DNA from: Pycnococcus provasolii
Lineage: Eukaryota > Chlorophyta > Pseudoscourfieldiophyceae > Pseudoscourfieldiales > Pycnococcaceae
DNA length: 64,000 nt
NCBI GenBank assembly: GCA_938743325.2
Contig: OW568868.1
Span: 124,001-188,000 of the forward strand
Direction: 5' to 3'
Part shown: one piece after another, positions 1 through 64,000 of the stretch
How positions within the stretch are numbered: the stretch's first letter is position 1
Layout: every line of letters begins with the position of its first letter
Program-made: the position numbers and the translations under genes
The notes under the pieces: model-generated
What the model saw: the letters and a program-made list of their open reading frames with translations, nothing else
What the model was told of the DNA's origin: nothing
The model's database searches: none

Positions 1-2
1 AG

Positions 3-1037
<1,035 letters not shown>

Positions 1038-1319
1038 AGCTTACTGTAGATCCCTCATGATTCAGTACAGTAGACTACTGTATGTAATGGAGTGCACTTT
1101 ACGATAGTTTGTCCAACGGTCGTCCATTCGCCGACCTAAACTCAGGTTGTCCAGTCCGTCCCGTCCAGCTCGCGGCCGATGTTTTTGTAGAGTGATTCAG
1201 GTGGTATGTAAGTTGCCTGAATCTGTCCAAAATCGGAGTTCCTTTTTTTCATACCAACGGAAGGTGTCCATCACGTCACTTCGCACTTCGCATCCTACAT
1301 TTAAGTTATTTGTTTTTCG

Positions 1320-2303
1320 ATGACGATGGCGGCCTTATCCTTCATGTCTTGTCTTGTCGTCACGCTCTCGCTCTTAACTTCAGTTCACGCGCTTAAGTGC
1401 TACTCGCAAGGTAACGTCACTGTCCCCTCCTGCTCGTGCCACCCCACGTGCGGGACGTGCGGATACAATAACGACCCAACCAAGGCGGTGGACTGCATCA
1501 CCTGCGCGGATGGAAGCGCGGTCAAACCGGTCTACGCCGACGGCACGGGCTACTGCGGTGAGCCGCCGACTGGTTCAAACTGCTTCGTGCAACCGGAAGT
1601 CGCTCTCGACAACTGCAAGTGCCACCCCACGTGCGGGACGTGCGGATACAATAACGACCCAACCAAGGCGGTGGACTGCATCACCTGCGCGGATGGAAGC
1701 GCGGTCAAACCGGTCTACGCCGACGGCACGGGCTACTGCGGTGAGCCGCCGCCAGGTACGTCGGATGATACGTCCGGAGGTCAAGCGCCAACTTCTTACC
1801 ACGTGGTCAAGAGCTCGATGACGCTTGAGGGCGTTACGAAGGACACCTTCGACGCCGCGAAGTTCTCGGCAGGCATGGCGGCCGCCCTTGGGCTCGAAGC
1901 TGACCTCATCCGAGTGCAAGACGTGACGGAGGTGTCGCGCCGCCACCTGCTTGCCGCGGGCGTGAAGGTGGACTTCATGGTGGCCGCCGATGACGTTGCG
2001 GATGCGACACAGGGCGCAGCTTCTCTCAAGGCGCTGGATCCGACGAAGATTGTCGAATCGCTCAAAGTGGCGGGCATTCCGGTAACGGCCGTTTCTGCGA
2101 TCGAGGCGGCGCCAGGTGAAGTGGCGGCGTCTGAAGTGGATGCGACGTCACCGACAGCGAAGGCGCCATCTCCGGCTCCGGCGACAACGACGAAGGCGCC
2201 GGCGACGACGACGACGAAGGCGCCGGTGAAGAAGACTTCGGGTGCCTTCGGCGCCGCGCCTTCGTTCGTTGTTGCGACGGCGATTGCTGCAATGGCAGCG
2301 TAG
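1320..2303 (+). CDS. Secreted GPI-type surface protein with two Cys-rich repeats and a SEA-like domain
   Basis: Function unknown; 327 residues. The ATG start is followed by a clear signal peptide (FMSCLVVTLSLLTSVHA). Residues about 38-82 and 100-144 are two Cys-rich modules (CSCHPTCGTCGY...DCITC...YC), the second identical to the first over about 44 residues. Residues about 160-265 form a domain starting SMTLEGVTKDTFDAAKF, with the motif SRRHLLAAG inside. The same domain type occurs in the genes at 27.1-35.9 kb and 48.6-51.0 kb and resembles SEA-like folds (inference). A Thr/Lys/Ala/Pro linker and a short hydrophobic tail follow, typical of a GPI-anchor signal. Probably an outer-surface or wall protein. 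Confidence 0.75.
   Translation: MTMAALSFMSCLVVTLSLLTSVHALKCYSQGNVTVPSCSCHPTCGTCGYNNDPTKAVDCITCADGSAVKPVYADGTGYCGEPPTGSNCFVQPEVALDNCKCHPTCGTCGYNNDPTKAVDCITCADGSAVKPVYADGTGYCGEPPPGTSDDTSGGQAPTSYHVVKSSMTLEGVTKDTFDAAKFSAGMAAALGLEADLIRVQDVTEVSRRHLLAAGVKVDFMVAADDVADATQGAASLKALDPTKIVESLKVAGIPVTAVSAIEAAPGEVAASEVDATSPTAKAPSPAPATTTKAPATTTTKAPVKKTSGAFGAAPSFVVATAIAAMAA
1436..1751 (+). repeat. Perfect 133-bp tandem duplication inside the Cys-rich gene
   Basis: Positions 1436-1568 and 1619-1751 are identical by direct reading, offset by 183 bp (61 codons). The unit encodes one Cys-rich module. The absence of even silent differences points to very recent duplication or gene conversion. Confidence 0.9.
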
Positions 2304-2514
2304 AGAGGGGTTACCTTTTAACAAGATCGCCCATTCAGCGAGCATCAGTAAGAAGACTCACTAGTGCTTCATGTTATTCAACGATACAAATCATTAACTT
2401 TACTTTACATATGGACAAAGCAGCCCAAACAGATCAGTGGTGCTGCTCCTCTTCAAATAGCTATGAATAATGCTCACTCAATCAGTCACTCACTCACTCA
2501 TGCATTCATCCAGC

Positions 2515-4362
2515 CTACCCAATCCTCCTCAGCAATTCCCTGTTCGCGTCCGTCGCCAGCTTCTGCACGCCCGTCGGATTGTTCGTGCCCCGACGCGTGT
2601 GGTAGTCTCCCTGTATCTTGTAGAACCCAGAGTACATGCGCGAGTAGAACGCCTGATTGCGCGTGTCAATGCGCTTGCGCTTGTGGTACATGAAGCGGTT
2701 CGCACGTGTTCCCGACGCCTGCCCGCTCGCCTGATACCCCATCTTGAAGTCCATGATGCCCGCGCGGTATCCCAGCTTCCAGAGGCGAAGGCTAAATTCG
2801 AAGTCGAACTGAATGCCAGGCTCTCCACGACAGCTGTATCCTTGGTGGAACATTCCCACCTTAAGAAATATGCTGCGATCCACCGCGAATGGGCCCATGT
2901 TGACCAGAGGCGCGTACATGAACTTTCGACCCGTCTTGTCCTTAAAGTTTGGCGGAATCGGCCTGCGTCCTGGCCTCGTGCTGTACTTGCCCGTGTACGG
3001 ACCACCCTCGATGGTGCCGCTGAGCCCGCCGACGAGCGCCAGCCCGCGGTACTGCCGAGTGCATAGGAGGTGAGTGATCTGACCGAGCACGTGTCGCAGC
3101 ACGGGAGGAGGAGGGGGCACGTCGTCGTCCTGCATGAAAACGATGTGGCTTCCGGTTGCAGCACGGGCCATCCGATTGTACGCGCGCACCTCGTGAATAT
3201 TTCCCGAGTGGAAGATAGCCGCGGAGACGCCGCTTCTCTTCGTCGCAAGAAGCAGCTGGTGCGCCCACGCGTCGCGGTCCGTCAGGCCGTCGTTGTTAAC
3301 GAGTATTTCCACCTTGGGAAATCGGCGGCTGAGTCCTGCAGCGAACGACAGCCTTCGCGCGATGATGTTGATGAGCTTCGGTCGTCGGAAATACTCGACG
3401 ATGAATGTGATGGTGCTTCGCGCTTCGCACGTCTTATCCAATGTGCGCAGGAGCTGTCTCCGTAGTCTTCGCGGAGGCATCTGCTCCTTTGGACGGGACA
3501 GCGCGCGGCTCGGTACGAACGCGACGAACTTGCCGCTCGCGAATCTGAGCGCGACGTCAACGGGCCTCTTGTTGAGCGGGTCGCCGAACGTCTCTACGAC
3601 GGTCGTGCGCTCGAGGTACGCGCCACCCACTTTTCCGACGGCGAGCTGGCCGGCGAGGTATCCATCCTTTTCTCTGTCCTGTATTCCCCACGGCACCTCT
3701 AAACTCTGCAGAAGTTTGTTGACGTTCATACCCGGCAGCGCGACGACGACGTTCTCGTGGTCGTCCCTTCTTGCGTTTGTGGTTTGTATGAGGTTGATAG
3801 CCCTTAGCGCGGACGAGCTGTTGCGGTACCCGGGCAAGATGTACGTGGCGGTTGGGTTATCGTACGTCTTGCACGTCGTTTTCCCGCAGTCGCACTTCTC
3901 CATGTCGCGCAGTGCGAGCACTTTGTTCGGATATCTGGTTTCCGCCGCGGCGGCTGCCAATAGGTTCGTCGCACACCGCGCCCCTTGCGCGTTCCCAAAG
4001 AGCGCGGCGGCTGACGACGACGATGAAACGGCGAGCGATCTTCCCGTGGTTGTGCTGCTGCTACCTTCAAGGGACGCCTGGCCAGGCGGTGACAACATCG
4101 CGATCGGCCTTGAGGATGAAGAATCGCTAAAAGGAATCAACTCCAACGCAGATTTCAATATCGGATAAGGAGGATCAGGTGATGATGACTCCGACTTTGA
4201 CTTCTCAAGAAAAGACGACCAAGACCAAGACACTTCTTTCCAGGATGCAGATGAAAATGAAGAGTTACCTCCCCAGATTCCCCCAAAGAAAACCAGTAAA
4301 AAAACAAGCAAGATGACCAAAAGAGACGAGGCGCCATGGCCATGGCCAAAGGGGTGTGCCAT
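2515..4362 (-). CDS. Type II membrane glycosyltransferase, GT-A / GT2-like
   Basis: Likely transfers a sugar from a nucleotide-sugar in the Golgi lumen; substrate unknown. I start at the ATG at 4362 (615 residues) because it puts a single hydrophobic anchor (SSLLVILLVFLLVFFGGIWGG) at residues 11-31, the classic type II layout; the frame stays open to an ATG at 4545, giving 61 extra His/Pro-rich residues. A Ser-rich stem follows. The catalytic half has a GT-A core: FPKVEILVNNDG near residue 355, then MQDDDVP near 407 as the DXD metal/nucleotide-sugar motif, and later an FDFEFSLRLWKLGY stretch like the GT2 ED..L region. The gene ends convergently with the surface-protein gene on the other strand. 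Confidence 0.75.
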   Translation of the reverse strand: MAHPFGHGHGASSLLVILLVFLLVFFGGIWGGNSSFSSASWKEVSWSWSSFLEKSKSESSSPDPPYPILKSALELIPFSDSSSSRPIAMLSPPGQASLEGSSSTTTGRSLAVSSSSSAAALFGNAQGARCATNLLAAAAAETRYPNKVLALRDMEKCDCGKTTCKTYDNPTATYILPGYRNSSSALRAINLIQTTNARRDDHENVVVALPGMNVNKLLQSLEVPWGIQDREKDGYLAGQLAVGKVGGAYLERTTVVETFGDPLNKRPVDVALRFASGKFVAFVPSRALSRPKEQMPPRRLRRQLLRTLDKTCEARSTITFIVEYFRRPKLINIIARRLSFAAGLSRRFPKVEILVNNDGLTDRDAWAHQLLLATKRSGVSAAIFHSGNIHEVRAYNRMARAATGSHIVFMQDDDVPPPPPVLRHVLGQITHLLCTRQYRGLALVGGLSGTIEGGPYTGKYSTRPGRRPIPPNFKDKTGRKFMYAPLVNMGPFAVDRSIFLKVGMFHQGYSCRGEPGIQFDFEFSLRLWKLGYRAGIMDFKMGYQASGQASGTRANRFMYHKRKRIDTRNQAFYSRMYSGFYKIQGDYHTRRGTNNPTGVQKLATDANRELLRRIG

Positions 4363-4905
4363 CACCACCGCCACCACCACCGTGATTGATGGCCGCTGAT
4401 GGTGATGGGAATGATTTGGGATGCGCGTGCTGATCTGTGGGGTGATGGGACCTTGTTGGAAGGGGAGGGGCCCCGAAATCCAATCCCCAATCATTTCAGA
4501 ACCCATTGTCTGACTGAGCAAGATGGGAAACCCACCGGACCACATTTTTATCCTGTAAAAAAGGTGGGGCCCATGGGAAATACCGAAATAGGATAAAATG
4601 TAAATAAGGGGAAGAATCTACCTTAGTTACGCACTTTTTACCTTACAGTAGGTGGGACTTTTCACTGTCGTATTATATCTTAGGCTGTTAAGGTTACGGT
4701 GGGAAAGGCATGACCACCCTCGTGCTCGGGAACCTGAATACCCTCTTGATTCGGGAACCTGACCCCCCATTATTCGGGAACCTGACCACCCTCGGGAACC
4801 TAAAACTAAGGCGGTAAAGTTAAGTACCGGTACTTAAGGCGGTAAAGTAAAGGGGGAACGGGGACAGGCCGACCACGGACGGCGACTAGCCACTAGAATA
4901 CCCTT
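4363..4905. other. Divergent intergenic/promoter region with short direct repeats
   Basis: Lies between the divergent glycosyltransferase and ankyrin genes. The motif CGGGAACCT occurs four times between about 4728 and 4801 (three times as CGGGAACCTGA), and GGCGGTAAAGT occurs twice just after (4811-4850) around a TACCGGTACTTAA stretch. No other gene is visible. Confidence 0.5.
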
Positions 4906-6177
4906 ATGGGCTGTTGCCGGCCAAGGCGGCCTTCTTCTTTCCCACTTTCGTGCACATACATGGACGACGTGTGGAGCCTCGTGAAGGCGCGCGATGCCGT
5001 CAGCTTACGCAACCTCCTACTGGAATCAAGTACGTCGAAGTACCTGCAAGCCGCTTCCGCCTACAACACGCAAGGATGGACGCCGCTGCACCGCGCGTGC
5101 GGAAACAACGACCAAAACACAGTCGCCGTGCTCCTCGAGGCGGGCGCGAAAGTTGACGCCAGGAGAAAAGAAGGTCCTGAAGACGCAGAGGTGGGCGTCA
5201 CGCCGCTGTTCGTCGCCGTGGGAATGAACGATCCGTGCATTGAAGTCGTCGAGCTTCTCGTGCGACGTGGCGCTCGCCTGGACGCAAGGAGGGCGGGCGA
5301 CAGTAGCACGCCGCTGCACTGGGCCGCGCACTTCGGAAGCGCGGAGGCTGTCGCGGCGCTGCTCAGGCACGGCGCGGACCCGTGCGCGCTGAACCACAAC
5401 GGGGCGAGCGCCCTCGACGTCGCGCGGGCGCGAGGGCACGCAGACGCCGCCGCCATCCTCGACGCCGCGGGGGGAGGTGGTGTTACCTTCGACGTCCTCG
5501 TCACAGGATCAGCTTGCCACGGAGGATCGTGCAAGGCGAAGGTGACGGCGCGAACACTTGACGAGCTGCACGCCGCCATTCTCGACGCGAGCGGATCTGG
5601 GCTGAAGCACTTTGGCGACGTGACTGTCGAGATGATTGACCACGACTTTCACGACACTCGCGTGCCTCTAGGAAGGGTTGTGCAGCTCGACGCTCTGCCA
5701 CCACAGCTCGAGGTGGTGGTGGACTGGAAATCGTCGAAAGCGTCGACAGCGTCGCACCACCATGTCAGTGCGCACGACAACGCGAGTGCTGCCGCGGACG
5801 CCGCGGCAGCAGCGGCCACGAAGCATGCTCAAGCGCACGCACACGCGAATGCCGCGGCGATGGCAATGGCTGCGGCGACGGCTGCGGCCACCGCGGCACA
5901 CGCTGCAGGAGCGGCGGCAACCCCCTCCTCGCCCTCCCCTCCCGCCTCGACGCTCGCCGACCCCACGCCTCGCACGCGCGTCAAGGCTGACGACGTCTAC
6001 GCGGACTTCGAGCGTGGGCAAGCAGAGCTCGCGGGCGACGTCGCGGCCGAGCGCCGGCGTCAGCAGGCGGCGCTGGCCAATGCCCTGAAGGCGAGCCAAG
6101 GCCACCCTCCTCCTGCGTCGCACCTTCCTCCGTTGGAGCATGCGCCTCAACCGCCGCCGCCCACGTCGCCGTGGTAG
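4906..6177 (+). CDS. Ankyrin-repeat protein with an uncharacterised middle domain and Ala/His-rich tail
   Basis: 423 residues; probably a protein-binding scaffold. Residues about 50-185 hold four ankyrin repeats (GWTPLHRACGNND, GVTPLFVAVGMND, SSTPLHWAAHFGS, GASALDVARARGH). Residues about 190-275 are an unrecognised domain beginning VTFDVLVTGSACHGGSCKAK. Then comes an Ala/His low-complexity stretch, a short predicted helix (FERGQAELAGDVAAERRRQQ) and a Pro-rich end. The first ATG gives an N-terminus MGCCRPRR, which could be lipid-modified (myristoyl plus palmitoyl), but a second ATG at 4960 (MDDVWSLV) begins right at the first helix. Which start is used is open. Confidence 0.75.
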   Translation: MGCCRPRRPSSFPLSCTYMDDVWSLVKARDAVSLRNLLLESSTSKYLQAASAYNTQGWTPLHRACGNNDQNTVAVLLEAGAKVDARRKEGPEDAEVGVTPLFVAVGMNDPCIEVVELLVRRGARLDARRAGDSSTPLHWAAHFGSAEAVAALLRHGADPCALNHNGASALDVARARGHADAAAILDAAGGGGVTFDVLVTGSACHGGSCKAKVTARTLDELHAAILDASGSGLKHFGDVTVEMIDHDFHDTRVPLGRVVQLDALPPQLEVVVDWKSSKASTASHHHVSAHDNASAAADAAAAAATKHAQAHAHANAAAMAMAAATAAATAAHAAGAAATPSSPSPPASTLADPTPRTRVKADDVYADFERGQAELAGDVAAERRRQQAALANALKASQGHPPPASHLPPLEHAPQPPPPTSPW

Positions 6178-6768
6178 TTGTGAAATAGTTTGTAAATGAA
6201 GTGTTGTTTGTAGTATAATAATAAACAGTGCGGTGTATCTTCAGAAGACTACATAGTTGGTAGTACTAAGACTACATAGGACTAAGATTCCATAGAACAG
6301 GAGCACGTCGAAGCGAGGGCCGAGGGATTTGAACAAGCCGAAGGTGAGTGACATCACGTGCACCCATAGTAAAATTGCCTCGAAAGGCTCGAACGGAAAA
6401 CACCTCAACTTTAGTACATACCACGGAAAACGCGCTCCAAGTCCAGGATGGCTCCAGCGAGGCGGTGGAAATGTCATAGAAGTGACACAACAAGTCCTTG
6501 AAAGTGTGATTGAGGGATTTGAGACAGGGATCCGTCCATGAACCAGTAACCTTTATATTAAGGGCGTCCGGGATGGATTTGACGGATTCGATTATCGCGT
6601 TGCCTTCCGACTGCCATAACGTTATGAGAGGTGGGCCATAACGTTATGGGCCACCTCCGAGGGATAGAACCGGGGCCTTACAACGGGTCCAACCGGACTT
6701 CCCGGCGGCCCTGCAAGCAATCCTTCAGTGAGTGAGGCCACTTGCTCGAGGCCACATACTTACTTCGC
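6178..6768. other. Intergenic region upstream of the wall-protein gene
   Basis: No convincing gene. It contains a duplicated 12-bp palindrome (listed separately) about 120-155 bp before the downstream ATG and several short repeats of GACTACATAG near 6245-6280. Confidence 0.5.
6615..6648. promoter_or_regulatory. Twin palindrome CATAACGTTATG
   Basis: The perfect 12-bp palindrome CATAACGTTATG occurs at 6615-6626 and 6637-6648, 22 bp apart centre to centre (about two helical turns on one DNA face). It sits about 120 bp upstream of the ATG at 6769. This arrangement is typical of paired binding sites for a dimeric transcription factor. Function is inferred. Confidence 0.45.
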
Positions 6769-9424
6769 ATGTTCGCGCTCGCGATGTCCGTCTTCCCCTC
6801 CACCACGTGCGTCAGGTGCGTGGCTTTCTTCGTGCTTCTTGTCATGCCTCTCGTGGTGGTGACGGCCTCTCCTGGTGGTGGTGGTGATGGCCGGCCGGCG
6901 CAGGAGGGACAACAGCTCCTCAAGCTGCGCACTGTCTCGCCATCTGCGAACCCCATCAGAATGGACCAGACAGGGAACGTCGTGCTTGGTAAACCAAACG
7001 GGGGACCCATTCAGTTTCACGCGACCAAGACGAACGTTATAGGTGGTGCATTCACCATCGAGAACGATGCCTTGCACATTCAGGCGACGCCTTTCAGTAC
7101 GCCGCCAGCAAGTGGGATGCAAGTTGCCAAGGCGAACGCCTGCGTGCCTGCACCGCCCATCTGCACCGCCGCCTCGAAAGAGGAAAGAAGACTACTCTGG
7201 GATGGCGCCGCGTTCAGGTGCTCGTGCGCCACCGGCCCAAGCGGGGAGACGGGCATGGTCGAGGCATGCACCGGAGGTGCCGGAAGACGACGCAGAGACG
7301 TTCTAGCGACGCCCGCATGGGCAGGCGTCGACGAAATGTGCGATATGGACAAAGGCAAAAGACGACGAAGGAGGCGGCTTGCGCAGGAGCAGCCGTACGC
7401 TCCACTCACAGGAACCAAGTTCCCCGCGGTGGCTCTGACGGCAAACGGAACGGTAGGCGTGCTGGCGTCGCCGCCACCACACACTCTGCACCTCACCACC
7501 AACGGAGGCGCGGTGCGCGTCACCGCCGCCAAGACGCAAGTTACCGGAAACGTATACGTGAGCGCCGATACCTCTGAGCATGTCGTCGCATCCAGCCAGT
7601 GCCACACGACGAAACCTCCCCCGACGACATGCCTCCCACCAGGCGGACGCTCGATCGTACGTGGCGCGGGCGGATGGACGTGCCGCTGTGCGATCGGGTG
7701 GATGGGAACGGCGTGCACAACGCCCGCGCCACTTCCGCCGATGCCGCCAAGTGCACCACCTCCTGGCATGCCAATACCCGCGGGTGCTGCGACGGCAAGC
7801 ACATTTGCCGAGCTCAAGACACTTTTGCATCAGCAGGCTACCGGGGCGAGTGATGTGTACGTGATCAACGACATCGTGTTTCCGACAGATGGTACCCATA
7901 TGGTATTCGGTGGGATAGAAATCACGCGTCCTGTACGCATCGTGGGAGCGTGCTCGTCGACATCTCTCGTGGTATCCGGCACGGTGGAGGCTGGGACTTG
8001 CAAGCTGGATGCGAACGAAGTGAGCAGGCACTTCGATGGGCATACTCAAGGAGAGGTTGTGTTCGAGAAGCTGGCTCTGGTGAGAGGTAAACTCGTGAGT
8101 GGTTCTATCTCTGGAGGATCAATAAGAATTGTTTCTTCTGCCCTGACGAGATACGAAAATGTGATCTTTATGGATAACGACTCTGGAATGGATGGCGGCG
8201 GCGGGGCAGTGTCTATCTGGAGCACTGCAAAGGCAACGTTCACATCGTGCCGCTTCCTTAACAACAGAGCCATATATATTGGGGTTAATGCAGGAGGCGC
8301 TGTCGATTTGGGTAGTTCGCTCGCGACCTTTACTCAGTGTACCTTCGAGGGAAACTATATCGTGAATCCATCGGGAGAGTTATTACCCGACTATGGGCAC
8401 AATGTATACGTCAAGGGATCAGCATTGTTCTTCGCGTGTACCTTTGTCGACTACCTGAGCGATCCAAACAAAGGCGTGAGGAAATGTGATAGTGCGCAAT
8501 GTGGTGGATACTACACATCCTTCGCCATCTACGATCACATCGCGTCGCCTCCTCCGCCAGGAATGCTGGTTCCGGCGAGTGCTGCGACAGTCAGCACATT
8601 TGCGGAGCTCAAGACACTTTTGCATCAGCAGTCTACCGGAGCGAGTGATGTGTACGTGATCAACGACATCGTATTTCCGACAGATGGTACCGCGCTGACT
8701 TCTGGGATAGAAATCACGCGACCCGTGCGCCTTATTGGCGCCTGCTCGTCGACGTCTCTCGTGGTATCCGGCACGGTGGCGGCTGGGACTTGCAAGCTGG
8801 ATGCGCAGTTGCAGGGTCGGCACTTTTGGGTGAAGACGACGCAGTACAGTACGGCCGAGGTTGTGTTCGAGAAGCTGGCTCTGATAAATGGAGGAAAGCA
8901 AACCATCTCTTTGCACGGCGCATCTGTAGAGATCTCCCAGGCGGGTTCGACGAAATTTCAGGATGTCTTGTTTGTGCACAACAAAGCTTATATTGGCGGG
9001 GCGGTGGAAGGATCTCAAAGCGGCAAAGCGACATTCTCATCTTGCCGCTTCCTTAGCAATGGAGCATCAACAGATGGGGGTGCCATTTTCATGTTTCAGA
9101 TTGAGTCGAGTTTTACCTCGTGTTTCTTCGAGGATAATAAAGGGAACATTGGAGGCGCGGTGAGATTGAGCTCTGGATCCTCATCGACGTTCACCTCATG
9201 CACGTTTCAGGGCAATGTCGCAGGGTCAGGGTTAGGAAATGGGCACAATGTGTGGGTGGGAGGCGATGCTATGAGTGGATCCTCCTCTGCATTGTTCTTT
9301 GCGTCCACCTTTGTCGACTACCTGAGCGATCCGAACAAAGGTGTGAGGAAATTTGATGATGCATACTCATCTGCATACTCATCCTTTGCAATCAGTGATG
9401 AACTGCCGTCGCCTCCTCCGCCGT

Positions 9425-9455
<31 letters not shown>

Positions 9456-12400
9456 TAGTCCTTCTCTACCACCGTTTGCTCCAGGAATTACGACGGCGTG
9501 CACCTTTGCTGAGCTTAAGGCCATCCTACACGATCAAGCCTCCGGTCCAAGCGCAGTTTATGTCACGTGCGACATCGACTACCCGACGGATGGATCTGTG
9601 CCCCAAGATGGAATCCGCCTTAAGTACCCCGTGCGTATCGTGGGCGCGTGCTCGTCGACGTCACTCGTGGTAACGGGTACGGTAGTATCCGCCGGAACGT
9701 GTCAGCTAGACGCAAAGGAGCTTGGCCGGCACTTCAAGGTGATGACGACTCAGTACAGCGCGGCTGAGGTAGTGTTTGAGAAACTCGCTCTGGTAAACGG
9801 CAAGCAGACAAAAGTTGGTTCATGGGATGATGAGAATGATGCAGGTGCTGTCTACGTCTACATGAGGGGTGCGACTCGCTACGAGGACGTGATATTCAAG
9901 GACAACACGGCTCCGGATGAAGGAGGGGCGGTGTATGCAAAATATAGCGGCAAGGCGACATTCTCGTCGTGCCGCTTCCTGGGAAACAAGGCGCGGGTAC
10001 GTTCCTCCCCCCTTCCCCCCTCAATTTCATTCTGCCTTGATTCGCCACTTGATCTCTCGCGGGCGCCATCTATTGCCGTCTGTGAGTTTGTGATTTGATC
10101 GAGCGTCGGACTGCGGTTCGGTTCACGCGTGCGTTTTGTCTGTGATGTGTGTTGATGCGTGCGATATGCCTCCCTGACTGGTAGCGTATGGCGACGACGC
10201 CGTTCGCCTTGTGTCGCTATATAATTTTGCTTGCTTGTTTTGCCGAAACGACTCGAGATACACGTCACTAACGCAACGACACTCTCCATCCTCTCTTTCA
10301 CACACTCGCACACGCTACATTTCCACTTGACGACGCATTCTGATTTCTTCCGTCGTTCCGAACTACAGATAGGAGGTGCTGTTCAAACGCACAACGCTGC
10401 GTCGAGTTTTACGGCGTGCACGTTTGAGGGCAACGAAGCGGTACGTATTTGTCTTACGAATAGGCGGTTTGCTCAAGCGAACACACACCTCCATGCTTTT
10501 TCTTTCTCTCAGGCTGCTGTTGTTGGTGCTGGTGCTGTCATACTCCGTCATGATGGCTGTGCTCGCGAGACTTTTCGCACGGCGACGGCGGTATCGGCGT
10601 CTGGCGCGCGACGCAATCATCTTCATTGTGATTGAAAACGAACGAACCTTCGCTTGATGATGATAGACAGCAGCATCGGGCCGCGCTGCTACTTGGTCTC
10701 TTCGGAGAATCTTCGGAGAAGGCACGCCGTCTGTGATCGATGCGGCTGCCATGGGCACTCACATGTGAATGCCGTCGTCGTCTCTGACGTGCGTCACGAA
10801 TGATTATCATCAGAAGATGTTCCAACATGTGAACGGGCGACAACTCGCGCGGTGTATCTACGCGTGCGCACAGTCGTCTCCACCATAACGGTATCGTAGC
10901 GTCGATGCTTGTGGCTGTCGGTAAATCTCGCTAGAACGTCGCGGACGTCCAAAGCTGCACTTCGATATGTGCGTGCGGACAGACGACGATCGACGACAAT
11001 GAACAATGAAAGAGAATTGAAGCTCGGCTCATCACAACAAGATACTGCGATGATTCCAGGACCGGATCGTTCGTTTTGTTTTTGTCGTTCGTGTACACAG
11101 CCAGGCGCCTACCGTGGACGTCTCTGAGCCAGCCAGCCGCATCGCCATCCCCTGGACAGCGCGACATCACATGACAGCAGCAACAACAACAACAACATGC
11201 CATCACTTGCGACGAGTAGCGGCGGTAGCACCAACACCAGCCTCTTCATATGCGGACGTGTATCCTAATGGCGGCGGATGGAGAAGTGGAACAACCACAT
11301 ACAAGAACAACGAGACTAACAACGACTCGCCCACACCTTCCCACAAACGCCACGCTGCCGAATGGCTGATACCCGTAAACCACACAGAATTTTGCAGGCG
11401 CGGTGTACTTGAAAGGTACACCGAGCATTACGTCGCACTCGCCTCAATCGAACTTGGATACTGGATCCCCGTCGACGTTCACGTTGTGCACGTTTCAGGG
11501 CAATCGGGCATTGGATGGAGCATCCGAGGGGCCCAATGTGAAGCTCTTTGGCAGATCCGCCTCCGCCTCCTTCTACGCATGCACGTTCATCGACTACCTT
11601 TATTCCAATCATGGTGTGGTCAGAGCCACTTATCATTCCTCCTTGACGTTCTACGACAACGCACCGCCTTTTCCTCCTCCTCCACCTGCTCTTCCTCTTC
11701 CTCCTGCTCCTCCTGCTCCTGCTCCTCCTCCTCCACCTGCTCCTCCTCCACCACCACCACCTGCTCCCCCACCACCTGCTCCTCCTCCACCACCTGCTCC
11801 TCCTCCACCACCTGCTCCTCCTCCTCCTGCTGCTCCTCCACCACCTGATCCTCCACCACCTGCTCCTCCTCCTCCTCCTCCTGCTGCTCCACCTGCCCTA
11901 CCGCCGCTTGCTCCAGGAACTGCGACGGCGTGCACCTTTGCTGAGCTTAAGGCCATCCTACACGATCAAGCCTCCGGTCAAAGCACAGTGTACGTCACGT
12001 GCGACATCGACTACCCGACGGATGGATCTGTGCCTTCTGGAGGAATCATCCTGAAGTACGCCGTGCGTATCGTGGGTGCGTGCTCGTCGACGTCGCTCGT
12101 GGTAACGGGTACGGTGGCCGCCGGGACGTGTATGCTGGACGCGAAGGAAGTGGATCGGCACTTCGACGTGAAGACGGCTCAGGGCAGCACTGCCGAGGTT
12201 GTGTTTGAGAAACTCGCTCTGGTTAACGGCAAGAAGACAGGGAGTTCGGATGATGGCGGTGCTGTCCAAGCCTACCAGACGGGTGCGACTCGCTTCGAGG
12301 ACGTGATCTTCAAGGATAACACGGCTCCAAGTAAGGGAGGGGCAGTGTATGCAGGTGGGAGCGTCAAGGCGACATTCACTTCGTGCCGCTTCCAGGGAAA

Positions 12401-15400
12401 CAAGGCGAAAGGGGGAGCATATCAGGTACGTTCCTCCCCCCATTCCTTCACCAATCTCATTCTGCCTTTTATTCGCCACTTGATCTCTCGCGGGCCCTCC
12501 ACCACCGTCTGTCAGTTTGTGATTCGGATGAGCGACGGACTGCGATTCGGTTCACGCGTTTTGTCTGTGATGTGTGTTGATGCGTGCGATATGCCTCCCT
12601 GATTGATAGCATATGGCGCCGCCGCCGTTCGCGCTGTGTCGCCATATCTTTGCTTTTGCTTGTTTTGCCGAAACGACTCGAGATACACGTCACTAACGCA
12701 ACGACACCCTCCATCCTCTTTTTCACACACTCGCACACGCTACGTTTCCACTTGACGACGCATTCTGATTTCTTCCGTCGTTCCAAACAACAGTTCGGAG
12801 GTGCTGTTCACACGCACAACGCTGCGTCGAGTTTTACGGCGTGCAGCTTTGAGAACAACGAAGCAACGGTACGTCTTTGTCTTACGAATAGGCGGTTGGT
12901 AAAGCGAACACACACCTCCATGCTTTTTCTTTCTCTCAGGCTGCTGTTGTTGGTGCTGGTGCTGTCATACTCCGTCGTGATGGCTGTGCTCGCGGGACTT
13001 ACTTCGCGTACTACGGCGGCGACGGCGGCGGTATCGGCGTCTGGCGATCGACGCAATCATCATCATTCTTATGGAAAACGAACGAACCTTCGCTTGACGA
13101 TGATGATGATAGGCAGCCTCGGACTGCGCTGTTATGGATGCTGCTGCTATGGGCATTCACTTGTGAATGATATCGTCGTCTCTGACACGCGTAACGAATG
13201 ATCGTCATCAGAAGATGTTCCGACATGTGAACGGGCGACAACTCGTGCTGCGTATCTACGCGTGCGCACAGTCGCCTCCGCCGTGGTGTTGCTTGGCTGT
13301 CGAGGCGTCACGTTCGAACGTCGCAGACGTGCTGCACGTCGAGTGTGTGTTGTGGACAGACAACGATCGATGATGGACGACAACAACAAAGGGTTGAAGC
13401 TCGCCTCATCACAAAAAGACTACGATGGTTCTAGTACTGGATCGTTCGTTTTGTCTTTGTGGTTCGTGTACACAGCCAGGCGCCTACCGTCTAACGTCGC
13501 TGAGCCAGCCAGCCGCATCGCCATAATCGCGACAGCGCGATATCACATGACAGCAGCAACAACAACAACAACACGCCACCATCACTTGCGTCGAGTAGCG
13601 GCGGTAGCACCAACAACAGCAGTCTCTTTATATCCGAAGGCGTATCATGAAGGCGGTGGATGGAGAGGTGGAACAACCACATACAACAACAACGAGACTA
13701 ACGACGATTCGCCCACAAACGCCTACACACACACGCCACCACACAACCTGAATGGCTGATACCCGTAAAACCACACAGAGTTTGGGAGGCGCGGTGTTCT
13801 TGGACTTGAGATCCTCGTCTACGTTCACGTTGTGCACGTTCCAGGGCAATCGGGTATTGGTTGGGGAATCCGGGCACAATGTGTTTGTCAGTGGCGTTAC
13901 AGGAGGCTCCAATCCCTCCTCCGCCTCCTTCTACGCATGCACGTTCCTCGACTTACTGAGTGATTCCAATCGTGGTGTGAAGAAAAATGATGGTTCTAAT
14001 TCTGCTGCCACGTTCACGTTCTACGACAACGCGCCGCCTTTCGCACCTCCTGCTCCTCCTCCACCACCTTCTCCTCCACCACCTCCTCCTCCACCTCCTC
14101 CTCCTCCTGCTCCGCCGTCGCCGCCGCCGAATTCTCCTCCTTCTCCTCCTTCTCCTCCTCTTCCTCCTCCGCTATATAACATTCAACTGGGTGCGGACAT
14201 CGACGGCGAGGCGGCGAGCGATTGGTCTGGCTCCTCGGTGTCGCTGTCGTCTGACGGCTCGCGCGTCGCGATCGGGGCTAATAATAACGACGGCAACGGC
14301 TCAAACTCCGGTCACGTGCGCGTGTACGAGTACGTGGCAGGCACCGGATCGTGGACGCAGCTTGGTGCGGACATCGACGGCGAGGCGACGGGCGATGGGT
14401 CTGGCTACTCGGTGTCTCTGTCATCGGACGGCTCGCGCGTCGCGATCGGGGCTCTAGGGAACGACGGCAACGGCGCAGAATCCGGTCACGTGCGCGTGTA
14501 CGAGTATAGTGCAGACTGTGCACGCGCGAGATCGTGGACGCAGCTCGGCGCGGACATCGATGGTGAGGCGGTGGGCGATAAGTCTGGCTACTCGGTATCC
14601 CTATCGTCGGACGGCTCGCGCGTCGCGATCGGGGCTAAGAATAACGACGGCAACGGCGTTAGATCCGGTCATGTGCGCGTGTACGAGTATAGTGCAGGCA
14701 CGGGATCGTGGACGCAGCTCGGCGCGGACATCGACGGCGAGGCGGCGTACGATGCGGCGCAAGATCAAGATCGCTCCTCGGTGTCCCTATCATCAGACGG
14801 CTCGCGTGTCGCGATTGGGGCTCCGTATAACGACGGCAACGGCGCAGACTCCGGTCATGTGCGCGTGTACGAGTACGTGGCAGGCGCGGGATCGTGGACG
14901 CAGCTCGGCGCGGACATCGACGGCGAGGCGGCGAGCGATTGGTCTGGCTCCTCGGTGTCCCTATCGTCGGACGGCTCGCGCGTCGCGATCGGGGCTCATT
15001 TGAACGAAGGCAACGGCGTGAACTCCGGTCACGTGCGCGTGTACGAGTACGTGGCAGGCACCGGATCGTGGACGCAGCTCGGTGCGGACATCGACGGCGA
15101 GGTGGCAGATGATGCCTCTGGCTCCTCGGTATCCCTATCATCGGACGGCTCTCGTGTCGCGATCGGTGCTTATTTGAACGACGGCATTGCCCGCAACGGC
15201 TATTGGATCTCCGGTCACGTGCGCGTGTACGGGTATAGTGCAGGCACGGGATCGTGGACGCAGCTCGGCGCGGACATCGACGGCGAGGCGGGGAGCGATT
15301 GGTCTGGCTACTCGGCGTCCCTGTCTTCGGACGGCTCGCGTGTCGCGATCGGTGCTCCTAGGAACTACGGCAACGGCTCCTTTTCCGGCCACGTGCGTGT

Positions 15401-16739
15401 GTACAACGTTGGGCTTTTATCCATGCTGCCGTCGCCGCCGCCGCCGCCGCCGCTGCCGCCGCCGCCGGCGCCGAATCCTCCTCCATCACCTCCTCCCCTT
15501 TACAACATTCAACTGGGTGCAGACATCGACGGTGAGGCGGCGAGCGATTGGTCTGGCTACTCGGCGTCCCTGTCTTCGGACGGCTCGCGCGTCGCGATCG
15601 GTGCTTATGCGAACGACGGCAACGGCGATTACTCCGGTCACGTGCGCGTGTACGAGTTTTCGGCAGGCGCGGGATCGTGGACGCAGCTCGGCGCGGACAT
15701 CGACGGCGAGGCGGCGGGCGATAACTCTGGCTGGTTAGTATCCCTGTCATCGGACGGCTTGCGCGTCGCGATCGGGGCTCCTACGAACGACGGCAACGGC
15801 ATGTACTCCGGTCACGTGCGCGTGTACGAGTACTCGGCAGGCACCGGATCGTGGACGCAGCTCGGTGCGGACATCGACGGCGAGGCGGCGGGCGACTACT
15901 CTGGCTGGTCGGTGTCCCTATCGTCGGACGGCTCGCGCGTCGCGATCGGGGCTTATTGGAACGACGGCAATGGCGTTAGATCCGGTCACGTGCGCGTGTA
16001 CGAGTATAGTGCAGGAGCGGGATCGTGGACGCAGCTTGGTGCGGACATCGACGGCGAGGCGGCGAGCGATGAGTCTGGCTGGTCGGTGTCGCTGTCATCG
16101 GACGGCTCGCGCGTCGCGATCGGAGCTCATTGGGCCAACAACAACGGCGGCAGCAGTCCATTTTTGTCCGGTCACGTGCGCGTGTACGAGTATAGCGCAG
16201 GCGCGGGATCGTGGACGCAGCTCGGTGCGGACATCGACGGCGAGGGGGCGGCCGATGAGTCTGGCTCCTCGGTATCCCTGTCATCAGACGGCTCGCGCGT
16301 CGCGATCGCGTCATTTAAGAACGACGGCAACGGCGCAGACTCCGGTCACGTGCGCGTGTACGAGTATAGTGCAGACTGTACAGGCGCGGGATCGTGGACG
16401 CAGCTTGGCGCGGACATCGACGGCGAGGCGGGAGGCGATCAGTCTGGCCACTCGGTGTCCCTGTCTTCGGACGGCTCGCGCGTCGCGATCGGTGCTCCTA
16501 GGAACGGCGGCAACGGCAGTGGCTCCGGTCACGTGCGCGTGTACGGGTATAGTGCAGGCACGGGATCGTGGGCACGGCTCGGCGCGGACATCGACGGCGA
16601 GGCGACGGGCGACTTCTCTGGCTGGTCGGTGTCTCTGTCATCGGACGGCTCGCGCGTCGCGATCGGGGCACCTCGGAACGCCGCCAACGGCTCGAACTCC
16701 GGTCACGTTCGCGTTTACAGCGTGGGTGTTTTGGCTTGA
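6769..16739 (+). CDS. Giant five-exon extracellular protein: beta-helix (PMP-like) modules plus two seven-repeat propellers
   Basis: Likely a wall or surface adhesin, about 2,457 residues. I join exons 6769-9996, 10369-10440, 11388-12425, 12794-12868 and 13779-16739. All four introns have GT..AG ends (three GTACGT, one GTACG) and are phase 0, and the joined frame stays open. The ATG at 6769 is followed by a signal peptide (VAFFVLLVMPLVVVTA). Next come two EGF-like Cys stretches, then four modules beginning (C/S)TFAEL K..LH.Q and containing GACSSTSLVV, each followed by GGAV and F..N repeats as in Chlamydia PMP-type right-handed beta-helices. Pro-rich hinges separate them. The last exon holds 7 + 7 copies of a roughly 50-residue repeat (LGADIDGE...SLSSDGSRVAIGA...GHVRVY) split by a Pro-rich hinge. 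No membrane anchor is seen at the C-terminus. Confidence 0.75.
9478..14040 (+). repeat. Tandem duplication of about 2.4 kb that includes two introns
   Basis: The block starting near 9478 (GCTCCAGGAA..ACGACGGCG) recurs near 11911. Each copy holds a beta-helix module, a first intron (9997-10368 / 12426-12793), a 72- or 75-nt exon, a second intron (10441-11387 / 12869-13778), a further exon part and a Pro-rich hinge. Introns are nearly as similar between copies as exons by eye, so the duplication is recent and took genomic DNA, not mRNA. The two earlier beta-helix modules have no introns. Confidence 0.85.
14175..16735 (+). repeat. Two blocks of seven propeller-type repeats
   Basis: Block one (about 14175-15410) and block two (about 15505-16735) each contain exactly seven units of roughly 58-62 codons with the core SLSSDGSRVAIGA and GHVRVY. 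In both blocks the first unit begins with IQLGADI without the usual SWTQ lead, and the last unit ends at RVY.VG. This is the strand swap expected when a propeller closes on itself. Similar units are known from FG-GAP/integrin-like seven-bladed propellers. Confidence 0.8.
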
Positions 16740-17601
16740 TTGAATTGCACAACCGACGGTGTTGCCTAGCTAGCCCTACAACGTGTTCAGTCCTCATTGC
16801 CTTCCTAGATGCTTTCTGGAACGCTTTCTAGTATACTTCGACGCGATCCACTAGCTAGGAGGAGCTCTTCTGCCGATTCACGAAAGTGCGCTATCATCAC
16901 TCATTCTAGCGATCATGGTGCGTGCGTGCGCTCACGGTTGCAACTTGCAAGCGGGTGTTTAAATTCAGTCAACCACATTTAAATCAATTCGGGCGGGCGG
17001 AGGGAACGTACATGAGTGCGCCTTAATTTTATTTGAAATAAAAATAAACAAAAAATTGCGCCTTAACTACCTATCTATATTGAAACAAACGATGTGCATG
17101 CATGAGTGAACGCGTCCATCATCCTGAGTATTTCCTGGTAATTAGATCCATAATTACGTGGTCCACTGCTCGTGGCGAGCTCGCAAGTCCCCCTAATAAC
17201 CATTAAGACTAAGTGAAAGCTTTAGAGGGAAGAGGTGACAACAAGACCAGTCAGTAGCTTCCCCGCCCTTGCAACATACCAACTAATTCGGAACTAACCT
17301 TAGTAGGTCCCCCGGGCCGGAGAGGGAGGGAGAGATCCAAAAAAAGAAAGAAAGAGGGGTTTCAGAAGAAGAAAAGGAAAAGGAAAAGGAAAAGAAATTG
17401 ATTCGGGTTTTATTGGATCATGATCGAACACCTTCCTCCTTCCAACGAGAAAAAAAAAGTCCAAGGAAAATCTCAAAATCCCCAGACAGACCCCGGTCTG
17501 ACGGTGAAGTGAATGTGGACCGTCTTCCTTCATCACACATCACAAACTACTCATACAACCACTCTCTCCTCTCGTCTCAGATAAAATAACGATCAACAAT
17601 A
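16740..17601. other. Intergenic region, AT-rich, no gene seen
   Basis: Separates two genes on the plus strand. AT-rich around 17020-17090, with an AAAAGG-type purine run at about 17370-17400. I see no RNA gene or coding frame of quality. Confidence 0.5.
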
Positions 17602-19392
17602 ATGGCGGCAGCTTACGCTTGTGCACCCGCCTCGTGCAACACCAGCACGCAGTCTGATGACGACACCTCCTCGAAGACCGTCGGCATCGTCGGCGCAGGA
17701 CCCGCGGGTCTCGTCTTCGCGAAAGAACTCCTCGAGCAGGGCATGGATGTTGTTCTGTTCGAAATGCAAAAGAACGTCGGAGGAGTGTTCAGCCGCACGT
17801 ACGATGGCACGATGCTGACGACGTCCAACGTGCTCACGCAGTTCAGCAGCCATCAAACGGGAGAAGAAAAAGAGCCTCTCATGTACACCGCCGAGCAGTA
17901 CGTCGGATACCTCGAGAGCTTTGCGAAGCGATTTGGTGTGCTCAGTCGCATCCACTTCTCCACGCGTGTCGAACGCATTGCGCCGAAATCGGAGGAAACC
18001 GGCAAGTACGAATTCACGGTGCGTAACGTCTCTCCACGACTGGAGGTGACGGGTGATCATGATGGCGGCATTAACAATGATGCGCTGATGCGTGCCGAGT
18101 GGGATCTCGTTCCATCTTCGGACGAAATGCGCTTCTACTTCGACCACGTCGTCGTGTGCTCGGGTGTGAATCTGCAGCCTGTGATGGCACGTTGGCCTGA
18201 CATGGACAAGTTTCGCGGTGAGATCCTGCACACGATGGGATACAAGAATGCAGAGCCGTACAAAGGAAAGCGTGTTCTTCTCGTCGGTCTTGGCGAAAGT
18301 GGAAGTGACATCGCGTTGCAGGTGGCGAAGGTGGCGTCGCAATCAGCCATCTCCAGCCGTAGTGGACCTGGCACCGTCACGCCTCGATACCTCGATCAGG
18401 AGCCTGCTGATCTCATTACAAACCGTGCGTACTACTGCATGCCAGATGAGGGTACCGAAACGTTGTGGCGCAACATTTTCTGGTGGAGCTACCAGAATCG
18501 CAAGGCTCTGAAGGATCATGCCACGAATGGAAAGTGGGCGCTTGACAATTACAAGCGGAATGCGCTTCCGACGAACCGATTCGGCACGAAGAACACGTCG
18601 TTCATGGTCGCGCAGGCTGAGCACGGCACGGCGATTCACCCGGACATCGACCACTTCACGGAGACGGGTGTGCAATTCGTCGACGGCACGACGTTCGATT
18701 GCGACGCGGTCATCGTCAACACGGGCTACAAGGGCGATCTGAAGTTTCTCTCGTCATCCACCGGCGGCGCGGTTGACGACGACACGCTCGCTGATTTTGG
18801 CGACGTGAGGCTCCTGTTCAAGCACATGTACCATCCCAACTTGGGATCTGACATCGTGCTTGGCGGCTTTGCTCGTCCCGCCTTTGGCGCCATCCCACCG
18901 TGTGCGGAAATGCAGGCGCGCTACCACGCGCTTGTTCTAGCGGGAAAGAAGGAGCTGCCTGCCGACATGGATGATCGCATCCGAAGGGATCGCGATTTTG
19001 AGATGAAACGTTACCCAAAGGATTCGCCACGTCTTTCCGCGTTGACTGATTACCTCTTCTACATGGAAAGCATGGCTGATCTCATTGGCTGCAGTCCTAA
19101 GGGCGAATTCCTGCGCATGCTCAAGAAATCGCATCCAAACATCCACAAGCGTGTTATGTTCGGGCCCATCTCCGCTCATGCGTATCGCTTGCGTGGTGAG
19201 CACGGCGCCGACTTTGCGGCGATGGAGAAGTACTACGGAGACTTACCATTCAGCCGCTTCTTCTCCAAGGGTCCCGGCGCCATGTTTATCAAGGTGCACG
19301 CGATGCTGCTGAACATAATGCAGGGCTTGGGGTACAACCTGAGGGGTGTGAGTGGAGAAGTCCATAACAGACGCGGGCACACGTGCGCATGA
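17602..19392 (+). CDS. Flavin-containing monooxygenase-like protein
   Basis: FAD/NADPH-dependent monooxygenase, 596 residues, probably oxidising a soft nucleophile (S or N); substrate not predictable. The ATG start is well placed. The FAD Rossmann motif is VGIVGAGPAGLVFAKEL (residues 28-44). The FMO fingerprint F.G...H...Y appears as FRGEILHTMGY near 203-213, directly before the NADPH motif GLGESG near 230. An NTGYKG motif near residue 374 matches the ATG/NTGY motif of the FMO/BVMO superfamily. Length is slightly above the usual 450-550 because of a longer C-terminal region. No transmembrane tail is evident, so probably soluble. Confidence 0.88.
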   Translation: MAAAYACAPASCNTSTQSDDDTSSKTVGIVGAGPAGLVFAKELLEQGMDVVLFEMQKNVGGVFSRTYDGTMLTTSNVLTQFSSHQTGEEKEPLMYTAEQYVGYLESFAKRFGVLSRIHFSTRVERIAPKSEETGKYEFTVRNVSPRLEVTGDHDGGINNDALMRAEWDLVPSSDEMRFYFDHVVVCSGVNLQPVMARWPDMDKFRGEILHTMGYKNAEPYKGKRVLLVGLGESGSDIALQVAKVASQSAISSRSGPGTVTPRYLDQEPADLITNRAYYCMPDEGTETLWRNIFWWSYQNRKALKDHATNGKWALDNYKRNALPTNRFGTKNTSFMVAQAEHGTAIHPDIDHFTETGVQFVDGTTFDCDAVIVNTGYKGDLKFLSSSTGGAVDDDTLADFGDVRLLFKHMYHPNLGSDIVLGGFARPAFGAIPPCAEMQARYHALVLAGKKELPADMDDRIRRDRDFEMKRYPKDSPRLSALTDYLFYMESMADLIGCSPKGEFLRMLKKSHPNIHKRVMFGPISAHAYRLRGEHGADFAAMEKYYGDLPFSRFFSKGPGAMFIKVHAMLLNIMQGLGYNLRGVSGEVHNRRGHTCA

Positions 19393-19813
19393 TTTGCGAT
19401 TGCGACGACGACATACATGGATGATGACGATCGCGACGAACTGTGCAGTGTTGCGACTTGTGAGGGTAGGAGACGGAGGAGGAGGTGTGGTAGCGGGAAT
19501 GCTTGGACGACGCCAACGTCGTCGCGATGATCGCCACGAGTGGAATCTCTTGATTGAGGCGAGCGAGGTATTATCACGACGGCGGCGGCTGTCAAACTGG
19601 ATGGATGGTTTTGTCAAAACGGTCTTTTTGCCCAATTATAAAGTTTAACCCCGAACCCACCCCGCCCCGTGTCGTTCTCTATCTGCGATAAATCCGCCAT
19701 TGTTCAAGTTTCCATCTCTGACTCTAGTAACGCTACTATCGTAGCGCGCAACCCGTCTTCGTTCGTAACGACCCCTAGATAGAGCAGGTGGCCACTATTA
19801 TCCATAGTCAGTG
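19393..19813. other. Intergenic region, nothing recognised
   Basis: Short gap between two plus-strand genes. No repeat, RNA gene or supported coding frame is visible. Confidence 0.4.
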
Positions 19814-20362
19814 ATGCCGTCACCGCGTGATGATGATGCTGCTCGGAGAACCAACAAGCCGTCGTTCTTCGAAGTGGTGGACGCCGCACGCGCTGACGAC
19901 CTTCCCGCGTTTCTCCAGCTCCTACACGAATACTTCCCTGACATCGACGACGACAAAACGCTCATGCGCGCGTGTGTCGAAGAAGATCGCGGCGCCGGGT
20001 GTGCGCTTCACTTCGCATGTGACACGGCGGCGCGGCGAGTGGTTGGCTACATTCTCGACCATGCGCCGCAGTCCGCGGTCAATCAAAAGGCGCGACGAGG
20101 TGGGGAAACGCCACTGCATCGAGTCGCGCGTATGTGCCACGTCGGCAGGAAGTGTGGCGACGACGATGAGGATGACGTCGTGACGACGAAATACCCATAT
20201 CTGTCTCTGTACCAAGAGCTTCTTCGTCGCGGTGCAGATCCAGACACATTGGATGATCAGAAACGTCGACCTGTGGACGTTGTCGTGAACAAAGGATTTG
20301 GCTGGTCCATGGGCGACGTGCGCCGTCGTGTCGAACAGCTGCAGGAAGAAAAGGTAAAGTAG
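19814..20362 (+). CDS. Small ankyrin-like protein
   Basis: 182 residues from the ATG at 19814. Degenerate ankyrin units are visible: FFEVVDAARADDLPAFLQLL, GCALHFACDTAARRVVGYIL, GETPLHRVARMCHV, LYQELLRRGADPDTLDDQKRRPVDV. An acidic GDDDEDD loop interrupts the third unit. It ends with a charged helix (VRRRVEQLQEEKVK). Probably a small binding protein; partner unknown. It converges with the J-domain gene on the other strand, the two stop codons being about 130 bp apart. Confidence 0.7.
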   Translation: MPSPRDDDAARRTNKPSFFEVVDAARADDLPAFLQLLHEYFPDIDDDKTLMRACVEEDRGAGCALHFACDTAARRVVGYILDHAPQSAVNQKARRGGETPLHRVARMCHVGRKCGDDDEDDVVTTKYPYLSLYQELLRRGADPDTLDDQKRRPVDVVVNKGFGWSMGDVRRRVEQLQEEKVK

Positions 20363-20491
20363 TAGTGCAGAAGTAGTTTTAGGAAGGAAGTCCCAACAAT
20401 CAATCGTGTTTTTGCAAATGTAATGGTGGTGGTGGTTGGCTGGTGGTTGGGTGTGATGATACATACTGTAGGATGACAACAATTTACTTTT

Positions 20492-21505
20492 TCACACAGA
20501 ATATGAACCAGGTTCATTTCCACCATCACCAACAATTGCTTCAAGCAAGGTATCGCGAGCAGCTTTCGCAACCACGAATTGAGATTGAAGCAATTCCAAT
20601 TCCGACGCACTGACACCTGGCCGTCGATCGGGATGATAGAAGAGAGCTGTGGCGCGGAATGCCGCGTGGATCTCTCGGGCTGACAAGGCACCGCGTGCTC
20701 GTAGTCCAAGCATTGCGCGATGTGGACAGATTTCAGAGTTGACGCGAAAGTCCTCGTCCTCATCACCATTAGCCTTGTCGTTGTTATGTTTTTCTTTTTC
20801 AGGTTGCTGTTGATGTTGTCGCGGTGGCGGTGGCGGCGGCGGCGGCGACGAGGACGACGACGGTTGTTGTGGTTGGCCGTCGTCGTCGTCGTCATCGTTC
20901 TGCTGTTGTTGTTCGCCGTCGTCGTCAATGACAACACGAATCTTACTTCGCGTACGCCGTGGTGGGTGCTGCTTCTTGCGTGTATGCTGCGGTGGTGCGT
21001 GAGGTGGATGCGAATGACGTACTCCCGCCGCCGCCGCCGCAGCAGCTGCTGCTGCTGCTCCAGATGACGGAACACCGCGTGGAGCTGTGCGCCGATGAGG
21101 ACCTGGTGGTGGTGGTGGTGGTGGTGGTGGTGTCGATTCATTATTTTTCTCCTTGCCGCTGCTGCTGCTGCTTGTTGCGTCGGGGTGACGTCGACTACGT
21201 TCTTTCTCAGCCTCCTCCCTGCTCCTCCTCACCGCCTCTTCGCGCGCCCTCTGTTCGTCGCGTTCCGCCTCCTCTCGCCGCCTCCGTCTTTCGTCTTCGA
21301 TGCGCTTCAATTGCTCGTCGCACCACCTCGCAACCTCCCGCCGTCGTCGACCACGTTCGTTCTCAGCCTCCTCGCGGCTGCGCTCGACAGCCTCCTCGCG
21401 AGCGCGCTCCTCCTCCTGCTCCTTTCGGCGGTGAAGAAGAACCCGCTCATGCTTCTGCTGCTGCTGTTCCTCTCGAGAAGGAGACGACGCCGACGCGTCC
21501 GCCAT
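20492..21505 (-). CDS. J-domain (DnaJ-like) co-chaperone with charged coiled-coil N-terminus
   Basis: 337 residues from the ATG at 21505. The C-terminal 65 residues hold a J-domain: LSAREIHAAFRATALFYHPDRRPG with the HPD motif that stimulates Hsp70 ATPase, followed by helix III (QFVVAKAARDTLL). The N-terminal half is a long Glu/Arg-rich coiled coil (REEAE.ER.RR repeats), then Pro-, Ala-, Gln- and Asp-rich low-complexity tracts. A C-terminal rather than N-terminal J-domain is seen in several specialised J-proteins. The client is not predictable. Confidence 0.8.
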   Translation of the reverse strand: MADASASSPSREEQQQQKHERVLLHRRKEQEEERAREEAVERSREEAENERGRRRREVARWCDEQLKRIEDERRRRREEAERDEQRAREEAVRRSREEAEKERSRRHPDATSSSSSGKEKNNESTPPPPPPPPPGPHRRTAPRGVPSSGAAAAAAAAAAAGVRHSHPPHAPPQHTRKKQHPPRRTRSKIRVVIDDDGEQQQQNDDDDDDGQPQQPSSSSSPPPPPPPPRQHQQQPEKEKHNNDKANGDEDEDFRVNSEICPHRAMLGLRARGALSAREIHAAFRATALFYHPDRRPGVSASELELLQSQFVVAKAARDTLLEAIVGDGGNEPGSYSV

Positions 21506-21594
21506 TGCTCCTAACACAAAATCGTAAAAAAAGGAGTAAAACGTTCCGTGTGGTTGGGTGGCTGATCAGGGAGAGGAGGGAAGCAGGCGAGCCG

Positions 21595-21621
21595 TAACCC
21601 TAACCCTAACCCTAACCCTAA
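21595..21621. repeat. Interstitial telomere-type tract (CCCTAA)4
   Basis: Four CCCTAA units between the divergent J-domain gene (ATG 21505) and the transporter gene (ATG 22050). Confidence 0.9.
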
Positions 21622-22049
21622 TGGATTCCTCTGACTCTGCTGAAAGACTGTCAAACCCTATTATCCCTCAGAAGAAAGGACAAGGACCTCCTGAAAGAAG
21701 GTGTGTGAAAGTCATGAAATTTCCCCAAATGCCTTCCAACCACAAACCCCGAACTCATCAAAACCCGAAATCAACGTTTTTACTGTTAGTTCTGGGAGAG
21801 GGTGCATTCCCACCCCTATAACGGCCTCCCCTCACTCCTCCACGTCCACTCCACGGAAGGAAGGTGGGCCCCAGAAAGCCTGCCCTGCCCCAGATTTGTC
21901 CAAGAATGTTCCATCCGATGGAATTTCCCGACTTGAAGGGAAAAAACAGACCCGACCCGACCCGATCAGTCAGAGGCGGTTCCATCACCCCCTCGGTCGT
22001 TTTTGTTACTTATTTTCACTCTTTTTTGATCGCTCTCTCTCTTCTAGCC

Positions 22050-23588
22050 ATGTCGTCGCAATCCCATGGTGGCGCTCCCGCCGCTCCTGCTCCTGCTGCT
22101 ACACAGGAGGTATCGTCCATATCGCTGGACATGGATCTTCCTCCTCCTTCTGATCAGGCGGAGGAGGGGGGGGTTCGAGGAGGAGGAGGCGACGCATCTT
22201 TAGCAGCAGAAGCAGCAGATCATAACAACAACGGCATGATCTCGCCCTCCTCCTCATCACCACAACTCATCAAGAGCAGCAGCAGCGATATCAAAATCAA
22301 AGTCAAGAAGTTTCTGCGCCACTACTTCTGGCAGCCGCACAACAAGTCGAACCGGATCATACGCCAGAAAACGCTCTTGAAGGAAGCACAGCAGGACATG
22401 CCCATCTACCAACAGAAATTCCTCAAGTACAGGAACATCATCGCGCTGCTACTACCCGCACTCATCGTTCACGCCGTGTGGTGGCCAGTCATGCTCCTCC
22501 CGCACAACAAACTGGATATCGTCCAAGAGTACAGCTTCGCCACTGTGACGATGGTTTTCGGATCGATCGTCGCGGGCATGACGTCCGAGGGTGGTGCCGC
22601 AATCGCGTTTCCCGTCTTCACGCTCGCTTTTAGCGTGCCACCTACCGTGGCGAGGGACTTCAGCTTCATGATACAGTCCGTTGGCATGACCGCCGCATCG
22701 TTTAGCATCTTCATCATGGGCGTTCACATCGACTGGTCCGCACTCGTCTACGCCACGTTGGGCGGAATCGTTGGAATCATCCTGGGTCTCGAGTACATTG
22801 CACCAGCCATGGATCCTGTCACGAAAAAGCTTGCGTTCGTGAGCGTCTGGTTTGCGTTCGCATTTAGTCTGTTCCTGCTCAATCGCAACCACGACAGACC
22901 TACGTTTCGCAATGTACCCACGTACAAGTGCAACAACAACAACAACAACGAAGACAAAGACTGTGAAACTCGCACAACAACAACAACATCAACGACGACG
23001 GCGGGGGTGACGGCGATCGCCACCAACGTCAAAAAGTTCCTTCACACTCGTGTGCCGTCACCCGAGCCGTCGGGGCTGCAGTTGTGGCCTGCTATCGTGC
23101 TGTTTCTCACTGGCATCTTCGGTGGCATGAACAGCGCCATATCTGGAAGTGGGCTTGACATCTGCTCCTTCGCGATCTTGACTCTCCTGTTCCGCGTCAA
23201 CGAACGCACCGCAACGCCCACGAGTGTCGTGCTGATGGCTGGAAACACACTTGTTGGCTTTTTGTACCGCCAATTCGGATCGAGTCCAGAAGGTCCCATC
23301 GCTAGCCTTGCTTGGAACCTCTTCGCTGCAAGTGCTTTCGTCGTTCCATTTGGTGCCCCTCTCGGGACGGTGCTTGGTGCACGGTTGCACAGGATCACGA
23401 TCGCGTGCCTTCTATATGCGCTCGACACGATTCAGCTCATTTCCGCGTGGGTGCTACTAGAGCCAAAGATGACGGCAGCATCATGGGGAATGTCCGTGGG
23501 TATCATTCTCATAGGCTCGCTTCTCTTCGCTCTCGTCACAAGTGCAGGCACGAGGTTGCAGCGCTTCAGCGCTATGGACGTGCTTTAA
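22050..23588 (+). CDS. TauE/SafE-family membrane transporter
   Basis: 512 residues; multi-pass permease of the TauE/SafE family, members of which export sulfite or organosulfonates in bacteria; the eukaryotic substrate is unknown. I take the ATG at 22050 (MSSQSHGG). An Ala/Pro/Ser-rich cytosolic N-terminus of about 85 residues precedes hydrophobic segments such as IIALLLPALIVHAVWWPVML, ALVYATLGGIVGIILGL and LAFVSVWFAFAFSLFLL. The family's repeated Gly-rich motif is visible as TSEGGAAIAFPVF in the first half and GGMNSAISGSGLDICSF near residue 357 in the second. A polar Asn/Thr-rich loop joins the halves. Confidence 0.85.
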   Translation: MSSQSHGGAPAAPAPAATQEVSSISLDMDLPPPSDQAEEGGVRGGGGDASLAAEAADHNNNGMISPSSSSPQLIKSSSSDIKIKVKKFLRHYFWQPHNKSNRIIRQKTLLKEAQQDMPIYQQKFLKYRNIIALLLPALIVHAVWWPVMLLPHNKLDIVQEYSFATVTMVFGSIVAGMTSEGGAAIAFPVFTLAFSVPPTVARDFSFMIQSVGMTAASFSIFIMGVHIDWSALVYATLGGIVGIILGLEYIAPAMDPVTKKLAFVSVWFAFAFSLFLLNRNHDRPTFRNVPTYKCNNNNNNEDKDCETRTTTTTSTTTAGVTAIATNVKKFLHTRVPSPEPSGLQLWPAIVLFLTGIFGGMNSAISGSGLDICSFAILTLLFRVNERTATPTSVVLMAGNTLVGFLYRQFGSSPEGPIASLAWNLFAASAFVVPFGAPLGTVLGARLHRITIACLLYALDTIQLISAWVLLEPKMTAASWGMSVGIILIGSLLFALVTSAGTRLQRFSAMDVL

Positions 23589-23948
23589 AGAAGAAGAAGA
23601 GAGGGGTGGTGGTGGTGGGTGTACACGCGTTGTTTGCTGCGTTTTGCTTTCTCGGTCTTGTTGTAAGTTAAGATCGATCATGCAGTAATAGCGTGTACTT
23701 TTTTTGATTTCGAAGGGTTCTATCACAATACCGCATTTCATGTCGCGTAGGTGGGAGCTCCACTTGCGCTGGTTTGCAAACAAAGGTTGCACATACAGTT
23801 GATTTCAGTTTGTCCGGAGGGGAACTCAATGTTTTTTATTAATTGTTTGTTCCCGTACAACATAACCCGAATCCTAACCCTGCTTGCAACTCAAAGTATT
23901 TAGAACAACATGCATGCGCCTCTTTCGCTCATCGAAGAAGACCGCCGC

Positions 23949-24021
23949 GAAAAGTTGACATTTTATGTCGATCTCCTGTCAAAAAGTTCTCCCTTTCTCC
24001 CTGTCAAAACTTTGTTCCTCT
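23949..24021 (+). repeat. Left arm of inverted repeat flanking the trypsin-ankyrin gene
   Basis: The reverse complement of this stretch matches 26647-26730 almost base for base (shared core GACAGGGAGAAAGGGAGAAC), apart from about 15 extra bases in the right arm. It contains GTTGACATTTTATGTCGA, a near-palindrome. Confidence 0.85.
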
Positions 24022-24040
24022 CCATCCTGACCCTACCTAA

Positions 24041-24067
24041 TAACCCTAACCCTAACCCTAACCCTAA
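24041..24067. repeat. Interstitial telomere-type tract (CCCTAA)4
   Basis: CCCTAA units about 170 bp upstream of the protease ATG at 24237. Confidence 0.9.
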
Positions 24068-24236
24068 TTCACCCTGGAACGAACGTGAGTCAGTCCTTGC
24101 AGAACCTCTCTCTCCCTTCATCCAGTCCCTTGGACTTCTGACTTCTCAGCTTCCCTCTTGCACTTCCCAGTTCTTCTCCCTCCCAGAAAAAAAAATATGT
24201 GACCGGTCATTTCTGGTGGTGAATATTCGTCAATCC

Positions 24237-26633
24237 ATGGCTGCCTTTGCCACGATGATGATGGTTGCACTGGTGGTGGTGCTCGCGATGATGCCTTCGG
24301 TGGTGGTGGTGCACCATCAACATCCGGGCACTGCTGTTCGTGTTGTGCATGCGCTCGATGGGGGAGTGCGAGTGGGAAGCTCGATATATCCCATATCAGC
24401 CTCAGCTTCTTTGGGCGCGCTCGCAAATGTCACGCTCTCGCAGGCAGGTGCAGACGAGCCCGTGCGCATCAATGTCACGTACGACGACACGAGCTCGTTC
24501 CAAGGTGCGATGGGCGCATTCAGGGTGTACATAGCCGCCGAGCCTCTCGACAGGATTGACGCGGGAGTGACGGTTGCTGAGTGCCTCACGTTGCCGATGT
24601 ACGACCCAAACGAGCAAGCGCCACCTTTCGTCAAATTGAACGTCTACGTACGGCGAGGGTGCGACGGAGAGGCTGACATGATCATGATGAGTGAAGATGA
24701 CATCCCAGATCACAACGACACGCAGGTAGCAGCGCGTGAGAAATCGTGCGCCCTCGGCGATCTAAGCGGCAAACATGGCTTGTTGCCAGCCCCAAAAGGA
24801 ACGCACACGTTCGAGGATCGAAGCATTACGAACCTAAACGATATCATTGGACTACCGTTTGTCATGGTGAACGACGAATCACGAACCGTCGCATGTGCGA
24901 ACATCGTCATGGACGTAGACGACGACTACAAGCCTCTCTTTGAGGAGCCTCCTTCGGAGACTTCTAGGATCATTGACCGCTCGTCGTCGTCGTCGCAGTG
25001 TTCCATACCGGTGCCGCAGTGTACGAGTGGTCAGCTCAACGAGGACTCACCAGGAATCATCTCATCCGAGCCAACCGAGGTGACGCCAAACACTTATCCG
25101 TGGATCGTGTACATGGGCTCTTGCAGTGGAACTCTCATCGCGCCGACCGTCGTCTTGACCGCCGCACACTGCGTGATGCCGCACGGTCCGATCCGAATGG
25201 GGAGTGTCGTGTACATCGGCTGCCATCTGATCAGTCAAGGGTGCCAGGAGTCCAGGCTTGTCACTGATGTGTACGCGCATGAGAAATTCACGCTACAAGA
25301 ACTGTACTCTTCGGAGACGGATGACGGAAAGCCTCGTCAGAAGTTTGCGTACGACGTCGCCGTGCTGATTCTCAACAAGCCTTCTCGGTTGTCTGTGGCA
25401 ACGCTCGCGACGCGCGACGACGATCCGGCGTATTGTGAGAAGAGTGCGAGCACGGTGGCTGGCTGGGGCAAAGATACGACCGGACAACGATCAGAGGCTC
25501 TGCTCCAGGTGGAGGTGCCGGTGACTTCTCACGAGAGCTGTGAGGAGGCGTGGGGCAAGGGTCGCATCGGTCCTACGATGATCTGCGCAGGCTTCGACGA
25601 CGGCGGGTGTGACGCATGTCAAGGCGACTCTGGCGGTCCGATTTTCACGTCGACACGCTGTGCGCCTCCTGACACGCCTCCACGCGTGTTCGGGATTGTG
25701 AGCTGGGGTGCGCCATGCGACAAGGCGAATCGCAAGCCGTACGGCGTGTACACGTCCGTGGCATCGGTGCGCGACTGGATCGCATCGAAGATGCTTGGAG
25801 GCGAGCTCGCCGATCCTGATGAGAGCGTGCTTCCGTATGTGGTGCGTTCGATCGATGAGACGGTTGAGACCGCGACAGACAGCACATTGTGCACTTTACT
25901 TGATGACGATCAGTCGAGATGTGGAGAGGACGAGGTGAGGAAGCTGTGCCCGAAGCTCTGCGGTGGCTCGTGTCCGCTCGTGCAAAATGTGAAACGTACG
26001 ACTATCACGCCGCCGCAAACGACGACGAGCAGTAGCACGACTACGGCACCGCCGACGATCATGCCGCCGCAAACTACGAGTAGTAGCACGACGACGATGG
26101 CACCGCCGCCGCAAACGACTACCAGCAGTAGCACGAAGACGAATCCGAAGTACTCGCGTGAGTACGCGATGAAGGCGTTGGATTCCCCAGATATTCCGAT
26201 TGAGCATGCGGGGGAACTGCCTATACATCGTGCTGCACAAAATGGCAACCTAGACGACATACGCGCTCTCTTGGAAGTGTACCCCGAAGGCATTCGTGCC
26301 AGAGGCACATTTGGGTTTAACCCCCTGCAGATTGCGTCATACTACGGCGCGCCGTTGGAGGTGGTCAAGTACCTGTACGATGCATATCCTGAGGGTGTGA
26401 AAAACGTGAGCCTCCTTGGGACCACTCCGCTTACTTCAGGCGTGTATCAAAATGCGCCATTGGATGTGATTCAGTTTTTGTACGAGAAGTACCCTGAAAG
26501 CGTGAGCATACGGGGCCTCTTTGGGGCCAATCCTCTGATGGGGTCTGCCCTTGATATTGCCAAGAACCGCGAGCGTCCACAAGAAATCATCGACTTCCTC
26601 GAAAGTGTCTCTAACGACCGCGCCTTGTTTTGA
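24237..26633 (+). CDS. Secreted trypsin-like serine protease fused to ShK-like and ankyrin repeats
   Basis: 798 residues from the ATG at 24237, which opens a strong signal peptide (MMMVALVVVLAMMPSVVVV). Residues about 45-250 are an unrecognised extracellular region. The S1 protease domain runs about 278-525, with catalytic His in VVLTAAHC, Asp in YDVAVL and Ser in CQGDSGGP; all three are present. A Cys-rich segment (CTLLDDDQSRCGEDEVRKLC) looks like a ShK-type module. A Thr/Pro linker leads to ankyrin-type repeats (residues about 651-791) of the LPIHRAAQNG / YPEG style common in diatom proteins. Ankyrin repeats after a secreted protease are unusual, since they are mostly intracellular. Confidence 0.85.
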   Translation: MAAFATMMMVALVVVLAMMPSVVVVHHQHPGTAVRVVHALDGGVRVGSSIYPISASASLGALANVTLSQAGADEPVRINVTYDDTSSFQGAMGAFRVYIAAEPLDRIDAGVTVAECLTLPMYDPNEQAPPFVKLNVYVRRGCDGEADMIMMSEDDIPDHNDTQVAAREKSCALGDLSGKHGLLPAPKGTHTFEDRSITNLNDIIGLPFVMVNDESRTVACANIVMDVDDDYKPLFEEPPSETSRIIDRSSSSSQCSIPVPQCTSGQLNEDSPGIISSEPTEVTPNTYPWIVYMGSCSGTLIAPTVVLTAAHCVMPHGPIRMGSVVYIGCHLISQGCQESRLVTDVYAHEKFTLQELYSSETDDGKPRQKFAYDVAVLILNKPSRLSVATLATRDDDPAYCEKSASTVAGWGKDTTGQRSEALLQVEVPVTSHESCEEAWGKGRIGPTMICAGFDDGGCDACQGDSGGPIFTSTRCAPPDTPPRVFGIVSWGAPCDKANRKPYGVYTSVASVRDWIASKMLGGELADPDESVLPYVVRSIDETVETATDSTLCTLLDDDQSRCGEDEVRKLCPKLCGGSCPLVQNVKRTTITPPQTTTSSSTTTAPPTIMPPQTTSSSTTTMAPPPQTTTSSSTKTNPKYSREYAMKALDSPDIPIEHAGELPIHRAAQNGNLDDIRALLEVYPEGIRARGTFGFNPLQIASYYGAPLEVVKYLYDAYPEGVKNVSLLGTTPLTSGVYQNAPLDVIQFLYEKYPESVSIRGLFGANPLMGSALDIAKNRERPQEIIDFLESVSNDRALF

Positions 26634-26643
26634 AATTTTTGAC

Positions 26644-26732
26644 AAGCAGGAGAGGAACACATTTTTGACAGGGAGAAAGGGAGAACTTTTTGACAGGAGA
26701 TTGACAACCTTGAGATTGACATAAAATGTCAA
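26644..26732 (+). repeat. Right arm of inverted repeat flanking the trypsin-ankyrin gene
   Basis: Mirror of 23949-24021. It begins only about 10 bp after the protease stop codon and is followed at 26748-26820 by a direct-repeat copy of 23716-23790 (shared GTGGGAG.TCCACTTGCGCTGG). Confidence 0.85.
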
Positions 26733-27064
26733 CCTTTCGCAGATTCCACTATCAGACCGCATTCTTTCATCTGGCGTGCGTGGGTGGGAGTTCCACTTGC
26801 GCTGGTTCGCAAAGGTTGTAAATAAAATAAGCAAGAAGTTGTTGTCTTAAATATTATGATTACCATAGAAAAAAAAAACCAAAAACGAAGAAAAAAAAAC
26901 TTGCTCTTTTGTTGCTGTTTTTTTCCTCAATTGATGGCATCCCTATTTATTTGTTTTTTTAAAAAAAATGAGTCGCAACTTGGTCGTAACCTTAATCATT
27001 TTTTTTCTCTCATCTCATCTTGCTGTAATGTTGTTTTGTGTCTTGAGTGAAGTAAAAGCGAACT
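26733..27064. other. Convergent 3' region, AT-rich
   Basis: Lies between the convergent protease and giant surface-protein genes. Beyond the direct-repeat copy it is poly-A/T-rich, as expected for 3' ends. No gene seen. Confidence 0.5.
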
Positions 27065-30000
27065 TTAGTTCATCACCACGAGCGCAAGCAGGAGCATGAA
27101 CAGAGGAGCACCAAAAGTAGTCGCCGAGGATTCCTTCGCAGGCACCTTTACTGGCGCCTTAGTTGTGACCTTTGTCGTTGTCGTTGTCGTCGTCGCCGTC
27201 GCCTTTGTTGTCGTCTTCGTGGCGGTGGTAGTCACAGTCTCCGCATCCGAAGCAGGCGCCGACGTCGTCTTGACCTCAGGCACGAATCGAATCACCGCGT
27301 ACTCGCCACCCTTCGATCCCGTGCACGTAATACCAGAGCTCGTCGCCGCTGTCTCCACATTACAAGATCCACTGCCAGTTAACTCCACCTTTCCGAGACT
27401 CGAGTCAACACAGGCACATCGATCCGATGCACCGGCGCCGGCAGACGACATGAGAGGCATGCGCACGGAAAATGTAGCACTACCCATACCCACGGCTGTG
27501 TCCACATTGTCCTTCATCACCGTCACCGAAACACTTGCAACGCCGCTCACCACGGTGGGCGTTTGCATGCCATTCAAGCTTGGCATGTTGCCAATGGCAA
27601 GCGTCGATAACAAACTCGAATCTGGCAGGTAAGTCATCTTCACCCTGAGGTCATCAGGGCATGGGCTCTCCGTGGACTGGCACTGGTACTCGGTCGCAAA
27701 GCTCTTGTCGTAGCTAATCGTAGGACTTTCATCCGCAAATGCGAGCAAATTTCTCCTCCTATTCGAAGAGCTGAAGGCGGTCTCGTAACCGCCGAGGTTG
27801 CTCGCGTAGCGTTTGCCAACAACCACGCCAAGTCCACCTTTGCTCTTGACAACCACAGGTTCCTCATCTGGCGTAGCCTGATTGAGGAAACTCTCTCCAA
27901 TCGCATTGAGCGTGTTTTTGATGGACGTCATCGTGGAATCAGCCTCCTGCTTCTTCGCTAGCGTTTCCGTTTCCGTCGACGGCGCGTCACCCGAAGGCGG
28001 CGCTCCCATCGTCGGAGGCACATTGTCTTCCACAGATGGAGTAGTTGTCGTCTGCGCCAATGTGCCAATCACGTCTAACATGCCAGCAGCCAAGTCGCTC
28101 TTCTCCTCCTTGGTCTGCGATTTGTCGCTGTCCAGCAGTGCAGCGCTCTTCTCCATCACTTTCAGCACGTTCGCCTTCGCCTTCTTGCTCAGCTTATTCG
28201 CATTTGCCTTGGATGTCATCGACTTTCCGGCGGCAATCACCTGCCTGGCGTCAACAGCCTGCTGGTTCTGATCTTTCGTCGACTCCTTCTCCACGATAGC
28301 CAGCAGGTTCTCGGAGACATCTTGCAAAATATCCTTCTCAGCCTGCAAGGCTGCCTCTTTCACCGTCTCATTCACCGGCTCACCAGGCTGCAGCAACGTC
28401 GCCTCCTCGCGCATCGTGAGCACATCGGCAACCTTCAATGCCGCAGTCACGCCCTGCGCGCTATTGCCCGAGCTTATCGACCTCTTCATCTCCTCAGTCG
28501 CATCGTCAACCACAGCCTGCTCAACCTTTTCCACGGGTTTGACAACCACCGTGGTCTTATCGCATCCGCGACCTCTCATCGTGTCAATGGCACATCCATA
28601 CACCGTCAGCTCCTTAGCGTCACCCTCTCCCACCGGAAGTTTGGCCTTCACACCCGATCCTGAAACATCTGGAATCGGAACTCGGATGCCCTCCGACATG
28701 TAGCCAAACTCGTACGTGAGTTCGTCGCGCTCCTTGTCAAACATCGCGTCAAGATTGAAAGAAAAGAGGGTTGTCTGCGCAAGTCCCTCGGTCGGCGAAA
28801 CCTTGAGACACTTTCCTTCCGCCGACTTGCAAACAGGCGGCGCATTCACAGGAACAGCCAGAGGTGGAGTCTCCGACTCCAGAGTCTTGCCATCGCGACT
28901 CAGCTTAGAAAGCTTGAGAGAGAACTCAGGAAGGATGACGTCTTCGCGGGAGAAGAATTCGCTTTCTACCACAAGCGTTCGACTCGTCGTGCCAGTCTCC
29001 GGTGTGAACTTTGTCAGGTTGACACCCTCGACGTTCACGCTCCATTGATACTGAACATCAGACTTCGCATCGGTCATGTCAACTTGCAGCTTCAGCTGAT
29101 TCGCCTGGTTGTGCTTTTCGTAGCACGTTTTCGTATACACGCCGCCGCACAGGCGTTCGATCGAGCCAATGGGAAGATCCTCGTCACCGACAACCACGTC
29201 TACCTCGGAGGTTGCCTCCGCCTTCACCCCAGATGTCGCGCTAACCTTGAGCGTGAATGCGTACGTCACATTCGACTTTAAGTTTACGCTTTCTTTGCTG
29301 GACTTGATGATGTACTGCGTTGCCGTCACCTCGCTCTTGGAGCGGATCTCCTCGTCGGTTCCCGACAAACACGGCGCGCCATCCGATCGAGTGCACGACC
29401 AATCGAGCCCGGGGAAGGCTGAAATGCCGGCGGTAGGATTGTCCGGGTCCCTGATGTCAGCTGTGACGACGAGATCCTGGTCATCACGTGCCACGCGATT
29501 CGGACCGAGGCTCACGATTAGCGGAGACGCAGTCGGAAGGAGTGACAGGCTTGCCGTGCCACTAGCACCGCCAAAGGAAACCTTGAGGTTCACAGTCAAG
29601 GGTTCGTTCGGCTTAACCTGGCCTGGTGCGATGACAAGGTACGGCGAGTCTTCGAACGACAGCGCTGGCTTCTGCACCGACTTTTCAGACAGGGTCCACT
29701 CGTACGACACCTTAGAACCCTCACCGCAGAGGCTGTCAAGCTCCACCTTGGAGCGCAGCACGAATCCCTCGCTCGCCGCAAACTCCTGCTTTTCGCGGGC
29801 ACCGAAAATGATTTCAGGCGCAGCCGCCGCCAGCTTCTCGAAGGCGAACGAGCACGTTGACGTCTTTCCTAGCGATGACGTGACAGTCGCCGATATGTTG
29901 TACTTTCCCGCTGACAACTTCGACGTGTCAACGGCAGCGATGGCTGACAAAGCCGCGCCGTCAACCGGCTTCACGTCGAAGGCGCTCGTGGGAACAGCAC

Positions 30001-33000
30001 TCCATTCAACGCTCTTGAGAGCTCGACCCGTGGGGTCGTATGAGCCGCCGGCGTTGAACTCGGCCATCTCGATGCCTGTGGCAGCAGTATCATCACATGG
30101 CGGCGCGATGGACATCGGACCTCGGATGATGCACACGGGAGGATCCAACTTCAAAGGAAGGCTGACCTTTGCCACGACCGAATCGCCGAACGTGCGGCCT
30201 GCCATGTCCTTCAGTCTCCCCGTGTCCATGTCCTTCAGCTTCAGCTCTCCGCCATCCTCGATCGTAGGATTCCGTCCAAGAATAACGGTGAGCGTGTTGC
30301 CCTCCGCGGTCACGTAGGCACCAGTCCCGAGCGGCATGGACGTGTCCGTGGTAAAAATGCTGCGAGCGGAGACCAAGAATGGCTGAGCTTCCGCCTCGAG
30401 TGTTACCTTGATCTCCGTGAGGTCATTGCTAAATGTTGCATTCGGCAGTAAGCTAGGCACCTTGGAAAGCACACAGAAGCCCTTGCTCCTCTCGGTGAAG
30501 ATTCCCTTTTCTTCTGTGCAGCGAGTGAAGAAACTTATCTGGCTTTCTATGCAGGCGTAGCCTTCGCCAAATTTTTCTGCACACGTCTTGTCATCGTCGC
30601 ATGATTCCGCATTCATTTCCTCAGCTTCGGCCATAAATGCATCACACAGGCTCGTGCAGACACCCTTACACGCTCCCCTCGTATCAGTGCCGGTCATCGG
30701 ATCGCACGTCACGTCCGGCTTGCACGTCATATCTGGTGTTGTAGAGTCAGTAGTGGCAATGGTCACCTCGCCGCGGGTGCACTGGCCCATTTTGCAGTCC
30801 GACGTGTTCTCGCACGCGCCACCAATATCAACCGTCCTCGATGTGTTAGCAGAGTCCACGGCGGTGCTCACAGTACCCAGGAGAGCGGTGTCCAGATTGC
30901 TTGGGATAGCCTCGTCAGCCTCGCAGAGGTTCGTGTCATCGCCCAGACAGTCTTTATTGCAGACGCCGAGGGCCATGCAAAGGCTCTTTGGTCGAACAGA
31001 TAGTTCTGGATTCTTGAATAGAACCTTGCGGTAAGACTTGCACATATTCGTAAACGATTCATCGGTGCTTGAATCGGAGGAACAAATATTTCGGAACCAG
31101 TCGGACATGTAGTAGGCCAAGTCCTCCACGGAGGATTCCCTATTCGAGAAAGTTGTCGTGAAATTCTTCATCGCCGTCGTAGTAGCGCTTTGGCACCCCG
31201 AGCAATCTTCACATACGTCGACGCACTCAACCCTGGTATAGCACGCCGACGCGAGCTCGCACTTGCGAGGACTGGAATCGTAATCCTCACACTTAATTTC
31301 GTTTAAGCAACGAGCCTCTCCCATTTGGTCAAATGGATCATATCCCACCTTGCAACTTTCATCCTTTCTGCAGGATTGTTCCCAAGTCATTGTCATCGAT
31401 GGTGAGGAATGCATCTGTGGGCATCCGTCTTGCGTGCCGTCCATGTGACCCACGCGCATGTGCTTATTGCACGGATCATACAGCGTCTTGCACTTGTTCT
31501 CGACCTTGCACTTCGGATTCGAAGAGCACTGCGTTTCGCTCAAACCATTGCACTCGGACGGGAGATCCTCCGGAGGCAACGGAGTTTCAGCTGCCGCCTT
31601 TCGCGCTAGAGACAGAGCAGTTCCCTTGACAACTTCAATTGTCGGTTTCCCCACAATTGATATGTTGAAAGGTGCATTCGATAAGGGAAGAGGTCCAGCT
31701 GAAAGTCCAATGTAGAGTGGAATCATTGTGTTGGGATTTTCGTCAAAGATCTTGATCTCGTAGCTCATTTCAGCGACTTTCTTAGCACTGACGCGGTAAT
31801 CCTCAAGGCTAATATCCTGTGCAATAATCGATCGAAGCATGTCCGCGCCGTGACCAGGCGCTTCACCTGGAACCTTCGGAACCAAGTTGACGGTGCCTGA
31901 CAGCACCATCGTCTCGCCTTCCTTTGGCACATCGTCAGGAAATCCAATCGCCTTGGCACCATCCAAGTAGGATTTCATATCTGCCAGCATCTGTGTTCGA
32001 TTGGGATCGCTTGAGCACACGTCCACCACCTTTTCAATAACTTGCATGCATCCAGGCTTGGTAATATCCATCGATTCTCCAGATTCTTGTTCGCATCCCT
32101 CAAACTCGGAGCTAGGACCGCTATCGAATGGTCGTCCTCCCGCAGAATTGCCCGGACTGAAATCACTGAAGGTGGGAGAATTGCCCTGAAGAAGGTTTCT
32201 GCGACGTGATGGCGAGCTTATGGTAGGATTACTATCGAAGCAAGTCGATGCGATCTTCATGGACTCCAGATTGCATGGAGAACACATGGAGAACATAGCT
32301 CCCATTTCCTGCGTCATCTCACTTGGTGGACACGTTATCAGCACCTTGTCATATGCAGCTTTGCATTTGTCAGCACAAAAGATCTCAACCATTTTGGATG
32401 GATCGGTTGGAGCCGATGGTTCGTCCTGCGCATGTCCACCCAAGCCACAGTCCGTGTTGAATGCCATCATGGTTTCTGTGCATTTCATCATGGTATCTGT
32501 ATAGTTTGTTCCATTCGGTGGCATCATTCCCGGAGAATTCGGATCGTAAGGGTAAGGGCTGTCGCCTGGCATAGGGTAAGGGCTGCCGCCTGGCATATCA
32601 GCTTCGATAGGCACGACGCTGCCGTCCTTGGTGGTTGCACTGGTAATCATGTTCATCGCCATACTCGGATACGTCGCGCCATTCACTGTCAGAGGCGGAG
32701 CCTCCGCAAGCGTTGACACAACCTTGTTGAGATTTTCCATGGCTCCCGTGGTGCCAGCCGAGCTGCTTGCCACATCGACCTTGATTTCGGTGGGCACGAC
32801 CACGGATGATCCGGAAGCTTGCATCAACTTTCGGCCCAATGGCGCAGAGGGCGCAGAATCGCTGAAATAAGCAGTCTTCGATTCCACCGTCACACCGGGA
32901 ATAGTGCTGAAAATCTCTTGCTGATGCGCTACGTGCGACTTGGTGAACGCTTCCAGATCCGTAGTCCTGGGCACGTTCTGGTACATCACGTCCGTCTGAA

Positions 33001-35944
33001 CCTTCAGCATCGTTGCATCAGCAGGAATCTCCTTGGTTGGCATGTCAGGCATCGGGTAAGGAGGCATGTCGTCGCACTTCGGCGGCATCTCATCTTTGCA
33101 GAGTCCCATTGGCCCCGGTTCCGAGCCGTCGGCGCACGTGCAGTTTCCAGTCATCGGGTAAGGAGGCATGTCGTCGCACATAGGCGGCTTCTCATCTTTG
33201 CAGAGTCCCTTTGGCCCCGGTTCCGAGCCGTCGGCGCACGTGCAGTTTCCAGTCATCGGGTAAGGAGGCATGTCGTCGCACTTCGGCGGCATCTCATCTT
33301 TGCAGAGTCCCATTGGCCCCGGTTCCGAGCCGTCGGCGCACGTGCAGTTTCCATGCATCAGGTAAGGAGGCATGTCGTCGCACTTCGGCGGCATCTCATC
33401 TTTGCAGAGTCCCATTGGCCCCGGTTCCGAGCCGTCGGCGCACGTGCAGTTTCCATGCATCAGGTAAGGAGGCATGTCGTCGCACTTCGGCGGCATCTCA
33501 TCTTTGCAGAGTCCCATTGGCCCCGGTTCCGAGCCGTCGGCGCACGTGCAGTTTCCATGCATCAGGTAAGGAGGCATGTCGTCGCACTTCGGCGGCATCT
33601 CATCTTTGCAGAGTCCCATTGGCCCCGGTTCCGAGCCGTCGGCGCACGTGCAGTTTCCATGCATCAGGTAAGGAGGCATGTCGTCGCACTTCGGCGGCAT
33701 CTCATCTTTGCAGAGTCCCATTGGCCCCGGTTCCGAGCCGTCGGCGCACGTGCAGTTTCCATGCATCAGGTAAGGAGGCATGTCGTCGCACTTCGGCGGC
33801 ATCTCATCTTTGCAGAGTCCCATTGGCCCCGGTTCCGAGCCGTCGGCGCACGTGCAGTTTCCATGCATCAGGTAAGGAGGCATGTCGTCGCACTTCGGCG
33901 GCATCTCATCTTTGCAGAGTCCCATTGGCCCCGGTTCCGAGCCGTCGGCGCACGTGCAGTTTCCATGCATCAGGTAAGGAGGCATGTCGTCGCACTTCGG
34001 CGGCATCTCATCTTTGCAGAGTCCCATTGGCCCCGGTTCCGAGCCGTCGGCGCACGTGCAGTTTCCATGCATCAGGTAAGGAGGCATGTCGTCGCACTTC
34101 GGCGGCATCTCATCTTTGCAGAGTCCCATTGGCCCCGGTTCCGAGCCGTCGGCGCACGTGCAGTTTCCATGCATCAGGTAAGGAGGCATGTCGTCGCACT
34201 TCGGCGGCATCTCATCTTTGCAGAGTCCCATTGGCCCCGGTTCCGAGCCGTCGGCGCACGTGCAGTTTCCAGTCATCGGGTAAGGAGGCATGTCGTCGCA
34301 CATAGGCGGCTTCTCATCTTTGCAGAGTCCCTTTGGCCCCGGTTCCGAGCCGTCGGCGCACGTGCAGTTTCCAGTCATCGGGTAAGGAGGCATGTCGTCG
34401 CACATAGGCGGCTTCTCATCTTTGCAGAGTCCCTTTGGCCCCGGTTCCGAGCCGTCGGCGCACGTGCAGTTTCCAGTCATCGGGTAAGGAGGCATGTCGT
34501 CGCACATAGGCGGCTTCTCATCTTTGCAGAGTCCCTTTGGCCCCGGTTCCGAGCCGTCGGCGCACGTGCAGTTTCCAGTCATCGGGTAAGGAGGCATCGT
34601 CGTCACAGGAGGCATCGTCGTCACGGACACGTTCGTGTTGTCGTAGCACGGACACCACAGGTCGTACTTCACTTTCACTCCGCTTCCCATGTCAATCTCC
34701 TTGGTGCCGTCACATCCACCCGTGTTAGTTCCATCTGGTGCCCCGTAAAGCTCCCTGCATTGCTGCACGGATGTCACCGGACCGTAACAGCCGCTCAGGT
34801 AAGGTGGCTTAAGCTGGATGTGGTAGTGGTAGACCGATTTGCCAGCCGAAACACCTAGCGTGGCATTCGCGGGCACCGGTCCATAGTGGCCGCCGCACGC
34901 GTCGAGATCCTGTGGATGCATGTTGCTAGACTCCATTTGGCCATAAAGACCGACGCCATCGAGCATGACGCCCACAATGGTGCTGTGGTCAGGCGCAGTG
35001 GCGTCATAGTTGCACTTGATGTCCGTGTGATAGTGGTACGGCGTCGCGTGTCCGCCGCAGCTATCCATGAAGAGCTCCGTCAACGTGTTTTGTTTTCCAC
35101 ACGACTGGAAGAGCGTCTCCTCGCACGTTCCCACGTCCATACCACCTGGGCAGTAGCCGTAGTACTTTGTTCCGTCAAAGCAGGGGTACGGCGGCCGCGA
35201 ATTGGTCGTGGCACTTCCGTCAGGCGTCGTACCGAAGCCCGCTTCGAACGGGCCGTAGATGTTCTTTCCGTTGGTCGCATAGCCGACATTGCCAAGCGAT
35301 GGCGCCGCGGTTGGTCCAGTGTAGCTGGGGATGCGCGCCGTGCCAATGGTGCCCGTAAACTTGCCTGTGTTTGCATCGTACTCCACCTGTAGCGTTGACA
35401 CGTCAGAGCTGCCAGGACTCGGTGAGCCTGTCACCGGCCTGGGACTCGTGGAGTTCGTGGAGTTCGTGATCACGGGCCCCGGCGACGTGCCATTAGGCGG
35501 CATCTCGCACTTAGGCGGCGCCTCTGTACCAGGACAGAGTCCCAGTAGGCCGGTGGACGTTTTAGGCGGTGCTTTGCCGTCGGGGCACTTGCAGTTCGTG
35601 GAGTTCGTGATCACGAGCCCCGGCGACGTGCCATTAGGCGGCATCTCGCACTTAGGCGGCGCCTCTGTACCAGGACAGAGTCCCGGTAGGCCGGTGGACG
35701 TTTTAGGCGGTACCGTGCCGTCGGGGCACTTGCAGTTCGTGGAGTTCGTGATCACGGGCCCCGGCGACGTGCCATTAGGCGGCATGCCACCAGGGATCGG
35801 CGCGCCACCAAAAAAAGCGGCCGCGCCATGAAAGCACGCTACATAAGCAAACACGCCCAAGAGCCACAAGGGGGAGCCCCATATGGGAGCCCCAGAGCCA
35901 CGGGAGCCACCATGGCTGCCACGAGCACCTCGAGGCATGGCCAT
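27065..35944 (-). CDS. Giant surface protein: YHYH domain, 34-residue Cys repeats, REJ/PKD-like and GAIN/GPS-like region, GPI-type tail
   Basis: 2,959 residues, unbroken, from the ATG at 35944 (MAMPRGARG), which precedes a signal peptide (LWLLGVFAYVACFHGAAA). In order: Cys-rich units (NCKCPDG...LCPGTEAPPKC); a YHYH domain (about 185-418) with PYHYHTD and VYHYHIQ; fifteen 34-residue repeats NCTCADGSEPGP (about 448-964); a SEA-like domain with GRKLMQ; Cys-rich stretches with SRRRNLLQG; REJ/PKD-like modules (about 1938-2465, e.g. FNAGGSYDPTG...VEWS); and a helical GAIN-like region ending ITCTGSKGGEYAVIRF, like a degenerate GPS. A Thr/Lys linker and one hydrophobic tail close the protein, so a GPI anchor or single span replaces the polycystin channel. 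Function unknown. Confidence 0.8.
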   Translation of the reverse strand: MAMPRGARGSHGGSRGSGAPIWGSPLWLLGVFAYVACFHGAAAFFGGAPIPGGMPPNGTSPGPVITNSTNCKCPDGTVPPKTSTGLPGLCPGTEAPPKCEMPPNGTSPGLVITNSTNCKCPDGKAPPKTSTGLLGLCPGTEAPPKCEMPPNGTSPGPVITNSTNSTSPRPVTGSPSPGSSDVSTLQVEYDANTGKFTGTIGTARIPSYTGPTAAPSLGNVGYATNGKNIYGPFEAGFGTTPDGSATTNSRPPYPCFDGTKYYGYCPGGMDVGTCEETLFQSCGKQNTLTELFMDSCGGHATPYHYHTDIKCNYDATAPDHSTIVGVMLDGVGLYGQMESSNMHPQDLDACGGHYGPVPANATLGVSAGKSVYHYHIQLKPPYLSGCYGPVTSVQQCRELYGAPDGTNTGGCDGTKEIDMGSGVKVKYDLWCPCYDNTNVSVTTMPPVTTMPPYPMTGNCTCADGSEPGPKGLCKDEKPPMCDDMPPYPMTGNCTCADGSEPGPKGLCKDEKPPMCDDMPPYPMTGNCTCADGSEPGPKGLCKDEKPPMCDDMPPYPMTGNCTCADGSEPGPMGLCKDEMPPKCDDMPPYLMHGNCTCADGSEPGPMGLCKDEMPPKCDDMPPYLMHGNCTCADGSEPGPMGLCKDEMPPKCDDMPPYLMHGNCTCADGSEPGPMGLCKDEMPPKCDDMPPYLMHGNCTCADGSEPGPMGLCKDEMPPKCDDMPPYLMHGNCTCADGSEPGPMGLCKDEMPPKCDDMPPYLMHGNCTCADGSEPGPMGLCKDEMPPKCDDMPPYLMHGNCTCADGSEPGPMGLCKDEMPPKCDDMPPYLMHGNCTCADGSEPGPMGLCKDEMPPKCDDMPPYLMHGNCTCADGSEPGPMGLCKDEMPPKCDDMPPYPMTGNCTCADGSEPGPKGLCKDEKPPMCDDMPPYPMTGNCTCADGSEPGPMGLCKDEMPPKCDDMPPYPMPDMPTKEIPADATMLKVQTDVMYQNVPRTTDLEAFTKSHVAHQQEIFSTIPGVTVESKTAYFSDSAPSAPLGRKLMQASGSSVVVPTEIKVDVASSSAGTTGAMENLNKVVSTLAEAPPLTVNGATYPSMAMNMITSATTKDGSVVPIEADMPGGSPYPMPGDSPYPYDPNSPGMMPPNGTNYTDTMMKCTETMMAFNTDCGLGGHAQDEPSAPTDPSKMVEIFCADKCKAAYDKVLITCPPSEMTQEMGAMFSMCSPCNLESMKIASTCFDSNPTISSPSRRRNLLQGNSPTFSDFSPGNSAGGRPFDSGPSSEFEGCEQESGESMDITKPGCMQVIEKVVDVCSSDPNRTQMLADMKSYLDGAKAIGFPDDVPKEGETMVLSGTVNLVPKVPGEAPGHGADMLRSIIAQDISLEDYRVSAKKVAEMSYEIKIFDENPNTMIPLYIGLSAGPLPLSNAPFNISIVGKPTIEVVKGTALSLARKAAAETPLPPEDLPSECNGLSETQCSSNPKCKVENKCKTLYDPCNKHMRVGHMDGTQDGCPQMHSSPSMTMTWEQSCRKDESCKVGYDPFDQMGEARCLNEIKCEDYDSSPRKCELASACYTRVECVDVCEDCSGCQSATTTAMKNFTTTFSNRESSVEDLAYYMSDWFRNICSSDSSTDESFTNMCKSYRKVLFKNPELSVRPKSLCMALGVCNKDCLGDDTNLCEADEAIPSNLDTALLGTVSTAVDSANTSRTVDIGGACENTSDCKMGQCTRGEVTIATTDSTTPDMTCKPDVTCDPMTGTDTRGACKGVCTSLCDAFMAEAEEMNAESCDDDKTCAEKFGEGYACIESQISFFTRCTEEKGIFTERSKGFCVLSKVPSLLPNATFSNDLTEIKVTLEAEAQPFLVSARSIFTTDTSMPLGTGAYVTAEGNTLTVILGRNPTIEDGGELKLKDMDTGRLKDMAGRTFGDSVVAKVSLPLKLDPPVCIIRGPMSIAPPCDDTAATGIEMAEFNAGGSYDPTGRALKSVEWSAVPTSAFDVKPVDGAALSAIAAVDTSKLSAGKYNISATVTSSLGKTSTCSFAFEKLAAAAPEIIFGAREKQEFAASEGFVLRSKVELDSLCGEGSKVSYEWTLSEKSVQKPALSFEDSPYLVIAPGQVKPNEPLTVNLKVSFGGASGTASLSLLPTASPLIVSLGPNRVARDDQDLVVTADIRDPDNPTAGISAFPGLDWSCTRSDGAPCLSGTDEEIRSKSEVTATQYIIKSSKESVNLKSNVTYAFTLKVSATSGVKAEATSEVDVVVGDEDLPIGSIERLCGGVYTKTCYEKHNQANQLKLQVDMTDAKSDVQYQWSVNVEGVNLTKFTPETGTTSRTLVVESEFFSREDVILPEFSLKLSKLSRDGKTLESETPPLAVPVNAPPVCKSAEGKCLKVSPTEGLAQTTLFSFNLDAMFDKERDELTYEFGYMSEGIRVPIPDVSGSGVKAKLPVGEGDAKELTVYGCAIDTMRGRGCDKTTVVVKPVEKVEQAVVDDATEEMKRSISSGNSAQGVTAALKVADVLTMREEATLLQPGEPVNETVKEAALQAEKDILQDVSENLLAIVEKESTKDQNQQAVDARQVIAAGKSMTSKANANKLSKKAKANVLKVMEKSAALLDSDKSQTKEEKSDLAAGMLDVIGTLAQTTTTPSVEDNVPPTMGAPPSGDAPSTETETLAKKQEADSTMTSIKNTLNAIGESFLNQATPDEEPVVVKSKGGLGVVVGKRYASNLGGYETAFSSSNRRRNLLAFADESPTISYDKSFATEYQCQSTESPCPDDLRVKMTYLPDSSLLSTLAIGNMPSLNGMQTPTVVSGVASVSVTVMKDNVDTAVGMGSATFSVRMPLMSSAGAGASDRCACVDSSLGKVELTGSGSCNVETAATSSGITCTGSKGGEYAVIRFVPEVKTTSAPASDAETVTTTATKTTTKATATTTTTTTKVTTKAPVKVPAKESSATTFGAPLFMLLLALVVMN
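33063..34596 (-). repeat. Coding 102-bp minisatellite, 15 copies
   Basis: Fifteen head-to-tail units of exactly 102 bp encode the 34-residue Cys repeat. Nine central units carry the LMHGN variant and six outer units (four upstream in the protein, two downstream) carry PMTGN. The central nine look identical, which points to recent unequal exchange or conversion. Copy number is likely variable between strains. Confidence 0.9.
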
Positions 35945-37200
35945 TCGAATATTCACTCGAGTCGAATGAAAATGAACCGATCGATTCCAATCCAACAGGG
36001 GAAGGGAGCAGGTGCCGACTCAAACAAAATACAATAAATGTTGGGGTTCCGAACAAGGTCAAAGTGGCGCCGAAACAGTGCACTGGGCGGAAGGAAGCAG
36101 CGCACAATTAATTCCTGTACCAAATATGTAAATGGGAAGCACGCCCCGTTACGTGGCGGCCCTTCCTAAAAGCTCGTTCCAATCAGCTCGACGACCTCCA
36201 CCTACTTATACGATAGTCTATCGTAGGGAACGCTTCGATCGAGCTTTGGCGCTGCTGCCTGCCTGCGATGCGAATCCAGGAAAATATTTCTATTTCAGTT
36301 CGTTGCATGAGTTTTTTTGCTTCTCTTCATTGATGCCAACCGGCTCGATAGTCGGCACGCGCACCTCGCGCGCGCTCATCTTTTCCGTCTCTTCTTGGTC
36401 TACTGTAAAAAGTTTTTACTGTATTTTCCTTGCCGTATTCTTCATCTTTTGGGGATCCGTATTCCTCTTTCTCTCCCCCCAAAGCTTTGCTTTGGCCATT
36501 GGTTGTCGCCTGTCGGTCTCTCTCCCCCCTCGTTGTCGCCTTGTCGTCGTTGGCGCGCGCCTTGTTGACTGCCCTCGGGAATCGGGATGCAATCGGGATA
36601 TGCACGTGATGTTGTTAACGTGAATCCAACGTGCCATACATAAAAAATCACGTACTGTACAACAAAATCACTCACGTGCTTGAATCAACAACAAGGACGC
36701 AATCTTGCAAGGCAAGGCAAGTGGCAAGCCTTCTGAGATTTTGTTTGCTTTTCCTAAAGAAAGAACCCCTACCGGGTAAAGGTAACCCCCTAAGTCCTAA
36801 CTTTCCATCTCAGGTAACCCCGAACTGAACCACTCTCTAGGTAAACCCCTAAACCTTAGGGGCTTCCCACAGAATTCTGCTTCCCACCTGTCAGCCTGTA
36901 GGCTTCCCAATGGACTGCTTCCCAAGGCCAAGGCAAGTACTTGCAAGGGGTGGTTAGGGTTAGGGTTAGGGTTAGGGTTGTTGCACCCTCCCTGGCTGGT
37001 TGACTGGTTGAGTGGTTGTTGCCTTCTTGGACGCCCCTTTCAACCTTTGCTTTTTTCGCCCACTCCATTTCGCCCAGGCATTTGTTTTTTCCCATATTGT
37101 TGCGATATTATTTCTTCGTGGTTATAGTTACTGTATTCATTCCTTTCCAGTATAGTTTGATTATCATTCTTCATTCTTGATTATATTTGGTTCATTCAGG
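35945..37200. other. Divergent 1.25-kb intergenic region
   Basis: Separates the giant surface-protein gene (minus) from the HDAC gene (plus). Contains repeats of GGTAA(A)CCCC at about 36778-36850, repeats of GCTTCCCA at 36862-36922, and a TTAGGG tract at 36953-36980. A 163-codon open frame at 36132-36623 has no protein-like composition. Confidence 0.5.
36953..36980. repeat. Interstitial telomere-type tract (TTAGGG)4
   Basis: Four TTAGGG units about 220 bp upstream of the HDAC ATG. Confidence 0.9.
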
Positions 37201-39297
37201 ATGAAGAGGTTTGCGTCCCGTTCGATTTCTGACCGGTTTGACCAGTTATTAGGAGACCCCGGAGATGATGACGAATCATCACCGGAGGATTCTCCAAATG
37301 GCAAGAGGAGTGCTCCGAATGATGACAATGACAATGACGGCAATGACGAACGAAATGTCGATGCAAGTGCGGTGGTGGAAGATGACATGAACCTTTTGGC
37401 TCGTCAGCTCACGCGAGGACTCAGCCTCATGGAAAACCAACTCGACGACTTCAACCTAGCAACACCACTGGCACCAGGACTCGTCCCCGTGCCGACAACG
37501 ACTACGACTACGAACGCAAACACCAGGGAACCGAAACCACAAGGACTTACCTTAGACACGCTTCGAGAGGCGTCGGAAGGAACGGCAACCACGACGACGA
37601 CCACCACCACCACCGCAAGTGGAGACTCCGCAGACCAACCGAGCCCGACAAAGTCAACGGCGACAACAATGAACGTGACACTCCAGCCAGCACAGCAACA
37701 GACGCAAGAAATTGAAAGGCACTTAAGCGACACGTTAACCATCAGCTCGACACCTGCACCACCCGCCGCCGACAGTACTGCCACCACTCCTGCACCACCA
37801 CCACAGACGACACCACACGTTGACGCCACCACCGTCGCGGCCGCACCGAAACGCCAGAGCGCGAGACAGAGAGCGGGTCGGAGCGACAGATCCTCGGCAT
37901 CAAGCGACGACGCAAAGACCGCCTCCGCAACAACAGCACCTCTCTCGTGGAGCGAAGATGGGCTCGACACAGGCAACTTTCCAAGCTCACGCGTTGGACT
38001 CGTATGGGACGAGGCTATGCTACTGCACGCACCAGCGCTGGAGTCGAGGCAGCTCGAGCTTCCCGGACGTGTCTCTCAGATCCGACGGACGGTGCTTAGC
38101 GAAGGACTCGCGCAGCGATGTCGAAGGCTCGACAGTCGACCGGCGACGGAACAGGAGGTGCTGCGATGCCACAGCGACGTGCACATGAGAAACGTCGCAC
38201 TGGGTACCGCCATACCCGACCTTGCATGGGATTCTGAGCAACACGACGTTCTCGAGAAGGGCGATCTGTACTACAACGCGCACACATCTTCCGCGGCAAT
38301 CCTCGCCGCCGGATCTGCGAGCGAGGCTGCTTTGGCCGTATCACGAGGTGAGGTGGATGCCGCGCTCGCCGTCGTTCGCCCACCGGGACACCATGCAACG
38401 TGCAGTCAGGCGATGGGTTTCTGCTACTACAATTCTGCAGCCATCGCCGCGCGAGCTGCAGTGGCGGATGGAGGCATGAGGCGCGTCGTCGTGCTCGACT
38501 GGGATGTGCATCATGGCAATGGAACGCAGGACATTCTCTACGACGACCCGAATATCATGTACATATCCCTGCACCGCTACGGGACAGCTGGCAACTACTT
38601 TTACCCAGGCACGGGCGACGCGACGGAGGTGGGTGCCGAGGGTGCCGAGGGACGCAATTTAAACGTTCCGTGGACTGAAAAGGGTGTTGGAAATGGCGAC
38701 TACCTCGCCGCCTTCGACTGGGTCATTCTGCCAATCATACGCGAATTTGCGCCGCAGCTCATTATCGTGGCTGCAGGATTTGACGCGGCGCAGGGCGACC
38801 CGCTGGGCGGCTGCAGGGTTACACCCACGGGCTACGCGCAGATGACGAAACGCCTCATCGAGGTGTCGGAGGGTGGCCGCATCTGTGTGGTGCTCGAGGG
38901 AGGTTATTCGCAAATCGTGACGGCGGAGTGTGTGGCGTCCGTGTTGAAGACACTGCTGGCGATGAAGGGCGGTGCGCCTCAGGCGTCGAACGCTCTTTCT
39001 GTTCCCGAGTTTCGCAGCACGCCTACGGTGAAGATTTCAACGGAGTCGATTTTGCGCGGCGTCGTCGAGAGCCAAAAGCCTCACTGGGACTTGCTTCGCG
39101 GCGAATCCTTCGAGGCGTCGTTCGAAGCGCACGTCGCAAGCGCGGTGGTGGAGCGCGTGCAAACTCGGTCCAATTCCAATTCTGCTGGCGGCGCGGGTGC
39201 CGGTTTCCCCAACGCACCTCCATTGCGCGGTCGCAAGGGTGGAGGCAAGAAGGCGCGCCCTCAACAGGCGCCCGCTCAACAAGAAGAGGACCTGTGA
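37201..39297 (+). CDS. Class II histone deacetylase
   Basis: Zinc-dependent lysine deacetylase acting on histones or other proteins, 698 residues from the ATG at 37201. The first 240 residues are low-complexity, rich in Asp, Thr and Pro, with a basic patch (RQSARQRAGRSDR) that could serve nuclear import. The catalytic domain starts near 255 (RVGLVWDEAMLLH). It shows RPPGHHAT (about 393) with the active-site His pair, DWDVHHGNGTQ (about 433) with zinc-ligand Asp and His, GFDAAQGDPLGG (about 526) with the third ligand, and LEGGYS (about 565). The GTQ/GDPLGG forms place it with the class II (Hda1/HDAC6/plant HDA5-type) group. The C-terminus is basic. Confidence 0.92.
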   Translation: MKRFASRSISDRFDQLLGDPGDDDESSPEDSPNGKRSAPNDDNDNDGNDERNVDASAVVEDDMNLLARQLTRGLSLMENQLDDFNLATPLAPGLVPVPTTTTTTNANTREPKPQGLTLDTLREASEGTATTTTTTTTTASGDSADQPSPTKSTATTMNVTLQPAQQQTQEIERHLSDTLTISSTPAPPAADSTATTPAPPPQTTPHVDATTVAAAPKRQSARQRAGRSDRSSASSDDAKTASATTAPLSWSEDGLDTGNFPSSRVGLVWDEAMLLHAPALESRQLELPGRVSQIRRTVLSEGLAQRCRRLDSRPATEQEVLRCHSDVHMRNVALGTAIPDLAWDSEQHDVLEKGDLYYNAHTSSAAILAAGSASEAALAVSRGEVDAALAVVRPPGHHATCSQAMGFCYYNSAAIAARAAVADGGMRRVVVLDWDVHHGNGTQDILYDDPNIMYISLHRYGTAGNYFYPGTGDATEVGAEGAEGRNLNVPWTEKGVGNGDYLAAFDWVILPIIREFAPQLIIVAAGFDAAQGDPLGGCRVTPTGYAQMTKRLIEVSEGGRICVVLEGGYSQIVTAECVASVLKTLLAMKGGAPQASNALSVPEFRSTPTVKISTESILRGVVESQKPHWDLLRGESFEASFEAHVASAVVERVQTRSNSNSAGGAGAGFPNAPPLRGRKGGGKKARPQQAPAQQEEDL

Positions 39298-39484
39298 ATT
39301 GCTCATTCAGTAATGGAATGTACTTTACTTCGTCCAACTTACTTACTGTACAGTACTTGGGCTGACATTACTGCTGTACGCAGATACTGTACAGTACAGT
39401 ACATACTACTACCTCCACAGGTTAAACCTGCCACGAAGGAATACTAAGTAGCGTGGAATTGTTAACAGCAATTAATGCAACTTT

Positions 39485-40544
39485 TTAAGAGCTGCTGTTT
39501 GTGCATACGTCCTTAAGTGCCACACGTGGCTTCCGCCCCCCCTTCTTTAGCTCCTTCATCCAGCTCACAGCGCGCGTTGCTCGTTGGCCAGTTGGCGTCG
39601 CGCTCGACGCTGGTGCGGGCGTCGGCGTTGGCACCTCGAGCGGTGGTAGCGATGCCGTTTCCTCGTCGTCGTCGTAGTCGTCGACTGTCTCTATAGTTGT
39701 CTGCTTGCTGAGGACATGTGTGTTGGCAGAAGTATCCTTTCCCGCATGCGCCTTCACTTCTTGTTTGTAGAGTGCAAGGCGTTCGCGTACGGAAAGCACG
39801 CCGCTTTGCGGCGTTTGCGTTTTCACCACTTTGTTCTGGTTCTGGTTGTAGTGGTGCTGCACAACCACTTCGTCGTCATCCTCGAAGCGGAACGTGTGCG
39901 ACGCCCGGGGTGCCGTGACGAAGTTGTCGTTGTCTGGAGATTCTGACTCGGTCGCGACTGTGTACGGGCTGTCAACGATAGGGTGGTGCGGCGTTTCCGT
40001 TTCCGTTTCCGTTTCCGTGCCAGTAATGTTAGCAGGTGCCAAGGCTGCGAGCGTCTGTTGATTTGTTTAAGGTTAAGGTTAACGTTATGCGCGTGCGCAT
40101 GCGTCCGTCAGTTCAAGAGTTTGTTAGTTAGTTTGTAGGTTTTTTTAAGGGGGTGTGTGCAAATACAGCAGCACTTACGTTTTCGAGTACTTGGTTTCTT
40201 TCTCGCAGGCGTTCAAGCTCGTTTTCGAGAGATGTGTGCGTATTCAAGACTGGCGAGGTTGGCGGAGGTGCCTCATGCTCCTCCTCCTCCTCCTTCCCTG
40301 ACGAGTTTGCTGCTGCATACGAATATGCCGCGTATGTCGCGTACGACACAGCGACGACGGAGAGCGACCCCCAAGCCAAGAATGACGAAGACCCATGCGC
40401 AGTACTGAGAGAACTCATGGAACGGTAAGCCTTCCTTTGGAGCCTCTTAAGATCCAACCAAGACCAAGAGAGAGAACCAAAAGCACCACCACCTCGAGAA
40501 GATGAGAACTCCTCGGAGACATGATTCCAGGCGGAAGAGGCCAT
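39485..40544 (-). CDS. Two-exon protein with one membrane segment and a coiled coil, function unknown
   Basis: Not recognised. I join exon 1 (40544-40179) to exon 2 (40054-39485) across a 124-nt phase-0 intron with donor GTAAGT and acceptor CAG, giving 311 residues. The join creates an unbroken heptad pattern (LENELERLRERNQVLEN followed by TLAALAPAN), which supports the splice. Exon 1 holds a hydrophobic segment (SSFLAWGSLSVVAVSYATYAAYSYAA), so a single-span membrane protein is likely. Exon 2 is polar, with Thr/Glu repeats, a helix (VRERLALYKQEVKAHAGKD), an acidic stretch and a basic C-terminus (WMKELKKGGRKPR). Confidence 0.6.
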
Positions 40545-41272
40545 AGTATCAAATATGTACCTTAAGGGGGAGAAATGAACACCGTACACTTAAAACCGTA
40601 GGGTGAGAAATGACACCTTCAAGGGCAAAATGAAGGGGGAAATCCAAATAAATTGACAGATAGAATATTTATGGGACTCTTTTTTTATAGAAAGAGGGGG
40701 GGGGGGGGGGAATACGGTACCGGGTAAGGCGCGCGCCCTTTTCCCTTTTCTAATAATAACCTTAGTCTAAGAGGTTTGACTTTGAGCTTTGACCACCATG
40801 TCACCATGCATGTCATCATGCATGTCCATGTGACTATGTGAGAATGCGATGTGGATAAAGTTCATAGGTATGTAAGGTCCTACCTCCTTCCTCATCATTC
40901 ATCATTCACAGTTCACGTACCCGGTAAGGTTTACTGGGGATCCGTCTGTGATTTCAGCAATACAACCCACCGATGCACGTGTCCAGAAACGGTTTTTTTT
41001 GGGTTCTATTGTTTTGTGTGTGTGGGAATTGAAATGGTTCTGTTTTTTTTAAATTAAAAAAAAAAAAAGGTGTTGTCGTAACTTGGCGAGTTGGTGACTC
41101 GTATAAGAACTTTGGCCATCCTTAAGTTAAGTTAAGGCCGGCCAGTTCTCGTGCTCCGACGACGACGATCCCGATCCCGATCCCGATCCTCACGGGGCCC
41201 CGGTTTTGCTCGAGAGAAATTAATTCGCAACGGAAGGTCCTTAAGGAATTCCGGGTGAGGTAGGTGAGTGAA
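40545..41272. other. Divergent intergenic region with simple repeats
   Basis: Contains a long G run at about 40692-40709, repeats of CATG-containing words at 40798-40832, an A/T run at about 41042-41068, and CCCGAT repeats at about 41168-41187. No gene is seen. Confidence 0.5.
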
Positions 41273-44200
41273 ATGGGAACCACCAAGCTCAACAAAATGT
41301 TCACACGCGTGTCGTCTACGCTATCTCTCGGAACCAACGCGACAGAGACGCAAGCAAACGTCGTGTGCTTTCACGGAAACGGCGCCAACTCAGACATATC
41401 CACGCTGCAGCTTGCTAACCTCGGAGGACTGCTGCTCGATCGAACGAAAGAAGGTCAAGGCATGGCTATACACCACGTGCAAGCACCTTACACAGCGCCG
41501 GCAAACAACGCGTTCGTCCAGGAGTACTCGAGACCGCCATTCTCCTCGTGGTGGGAAACGGATAGCGGTGCCGACATCGTCAAAAGCCTGGAAGCCGCCG
41601 TCGAGCACCTGCAAGCTCAGCCACATATCCTCGCGAACGCCGAGAACAACATCGCGTACGGCTTTTCCGCCGGCGCGGCTGTGTGCGCGCTGCTGTCTGT
41701 GCCTGCCGTGTGCGAAGCAATGGGTCTCGAAAGAACGCCGTGGCGAGCGGTGGTACTGACGTGCGCTGCAGGTGGCGACAAAGCAATCGCGGTGTGTGCA
41801 AGCGAGCTGAGCATCAGCCTCGCCGAGATGAAAGCTGACATCCCGAGCTTTCATGCGATCGCGCTAGATGATCCGCTCAAAGCGCACGGTGAGCAGATTG
41901 CTGCTCTCTTCGCGACGCACACGAACGGAGCCACGATCATCCGCAGCGTGGCGTACTTTCCCGGGTCTCACGGTGTGCCGCGTGCGCTTGCAAAAGACGT
42001 AGCCTTCCAGGCTTCCTTCAACGAGTGGCTGCGTTGTGCCGAGCAAGTGACAACCGCGAACGCGAGCAGTGCCGTTGTGCGGGTGCGGAAGATGACAATG
42101 ACAAGGAAGCTATCCACAAGGTCGACGTTCGGAAATCGAAGTTCAGACGTTTGCAGCATAACGTCAATGCTTAACAGCATTGACATGGCCGACGTTATAG
42201 AAGGTTCGGTGGGAAGCCTGCGCATGGCGCAATCGCATTCGATAGTGCGTCACGAGCCGAAACTGCCGAAGGACAAAATCCCAACCTCGCTTCGAATGTG
42301 CCTGTCTCAACCGCCGGGAGGGTCGCCTTTCGTGCGAAAACCAAACGGCAAACACGCGGTGTCCTACGAATCTCTGCTAACCTTCATCGATGGCGATGGC
42401 GATGTCAGGCGCATCGGAATCACGCGGAGTGACGACGTCGTGCTTTTTCCCGCACCGCCTGGTCCCATTGGCGCGATTGCCGCCCTCGTGTTCGCATGCC
42501 AGTGCACCGCAGCACCCTTCGATCCACGTGCCAGCAAAGCCGAGTGGGTAAAGGCGATCGGTCAGATCAATCCCAAGGTCATCGTCAGCTTCGACGGCTT
42601 GAGCAGCAGCATCCCTCATTTAGATGAGGCTGCCGCCGAGTGCAATCGCAGTGTGCGGATGCTTGTGCCTCGCAGCGATGATACCGGATACTTTGATTTG
42701 GTAGCGCAGAACCTCGAGGCGACTGACAATTCAAGACAGCTCACCACGAGCCTCGATGACATTTCGTTCTTGCTCATGACTTCTGGCACGACATCACCGA
42801 AATCTAAGTTAGTCCCTTTACGCGCCGGTGCACTCGTGACCAACGGCACGGCGATCGCATTGTCCCTTCGCCTTACCTCGAAGGACGTGTGCCTAAACGT
42901 TATGCCGCTGAACCACATCGCTGCTCTAACAGCCCCCCTGCTCGGCTCGGCTTGTGCCGGAGCGCAGGTATTATGCGCAGAGAAAAAGTTTGAGCCTTCG
43001 GCATTCTTGGATCTCGTCGTGTCCACGAACCCGCGACCCACGTGGTTTACCGCGGTGCCGACGATGCATGTCTCCCTGGTTCGCCAAGCAGGCGAACATT
43101 CGCGTGCTCCACCGCATTCCCTTCGCCTCGTTCGATCCGGTGCTGCAGCTCTCAGTCATGCGGATGCCGCAGCAATACGGTCCTACTGGGGCGTCCCGGT
43201 GGTCACCTCGTATGGTATGAGCGAGCAAATGCCGATCACGTCTAGCACGCCCGACGATGGCGATACTGCCGCTGATGATGGCACGGTGGGCAAACCAGTG
43301 AGTTCATCATCCATTGCGATTGTTGACGACGTGCTCCGTCCCGTTGAAATCGGAGTCGCGGGAGAGGTTTGTATTAGCGATCCATGCATGACTGCGTACC
43401 GCGACGAAGCGACGGCGAATCGCAATTCGTTTTTTCTACTAGGATCAGAACGTTTCTTCCGAACAGGAGACATGGGTAAGCTTGACGCAACCGGAAGCTT
43501 GCAACTCGTCGGTCGAGCGAAGGAGCTTATCAAGAAGGGTGGTGAGCAGGTGAATCCGCTCGAAGTCGAGGAGGTGATCAACGAGCACCCGGACGTGAAC
43601 AGTTCATTCGTTTTCGGAGTTCAGTCACCAATATGGGGTGATGAGGTGGGAGCTGCCGTCATCCTGAGCGCTGCAACGCTTCCAAGCGAGGACATGGTTG
43701 CAAGCCTGCGCCAGCATTGCGCTGATCGCCTTGTGGCGCTGAAGGTTCCGACGCACTTTCGCATCGTGGCATTCGAGGATCTTCCGATGACGAAGACAAA
43801 CAAGGTGAAACGAATTGGTCTTGCGGAGCATCTCGGCGTGGTTGCCAGGGAGGATGGTAGAGTTGGTGCAACATGCAGTATTGCACGTGCCGCTCCACCT
43901 GCCCGCCCATCCATTGCACTTAACGGACTTCGATATGTTGCTGCGGTGGGCGTGATGTTTAATCACATCGGTGCCGTCTGGCAGGGCGAAGATGAGCGCA
44001 ATCCAAGGACATTCGGGCCGTCCTTTCACTCTGCGCGAGCTAGTACGCTCTACTTCCCAGCGACAATCTTCTTCGTGCTCGGAGGCTTTCAGCTCAGCGC
44101 GACGCTCGCCGCTCGTCCCGTTCAGAAGCGCGGGAAGTTTTACCGTGCGCGGCTGCAGACTCTCATGCCACTTTACCTGTTGGCGGTATTTCTGGCTCTG

Positions 44201-45679
44201 ATCAATCTTACGGTCACATGCAATCATCGCACGTACAGCGAACAATTCAGTTGGCAGCCTCATCCGGAGACAATGAGCGGTGACGCCCGGTGTCAGAGCT
44301 CACCCGTGGCGATGCCATACGGACTTTGGCTGTGCACAACTGTGCTCGTATTCGCTTTAGGACTTCAGGCCTGGTTTCCATTTTGGCTACTTAGTGGATG
44401 GCTTCTATTCTATGCATGGTTCAACAGCGTCTACCACTTTGTGATATTTGTCTTCCCCAGCCTCCACAATGCGCTGGTTAAAGATCGTGGCAACCGCCCG
44501 CGCATCTGGTTGTGGATTGGAGCGTGGTCCATGCTTACGGTTGCCTCCGCGGGGCTTATGGCTCTTTCCTACGCCTTCCCTGCTTGGAAGGAAACTGCCG
44601 ATGCCTCGTTGGCAAAGTCGTGGATTCACAATCAGCAGAATATATACGCTCTTGCAATGATGCTTTTCCCGCCGTACTGGGTTCCCTGCGTTGGACTTGG
44701 CTGCGCGAGCTACTTTTGGTTCGACGCGACGCGACCACACGAAATGAGAGCCGAACATTCGCGATGGTACGGGTGGACATGCGACGTGCTTACGGTGGCA
44801 TTTGTGGCATTCCACGCAGCCATGTTCTTCGACTTGGACTTTCCTTATCCAACGAGCCTTGTCGGAAAGATGTGGGAAGTTACAGCTGACGAAGCTCACA
44901 CGTGGGATGTGGGTATGAAGCGGTACATTTGGAGCGTCTTGATAACACGCATGTACACGCCGCTGATTGCCGCCTGGATTGCGCTGCTAGCCATTCCAAA
45001 CTTGTCGGCAACATCGCGTGTTCTGTCATGGAATCCGCTTTCTCGGTCCCTTGCTCCGACAGCCTACGGCTGCTTTCTCTTTCACCAGATTGTTGGGCAG
45101 TGGTATTGGTGGATCACCCGTTCTGGCGCAAAACTCGACGGCAGCGGCACCTATGCCACAAGTTTAAAAGGTGACTGGTCATGGTGGTCCTATCCCAAAA
45201 ACTATTATTGGTTTAGTCCTCAGCCGATGCCGGTTGCCTGGTATGAATTCTACAGCGTCGTCTCGTTGACGACGCTGTTCTCGGCATTCGTCAACGCTGT
45301 GGCGCTTGCGCCTCTCACGAGGCTGTACACGAAGGCTGTGGATGTGCTCCTCCGCAAGTTTGCGCCATCTCCTTCGTCTTCGTCGTCGGATACCAACGCG
45401 TTGGATGAGGAGGAGCAGCAGGATTACAGCGCACGCGACATTGTCGCGGACACCGTCGAGGAGCTGACTGGTCTGCGAGACATGCCCGATTCCATGACTC
45501 TCGACGAGCTCGGATTGACGTCCGTGAGCATTCCCGTTTTGGTTGGCTTGCTGAGCGCGAAAGATGACTCGCTCGCGCACCTTGCGACCGCCGAGGTTGC
45601 CTCCGTTCGTGACCTGGGTGAACTTGTGCAACTCGTCGACAAGACGCATCAAATCTGGACGTACGGCGCGGGCATCTGA
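41273..45679 (+). CDS. Multidomain fusion: FSH1-type serine hydrolase, AMP-binding ligase, membrane acyltransferase-3, acyl-carrier domain
   Basis: 1,468 residues from the ATG at 41273. Residues about 20-265 are an alpha/beta hydrolase like FSH1 (VVCFHGNGANS, nucleophile motif YGFSAGA near 128, His in GSHGVP). Residues about 360-850 are an adenylate-forming ligase with LLMTSGTTSPKSK (P-loop), SYGMSEQ, FRTGDMGKL and the catalytic-Lys region TKTNKVKRIG. Residues about 880-1350 are an acyltransferase-3 integral membrane domain (LNGLRYVAAVGVMFNHIG, then about ten hydrophobic segments). Residues about 1390-1460 are a carrier domain with the phosphopantetheine site LDELGLTSVS. The likely logic: a carboxylate is activated, loaded on the carrier and transferred to an acceptor at a membrane, with the hydrolase editing or releasing. 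Acid and acceptor are unknown. Confidence 0.85.
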   Translation: MGTTKLNKMFTRVSSTLSLGTNATETQANVVCFHGNGANSDISTLQLANLGGLLLDRTKEGQGMAIHHVQAPYTAPANNAFVQEYSRPPFSSWWETDSGADIVKSLEAAVEHLQAQPHILANAENNIAYGFSAGAAVCALLSVPAVCEAMGLERTPWRAVVLTCAAGGDKAIAVCASELSISLAEMKADIPSFHAIALDDPLKAHGEQIAALFATHTNGATIIRSVAYFPGSHGVPRALAKDVAFQASFNEWLRCAEQVTTANASSAVVRVRKMTMTRKLSTRSTFGNRSSDVCSITSMLNSIDMADVIEGSVGSLRMAQSHSIVRHEPKLPKDKIPTSLRMCLSQPPGGSPFVRKPNGKHAVSYESLLTFIDGDGDVRRIGITRSDDVVLFPAPPGPIGAIAALVFACQCTAAPFDPRASKAEWVKAIGQINPKVIVSFDGLSSSIPHLDEAAAECNRSVRMLVPRSDDTGYFDLVAQNLEATDNSRQLTTSLDDISFLLMTSGTTSPKSKLVPLRAGALVTNGTAIALSLRLTSKDVCLNVMPLNHIAALTAPLLGSACAGAQVLCAEKKFEPSAFLDLVVSTNPRPTWFTAVPTMHVSLVRQAGEHSRAPPHSLRLVRSGAAALSHADAAAIRSYWGVPVVTSYGMSEQMPITSSTPDDGDTAADDGTVGKPVSSSSIAIVDDVLRPVEIGVAGEVCISDPCMTAYRDEATANRNSFFLLGSERFFRTGDMGKLDATGSLQLVGRAKELIKKGGEQVNPLEVEEVINEHPDVNSSFVFGVQSPIWGDEVGAAVILSAATLPSEDMVASLRQHCADRLVALKVPTHFRIVAFEDLPMTKTNKVKRIGLAEHLGVVAREDGRVGATCSIARAAPPARPSIALNGLRYVAAVGVMFNHIGAVWQGEDERNPRTFGPSFHSARASTLYFPATIFFVLGGFQLSATLAARPVQKRGKFYRARLQTLMPLYLLAVFLALINLTVTCNHRTYSEQFSWQPHPETMSGDARCQSSPVAMPYGLWLCTTVLVFALGLQAWFPFWLLSGWLLFYAWFNSVYHFVIFVFPSLHNALVKDRGNRPRIWLWIGAWSMLTVASAGLMALSYAFPAWKETADASLAKSWIHNQQNIYALAMMLFPPYWVPCVGLGCASYFWFDATRPHEMRAEHSRWYGWTCDVLTVAFVAFHAAMFFDLDFPYPTSLVGKMWEVTADEAHTWDVGMKRYIWSVLITRMYTPLIAAWIALLAIPNLSATSRVLSWNPLSRSLAPTAYGCFLFHQIVGQWYWWITRSGAKLDGSGTYATSLKGDWSWWSYPKNYYWFSPQPMPVAWYEFYSVVSLTTLFSAFVNAVALAPLTRLYTKAVDVLLRKFAPSPSSSSSDTNALDEEEQQDYSARDIVADTVEELTGLRDMPDSMTLDELGLTSVSIPVLVGLLSAKDDSLAHLATAEVASVRDLGELVQLVDKTHQIWTYGAGI

Positions 45680-45918
45680 GTGGTCGGATCACACCTACAC
45701 ATGACTACATCCGTCGCTCGCGATCAAGGCTACGATCACGCACGCCGTCCTCGCTGTAGCATTATCCATAGTGCGTGGAGGAGTCAGCGGCCATGCTCGA
45801 AGGCGAAACTGTATCTTTTAATACTTAACATATAATATCAACAATTTCCTGTTACTAAATACATGTATTTACAAAGTCTTTCAAGCACTCGCATGGCGTA
45901 ATATTGCACAGGACCCAC

Positions 45919-46998
45919 TCACTCGTACGCACGAGGGTCACGCACCTCGTCGAACAGGTCGGTTGTCTTGTCGCGGATCTCACCAGGTAAAATGCAAATA
46001 TCGTACAACGGCCAGCAGCCGAAACACTCGCGCCAACCGTACCTGCGTCGAAGTTTGCGACGAGGCTCCTCCGGTGCGGGAGGCATCGCGATCTTGTGTG
46101 GGCTGCCCCTTGACGACGGTGCAGGCTCTACGAGCGGCGCGACGCTAGCCGTATGTGACGCCGCCTCGCGACGCCTCTCTCTCTGCGAGCGTGCCTTGGA
46201 AGCCGCACGCTGCCCCGCCGCGGTTTGCGCGAATGCGGCGCGGTCGAGCAGCGCCTCCGCACTCACGTAACGCAACGGCGGCTTGCTCTTGCGCCTTTGC
46301 GTTTTGGCGAGGCGCATCACCGCGCTCGATAGTGCAATAAGCATGTCCGATTCCAGTTGATCTCCCGTAGCTGCAGCGAAAGCGTCGACGACAGCGCGAA
46401 CGGCGCGGGACGCGGGAATGCGCCCGCGGGCGTCAGCTGAAGCGTACGCGAACTGCGCGAGAGCTACACCGCCAGTCCCCATCGCCACGGCAAGTTCTTG
46501 CCACACGTCGGCGTCGGCGTTACCGTCGTCACTTTCCACTCGCTGCTGCGTTGTCGCGTTCACGTCGCCGAGCTCGAGCTCGACCGTCACGTCCGCGGCG
46601 TCCGCACGGGCGTCCGCGTCGCGTAGACCCCACCGACATGCGTCCGCACGCGGTGGTTCGCTGGTAATCCGCTGCAGCATAACCTTCTCTCGACTCGGAG
46701 ATGCTGGTGCTGGTGCACTTTCTTTGATATCGGCGTCGCTCTTGATTCGTTTTAACTTTGGGTGTTTATTTTTCTTTGACTTCACAGACGACGACCTTGG
46801 GTCCTTGGGTGGATTTGGTTTTTTTTGAAGGATACCACCACCATGAGGCTCACATAGCTCCTGAGGAACATCATCTTCCCCATCTTCTTCAAGAAGACTA
46901 CCGTGAAGATTCACAAGAGAGGTTGATGAGGAATGAGGAGGGGGTGGTGCGACGATGGATCCCATCACGTGGATGTTGTTGGCATCGGCATCGGCCAT
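45919..46998 (-). CDS. Unrecognised basic protein
   Basis: 359 residues from an ATG at 46998. No known domain seen. The N-terminal third is low-complexity with a Lys-rich patch (VKSKKNKHPKLKRIK) that could be a nuclear signal. Residues about 160-245 are Ala-rich and predicted helical (WQELAVAMGTGGVALAQFAY...). A conserved-looking C-terminal stretch has aromatic and Cys residues (RRYGWRECFGCWPLYDICIL), which could be a small membrane- or metal-binding motif. It converges with the multidomain fusion gene. Confidence 0.5.
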   Translation of the reverse strand: MADADANNIHVMGSIVAPPPPHSSSTSLVNLHGSLLEEDGEDDVPQELCEPHGGGILQKKPNPPKDPRSSSVKSKKNKHPKLKRIKSDADIKESAPAPASPSREKVMLQRITSEPPRADACRWGLRDADARADAADVTVELELGDVNATTQQRVESDDGNADADVWQELAVAMGTGGVALAQFAYASADARGRIPASRAVRAVVDAFAAATGDQLESDMLIALSSAVMRLAKTQRRKSKPPLRYVSAEALLDRAAFAQTAAGQRAASKARSQRERRREAASHTASVAPLVEPAPSSRGSPHKIAMPPAPEEPRRKLRRRYGWRECFGCWPLYDICILPGEIRDKTTDLFDEVRDPRAYE

Positions 46999-47269
46999 GA
47001 AGGAATGGCGATGGCCAGCCGCGAACGAAAACTGGCAAGCTCGACCTGCCAGCTCTTGACCACCTCTCTGAACGTGATTGCAAGTCCGGCCGCGAACGAA
47101 AAGTGTCGAAAACTGGCAAGCTCGACCTGCAAGCTCTTAACGTCCGTGGCTCAATGGACCCAATGCACGGCAGGACGTGATGTGATGATCATGATGCAAC
47201 ACCGGCCGGGTAGTATTCTTGACCACCACAAGGCAGAAACGGGACCCCACCGTTGCTCCTTTTCGGTTT

Positions 47270-47956
47270 TCCCGACCGCGTTTGGACTCGTCGTTTTCCC
47301 TCAAACCAAGGGGAAATAACACTGGGGAGTTCACTCCCCCCTTTTCGGGAGGACGAGCTGTCCGGTAGGGTTTTGCTTTTTCCCGACCAACCGCATGGGT
47401 TCCTCCCCGACTCACCCCATCTCATGGCAGTGCGCGCAGCGCGGCGAGGCACGCGCCGTGAGGCATGCGCGGCGCGTAGCGACGCCCATGCGCGTCATGT
47501 TGAGCTCGTTCGGTCAGGTAGGAGTATTCCTACACAGTGACACCGCCCATGCTCAATCGGCGCGCTTACGCGACGCGCGCATGGGGAGCGAGCTACGCGC
47601 GCGTAGACCTACGCGGGCATGCGTGCCATCTTCGGCGAGATGTTTGGGTGTGTTGCGGAGATGTTTTCGTTAGTTTGAAAGTTGAATGCGAAAGTATAAG
47701 CACTTCCGAAAAAAGTTACAGAGCCAGAAATGTACACATTAAGACCCGATTTTGAGTTACGCACAATTGTTTGCGCCAGACGCGCCAGCGGACGCCATTG
47801 CGACCTATTGCCCCGTTCAGACTGAAAACCCCTACTCCCCAAGGTCTCCAAAAACAAACCCCTACCCTACGGGACAGCTCAGCTCCTCGAAGGAATAGTG
47901 GGAGTGAACTCCCCATTGTTATTTCCCCTTGCTCAAACGACCCAAACGCGGTCGGG
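47270..47956. mobile_element. Inverted-repeat element of about 690 bp, likely non-autonomous
   Basis: The left arm (about 47270-47380) and the reverse complement of the right arm (about 47850-47956) share TCCCGACCGCGTTTGG at the outer edge, then CAAGGGGAAATAACA, TGGGGAGTTCACTCCC and a GAGCTGTCC.GTAGGG stretch in the same order. The interior codes for nothing convincing. Family unknown. Confidence 0.55.
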
Positions 47957-48103
47957 AGCATCAGCCACCTCCTGCCGTACTTCCTACCTCGATCCGAGCC
48001 TCGGGCAAGCAAGGGCAGGTAGGTGGCTGACGCCCCTGGGCAAGCGTATTTGTCTATTTGTCTATTGGATGATCAAATGTGGTGCAAATTATCATACATA
48101 ATA

Positions 48104-48382
48104 CAGTCATTTGTTCTTAGTTGGCTACCCTAGACACCACTAGACTTTGGTCTTTTTGGGAACTCCACTCGTCGAACTTTTGGCAAACTTTTCGAGAACA
48201 AATGCAACGTTGTTGAACGGAAGATTTTGACAATGTCGCAAAAATGCGGCATTGAGGGCCTCGACCAAATCTGCCGACCAAAAGTTCGAGGAATAGTCGG
48301 AAAGTTAAGAACTACGATAGTTGAATGACAAGCCTCAAAAGTCAAAAGTCTAGCCAACTGAGAACAAATGAACAAATGACTG
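48104..48382. mobile_element. MITE-like element with mariner-type ends
   Basis: A 279-bp unit flanked by TA on both sides. The left end is CAGTCATTTGTTCTTAGTTG; the right end is its inverse with a small extra duplication of CATTTGTT. A TA target duplication and CAGT terminus are typical of Tc1/mariner-derived MITEs. No transposase inside, so non-autonomous. Confidence 0.65.
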
Positions 48383-48626
48383 TATTGTTGATCAAATCTT
48401 GAACTATTATTGATCAAATGTTGCTCCCAACGCGACAAATCACGTGACCAATCCCGTGACCAATCCTAGCCCTAACCCCGTGTTCGTCGACGCGCCCTCG
48501 ACCCTTCGCCGCCCCAGAGGTCCCTTTCCGCTCAACCTCCCCAGTCAACGACGAAGGCGTGTTCGCGTCCTGCCTCGCCCTCGCCCTCGCCCCCTCCCCC
48601 TCCATTCCTCTCCAGGGCTCGTAACC

Positions 48627-50950
48627 ATGGTGTCGCGCGGCCTCTTCTTCGCGGCGCTCCTCGCCATGTGCGGAACGGCGCAAGGTAAGCTTTCACGCGC
48701 GCTGTGCCTGCTGGTGGTTGGGCAGGTGGCGGTGGTTGTTCGGACAGATGGCGGTTGAGGTTGGTGAGGTTGGGATGATCTTACAAGAGAAGTACGCTAT
48801 GAAGGCATCCTTAAGGGTGCTTCGAAGGCCACCACTCTCGAGCTCTGCATGTTCTTAAGGAAAAGAGAGGGAGTTGTGCGGTGTGGTGAAAGAGAACTTA
48901 TTTGCATTAGAAAGAACAACATGACGAGCACTCACACAAACACAACCTTTTTTTATTCACACAAACACAAACCAAACTTTCAGCCGCTAACACGACGACG
49001 ACGGCGGCTCCCACGACGAACACGACGACGGAGGCGGTCCCCACCAAAACTTGGGACGCGTCAGCTGAGATCACCGGCATGACCATCCAGAACTTTGAAT
49101 ATATGCTTCGAACTGGCAACCCGGGCTCGTTCGAAAAAGCGATGGCGAACGTGTTTTCGAAATTTCCGAACGAAATTTCCGAGAAGGACATTACTCATGT
49201 GAAAGCAGCTGAGGACTGGAGCTACGGGACCCCTACCCCCACCCTTTTAGTCACCTTCAAGGTGGCTGTGCCAGACGAAAAGAATGCAACGGAAACTCTG
49301 GAGAAGTTCCGAGACACTTGTTGTGTTCTTAAGACCATGCTTGGAGAGCAGGGTTGGAGGAGCGATGGGTATGATGGACCTGACCGTTGGACTATTTATG
49401 AGACAAGGATTACTGTTAAGGATGTGGCAACGACGACCAAGGCACCCACGACCACGACGACGGCGGCTCCCACGACGAACACGACGACGGAGGCGGTCCC
49501 CACCAAAACTTGGGACGCGTCAGCTGAGATCACCGGCATGACCATCCAGAACTTTGAATATATGCTTCTTCAGAAAAAAGGCAGCCCGGGCTCGTTCGAA
49601 AAAGCGATGGCGAACGTGTTTTCGAAATTTCCGAACGAAATTTCCGAGAAGGACGTTACTCATGTGAAAGCTGAGGTCACAAACTACGAGAGCTACGGGG
49701 GCCCCACCCTTTTAGTCACCTTCAAGGTGACTGTGCCAGAGGAAAAGAATGCAACGGAAACTCTGGAGAAGTTCCGAGACACTTGTTGTGTTCTTAAGAC
49801 CATGCTTGGAGAGCAGGGTTGGAGGAGCGATGGGTATGATGGACCTGACAGTTGGACTATTTATGAGACATTGATTACTGTTAAGGATGTGGCGACGACG
49901 ACCAAGGCCCCCACGACGACCACTACGGCGGCTCCGAGTGGAGATATGTTTTGCACGACTTATCCCGCGACGTGTGAAGTGAAGGACTCTGCTGGAACAC
50001 CCTGTGTGACGAAGTTCGCCGAATACGCCACGAAAGAGGGCTCGCAGCCGACGTGCGAGAACATCGAGGCGGCTGGCGTCACGAAAGAGTGCCTGCCGCT
50101 CTTAGTGGACTCGAAGCTCGACTTCAAGGATACGGAAGGTAAGCCGATGCTTCCGGAAAGTGATCAAGGGATCATGGTGGCTGTGCTTAGCGCCTGCGCC
50201 ACCGGCGCGCCGATTCCTGACATACCTGACGACGGACCTGACGACGGACCTGACGACAAGCTGACTCCGATTGACGCGTCGGTGGTGCTAACAGGCATGA
50301 CCAAGGACCAGTTTGACGCGGGTAAGTTCGCCATTGCGACGGCGCGCACGATGGACATCAGTACGGAGGACATCACAGATGTGAAGGTTGAGGAGGTTGC
50401 CGCGTCGTCGAAGCGTCGTTCTCTTACAGCTACTAACCTTAAGGTTACCTTCAAGGTGGCTGTGAAGGATACGATGGAGGCGACAGAGGTTAGTGAGAGG
50501 CTGGCCAAGGCTGTGACGGATGGCTCGTTCGCGGAGAAACTTAAAAATGAGGGCATCACCGGTTTCACGGGCATCAAGGCGCCCACGATTGCTATTCAGG
50601 ACGCGCCCAAGGAGGGGGGTGACGGATGCGACGACTTGATGAACTGGGCCCCAGATTTCGACACCACGAAGTGTGATGCGGAATGTGCGACAACGCCGTG
50701 CACGGGTCTGGACCGCGTTGCGCAGTGCGGAGGCTGCAAGTCTGGTATGTGCTTCCCGTGCAGCAAGGAGCCCGGTGTGACGGCTACGACCACCACTACA
50801 ACGATGGCAGCAACGACGACGACGACGACGACGGCTACGACCACCAAGGCTCCGGCGACGGCTCCGGCGCCGACGACCAAATCGGGTGCCTTCACGCCTT
50901 CGTCGCTCGTTGGCGTTGCCGCGTTGGCGGTTGCCGCGCTGGCGGCTTAA
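48627..50950 (+). CDS. Two-exon secreted GPI-type surface protein with three SEA-like domains
   Basis: 674 residues; function unknown. Exon 1 (48627-48684) encodes only a signal peptide (MVSRGLFFAALLAMCGTAQ); a 299-nt phase-1 intron with GTAAGC donor and TTTCAG acceptor leads to exon 2 (48984-50950). Two nearly identical domains (ITGMTIQNFEYML...FRDTCCVLKTMLGEQGW) are separated by a TTTKAPT linker. A Cys-rich part (MFCTTYPATCEV...) follows, then a third related domain (LTGMTKDQFDAGKF, with SKRRSLTATN), another Cys cluster (CDAECATTPC...CGGCKSGMC) and a Thr/Pro-rich GPI-type hydrophobic tail. The third domain matches the domain in the 1.3-kb gene. The open frame without exon 1 would start mid-domain, which supports the splice. 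Confidence 0.8.
48990..49920 (+). repeat. Near-identical tandem duplication of a coding unit
   Basis: The segment beginning ACGACGACGGCGGCTCCCAC near 48995 recurs near 49455 with only short length differences, giving the first two SEA-like domains. Nucleotide identity is high even at silent sites by eye, so the duplication is recent. Confidence 0.85.
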
Positions 50951-51835
50951 GCGCACAGCACATCGCGTATCGTATCGTATCGTGGGAAGGACGGACTGAC
51001 GGACGGACGGACGGACGGGCGGGCGGGTGGAAAGGAAGTGGGTAAGTTATCACTTGTCATCAGCAGCAGGTGGCAGGTGGCTGGGCTGGCCGGGGAAGAA
51101 GGAAGAAAAGACTCAAGATTGGAAAGAAAGCATAAGTGTTACAGTACCAGTATGCTGTTATTATGACACAAGTTAGTCTAAATAAAGGGTTCCCGGATCT
51201 CGTAGACTATGAGTAGGGGTTCGGGTGTTAGGGTGTTAGGGTTAGGGCTAGGGCACTTCGTTGTCAATCAATGAAGGCTTCGTTATGGTCCCTTCGTTAT
51301 TTGTATCGCTTATTGTAGGGGAATGCTCCTTCAAACCACAACTGGACTGAATTGAGCGGTATCCAAAACAAGCGTGTTTTGAAGGTTTGGCAAGGCCCGA
51401 GTGAACTGAACTGGACTGAACTGAACTGAACTGAACGTTACAACCCGGCCCGAGTGCCTTGCCTCCGTGCTGCCATTTTGCTATTTTGAGTTATCCTCCA
51501 GTCGTCTCACTGGCGAGTCGTGCACACAAGAACAGATGAAGCTGGTAAAGTGCCTACTGCTTCTCGGAGCAAGATGCTGAAGAACTTTACTATCCGCGGG
51601 GAACGTCCATTACGGTGAGTCACATGTCGGAAATTCCAAATATAAGTCCTCTTAACATATCGTTCTATACCGTGAAATTTGCCGCGAATAGTTTCGAAGG
51701 GACACGGGGTCCTCAGGGAACACTCTGTCGGGGAAAGTCGGGGAAAAAAAGGTTCCCCGACCCCCCCCCTCAAACCCCCAATTCCCTGGATTCCATGTCC
51801 GTCACCTTCGACGTGTGACTCCCACTTGCTGATAT
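50951..51835. other. Intergenic region with microsatellites and a telomere-like tract
   Basis: GGAC/GGGC repeats at about 50990-51028, a mixed GTTAGGG tract at 51226-51253, and an ACTGA(A/G) microsatellite at about 51400-51437. No supported gene; an 88-codon minus-strand frame at 51507-51773 looks random. Confidence 0.5.
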
Positions 51836-52330
51836 CTATCTCCGAACGAACGTTAAGAGCAAGATGCGCAGTACCGTCGAGTCGTGTTTTTTACCTTTTT
51901 CCACAGCGTGGAGGTAAACGTACTCACTCGTCAAGTTAAGCAAGTGCGGCTCACCTTGAGCTCCCGCGACGTCTGTAGGAAGACGGTGCGAGTTCGGCCC
52001 GCGCGTGAGCGTAGCGGGGATCAAATAGAGACGTTGTTCGTCCAGATCAGCCTCCATCAGAGGCTCAAGAAAACGACGACGTTCCGTCTGCGGTTGAACC
52101 CTGGCCGCGGGCCTTCCCTGCTGTAGCTGCAAGTTCTGCTGCACAAGCAGGTTGTTCTGCTCGCGGAGCAACTGGATTTGCTCCTCGGCGAGTCCAGGTT
52201 GGTCGGCGCCTCCAGGTGCCTGCCGCCATGAAACTGTGGACACAGTCCTACAGTGACCTGTGCGCGTAACTCCGACGCGCGAGTGCTTGATGTCGACGCA
52301 AGGTGCGGCGACAAAAGCACAGGATGCCAC
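51836..52330 (-). CDS. Possible coiled-coil gene fragment or exon
   Basis: An open frame without an ATG at its 5' end. Its middle looks protein-like: a Gln/Leu coiled coil (EEQIQLLREQNNLLVQQNLQ) then ETERRRFLEPLMEADLDEQRL-type sequence. A GTGAGT word lies just after LLNLT near 51930, so the real gene may splice there. Neither start nor partner exons could be fixed. It may instead be non-coding. Confidence 0.3.
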   Translation of the reverse strand: MASCAFVAAPCVDIKHSRVGVTRTGHCRTVSTVSWRQAPGGADQPGLAEEQIQLLREQNNLLVQQNLQLQQGRPAARVQPQTERRRFLEPLMEADLDEQRLYLIPATLTRGPNSHRLPTDVAGAQGEPHLLNLTSEYVYLHAVEKGKKHDSTVLRILLLTFVRR

Positions 52331-52409
52331 GCCCAGGCCGCGGCAGGAGAAGGGAGCCCGCCCGCCCGCCCGAAGGAAGGAAGGGAAGAACCCAACCCTG
52401 CTAACGCCT

Positions 52410-52427
52410 GATTAGGGCTAGGGTTAC
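52410..52427. repeat. Short telomere-like tract
   Basis: ATTAGGGCTAGGGTTA about 50 bp upstream of the methyltransferase ATG. Confidence 0.6.
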
Positions 52428-52475
52428 GGGGGGGAAAAACTTTTTTTCCGCCGCCGCCATTCTTCCGCCTTAAAC

Positions 52476-54068
52476 ATGTCATCGTCGTCGGCGGCGTTGT
52501 TGACGCACTCGCAGTCACGTGTGAAGTCTGTTTGTTCTTCTCGTCACCCAATCACAAGGAGCTCTCGTACCTACCTTCCTGGCAGATGTAGAAGAGTCAA
52601 TGGTGGTGGTGGTGGTGGTGCTCGTGGTGGTGCTCGTGGTGGCCTGTTAATGTCTTCAAGAAGAGTGGTGCCGTTGAGAGCAGCAGGCTTACATTCACAA
52701 TCTGGTGAGAAATCACTTGACTCTGCTGGTGATGGCGATGACGTGAATTCCACTCATTGGCGCGCTCTGTGCAAGCAGGCTTTGTTGGCGCCTGCGTTCA
52801 CGAGAGCGGTTGTCTCAGGAGGCGTGAAGAAAAATAATCTGGATGATGATGAGGACAGCCAGCATGCACTCAGGCGAGTCGACGTACGCACCGTGTCAAT
52901 CAAAAACGCAGCAAAAGTTCAAATAGTGAAATACACGCGGACGCAAGCCTTTACGAAAAATTATGACGTCGGAAGTGACGACGCAAACTCCGCTATCGAC
53001 GACTTGCTACGAACCCCGCTCACAAACTGGCGTGTCGAGCACGACGACGGCGACGTCTTGCAGGTGAAAATCACAAAGAAGGGGAAAGCGCTCATCAAAA
53101 AGCAGAGACAGAATCCTTCGTCGTCGTCATCGTCGACAAACCTCATCTCACTCACGGGACGCACCAAGGCTGTGATTCAGCCGCACGACCGCGTGAAAAC
53201 GCCAAAGCTACTGCCTGAGGACGATCCCGCGCTCGTTGCCGTGGGAATTTCCTCGACGGACGGACGCGTGCGCAAAGGAAGATATTCGAAGTACGCACAG
53301 ATTGAGAGCTTCCTGAAGCACCTGCAACACTGTCTCGCGACGCCAACGCTTAAGCCAGTTGTCGAGCAGGCGGCGAACGAAAGCGACGCCGTTCCGATTC
53401 GCATTGTTGATCTCGGATGTGGAAATGCGTACCTCACCTTCGCCACAGCCGCGTATCTGCTCAATCAGCAACAAGTCGCGTGCCATGTCGTGGGCGTTGA
53501 CATCAAGAGGCAAGCGCGTGAGCACAACACAACAGTTGCGGAGAAGCTGGGTTGGAATGATCGCCTTCAATTTGTAGAAGGTCGCATAGACAATGTGGAG
53601 CTTGAGGCGCCGCCTGACGTCGTGGTCGCACTGCATGCCTGTGACACGGCAACCGACGCCGCAATAGTACGCGGAATTCGCTGGCCAAATGCAAAGCTCT
53701 TGCTGATTGCGCCTTGCTGCCACCACGACGTCGGCGCTCAAATGAAGTCGCAGGGCAAGGACAGGAGACAACCCATTTTGATGCGACACGGCCTGCTCCG
53801 CGAACGACTCGCGGATGTGGTCACGGACGCCGTACGCTCGCACGTGCTCAGAATTCTTGGATTCAAGGTGGACGTTGTGGAATTTGCGAGCGACGAGCAC
53901 ACTCCACGCAACCTTCTCATTCGTGCGGTGCGTACGAACGCGCGTCCGTCCATTTCGTTGTTTGACGAGCTCGACGAGCTGCTGGACGAAACGTTCGGCG
54001 TCACACCGTGGCTCATTCGCGAACTCGCTTCGGAAATCGAGGCTGCGCGTTCAGCGGCGTCGAAGTAG
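52476..54068 (+). CDS. SAM-dependent methyltransferase, METTL25/Methyltransf_32-like, probably organelle-targeted
   Basis: 530 residues. The core holds the SAM-binding motif IVDLGCGNAYLTFATAAYLL (about 308-327), an acidic motif II (HVVGVDIKRQA), a family-specific stretch VVALHACDTATDAAI (about 385) and APCCHHDV (about 412). These last two match the Methyltransf_32 group, whose eukaryotic members include METTL25 and whose substrates may be RNA or protein. The N-terminal 60 residues are rich in Ser and Arg with no acidic residues, so they could be a plastid or mitochondrial transit peptide. The substrate cannot be named from sequence. Confidence 0.8.
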   Translation: MSSSSAALLTHSQSRVKSVCSSRHPITRSSRTYLPGRCRRVNGGGGGGARGGARGGLLMSSRRVVPLRAAGLHSQSGEKSLDSAGDGDDVNSTHWRALCKQALLAPAFTRAVVSGGVKKNNLDDDEDSQHALRRVDVRTVSIKNAAKVQIVKYTRTQAFTKNYDVGSDDANSAIDDLLRTPLTNWRVEHDDGDVLQVKITKKGKALIKKQRQNPSSSSSSTNLISLTGRTKAVIQPHDRVKTPKLLPEDDPALVAVGISSTDGRVRKGRYSKYAQIESFLKHLQHCLATPTLKPVVEQAANESDAVPIRIVDLGCGNAYLTFATAAYLLNQQQVACHVVGVDIKRQAREHNTTVAEKLGWNDRLQFVEGRIDNVELEAPPDVVVALHACDTATDAAIVRGIRWPNAKLLLIAPCCHHDVGAQMKSQGKDRRQPILMRHGLLRERLADVVTDAVRSHVLRILGFKVDVVEFASDEHTPRNLLIRAVRTNARPSISLFDELDELLDETFGVTPWLIRELASEIEAARSAASK

Positions 54069-54162
54069 TAGTCTGTCTTCTTTGACGATTGTAATTTGAT
54101 TTTAACGTGTTACTACTAAAAGTTTCAAACATTGCAACACTCTGGTGAAGATTTCTTCTGCT

Positions 54163-54561
54163 CTAGCTTAGGATCATCCTCCTTCCTCTTCTACTACCAC
54201 CACTGCTGTTGTTCTTCCGCTGTTGCTCCTCCTCCCCCTCTCGAAATGCATCAGCGAGCGCCGCATCTGCGTATGCTGTTGTTGTTGTCGATGATGGCGA
54301 CGGTGTTTCGTACTGCTTGATTCGCGGCATATTATCATTATCGGAGTCGCTATCATCTTGCCCATCATCGTCATCATCATCAGACGCACCATTCGTCAGC
54401 CGAAGCCGACGACGCATGATTCGATTTTGCGCAATTTCGAAGATTTGCATGGGCAGGTTTACCAATAACGCAATAAGGCGCCACTTCCAGTACAGCACGT
54501 AGCACAGCAGACGCCACCACCACGAATCCTTGAGCGGATCCGTCGCAAACCACGAACCCAT
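54163..54561 (-). CDS. Small single-pass membrane protein, unrecognised
   Basis: 132 residues from an ATG at 54561. A Trp-rich hydrophobic segment (WWWRLLCYVLYWKWRLIALLVNLPMQIF) at residues 14-41 is followed by a basic helix (QNRIMRRRLRL), an Asp/Ser-rich acidic stretch and a charged tail. The shape suggests a membrane-anchored cytosolic tail. Convergent with the methyltransferase gene and divergent from the selenoprotein gene. No family recognised; moderate chance it is not a gene. Confidence 0.45.
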   Translation of the reverse strand: MGSWFATDPLKDSWWWRLLCYVLYWKWRLIALLVNLPMQIFEIAQNRIMRRRLRLTNGASDDDDDDGQDDSDSDNDNMPRIKQYETPSPSSTTTTAYADAALADAFREGEEEQQRKNNSSGGSRRGRRMILS

Positions 54562-54799
54562 ACAGGCAGTAAGTGTAAAAACGAAGTCTAAAAAAAAGGC
54601 GTAAAGCTCCAGTGGATAGACACTAAGAATTCAATGGCCGTGACTGCTGTGAGGAAGGTGCCGACGACTTTTGACGTGTACGTGTGTGAGGGAGGGAGGG
54701 AGGGAGGGAGGTACAACAGACTACAGAGGTGTATGGCCAGTGAGTGACACGGTGTCAAAACTAACCCGAATGATTTGATTTTTGAAATAATACGGAATT

Positions 54800-54860
54800 G
54801 GGTTAGGGTTAGGGTGATTAGGGTTATTAGGGTTAGGGTTAGGGTTAGGGTTAGGGTTAC
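54800..54860. repeat. Interstitial telomere-type tract, about nine TTAGGG-like units
   Basis: Runs of TTAGGG with two interruptions (GTGATTAGGG, TTATTAGGG) lie between the divergent small membrane gene and the selenoprotein gene, ending about 115 bp before the latter's ATG. This is the longest such tract in the window. Confidence 0.9.
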
Positions 54861-54975
54861 GATAGGCCCCTTGCTTGCGGATTTGGATTGTCCGTGTTCT
54901 CCTCCCCTCCACGCTGCCACGTGGCGCTCCCGAATATTCCCATTGTTTATTTTTTAGGTGGACTCTTCCTACCTT

Positions 54976-55386
54976 ATGGCGTCCGGCTTCCGCACTCGCG
55001 TCAGCTCCAACAGCGCGCCAACGGGAACCAAGAAGGGGTCTCTGGGAATGCCGGTGGTGCTCTCCTCCGGTACTACTACCGTTGAAGAAGCGGCTGCTGG
55101 CTCAGGCCTGAAGTTCCTTGTCAAGTACGCCGGATGCTGAGATCCGCACGGGCCGGAGTCGAGGGACATGGCGATCGACATGGTTCAAGATGTGTTCCCA
55201 GGCGCGGACGTCGCTTGGGAACGAACACCACGCGTCAAGCCTGAGCGTTTGCTGGTTTTGCTGGAAAATAGTGGTAGGGAAATTGCGAGCGTACTGCAAG
55301 AGCACATCAGCGACGACTACCGCGGTCCTGGTTTCGACGAGTTATCGGCCGCGCTTATTAAGCTCAAGTCTGAAGCACAGCAATAA
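54976..55386 (+). CDS. Candidate selenoprotein with a Cys-Sec (GCU) motif, thioredoxin-like fold
   Basis: Read with the in-frame TGA at 55138-55140 as selenocysteine, the frame runs 136 residues to a TAA at 55384. The TGA follows KFLVKYAGC at residue 55 and is followed by DPHGPESRDMAIDMVQDVFPG. Beta strand, Cys-Sec at a turn, then an alpha helix is the redox-site layout of the Rdx clan (SelW/SelT/SelH). The later part, KPERLLVLLENSGREI...GPGFDEL, continues seamlessly with good protein composition after the TGA. A SECIS-like hairpin lies in the 3'UTR about 70 bp after the TAA. The first 45 residues are Ser/Thr-rich and may be a transit peptide. A redox role is inferred. Assignment to a named selenoprotein family is tentative. 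Confidence 0.75.
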
Positions 55387-55437
55387 AATATGTGGATTAA
55401 GGATAGGATATGAAAGCAAACGAATTTCTCGGCTGAA

Positions 55438-55532
55438 AGGAGCGAAACGTAAACCGTGACGGGCTTGCGCCAAACTCCTCCATAAAAAAATAGGATGGCG
55501 CGGTCTCTGATGACAACAGACGACGAGCTCAC
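55438..55532 (+). promoter_or_regulatory. SECIS-like element in the selenoprotein 3'UTR
   Basis: Read as RNA: 5' core GUGA at 55456-55459 and 3' core UGAU at 55508-55511 form the non-Watson-Crick quartet. Helix II pairs 55461-55471 with 55497-55507 (ten pairs including G-U, one C-U mismatch). The apical loop opens with AAA at 55472-55474 and contains a mini-stem (CCAU with AU.GG around an A run), as in form 2 SECIS. A lower helix pairs GAGC (55440-55443) with GCUC (55527-55530), leaving an internal loop below the quartet. GUGA instead of the usual AUGA is a known permitted variant in SECIS search patterns. Confidence 0.7.
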
Positions 55533-55653
55533 AGCGAGATGTGATTGTATCTTGAAAATTGGTAAAAAAACAACAAAGAAGTTGAAACACACAACAAAGC
55601 ACATTGTTTGGATTTTCGTTACTTACTTTACACACAACTTAACTTGACGGGAC

Positions 55654-58600
55654 TTACTTCGCGCCGTCGGCGTCACTCAGCACAATCCTAAAGTCGTCGA
55701 AACCGTCCGGATCAATCTCTCCTGACGCCATCGCCTGGCGACGCTCTCGCATCTCATCCACGAGCTCTTTCGTGTGCTCGTCCATTTCGTCGTACGACAC
55801 GTGCTCGTCGTCCACCATCGCCATTTCCTGGAGAGTCCAGTAGTGCGACTTCTCCTCTCCTCCCTCGAACAGCGCCCTCCAAGGATGTGGATCGTCCTTT
55901 GGAATCATCACGAGCACCTCCGTGAACGGCTCGCCCGCACGACCCATATCCTCGTCGTACGGCAATCCCTCGGGGAGAGTCGGATTGTGGTGCATCGGAC
56001 TCGGCGTGCACGTGTCCTGCAAGATCCAGCTCGACTCCGAACCCTTGCACCGTCTGCTGAGAGGTCCGTCGAACACCTTTCCATGCCAGCTCAGCTGCAC
56101 CGTAAGACGTGTAGGCGTCACGCTGATGCTCACCTCCCTTGCCAGCGTTCCGTATGGCAGCTTGATGTAAACGTAAACCTCGTGTTGAGACTGATCCCAT
56201 CGGATACGGCGTCGCACGTCCAGACCCAGCCAAGCCTCGCGCTGCCGGCGCACGCGCGCTGGGGCGGTGCTGTCAAACTCAACGCGAAGGCCGTCGCTAT
56301 CGTAGCCGTCGTCGACGATGTCCTCGTCCAAGTCCAAGTCCCCAACATTACGTGAGGCGCCTGACGAGGATCGCCTGCCACCGAATATGCCGTCCGCCGC
56401 CCGCTTCGCCTGCTTCTTCTTATTCGCCGTCGACGTCGACGACGCCTTCGCCTCCTGCGATGTCGATTTCGGCGGAAGTGTCGCAAAGGCAGCTTTGCTG
56501 GCCGCAGCTCGACCGAGAGCGAGTCCCACCGATTCAGAATTCTCCTCAGCCTTTGTCGTACGACTCGACCGTCCATCGTCGAGGCTGGCGAGCGCTTCAC
56601 GAGCTGCGGCACCCACCGTGTCCGGAGAATCGAACATGGAAGCGGATACCTCCGTAGGCACCATGAGCGTATCGTGATTCACGCGTGCTTCCGCCGCCGC
56701 CGCGGCTGCACGCGCACTCTCGAGACGACGCGTACTTTCGTCGCCGAGCGCTGCCAAGGCGGAGGAGCTGACAGCTTGCTGCTGTGCCGTCGAAGCGGGC
56801 CCTCCGAAGAAACCGCGTCGAATCTCGCGCCTTCCCTTCTTGCCATCCCCCTTTTCAGGGCTGGTCTTCGACCTTGTCGGCGGATCCCAAGGAAGGGGCG
56901 ACAACGCAGAGGACGGCTGTGCTGGTGATTTCCTCGGCGGCGGATCCCATGGCAGGTGACCTCCCGCCGGCGGCTGCTGCGATTTGGCAGATGGAGTGCG
57001 AGATGAAGTCGACGACGACGATGCCGCTGCTGTCGCCACTTTCTTCGCCGTCGTGGGTTGGGCTGGAGCAGGATCCCAAGGCAATGTGTCCGGCTCCGCA
57101 GTGGTACCCGTCGTGTCACCCTTTTCTTTCGCTGGCTCGTGGGGCATCGCAGTCAGCGCGGGTGCGGGTGCAGGTGCGGCGGCGGTCGCCGCAGAGGAAT
57201 CTGTTGCTGCAAGTGACGCCGCCTTAGCCTCTCGCTCTTTTTTCGACTTTCTGGCAGCAGCCGCGAGTGCCGCCGGCGTCGGTCGAAGCTCGCCAGCGAT
57301 TTTCTCGCGCATTAGCAGGACCTCCTCATATCCGATGGCGTCCCAAATAAGACCCCTCGGAGGCTTCCATCGTGCAAAGTCTTGCTTGCTCACCCATCGC
57401 TCGTAGCACGTCATGAAGATGTGTCGGGCCATTTCGTGCACAGCCTTTCCGGTCGCAGGCCTGCGCCCCGGAGCCGAGGGTGGAAGCTCCGCCGTCGCCA
57501 GCTCGTCCAGCACACCTCTCAGCGGCTTCTCGCGAGCGCCAAATGCCGCGTCCGCGGTCGCCTCCGGATGCGCGTCGAGAAAGCACAGTAGGCCGTACAC
57601 CTTGTCGAGTGCCCCGCCCACGCGAAGCAGGCGACGCAGCGAATTGCCGTCCATCGTGGCAACGTCGATACTGAGGCGATTCAACGCCCTCGCGATGTGC
57701 TTCGGGATGTCCGTGAGAATCAGGCCAGCCAGCGTGTGCACCGAAGCAGACTGGACGAGATTGGAAACGGCGCCGTCGCCCGCGCGAAGTGCAATCCTCG
57801 CGTAAAGCACCTCAAGCTTCGCCAGAAGGCTCGGGGGATTTTCGAAGCGCCACAGCCGCTCAAGCTCGTCGAGCATGCGGTGGGCGTATAGCGCCTTGCC
57901 GCAGTTTTTGTGAGCCACGACACACTGCGTCAAGACTTCAAGGCATCGCTCGAGCAGCGTGACTGGATTCGCTTTCATGTCCATCATCTCGGCGCTCGTC
58001 GCAGGCTTGCGCGACTTCTCCTCGGCAGGCGCGGTCACGATCAGATCAGTGTAGACGGACTTGTCGTCGTATCCAGGCATGAAGTACTTTCGCTCCTCGT
58101 ATGGCCCGCGCAGATAGTGTGCCTCCGTCTCGAGCACGTCCCGGTCCGTCGGCGCGGGCAGGGCGAGCATCATGTCGCCACTTGGCGTCGCCATGTAGTC
58201 CGCCGCGTGAGGCCTCGCCTCGTAGCGCAGCGGGAGCCCGTCGGCGTCGTAGATGCACGCGAGCTGCACGGGTGACGTGTCGATGAGCACACGCAGGATC
58301 TTCACGAGCGGCGCAAAAAATTCCTCCTTCGCCAATGTGCGCCTGCGCTTGCCCTTCGACGCCGCGGTCACCTCGAACGCCTCGTCACGGAGCAGCAGTG
58401 GATCGCGAACCAAGTCAACGAGAGTGGACAGGATGGCCCGGCGCAAGCGCACGACGGGCATGTTGTACAGTCGCTTACGCTCGCGGAGGATCGACGCTCT
58501 CATCTCCTCCGGGGTGTCAGCCTCCTTGAGATCCTTCGCCTGCGCGTCAGCCTCCGTGAAGGCACCCAGCAGCTCCTCGGCACGGTGATAAAGCTGCAGC

Positions 58601-60168
58601 AGGAACACGAGAGGTGCGCACGCAGCCTTTTGCAGCGCTGACCGGCTCGCGCTGTCTCTCGCAAAGTTTCCGAGCAGGTTCACGAGATGCCTCGCGGCTT
58701 CGAGGGGAAACTTGCGAAGGGCACCGCGATTCTTCACGAGAGACTTGGTAAGGTGGGCGAGCATGCCAGTCTGTCTCACTCGCGACGCGCCGCCACCCTC
58801 GGCGGCCACACCGCCTGCGCTCGATGCGCTGTCTGGAAGTGTAAGGCTGCCTGAGAGACGCTGCATCTTGTCGCGGCTGAGCCGCTCGAGCAGGCTGAGG
58901 CTCGCGCTCGCGACGCTTGGTGGTGCGCCCGCACCGAGCGCGAGCGTCGCAAGGCGGCGCATCACCACCGGCGGCAGCACGCCAAGGCTCTCCTCGTCCG
59001 CCTTCCTCTGCGTGCTGCTCGGCGTCTCCGCATCTCCTCCGATGGATGCCAGAAGCACGTCCGACGCCGCGGAGTGAAAGACGTGCGTGAAGTGCAGCAG
59101 CACCGCCGCGTGTCCCTCGATGGCAGCGAAGTGGATTCGCGCGTCGCGGTCGCCTCGCAGCGCGCTCGCAAGCTGCTCGAGCGTGCGCACGACGTCGACG
59201 GAAGAAGCCGCACCTTGGCTCACCTCCTCGTCGGCGTCGAGCAGCATGTTCACGAGCTCCTCGACGACGAGCAGCGTGGATGGCGAGCTCACGTTTCCGT
59301 GCTCGTCGGGGGCAGGATATCCGTGCCGTTCGACGTCTTGCAGGACCTGCTCAGCGACGCGCTTCGCGTCGTTCCCGCTCAGCGTGGATGCGAGTGCACG
59401 CGTTCTCAGCGCGGCGAGTTCCGCGTGGTCTGGCTGAGTGCGCAGTCCCGCTTCGCAGTGTGCGGCGCACGCGTCAGCGCGTCCGAGCTCGAGGCTGCAC
59501 ACTGCTGCCCTGAACCTCGCCTTGACGTTGTGCTCGTCTAGGCTTTCGAGCACCGTCTCGCAGTCTTGCAGCGCGAGTTCGTGCATGCCTAGTCTCATGC
59601 GTGCCTGCGCGCGGTTGTTGAGGCACGCGACTCTGAGTGCCTTATCGTCGTACTGCGTGAAGTCGTCCATGTGTTTGAGGCTTTCCGTGTAGTGCTTGAT
59701 TGCGCTTTCGTACATTCGCGCTCGAAACGCGTCGTTTCCGAGCTCCTTGAGAACGTCCGCGCGAATGTCCTCGTCGACGTCGTCAAGAACATTTTCATTT
59801 TCACCGTCAGCATCCCCAGGTGTGTCATGTACGTCAACGTCAGGATCAGGGTGTGACGCTGACGATGCCGCTGAGACCACACCACCACCACCTTCTGATG
59901 CAGGTGTTGAAGAAGCAGGTGCAGGTGCAGAAGCAGGTGTAAATGTTTCCGATGAGACCCTCACAACATTAGAATCACGAGAATCACGAGAATCACGAGA
60001 ATCACGAGCACCCCCAAACCGAAACGCAGATGCCGAGTCTGATACTGATGCCGATACTGATGATGAAGAAAACCGTTGAGGTTGTTGAGCATAAGCAAAC
60101 GACTCCTCAAACGACTCCACAACCTCAACAACGTCGTCCTCTTCCGTGATGTCCTCGAGCACGACCAT
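55654..60168 (-). CDS. Large TPR / armadillo-like / CS-domain co-chaperone
   Basis: 1,504 residues from the ATG at 60168 (MVVLEDITEED). After an acidic and Ser-rich leader with a DSR repeat, three TPR units span about 129-245 (VLKELGNDAFRARMYESAIKHYTES, ACLNNRAQARMRLGMHELALQDCE, VKARFRAAVCSLELGRADAC), the UNC-45/Hsp90-binding arrangement. A long helical middle (about 260-900) looks armadillo-like. A Pro/Ala-rich linker with repeated LPWDP motifs follows (about 950-1130). Near 1316-1425 is a CS (p23-like) domain (IRWDQSQHEVYVYIKLPYG...LTVQLSWHGKVF). Probably an Hsp90 co-chaperone, possibly for axonemal-dynein or myosin-type clients; that is inference. The frame is open up to 60438, but the extra part covers the telomere-type tract and is not believed. 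Confidence 0.8.
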   Translation of the reverse strand: MVVLEDITEEDDVVEVVESFEESFAYAQQPQRFSSSSVSASVSDSASAFRFGGARDSRDSRDSRDSNVVRVSSETFTPASAPAPASSTPASEGGGGVVSAASSASHPDPDVDVHDTPGDADGENENVLDDVDEDIRADVLKELGNDAFRARMYESAIKHYTESLKHMDDFTQYDDKALRVACLNNRAQARMRLGMHELALQDCETVLESLDEHNVKARFRAAVCSLELGRADACAAHCEAGLRTQPDHAELAALRTRALASTLSGNDAKRVAEQVLQDVERHGYPAPDEHGNVSSPSTLLVVEELVNMLLDADEEVSQGAASSVDVVRTLEQLASALRGDRDARIHFAAIEGHAAVLLHFTHVFHSAASDVLLASIGGDAETPSSTQRKADEESLGVLPPVVMRRLATLALGAGAPPSVASASLSLLERLSRDKMQRLSGSLTLPDSASSAGGVAAEGGGASRVRQTGMLAHLTKSLVKNRGALRKFPLEAARHLVNLLGNFARDSASRSALQKAACAPLVFLLQLYHRAEELLGAFTEADAQAKDLKEADTPEEMRASILRERKRLYNMPVVRLRRAILSTLVDLVRDPLLLRDEAFEVTAASKGKRRRTLAKEEFFAPLVKILRVLIDTSPVQLACIYDADGLPLRYEARPHAADYMATPSGDMMLALPAPTDRDVLETEAHYLRGPYEERKYFMPGYDDKSVYTDLIVTAPAEEKSRKPATSAEMMDMKANPVTLLERCLEVLTQCVVAHKNCGKALYAHRMLDELERLWRFENPPSLLAKLEVLYARIALRAGDGAVSNLVQSASVHTLAGLILTDIPKHIARALNRLSIDVATMDGNSLRRLLRVGGALDKVYGLLCFLDAHPEATADAAFGAREKPLRGVLDELATAELPPSAPGRRPATGKAVHEMARHIFMTCYERWVSKQDFARWKPPRGLIWDAIGYEEVLLMREKIAGELRPTPAALAAAARKSKKEREAKAASLAATDSSAATAAAPAPAPALTAMPHEPAKEKGDTTGTTAEPDTLPWDPAPAQPTTAKKVATAAASSSSTSSRTPSAKSQQPPAGGHLPWDPPPRKSPAQPSSALSPLPWDPPTRSKTSPEKGDGKKGRREIRRGFFGGPASTAQQQAVSSSALAALGDESTRRLESARAAAAAAEARVNHDTLMVPTEVSASMFDSPDTVGAAAREALASLDDGRSSRTTKAEENSESVGLALGRAAASKAAFATLPPKSTSQEAKASSTSTANKKKQAKRAADGIFGGRRSSSGASRNVGDLDLDEDIVDDGYDSDGLRVEFDSTAPARVRRQREAWLGLDVRRRIRWDQSQHEVYVYIKLPYGTLAREVSISVTPTRLTVQLSWHGKVFDGPLSRRCKGSESSWILQDTCTPSPMHHNPTLPEGLPYDEDMGRAGEPFTEVLVMIPKDDPHPWRALFEGGEEKSHYWTLQEMAMVDDEHVSYDEMDEHTKELVDEMRERRQAMASGEIDPDGFDDFRIVLSDADGAK

Positions 60169-60357
60169 TTTGATACGACGAGATGGTGGCGCGAACCTAA
60201 CGAACGTTTTCCAATACGAAGAATGAAAACGGAATCGGTTGAGAATGAAAATGAGAAAGAAAATGGAACGTTCCTGAAGCCCCTTTGAAACAAGGACGTT
60301 TTTTTTCAATTGGCGTTCGGGGGGGTCCGAAAAAGCAGTTAGGGTTTCGAGGCAAAA

Positions 60358-60380
60358 GGTTAGGGTTAGGGTTAGGGTTA
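60358..60380. repeat. Interstitial telomere-type tract in a bidirectional promoter
   Basis: About four TTAGGG units sit 101 bp from the cyclophilin ATG and 190 bp from the co-chaperone ATG. A single GTTAGGG lies at 60338-60344. Confidence 0.9.
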
Positions 60381-60480
60381 GCTTTCCCCTCGTACCAACA
60401 GGGTAGGTGCTCCCCGTCCCGTCCTGCATTCTCAGCATCCGCCGCCACTCTCATCTTCATTCTTCTTTGGTAAAGACAGC

Positions 60481-61002
60481 ATGTCGCTCGTGACGCCCTC
60501 GCTCGCCGACGACGGAAGTGCACCCGTGGTATTCCTCGAGACGTCGCTAGGTGACATCGAAGTCGAGCTGTACTGCACGCACGCGCCGCGCACGTGCAAA
60601 AACTTCTACAACCTCGCGCGGTCCGGGTACTACGACGGAACCGTCTTCCACCGCATCGTAAAGTCGATGTGCGTGCAAGGTGGCGATCCCACGGGGACGG
60701 GAAGAGGGGGAAAATCCATCCTCGAGGATGCGCGCGCCGACGGGACGTTCGACTGCGAGCTGACGCCGAAGCTCAAGCACACGGGCGCGGGCATTTTGAG
60801 CATGGCGAATCGCGGGCGCAACACGAACACGTCTCAGTTCTTCATCACGCTCGCACCCACGCCTTGGTTGGACGGCAAGCACACGATATTCGGGCGTGTG
60901 AAGAAGGGCATGCAGGTGGTTCGCGCGATGAGCGAGGTCGAAACGGCTCAGGACGACCGGCCTCGTGACGACGTCGTCATCAGACACGCAAGCGTCGTGT
61001 AA
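60481..61002 (+). CDS. Peptidyl-prolyl cis-trans isomerase, PPIL1-like cyclophilin
   Basis: 173 residues, single cyclophilin domain; catalyses proline cis/trans isomerisation, and PPIL1 relatives act in the spliceosome. Visible family motifs: VVFLETSLGDIEVELY at the start, HAPRTCKNFYNLA, VFHRIVK (active-site Phe-His-Arg), VQGGDPTGTGRGG, SMANRGRNTNTSQFFITL, PWLDGKHTIFGRV. The GTGRGGKSI and short loops match the PPIL1/CYP18 type rather than CypA. The gene shares a 312-bp promoter with the co-chaperone gene on the other strand, so the two folding factors may be co-expressed. Confidence 0.93.
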   Translation: MSLVTPSLADDGSAPVVFLETSLGDIEVELYCTHAPRTCKNFYNLARSGYYDGTVFHRIVKSMCVQGGDPTGTGRGGKSILEDARADGTFDCELTPKLKHTGAGILSMANRGRNTNTSQFFITLAPTPWLDGKHTIFGRVKKGMQVVRAMSEVETAQDDRPRDDVVIRHASVV

Positions 61003-61501
61003 CATAGTTCTCTCTAGCTAGGAAAAAGCCAAAACATGGAAGAATTCTTGTTTTTTAAACCCCCAAAATGTAACCTGGAATTATGAATCATCCAGCTCTG
61101 AGATGTCCGGAGAGTCGTCCGAGGCGAGCGGCGACACACGTCGCGCAAGTCTTGGCGAGGAGGATACTACCAAGGGGTTATGTATTTCAAACTGGAAACT
61201 AGAGTCTTAGCATAGCCCGGGCCTCCACCCCCCGTGTTGCGTTCCACCCTTCCCACGTCCTCCGCCATTCTCCAAGTTGCCTCGTCTACCTGGCGGTGGA
61301 TCATAAGTCGTAAGCGACTAGATCCATTGCTGGCGCAGTGTCATAAGTCGTAACCGACTCGACACGTCGCAAGGTACGACACCGCGCTCACCGTTAGAGC
61401 AAGGCACCGAACACAGGAGAACCTCTGCTCTCTCTGCTGCTGCTCTCTGCTGCTCTGCTGTGTGCTCTCCTGCTGACGTGTTGGTGAGAAAACACGCCGC
61501 G
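61003..61501. other. Intergenic region with a 40-bp direct repeat
   Basis: TCATAAGTCGTAA(G/C)CGACT occurs at 61301-61319 and 61341-61359, each preceded by TGGCG about 10 bp upstream. AGTCGTAAGCGACT is itself an inverted repeat (AGTCG/CGACT). It lies 140-200 bp upstream of the nuclease ATG. No gene seen. Confidence 0.5.
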
Positions 61502-61999
61502 ATGGGAATAGCGGGTCTGCACACGGCAATCTCGCCGCACGTCAAAGTCACGCACGTACGCGAGCTTGCAGGACAGCGCGTCGCCGTAGACACATCCGCG
61601 TGGCTGCACAAATCTGTCTTCACGTGCGCACTCGACCTGGGGCTCGGACGCACGCCTTGGACTGATAGAGGAGAGTTGCCGCCTTACGTCGAGTACTGCC
61701 TCAATCTCGCGAAGATGCTGCAGAGCCACGGCGTCAAGCCGCTTCTCGTGTTTGACGGTGGGCAGATGCCGCTGAAGATTGAGGAGAACGCCAAGCGTTC
61801 AGCGTCGCGAAAGGAGCGCATGGCGAAAGCCAAGGCACGCTACGAAAAAAACGAAGTGGAAGAAGCTACGAAACTGTTCCAGCAGTCAGTGCCCGTGACT
61901 GCAGAGATGGCGCGAGAGCTGATCGTCGCTTCAAAACTTCACGGCATTGAAACGATTGTCGCGCCGTATCACGGAGGCCGTTTCACATGCGGAACTTAA
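61502..61999 (+). pseudogene. EXO1-type 5' flap/exonuclease, N-terminal part only, interrupted
   Basis: From the ATG at 61502 the frame matches the XPG N-terminal domain of exonuclease 1: MGIAGLHTAI, GQRVAVDTSAWLHK, VEYCLNLAKMLQSHGVKPLLVFDGG, NAKRSASRKERMAKAKARYEK, ELIVASKLHGIETIVAPY. At the point where EXO1 continues with the acidic metal-binding EADAQ stretch, the sequence switches (near 61966) to an unrelated frame and stops at 61997-61999. About 155 of an expected 600 or more residues are present and the catalytic centre is missing. Insertion of the TnpB-like fragment that follows is the simplest cause. An intron spanning the insertions, with the rest of the gene past the window, cannot be excluded. 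Confidence 0.65.
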
Positions 62000-62212
62000 G
62001 GCACACTCTGTGAAGATCACCCGCGATCGTCTGGGACGCTTCTTCCTGATATACACGAAATCCACGCCGTGGGACGAGCTCCCGAAGCAGGAACCGCTTG
62101 AGAATCGAAGCATGGTCGCCCTTGATCCCGGTGTTGTGGCAGGTGGCGCCTTGAGTTGCCGCGGTACGCTCTGCCGCGCGTACACTTACGAAGGAGTACT
62201 TAAGGTAAACCG
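61985..62212 (+). mobile_element. TnpB/Fanzor-like transposon fragment (RuvC-I region)
   Basis: In a frame different from the nuclease, the stretch VKITRDRLGRFFLIYT...NRSMVALDPGV matches the conserved start of the RuvC-like nuclease domain in OrfB/TnpB of IS605/IS607 elements and their eukaryotic Fanzor relatives (the Asp of ALDPGV is the first catalytic residue in that family). The remaining catalytic motifs and the zinc finger are absent, so this is a remnant. Family assignment rests on about 45 residues by eye. Confidence 0.5.
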
Positions 62213-62249
62213 GAAAAAGGTGAGAGTTACACGTAAAGGGAAACAAAGA

Positions 62250-62375
62250 CAACCGTTCCTAAGGCGGCTATCCCCGGGGACTTCCCCGGGGGCCTTAGGG
62301 GTCAAGAGCCTTGTTCGGCGTTAACCACCTGAATTAGGGGTTAAGCCACACACCACCCACGCCGAACAGGCGAAG
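62250..62375 (+). ncRNA. Strongly structured sequence behind the TnpB-like fragment, possible omega-RNA remnant
   Basis: Nested pairings: CCTAAGGC (62258-62265) with GCCTTAGG (62292-62299), enclosing CCCCGGGG..CCCCGGGG; then GCCTTGTTCGGCGT (62308-62321) with ACGCCGAACAGGC (62359-62371), enclosing TTAACC..GGTTAA. TnpB elements carry a structured guide RNA at the 3' end of the gene, so position and structure fit. Expression and identity are unproven. Confidence 0.35.
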
Positions 62376-62573
62376 GTGCTGCACGTGTAAGGTAAAACTG
62401 AAGGTAAAAGAAAAACCACAAAAGGTGGAAAAGAAACCGAAAACGAAAATGAAACCGATGAGGACACTGTCCGGCCAATGCCATGCATGGACCCAAAATT
62501 GCCACGAAGGCGTATAAACAAAAAGAAAAGAAAAGAAAAGATGAGAGAGCGTCAGGGTGATCAGTCCTGCGCA

Positions 62574-64000
62574 TTAGAATGCATCGCCATCGGCGTGTGC
62601 TGTGGTCTGCTTCATGCGTTTGGCTGACGGCTCATCGGCCGATGCCTGCGCTGAAGTCCTAATGAAATTTAGTACGCGGTAACCCCACGACTTAAGTACC
62701 TGCATGAGGTGTTGAATTCGTTGAAAAGACAAAGGTTTTGTGAGTGCATCAGATGGGTTATCGTCACCTGGAGTATGAAGGAGCTTGAAGACTCCAGCAC
62801 GAGCGTGCTCGCGCGTAAAGAACAATCGCGTCCTGATATGCTTCATGGACGTGTTGTGAATCGGATTGGTCAAGATATTTCTGCACGTAGTTGAGTCGCT
62901 GAAGAGGAAAGTTTGCACGCTTAGTTGAAAAGCATGAAGAAACAACTGCTTCCAATAGAGAAGATGAGTGACTGCGGTCGCTCCGGCGACGGTCTCGGCC
63001 TCTCCACTGCTCAGAGTAGTATACGGCTGATGCTTGCAGTACCAATCCAAAAGACAATTGCCACATGTAACATACAATCCAGAAATACTTCGCCCAGTTA
63101 TAGGACAGCTTGCGTGACTCGCATCAACCAGAACTGATAGGGCCAGTGGCTGATCGATAGCCTTATACTCCAGACCTTCTTCACATGTGTTGACCAGGTA
63201 AGTAAGAATCCGAATCAACTGATTCCAATGCGTGGGATCAGGATTACTTAACGCCCGAGAAATAACAATCAGCGCAACGCTGATATCATGACGTGTGCAT
63301 CTATTCACCCACAGAAGAGCTGAGAATAAAGAAAGGAAAGGCCTAGTCTTCATCTTGAGCTTTTCAGCCTCGGTCAGCTCAGACTTAACCTTAATGACGA
63401 AATGAGATGACATAGGAGTATTAATTTCCGGGTTCTGCTCCAAATTGTAGGTGCGAGCCAAATCCATTATGTATGCCTTTTGGTTTAGCAGAAATGATCC
63501 ATCAGGTAGATAGTTAACCTTTATGTTGAACATTCGGGTGAGCTGCTCCTGCTGCGAGCCAATATCGAATCGCTTGCAGAGTGCATCCATGAATCTGTCA
63601 CGTTCTAAGTGATCGGAGTAGGCGATCTTTCCATCGTCCGTATGCACAAACAATGCAATGATGGGAACTCCATTCTTGTGAAGGAACCAGAGACTGGTGT
63701 CGGCGGGTGACTGAGACATGCCATACCCTTCCAAGAAAGAGAAGAAGTCAACCATCCAGTTGTGCCCGCTCTGACGCAATCCGTAAAGAGACTTGACTAA
63801 CAGCCATATCAATTCGTTTCCATTTTCATCGTAGCGCTCCAGACCATGTGGCGGCTTCATGTAAATCGTCTCAGTCAGGTAGCTATGAAGGTAAGCAGCG
63901 CGGACATCGAACTCGTCCATCTTCATTTCATACGTTACCACGATAAACATAAACATCCGCATGGTAGATACCTTCGGAGTAGATGCGTATGTCTCAAAGA
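62574..64000 (-). mobile_element. Ty1/copia retroelement, pol 3' part (reverse transcriptase and RNase H), continues past window
   Basis: A minus-strand frame of more than 460 codons matches the copia-type reverse transcriptase (FDVRAAYLHSYLTETIYMKPP, SLYGLRQSGHNW) followed by the copia RNase H region (SVLVDASHASCP, LSSGEAETVAG, HIRTRLFFTREH). The visible part looks whole, which suggests a fairly young copy. The element's 5' parts and one LTR lie beyond the window; I could not define the other LTR with confidence in 62380-62573. Confidence 0.85.

Follow-up and report, generated by a model that had tools for sequence, protein, structure and literature searches.

Does the in-frame TGA at 55138 end a short peptide, or is it read as selenocysteine (Sec) within a longer protein? 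In the 64-kb stretch of DNA analysed here, referred to below as the window, an ORF opens on the plus strand with an ATG at 54976 and closes with a TAA stop codon at 55384-55386. Its single in-frame TGA (55138-55140) is codon 55, and the frame stays open for 81 codons beyond it, as a preliminary description of this region had recorded. The TGA directly follows a Cys codon, as was also recorded there, the sequence TGC TGA at 55135-55140 specifying Cys54, the only Cys in the 136-residue candidate protein, and then codon 55. The features of the locus are listed below with the evidence on which each is based.

54976..55386, plus strand: coding sequence of the 136-residue selenoprotein candidate, with the TGA read as Sec55 (frame and coding scores)
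54976..55095, plus strand: N-terminal 40 residues, low confidence in the model, a possible targeting sequence (composition, AlphaFold2)
55096..55383, plus strand: predicted thioredoxin-like domain, residues 41-136, β-α-β-β-β-α (AlphaFold2 from a single sequence, Foldseek)
55135..55140, plus strand: TGC TGA, Cys54-Sec55, putative vicinal redox pair (translation)
55440..55530, plus strand: SECIS-like element of type II (GUGA type), located where the 3′ UTR is expected (pattern scan, folding)
55457..55511, plus strand: SECIS core with quartet sides, helix II arms, AAA and mini-stem (pattern scan, folding)

Considered as a whole, the observations are best explained by a small selenoprotein in which a hairpin aids the insertion of Sec at UGA 55138, with Sec55 at the position of the Sec of SelW, a reading to which we assign a probability of roughly 0.78. 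The 54976-55386 region is then probably a real selenoprotein gene that encodes a SelW-like variant with a vicinal Cys-Sec centre. Protist selenoproteins are easily overlooked, as gene finders stop at TGA.

The upstream neighbour of the candidate is a methyltransferase gene on the same strand, and the downstream neighbour is a convergent gene encoding a TPR-CS protein, the frame of which ends at 55654. A 3′ UTR is expected in the 267 nt between the TAA and the TPR-CS frame, and the hairpin is therefore placed within an expected 3′ UTR. A possible short ORF on the minus strand (54163-54630) lies between the methyltransferase gene and the candidate; inspection by eye shows a run of acidic residues and a hydrophobic segment, and it has no Pfam match above the cut-off. 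A TTAGGG/CCCTAA-type tract (54800-54859) is located just upstream of the start of the candidate.

The in-frame coding score is +9.6 bits before the TGA and +19.5 bits after, each the best of the six frames, and the score after the TGA is higher than in 78% of a window-wide sample of 815 stop-free frames of 243 nt. A continuation of this length is common in the GC-rich window: 23 of 130 ATG-to-TGA ORFs with at least 50 codons have at least 81 open in-frame codons beyond the TGA. The split frame itself is therefore not significant, the open continuation taken alone being weak evidence, and its frequency favours an explanation in which translation truly stops at the TGA to give a 54-residue peptide, or the ORF is a decayed gene copy, and the downstream frame and hairpin are coincidental. 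We consider this improbable, as coding scores above 9 bits on both sides of the TGA are present in only 3 of the 23, namely the ORFs at 54976, 59075 (antisense to the TPR-CS gene) and 20494 (minus strand) and, among these, only 54976 has a strict SECIS-like match behind its final stop. ORF 20492-21565 (minus strand) has 337 codons from ATG to TGA, followed by 189 open in-frame codons (36.8 and 13.2 bits), and has no SECIS-like match on the minus strand in either the strict or the looser scan described below.

TGA is a normal stop codon here, and terminates 6 of the 12 other ORFs checked in the window; that these 12 have no in-frame TGA is by construction, as the ORFs were delimited by stops. 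Apart from the gene at 54976-55386 itself, there is nothing to suggest that this organism reads TGA as sense, and TGA-free frames of 1599 and 1472 codons would be unexpected were TGA commonly read in this way; with TGA terminating half of the other ORFs checked, this is the least probable of the explanations considered. A tRNA gene search of the 64-kb window found none. Removal of the TGA by an intron is also very improbable. The coding stretch contains 51 in-frame GT-AG pairs whose removal would take out the TGA without closing the frame, but, on a crude score applied to introns within the coding stretch, none combines a good donor with a pyrimidine-rich acceptor, the best donors having 2 of 4 consensus bases and their acceptors at most 4 pyrimidines in 10. 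Such an intron would also disrupt the region of the protein from strand 1 to helix 1, and leaves the SECIS-like element unexplained.

A SECIS-like hairpin in the expected 3′ UTR

The core of the SECIS-like element starts 71 nt after the TAA, and the GUGA/UGAU core, AAA and mini-stem previously described behind the real stop are all present. The 5′ side of the quartet is UGAC (55457-55460), with a G just before (GUGA type), and the 3′ side is UGAU (55508-55511). Helix II has an 11-nt 5′ arm (55461-55471) and a 3′ arm (55497-55507), with 10 of 11 positions paired. AAA is present at 55472-55474, and UCCU (55476-55479) pairs with AGGA (55492-55495) to form a 4-bp mini-stem closed by a 12-nt loop. 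The candidate helix I is interrupted, with two short pieces in which GAGC (55440-55443) pairs with GCUC (55527-55530) and CGU (55448-55450) with ACG (55520-55522). In the available part of PMC11227280, the eukaryotic form serves as the starting point for a type II eukaryote-like SECIS model for Asgard archaea; the lengths of the quartet, upper stem, bulge and mini-stem of the hairpin are within the range of that model, whereas its 12-nt mini-stem loop exceeds the 2-6 nt of the model. According to the portion of PMC2375036 at hand, Ostreococcus SECIS elements have a G before the quartet, as here, and a long mini-stem, longer than that of the present hairpin.

The strict scanner looked for UGA and one further base, followed by an arm of 9-13 nt (no more than one mismatch, ten pairs or more), then AA, a loop whose 8-39 nt are counted from that AA, and finally NGAN. 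Applied to both strands of the window, it returned 55457 as the sole SECIS-like match. A looser scan of the window returned three sites, at 19834, 55457 and 59075, the last of which falls on the TGA of the 59075 ORF. In 60 dinucleotide-preserving shuffles of the window, the strict scan identified 12 sites, equivalent to 0.2 per window or ~0.0008 per 500 nt of one strand, and in 50 kb of E. coli DNA, scanned on both strands, a single site, which would equal ~0.005 per 500 nt. Both rates argue against the coincidental hairpin of the true-stop explanation, although the rarity of the hairpin is somewhat overstated because the scanner settings were picked after the hairpin had been seen.

The folding and Rfam results, and the weak helix I, count against the element. 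In unconstrained RNAfold, the five inner helix II pairs are retained at probabilities of 0.99-1.0 and the outer pairs at 0.06-0.52, with a free fold of -27.6 kcal/mol versus -21.5 kcal/mol for the SECIS form, a difference of ~6 kcal/mol in favour of a different outer stem. The RNAfold energy model gives no credit for the non-Watson-Crick quartet. The fold of a 116-nt stretch has a z of -2.0, with 3 of 200 shuffles equally good, and that fold differs from the SECIS form. Rfam has no SECIS match over the window (E up to 1) or over a 264-nt stretch (E up to 10) and this, with the only partial retention of the SECIS stem in free folding, counts in favour of the TGA being a true stop. The Rfam matches to mir-598 and HOXA11-AS were far below their gathering scores and were discarded.

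The preliminary description had argued from three agreeing signs. The hairpin is indeed rarer than expected by chance, but two of the signs are weaker than described, as the long continuation is common and the free fold keeps only the inner part of helix II. Its main claim, a selenoprotein with a SECIS, is nevertheless supported by the hairpin statistics, the coding scores, the use of TGA as a stop codon in half of the other ORFs checked and the prediction of a domain that is complete only if both sides of the TGA are translated.

Predicted fold and comparison with SelW

AlphaFold2, from a single sequence, predicts a β-α-β-β-β-α order for the whole protein (pLDDT 66) and, for residues 41-136, a thioredoxin-like domain with the same order (pLDDT 82.5, pTM 0.74). 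In the model, strand 1 (46-52) ends before Sec55 and helix 1 begins after it, at 59 or 61. As strand 1 precedes the TGA and all other elements follow it, the domain exists only with the TGA read through, and a stop after residue 54 would retain just strand 1 of what is otherwise a completely predicted domain, a further argument against termination at this codon. The predicted fold is a better indication of read-through than the open continuation. The β-α-β-β-β-α pattern is reported for MIEN1 and its SelW relatives in the part of PMC3527542 available to us.

With the full model, mouse SelW (SELENOW, 2npb) is ranked first by Foldseek in the PDB (E 2.8e-3, probability 1.00; TM 0.44 by query, 0.61 by target), MIEN1 is ranked 11, chains of the mitoribosome and of complex I are likewise common among the matches, and none of the PDB matches to this model reaches E 1e-3. 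With the domain model, a Toxoplasma mitoribosome chain is ranked first (E 9.2e-4), the only match reaching E 0.001, followed by two complex I chains (E 1.0e-3 and 1.3e-3), a second Toxoplasma chain and, at rank 5, SelW (E 2.6e-3, probability 1.00; TM 0.55 by query, 0.59 by target). The target-length TM of 0.59 for SelW is the highest among the best 50 matches to the domain model. In BFVD, the structure search returned no match at E 0.001, and its 50 best matches included thioredoxins, unnamed proteins and fragments of polyproteins. A thioredoxin-like topology is well supported by these models, within which SelW is a leading, not exclusive, fold match.

With Cys at the Sec site, 7 shuffles in 5000 equalled the local alignment score of the domain with SelW, and 70 in 5000 equalled that with MIEN1. 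A separate comparison with SelW gave 8 of 4000 for the domain, and 11 of 4000 when the whole protein was aligned. With X at the Sec site, the corresponding numbers were 62 of 5000 for SelW (125 of 10000 in a second run) and 1026 of 5000 for MIEN1. Residues 56-136 alone were equalled against SelW by 64 of 10000 shuffles, and residues 1-54 alone by 9098 of 10000. SelH and two bacterial SelW-like pieces were no better than shuffles in the pairwise tests. SelW is, by these pairwise shuffle tests, the best sequence match among the proteins compared, with the alignment scores providing weak support for kinship. Comparison by hhalign with a three-sequence SelW/MIEN1 profile gave a probability of 0.6% and E 0.1, in the same register as the pairwise alignment. 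In this register, Sec55 is on the Sec position of SelW (which we take to be residue 13), Ala52 is on the Cys of its CxxU and Cys54 is on the residue between; the SelW chain compared has Cys at the Sec position and Ser at the position of the CxxU Cys. FPG and TPxV segments also align with SelW.

The mitoribosome and complex I matches raise the possibility that the selenoprotein belongs to a different thioredoxin-like branch and is related, as a Sec-containing protein, to the mitochondrial L51/S25/CI-B8 or mL53 proteins rather than to SelW. In Foldseek, NDUFA2, mL43 and mL53 have a similar small thioredoxin-like topology, and for the domain model the Toxoplasma mitoribosome chain and NDUFA2-like complex I chains (named by analogy) outrank SelW; the N-terminus of the candidate could, in addition, be a targeting sequence. 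The target-length TM values of the four highest-ranked matches are, however, only 0.31-0.46, below that of SelW, and the two human proteins compared pairwise have no sequence similarity to the candidate, 4795 (NDUFA2) and 3049 (mL53) of 5000 shuffles being as good as the domain, versus the 7 for SelW. There is also no Pfam match to such a domain, and we know of no Sec-containing member of L51/S25/CI-B8 or mL53. A relative of SelW is the preferred reading, and an origin in this other branch is unlikely.

The candidate and SelW share the predicted β-α-β-β-β-α thioredoxin-like domain with Sec after strand 1, but they also differ. Relative to SelW, the candidate has a 3-residue insertion after Sec (MAFFT) and a 40-residue N-terminal extension. 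The GxFE motif present in the SelW, MIEN1, 2p0g and 2fa8 sequences is absent from the candidate, as is a CxxU or CxxC after strand 1, the CxxU of SelW being replaced by A-G-C-U. Pfam has no match to Rdx/SelW (presumably PF10262) or L51/S25/CI-B8 for either the whole protein or the domain; a match to ACD (E 0.23 and 0.11) was below the cut-off and was discarded. As the CxxU, GxFE and Pfam match were all tested for and all are absent, we do not file the protein as a member of SELENOW, although it looks like SELENOW and probably works like it. The shift of the putative partner Cys from -3 to -1 is the real difference from SelW. The adjacent Cys-Sec had previously been taken to set the protein apart from SelW, and the position of the Cys is consistent with this, but SelW is also the best sequence match and the top fold match to the full model, and the TGA falls on its Sec position.

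Conservation is the usual decisive test for selenoproteins. Scans for relatives, of which those of contigs detect close peptide matches only, with the active-site peptide queried with Cys for Sec, found none of the protein in viral contigs, genome contigs or plasmids, or of the domain in phages, and human SelW likewise had none in viral contigs, nor a three-sequence SelW/MIEN1 alignment in genome contigs. Within the window, the search for a paralogue returned nothing better than E 0.28 besides the candidate itself. A PDB sequence search with the whole protein matched Pizza repeat proteins, which are designed, at a best E of 1.8e-7 (residues 13-60). We discarded these matches as spurious, since the individual stretches score poorly by themselves and the domain, searched separately, has no match up to E 10.

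The putative Cys-Sec centre

SelW, MIEN1/Rdx12, SelT, SelH and SelV form the Rdx group. This grouping is drawn in part from the accessible portions of PMC3527542 and PMC3316567. In the candidate, the SECIS would recruit the eukaryotic Sec-insertion machinery, with UGA 55138 then read as Sec, and Sec55, positioned after strand 1 as in SelW, would be the attacking selenol. The Cys of the SelW CxxU is an Ala here and the only Cys of the protein adjoins the Sec, which leads us to propose that oxidation would generate a Cys54-Sec55 selenenylsulfide; with Cys54 the only Cys, no other residue could serve as an internal resolving thiol. An adjacent Cys-Sec able to form a selenenylsulfide is documented, in the part of PMC10298544 available, for the GCUG tail of thioredoxin reductase. 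There, the GCUG is in a C-terminal extension of a flavoenzyme, whereas the pair in the candidate would occupy an internal loop of a small thioredoxin-like domain that lacks a flavin part. We regard the selenenylsulfide mechanism as tentative, falling a little short of an even chance, with most of the remaining likelihood given to a one-Sec mechanism in which glutathione or another outside thiol participates. The Sec of SelW is needed for its redox-sensitive interaction with 14-3-3, as described in the available sections of PMC10298544 and PMC8508763.

The N-terminal 40 residues are rich in Ser, Thr and Gly, include Arg and Lys, and have Glu37 as the first acidic residue, a composition with which the extension may direct the protein to an organelle. 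It is conceivable, although less likely than not, that the candidate represents a new family, possibly organellar, in which the CxxU of a SelW-type scaffold has been replaced by a vicinal Cys-Sec like that of thioredoxin reductase, with an eight-membered selenenylsulfide ring after strand 1. The excerpt of PMC7539508 consulted lists 42 selenoprotein families in algae, including SELENOW with CxxU and with UxxU, and PDI_e with GUGUU, which indicates that the number and spacing of redox residues vary in algal thioredoxin-like selenoproteins. A SelW with vicinal Cys-Sec is not described in that excerpt, nor is there one in the titles and abstract openings of the open-licence literature, among the matches listed. 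If correct, a SelW scaffold with adjacent Cys and Sec would show that the redox motif of a common, poorly understood family can be rebuilt, and would allow vicinal selenenylsulfide chemistry, beyond thioredoxin reductase, to be studied in a small model protein.

Other features of the window

Pfam matches in the window include a histone deacetylase, a cyclophilin, the TPR-CS protein, a protein with FSH1 and AMP-binding domains, FG-GAP repeats and others, and with this content and its TTAGGG-like tracts the window looks eukaryotic. Additional TTAGGG/CCCTAA-type tracts are located inside the contig at 21595-21621, 24041-24067 and 36952-36979. A trypsin domain and ankyrin repeats are encoded in one open frame at 23904-26633 (plus strand), a combination that, to our knowledge, seems unusual. 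One 1471-codon frame (41264-45679, plus strand) encodes an FSH1-type serine hydrolase together with an AMP-binding enzyme with its C-terminal domain. The minus strand has an open frame of 2984 codons (27065-36019), inside which a 102-bp unit is repeated 15.2 times with 98% match (33049-34604). Tandem repeats of 174 bp at 14193-15404 and 15522-16718 lie inside a frame that has FG-GAP_2 matches, and a Copia-type reverse transcriptase (RVT_2) is encoded on the minus strand at 62577-63998 and runs past the end of the window.
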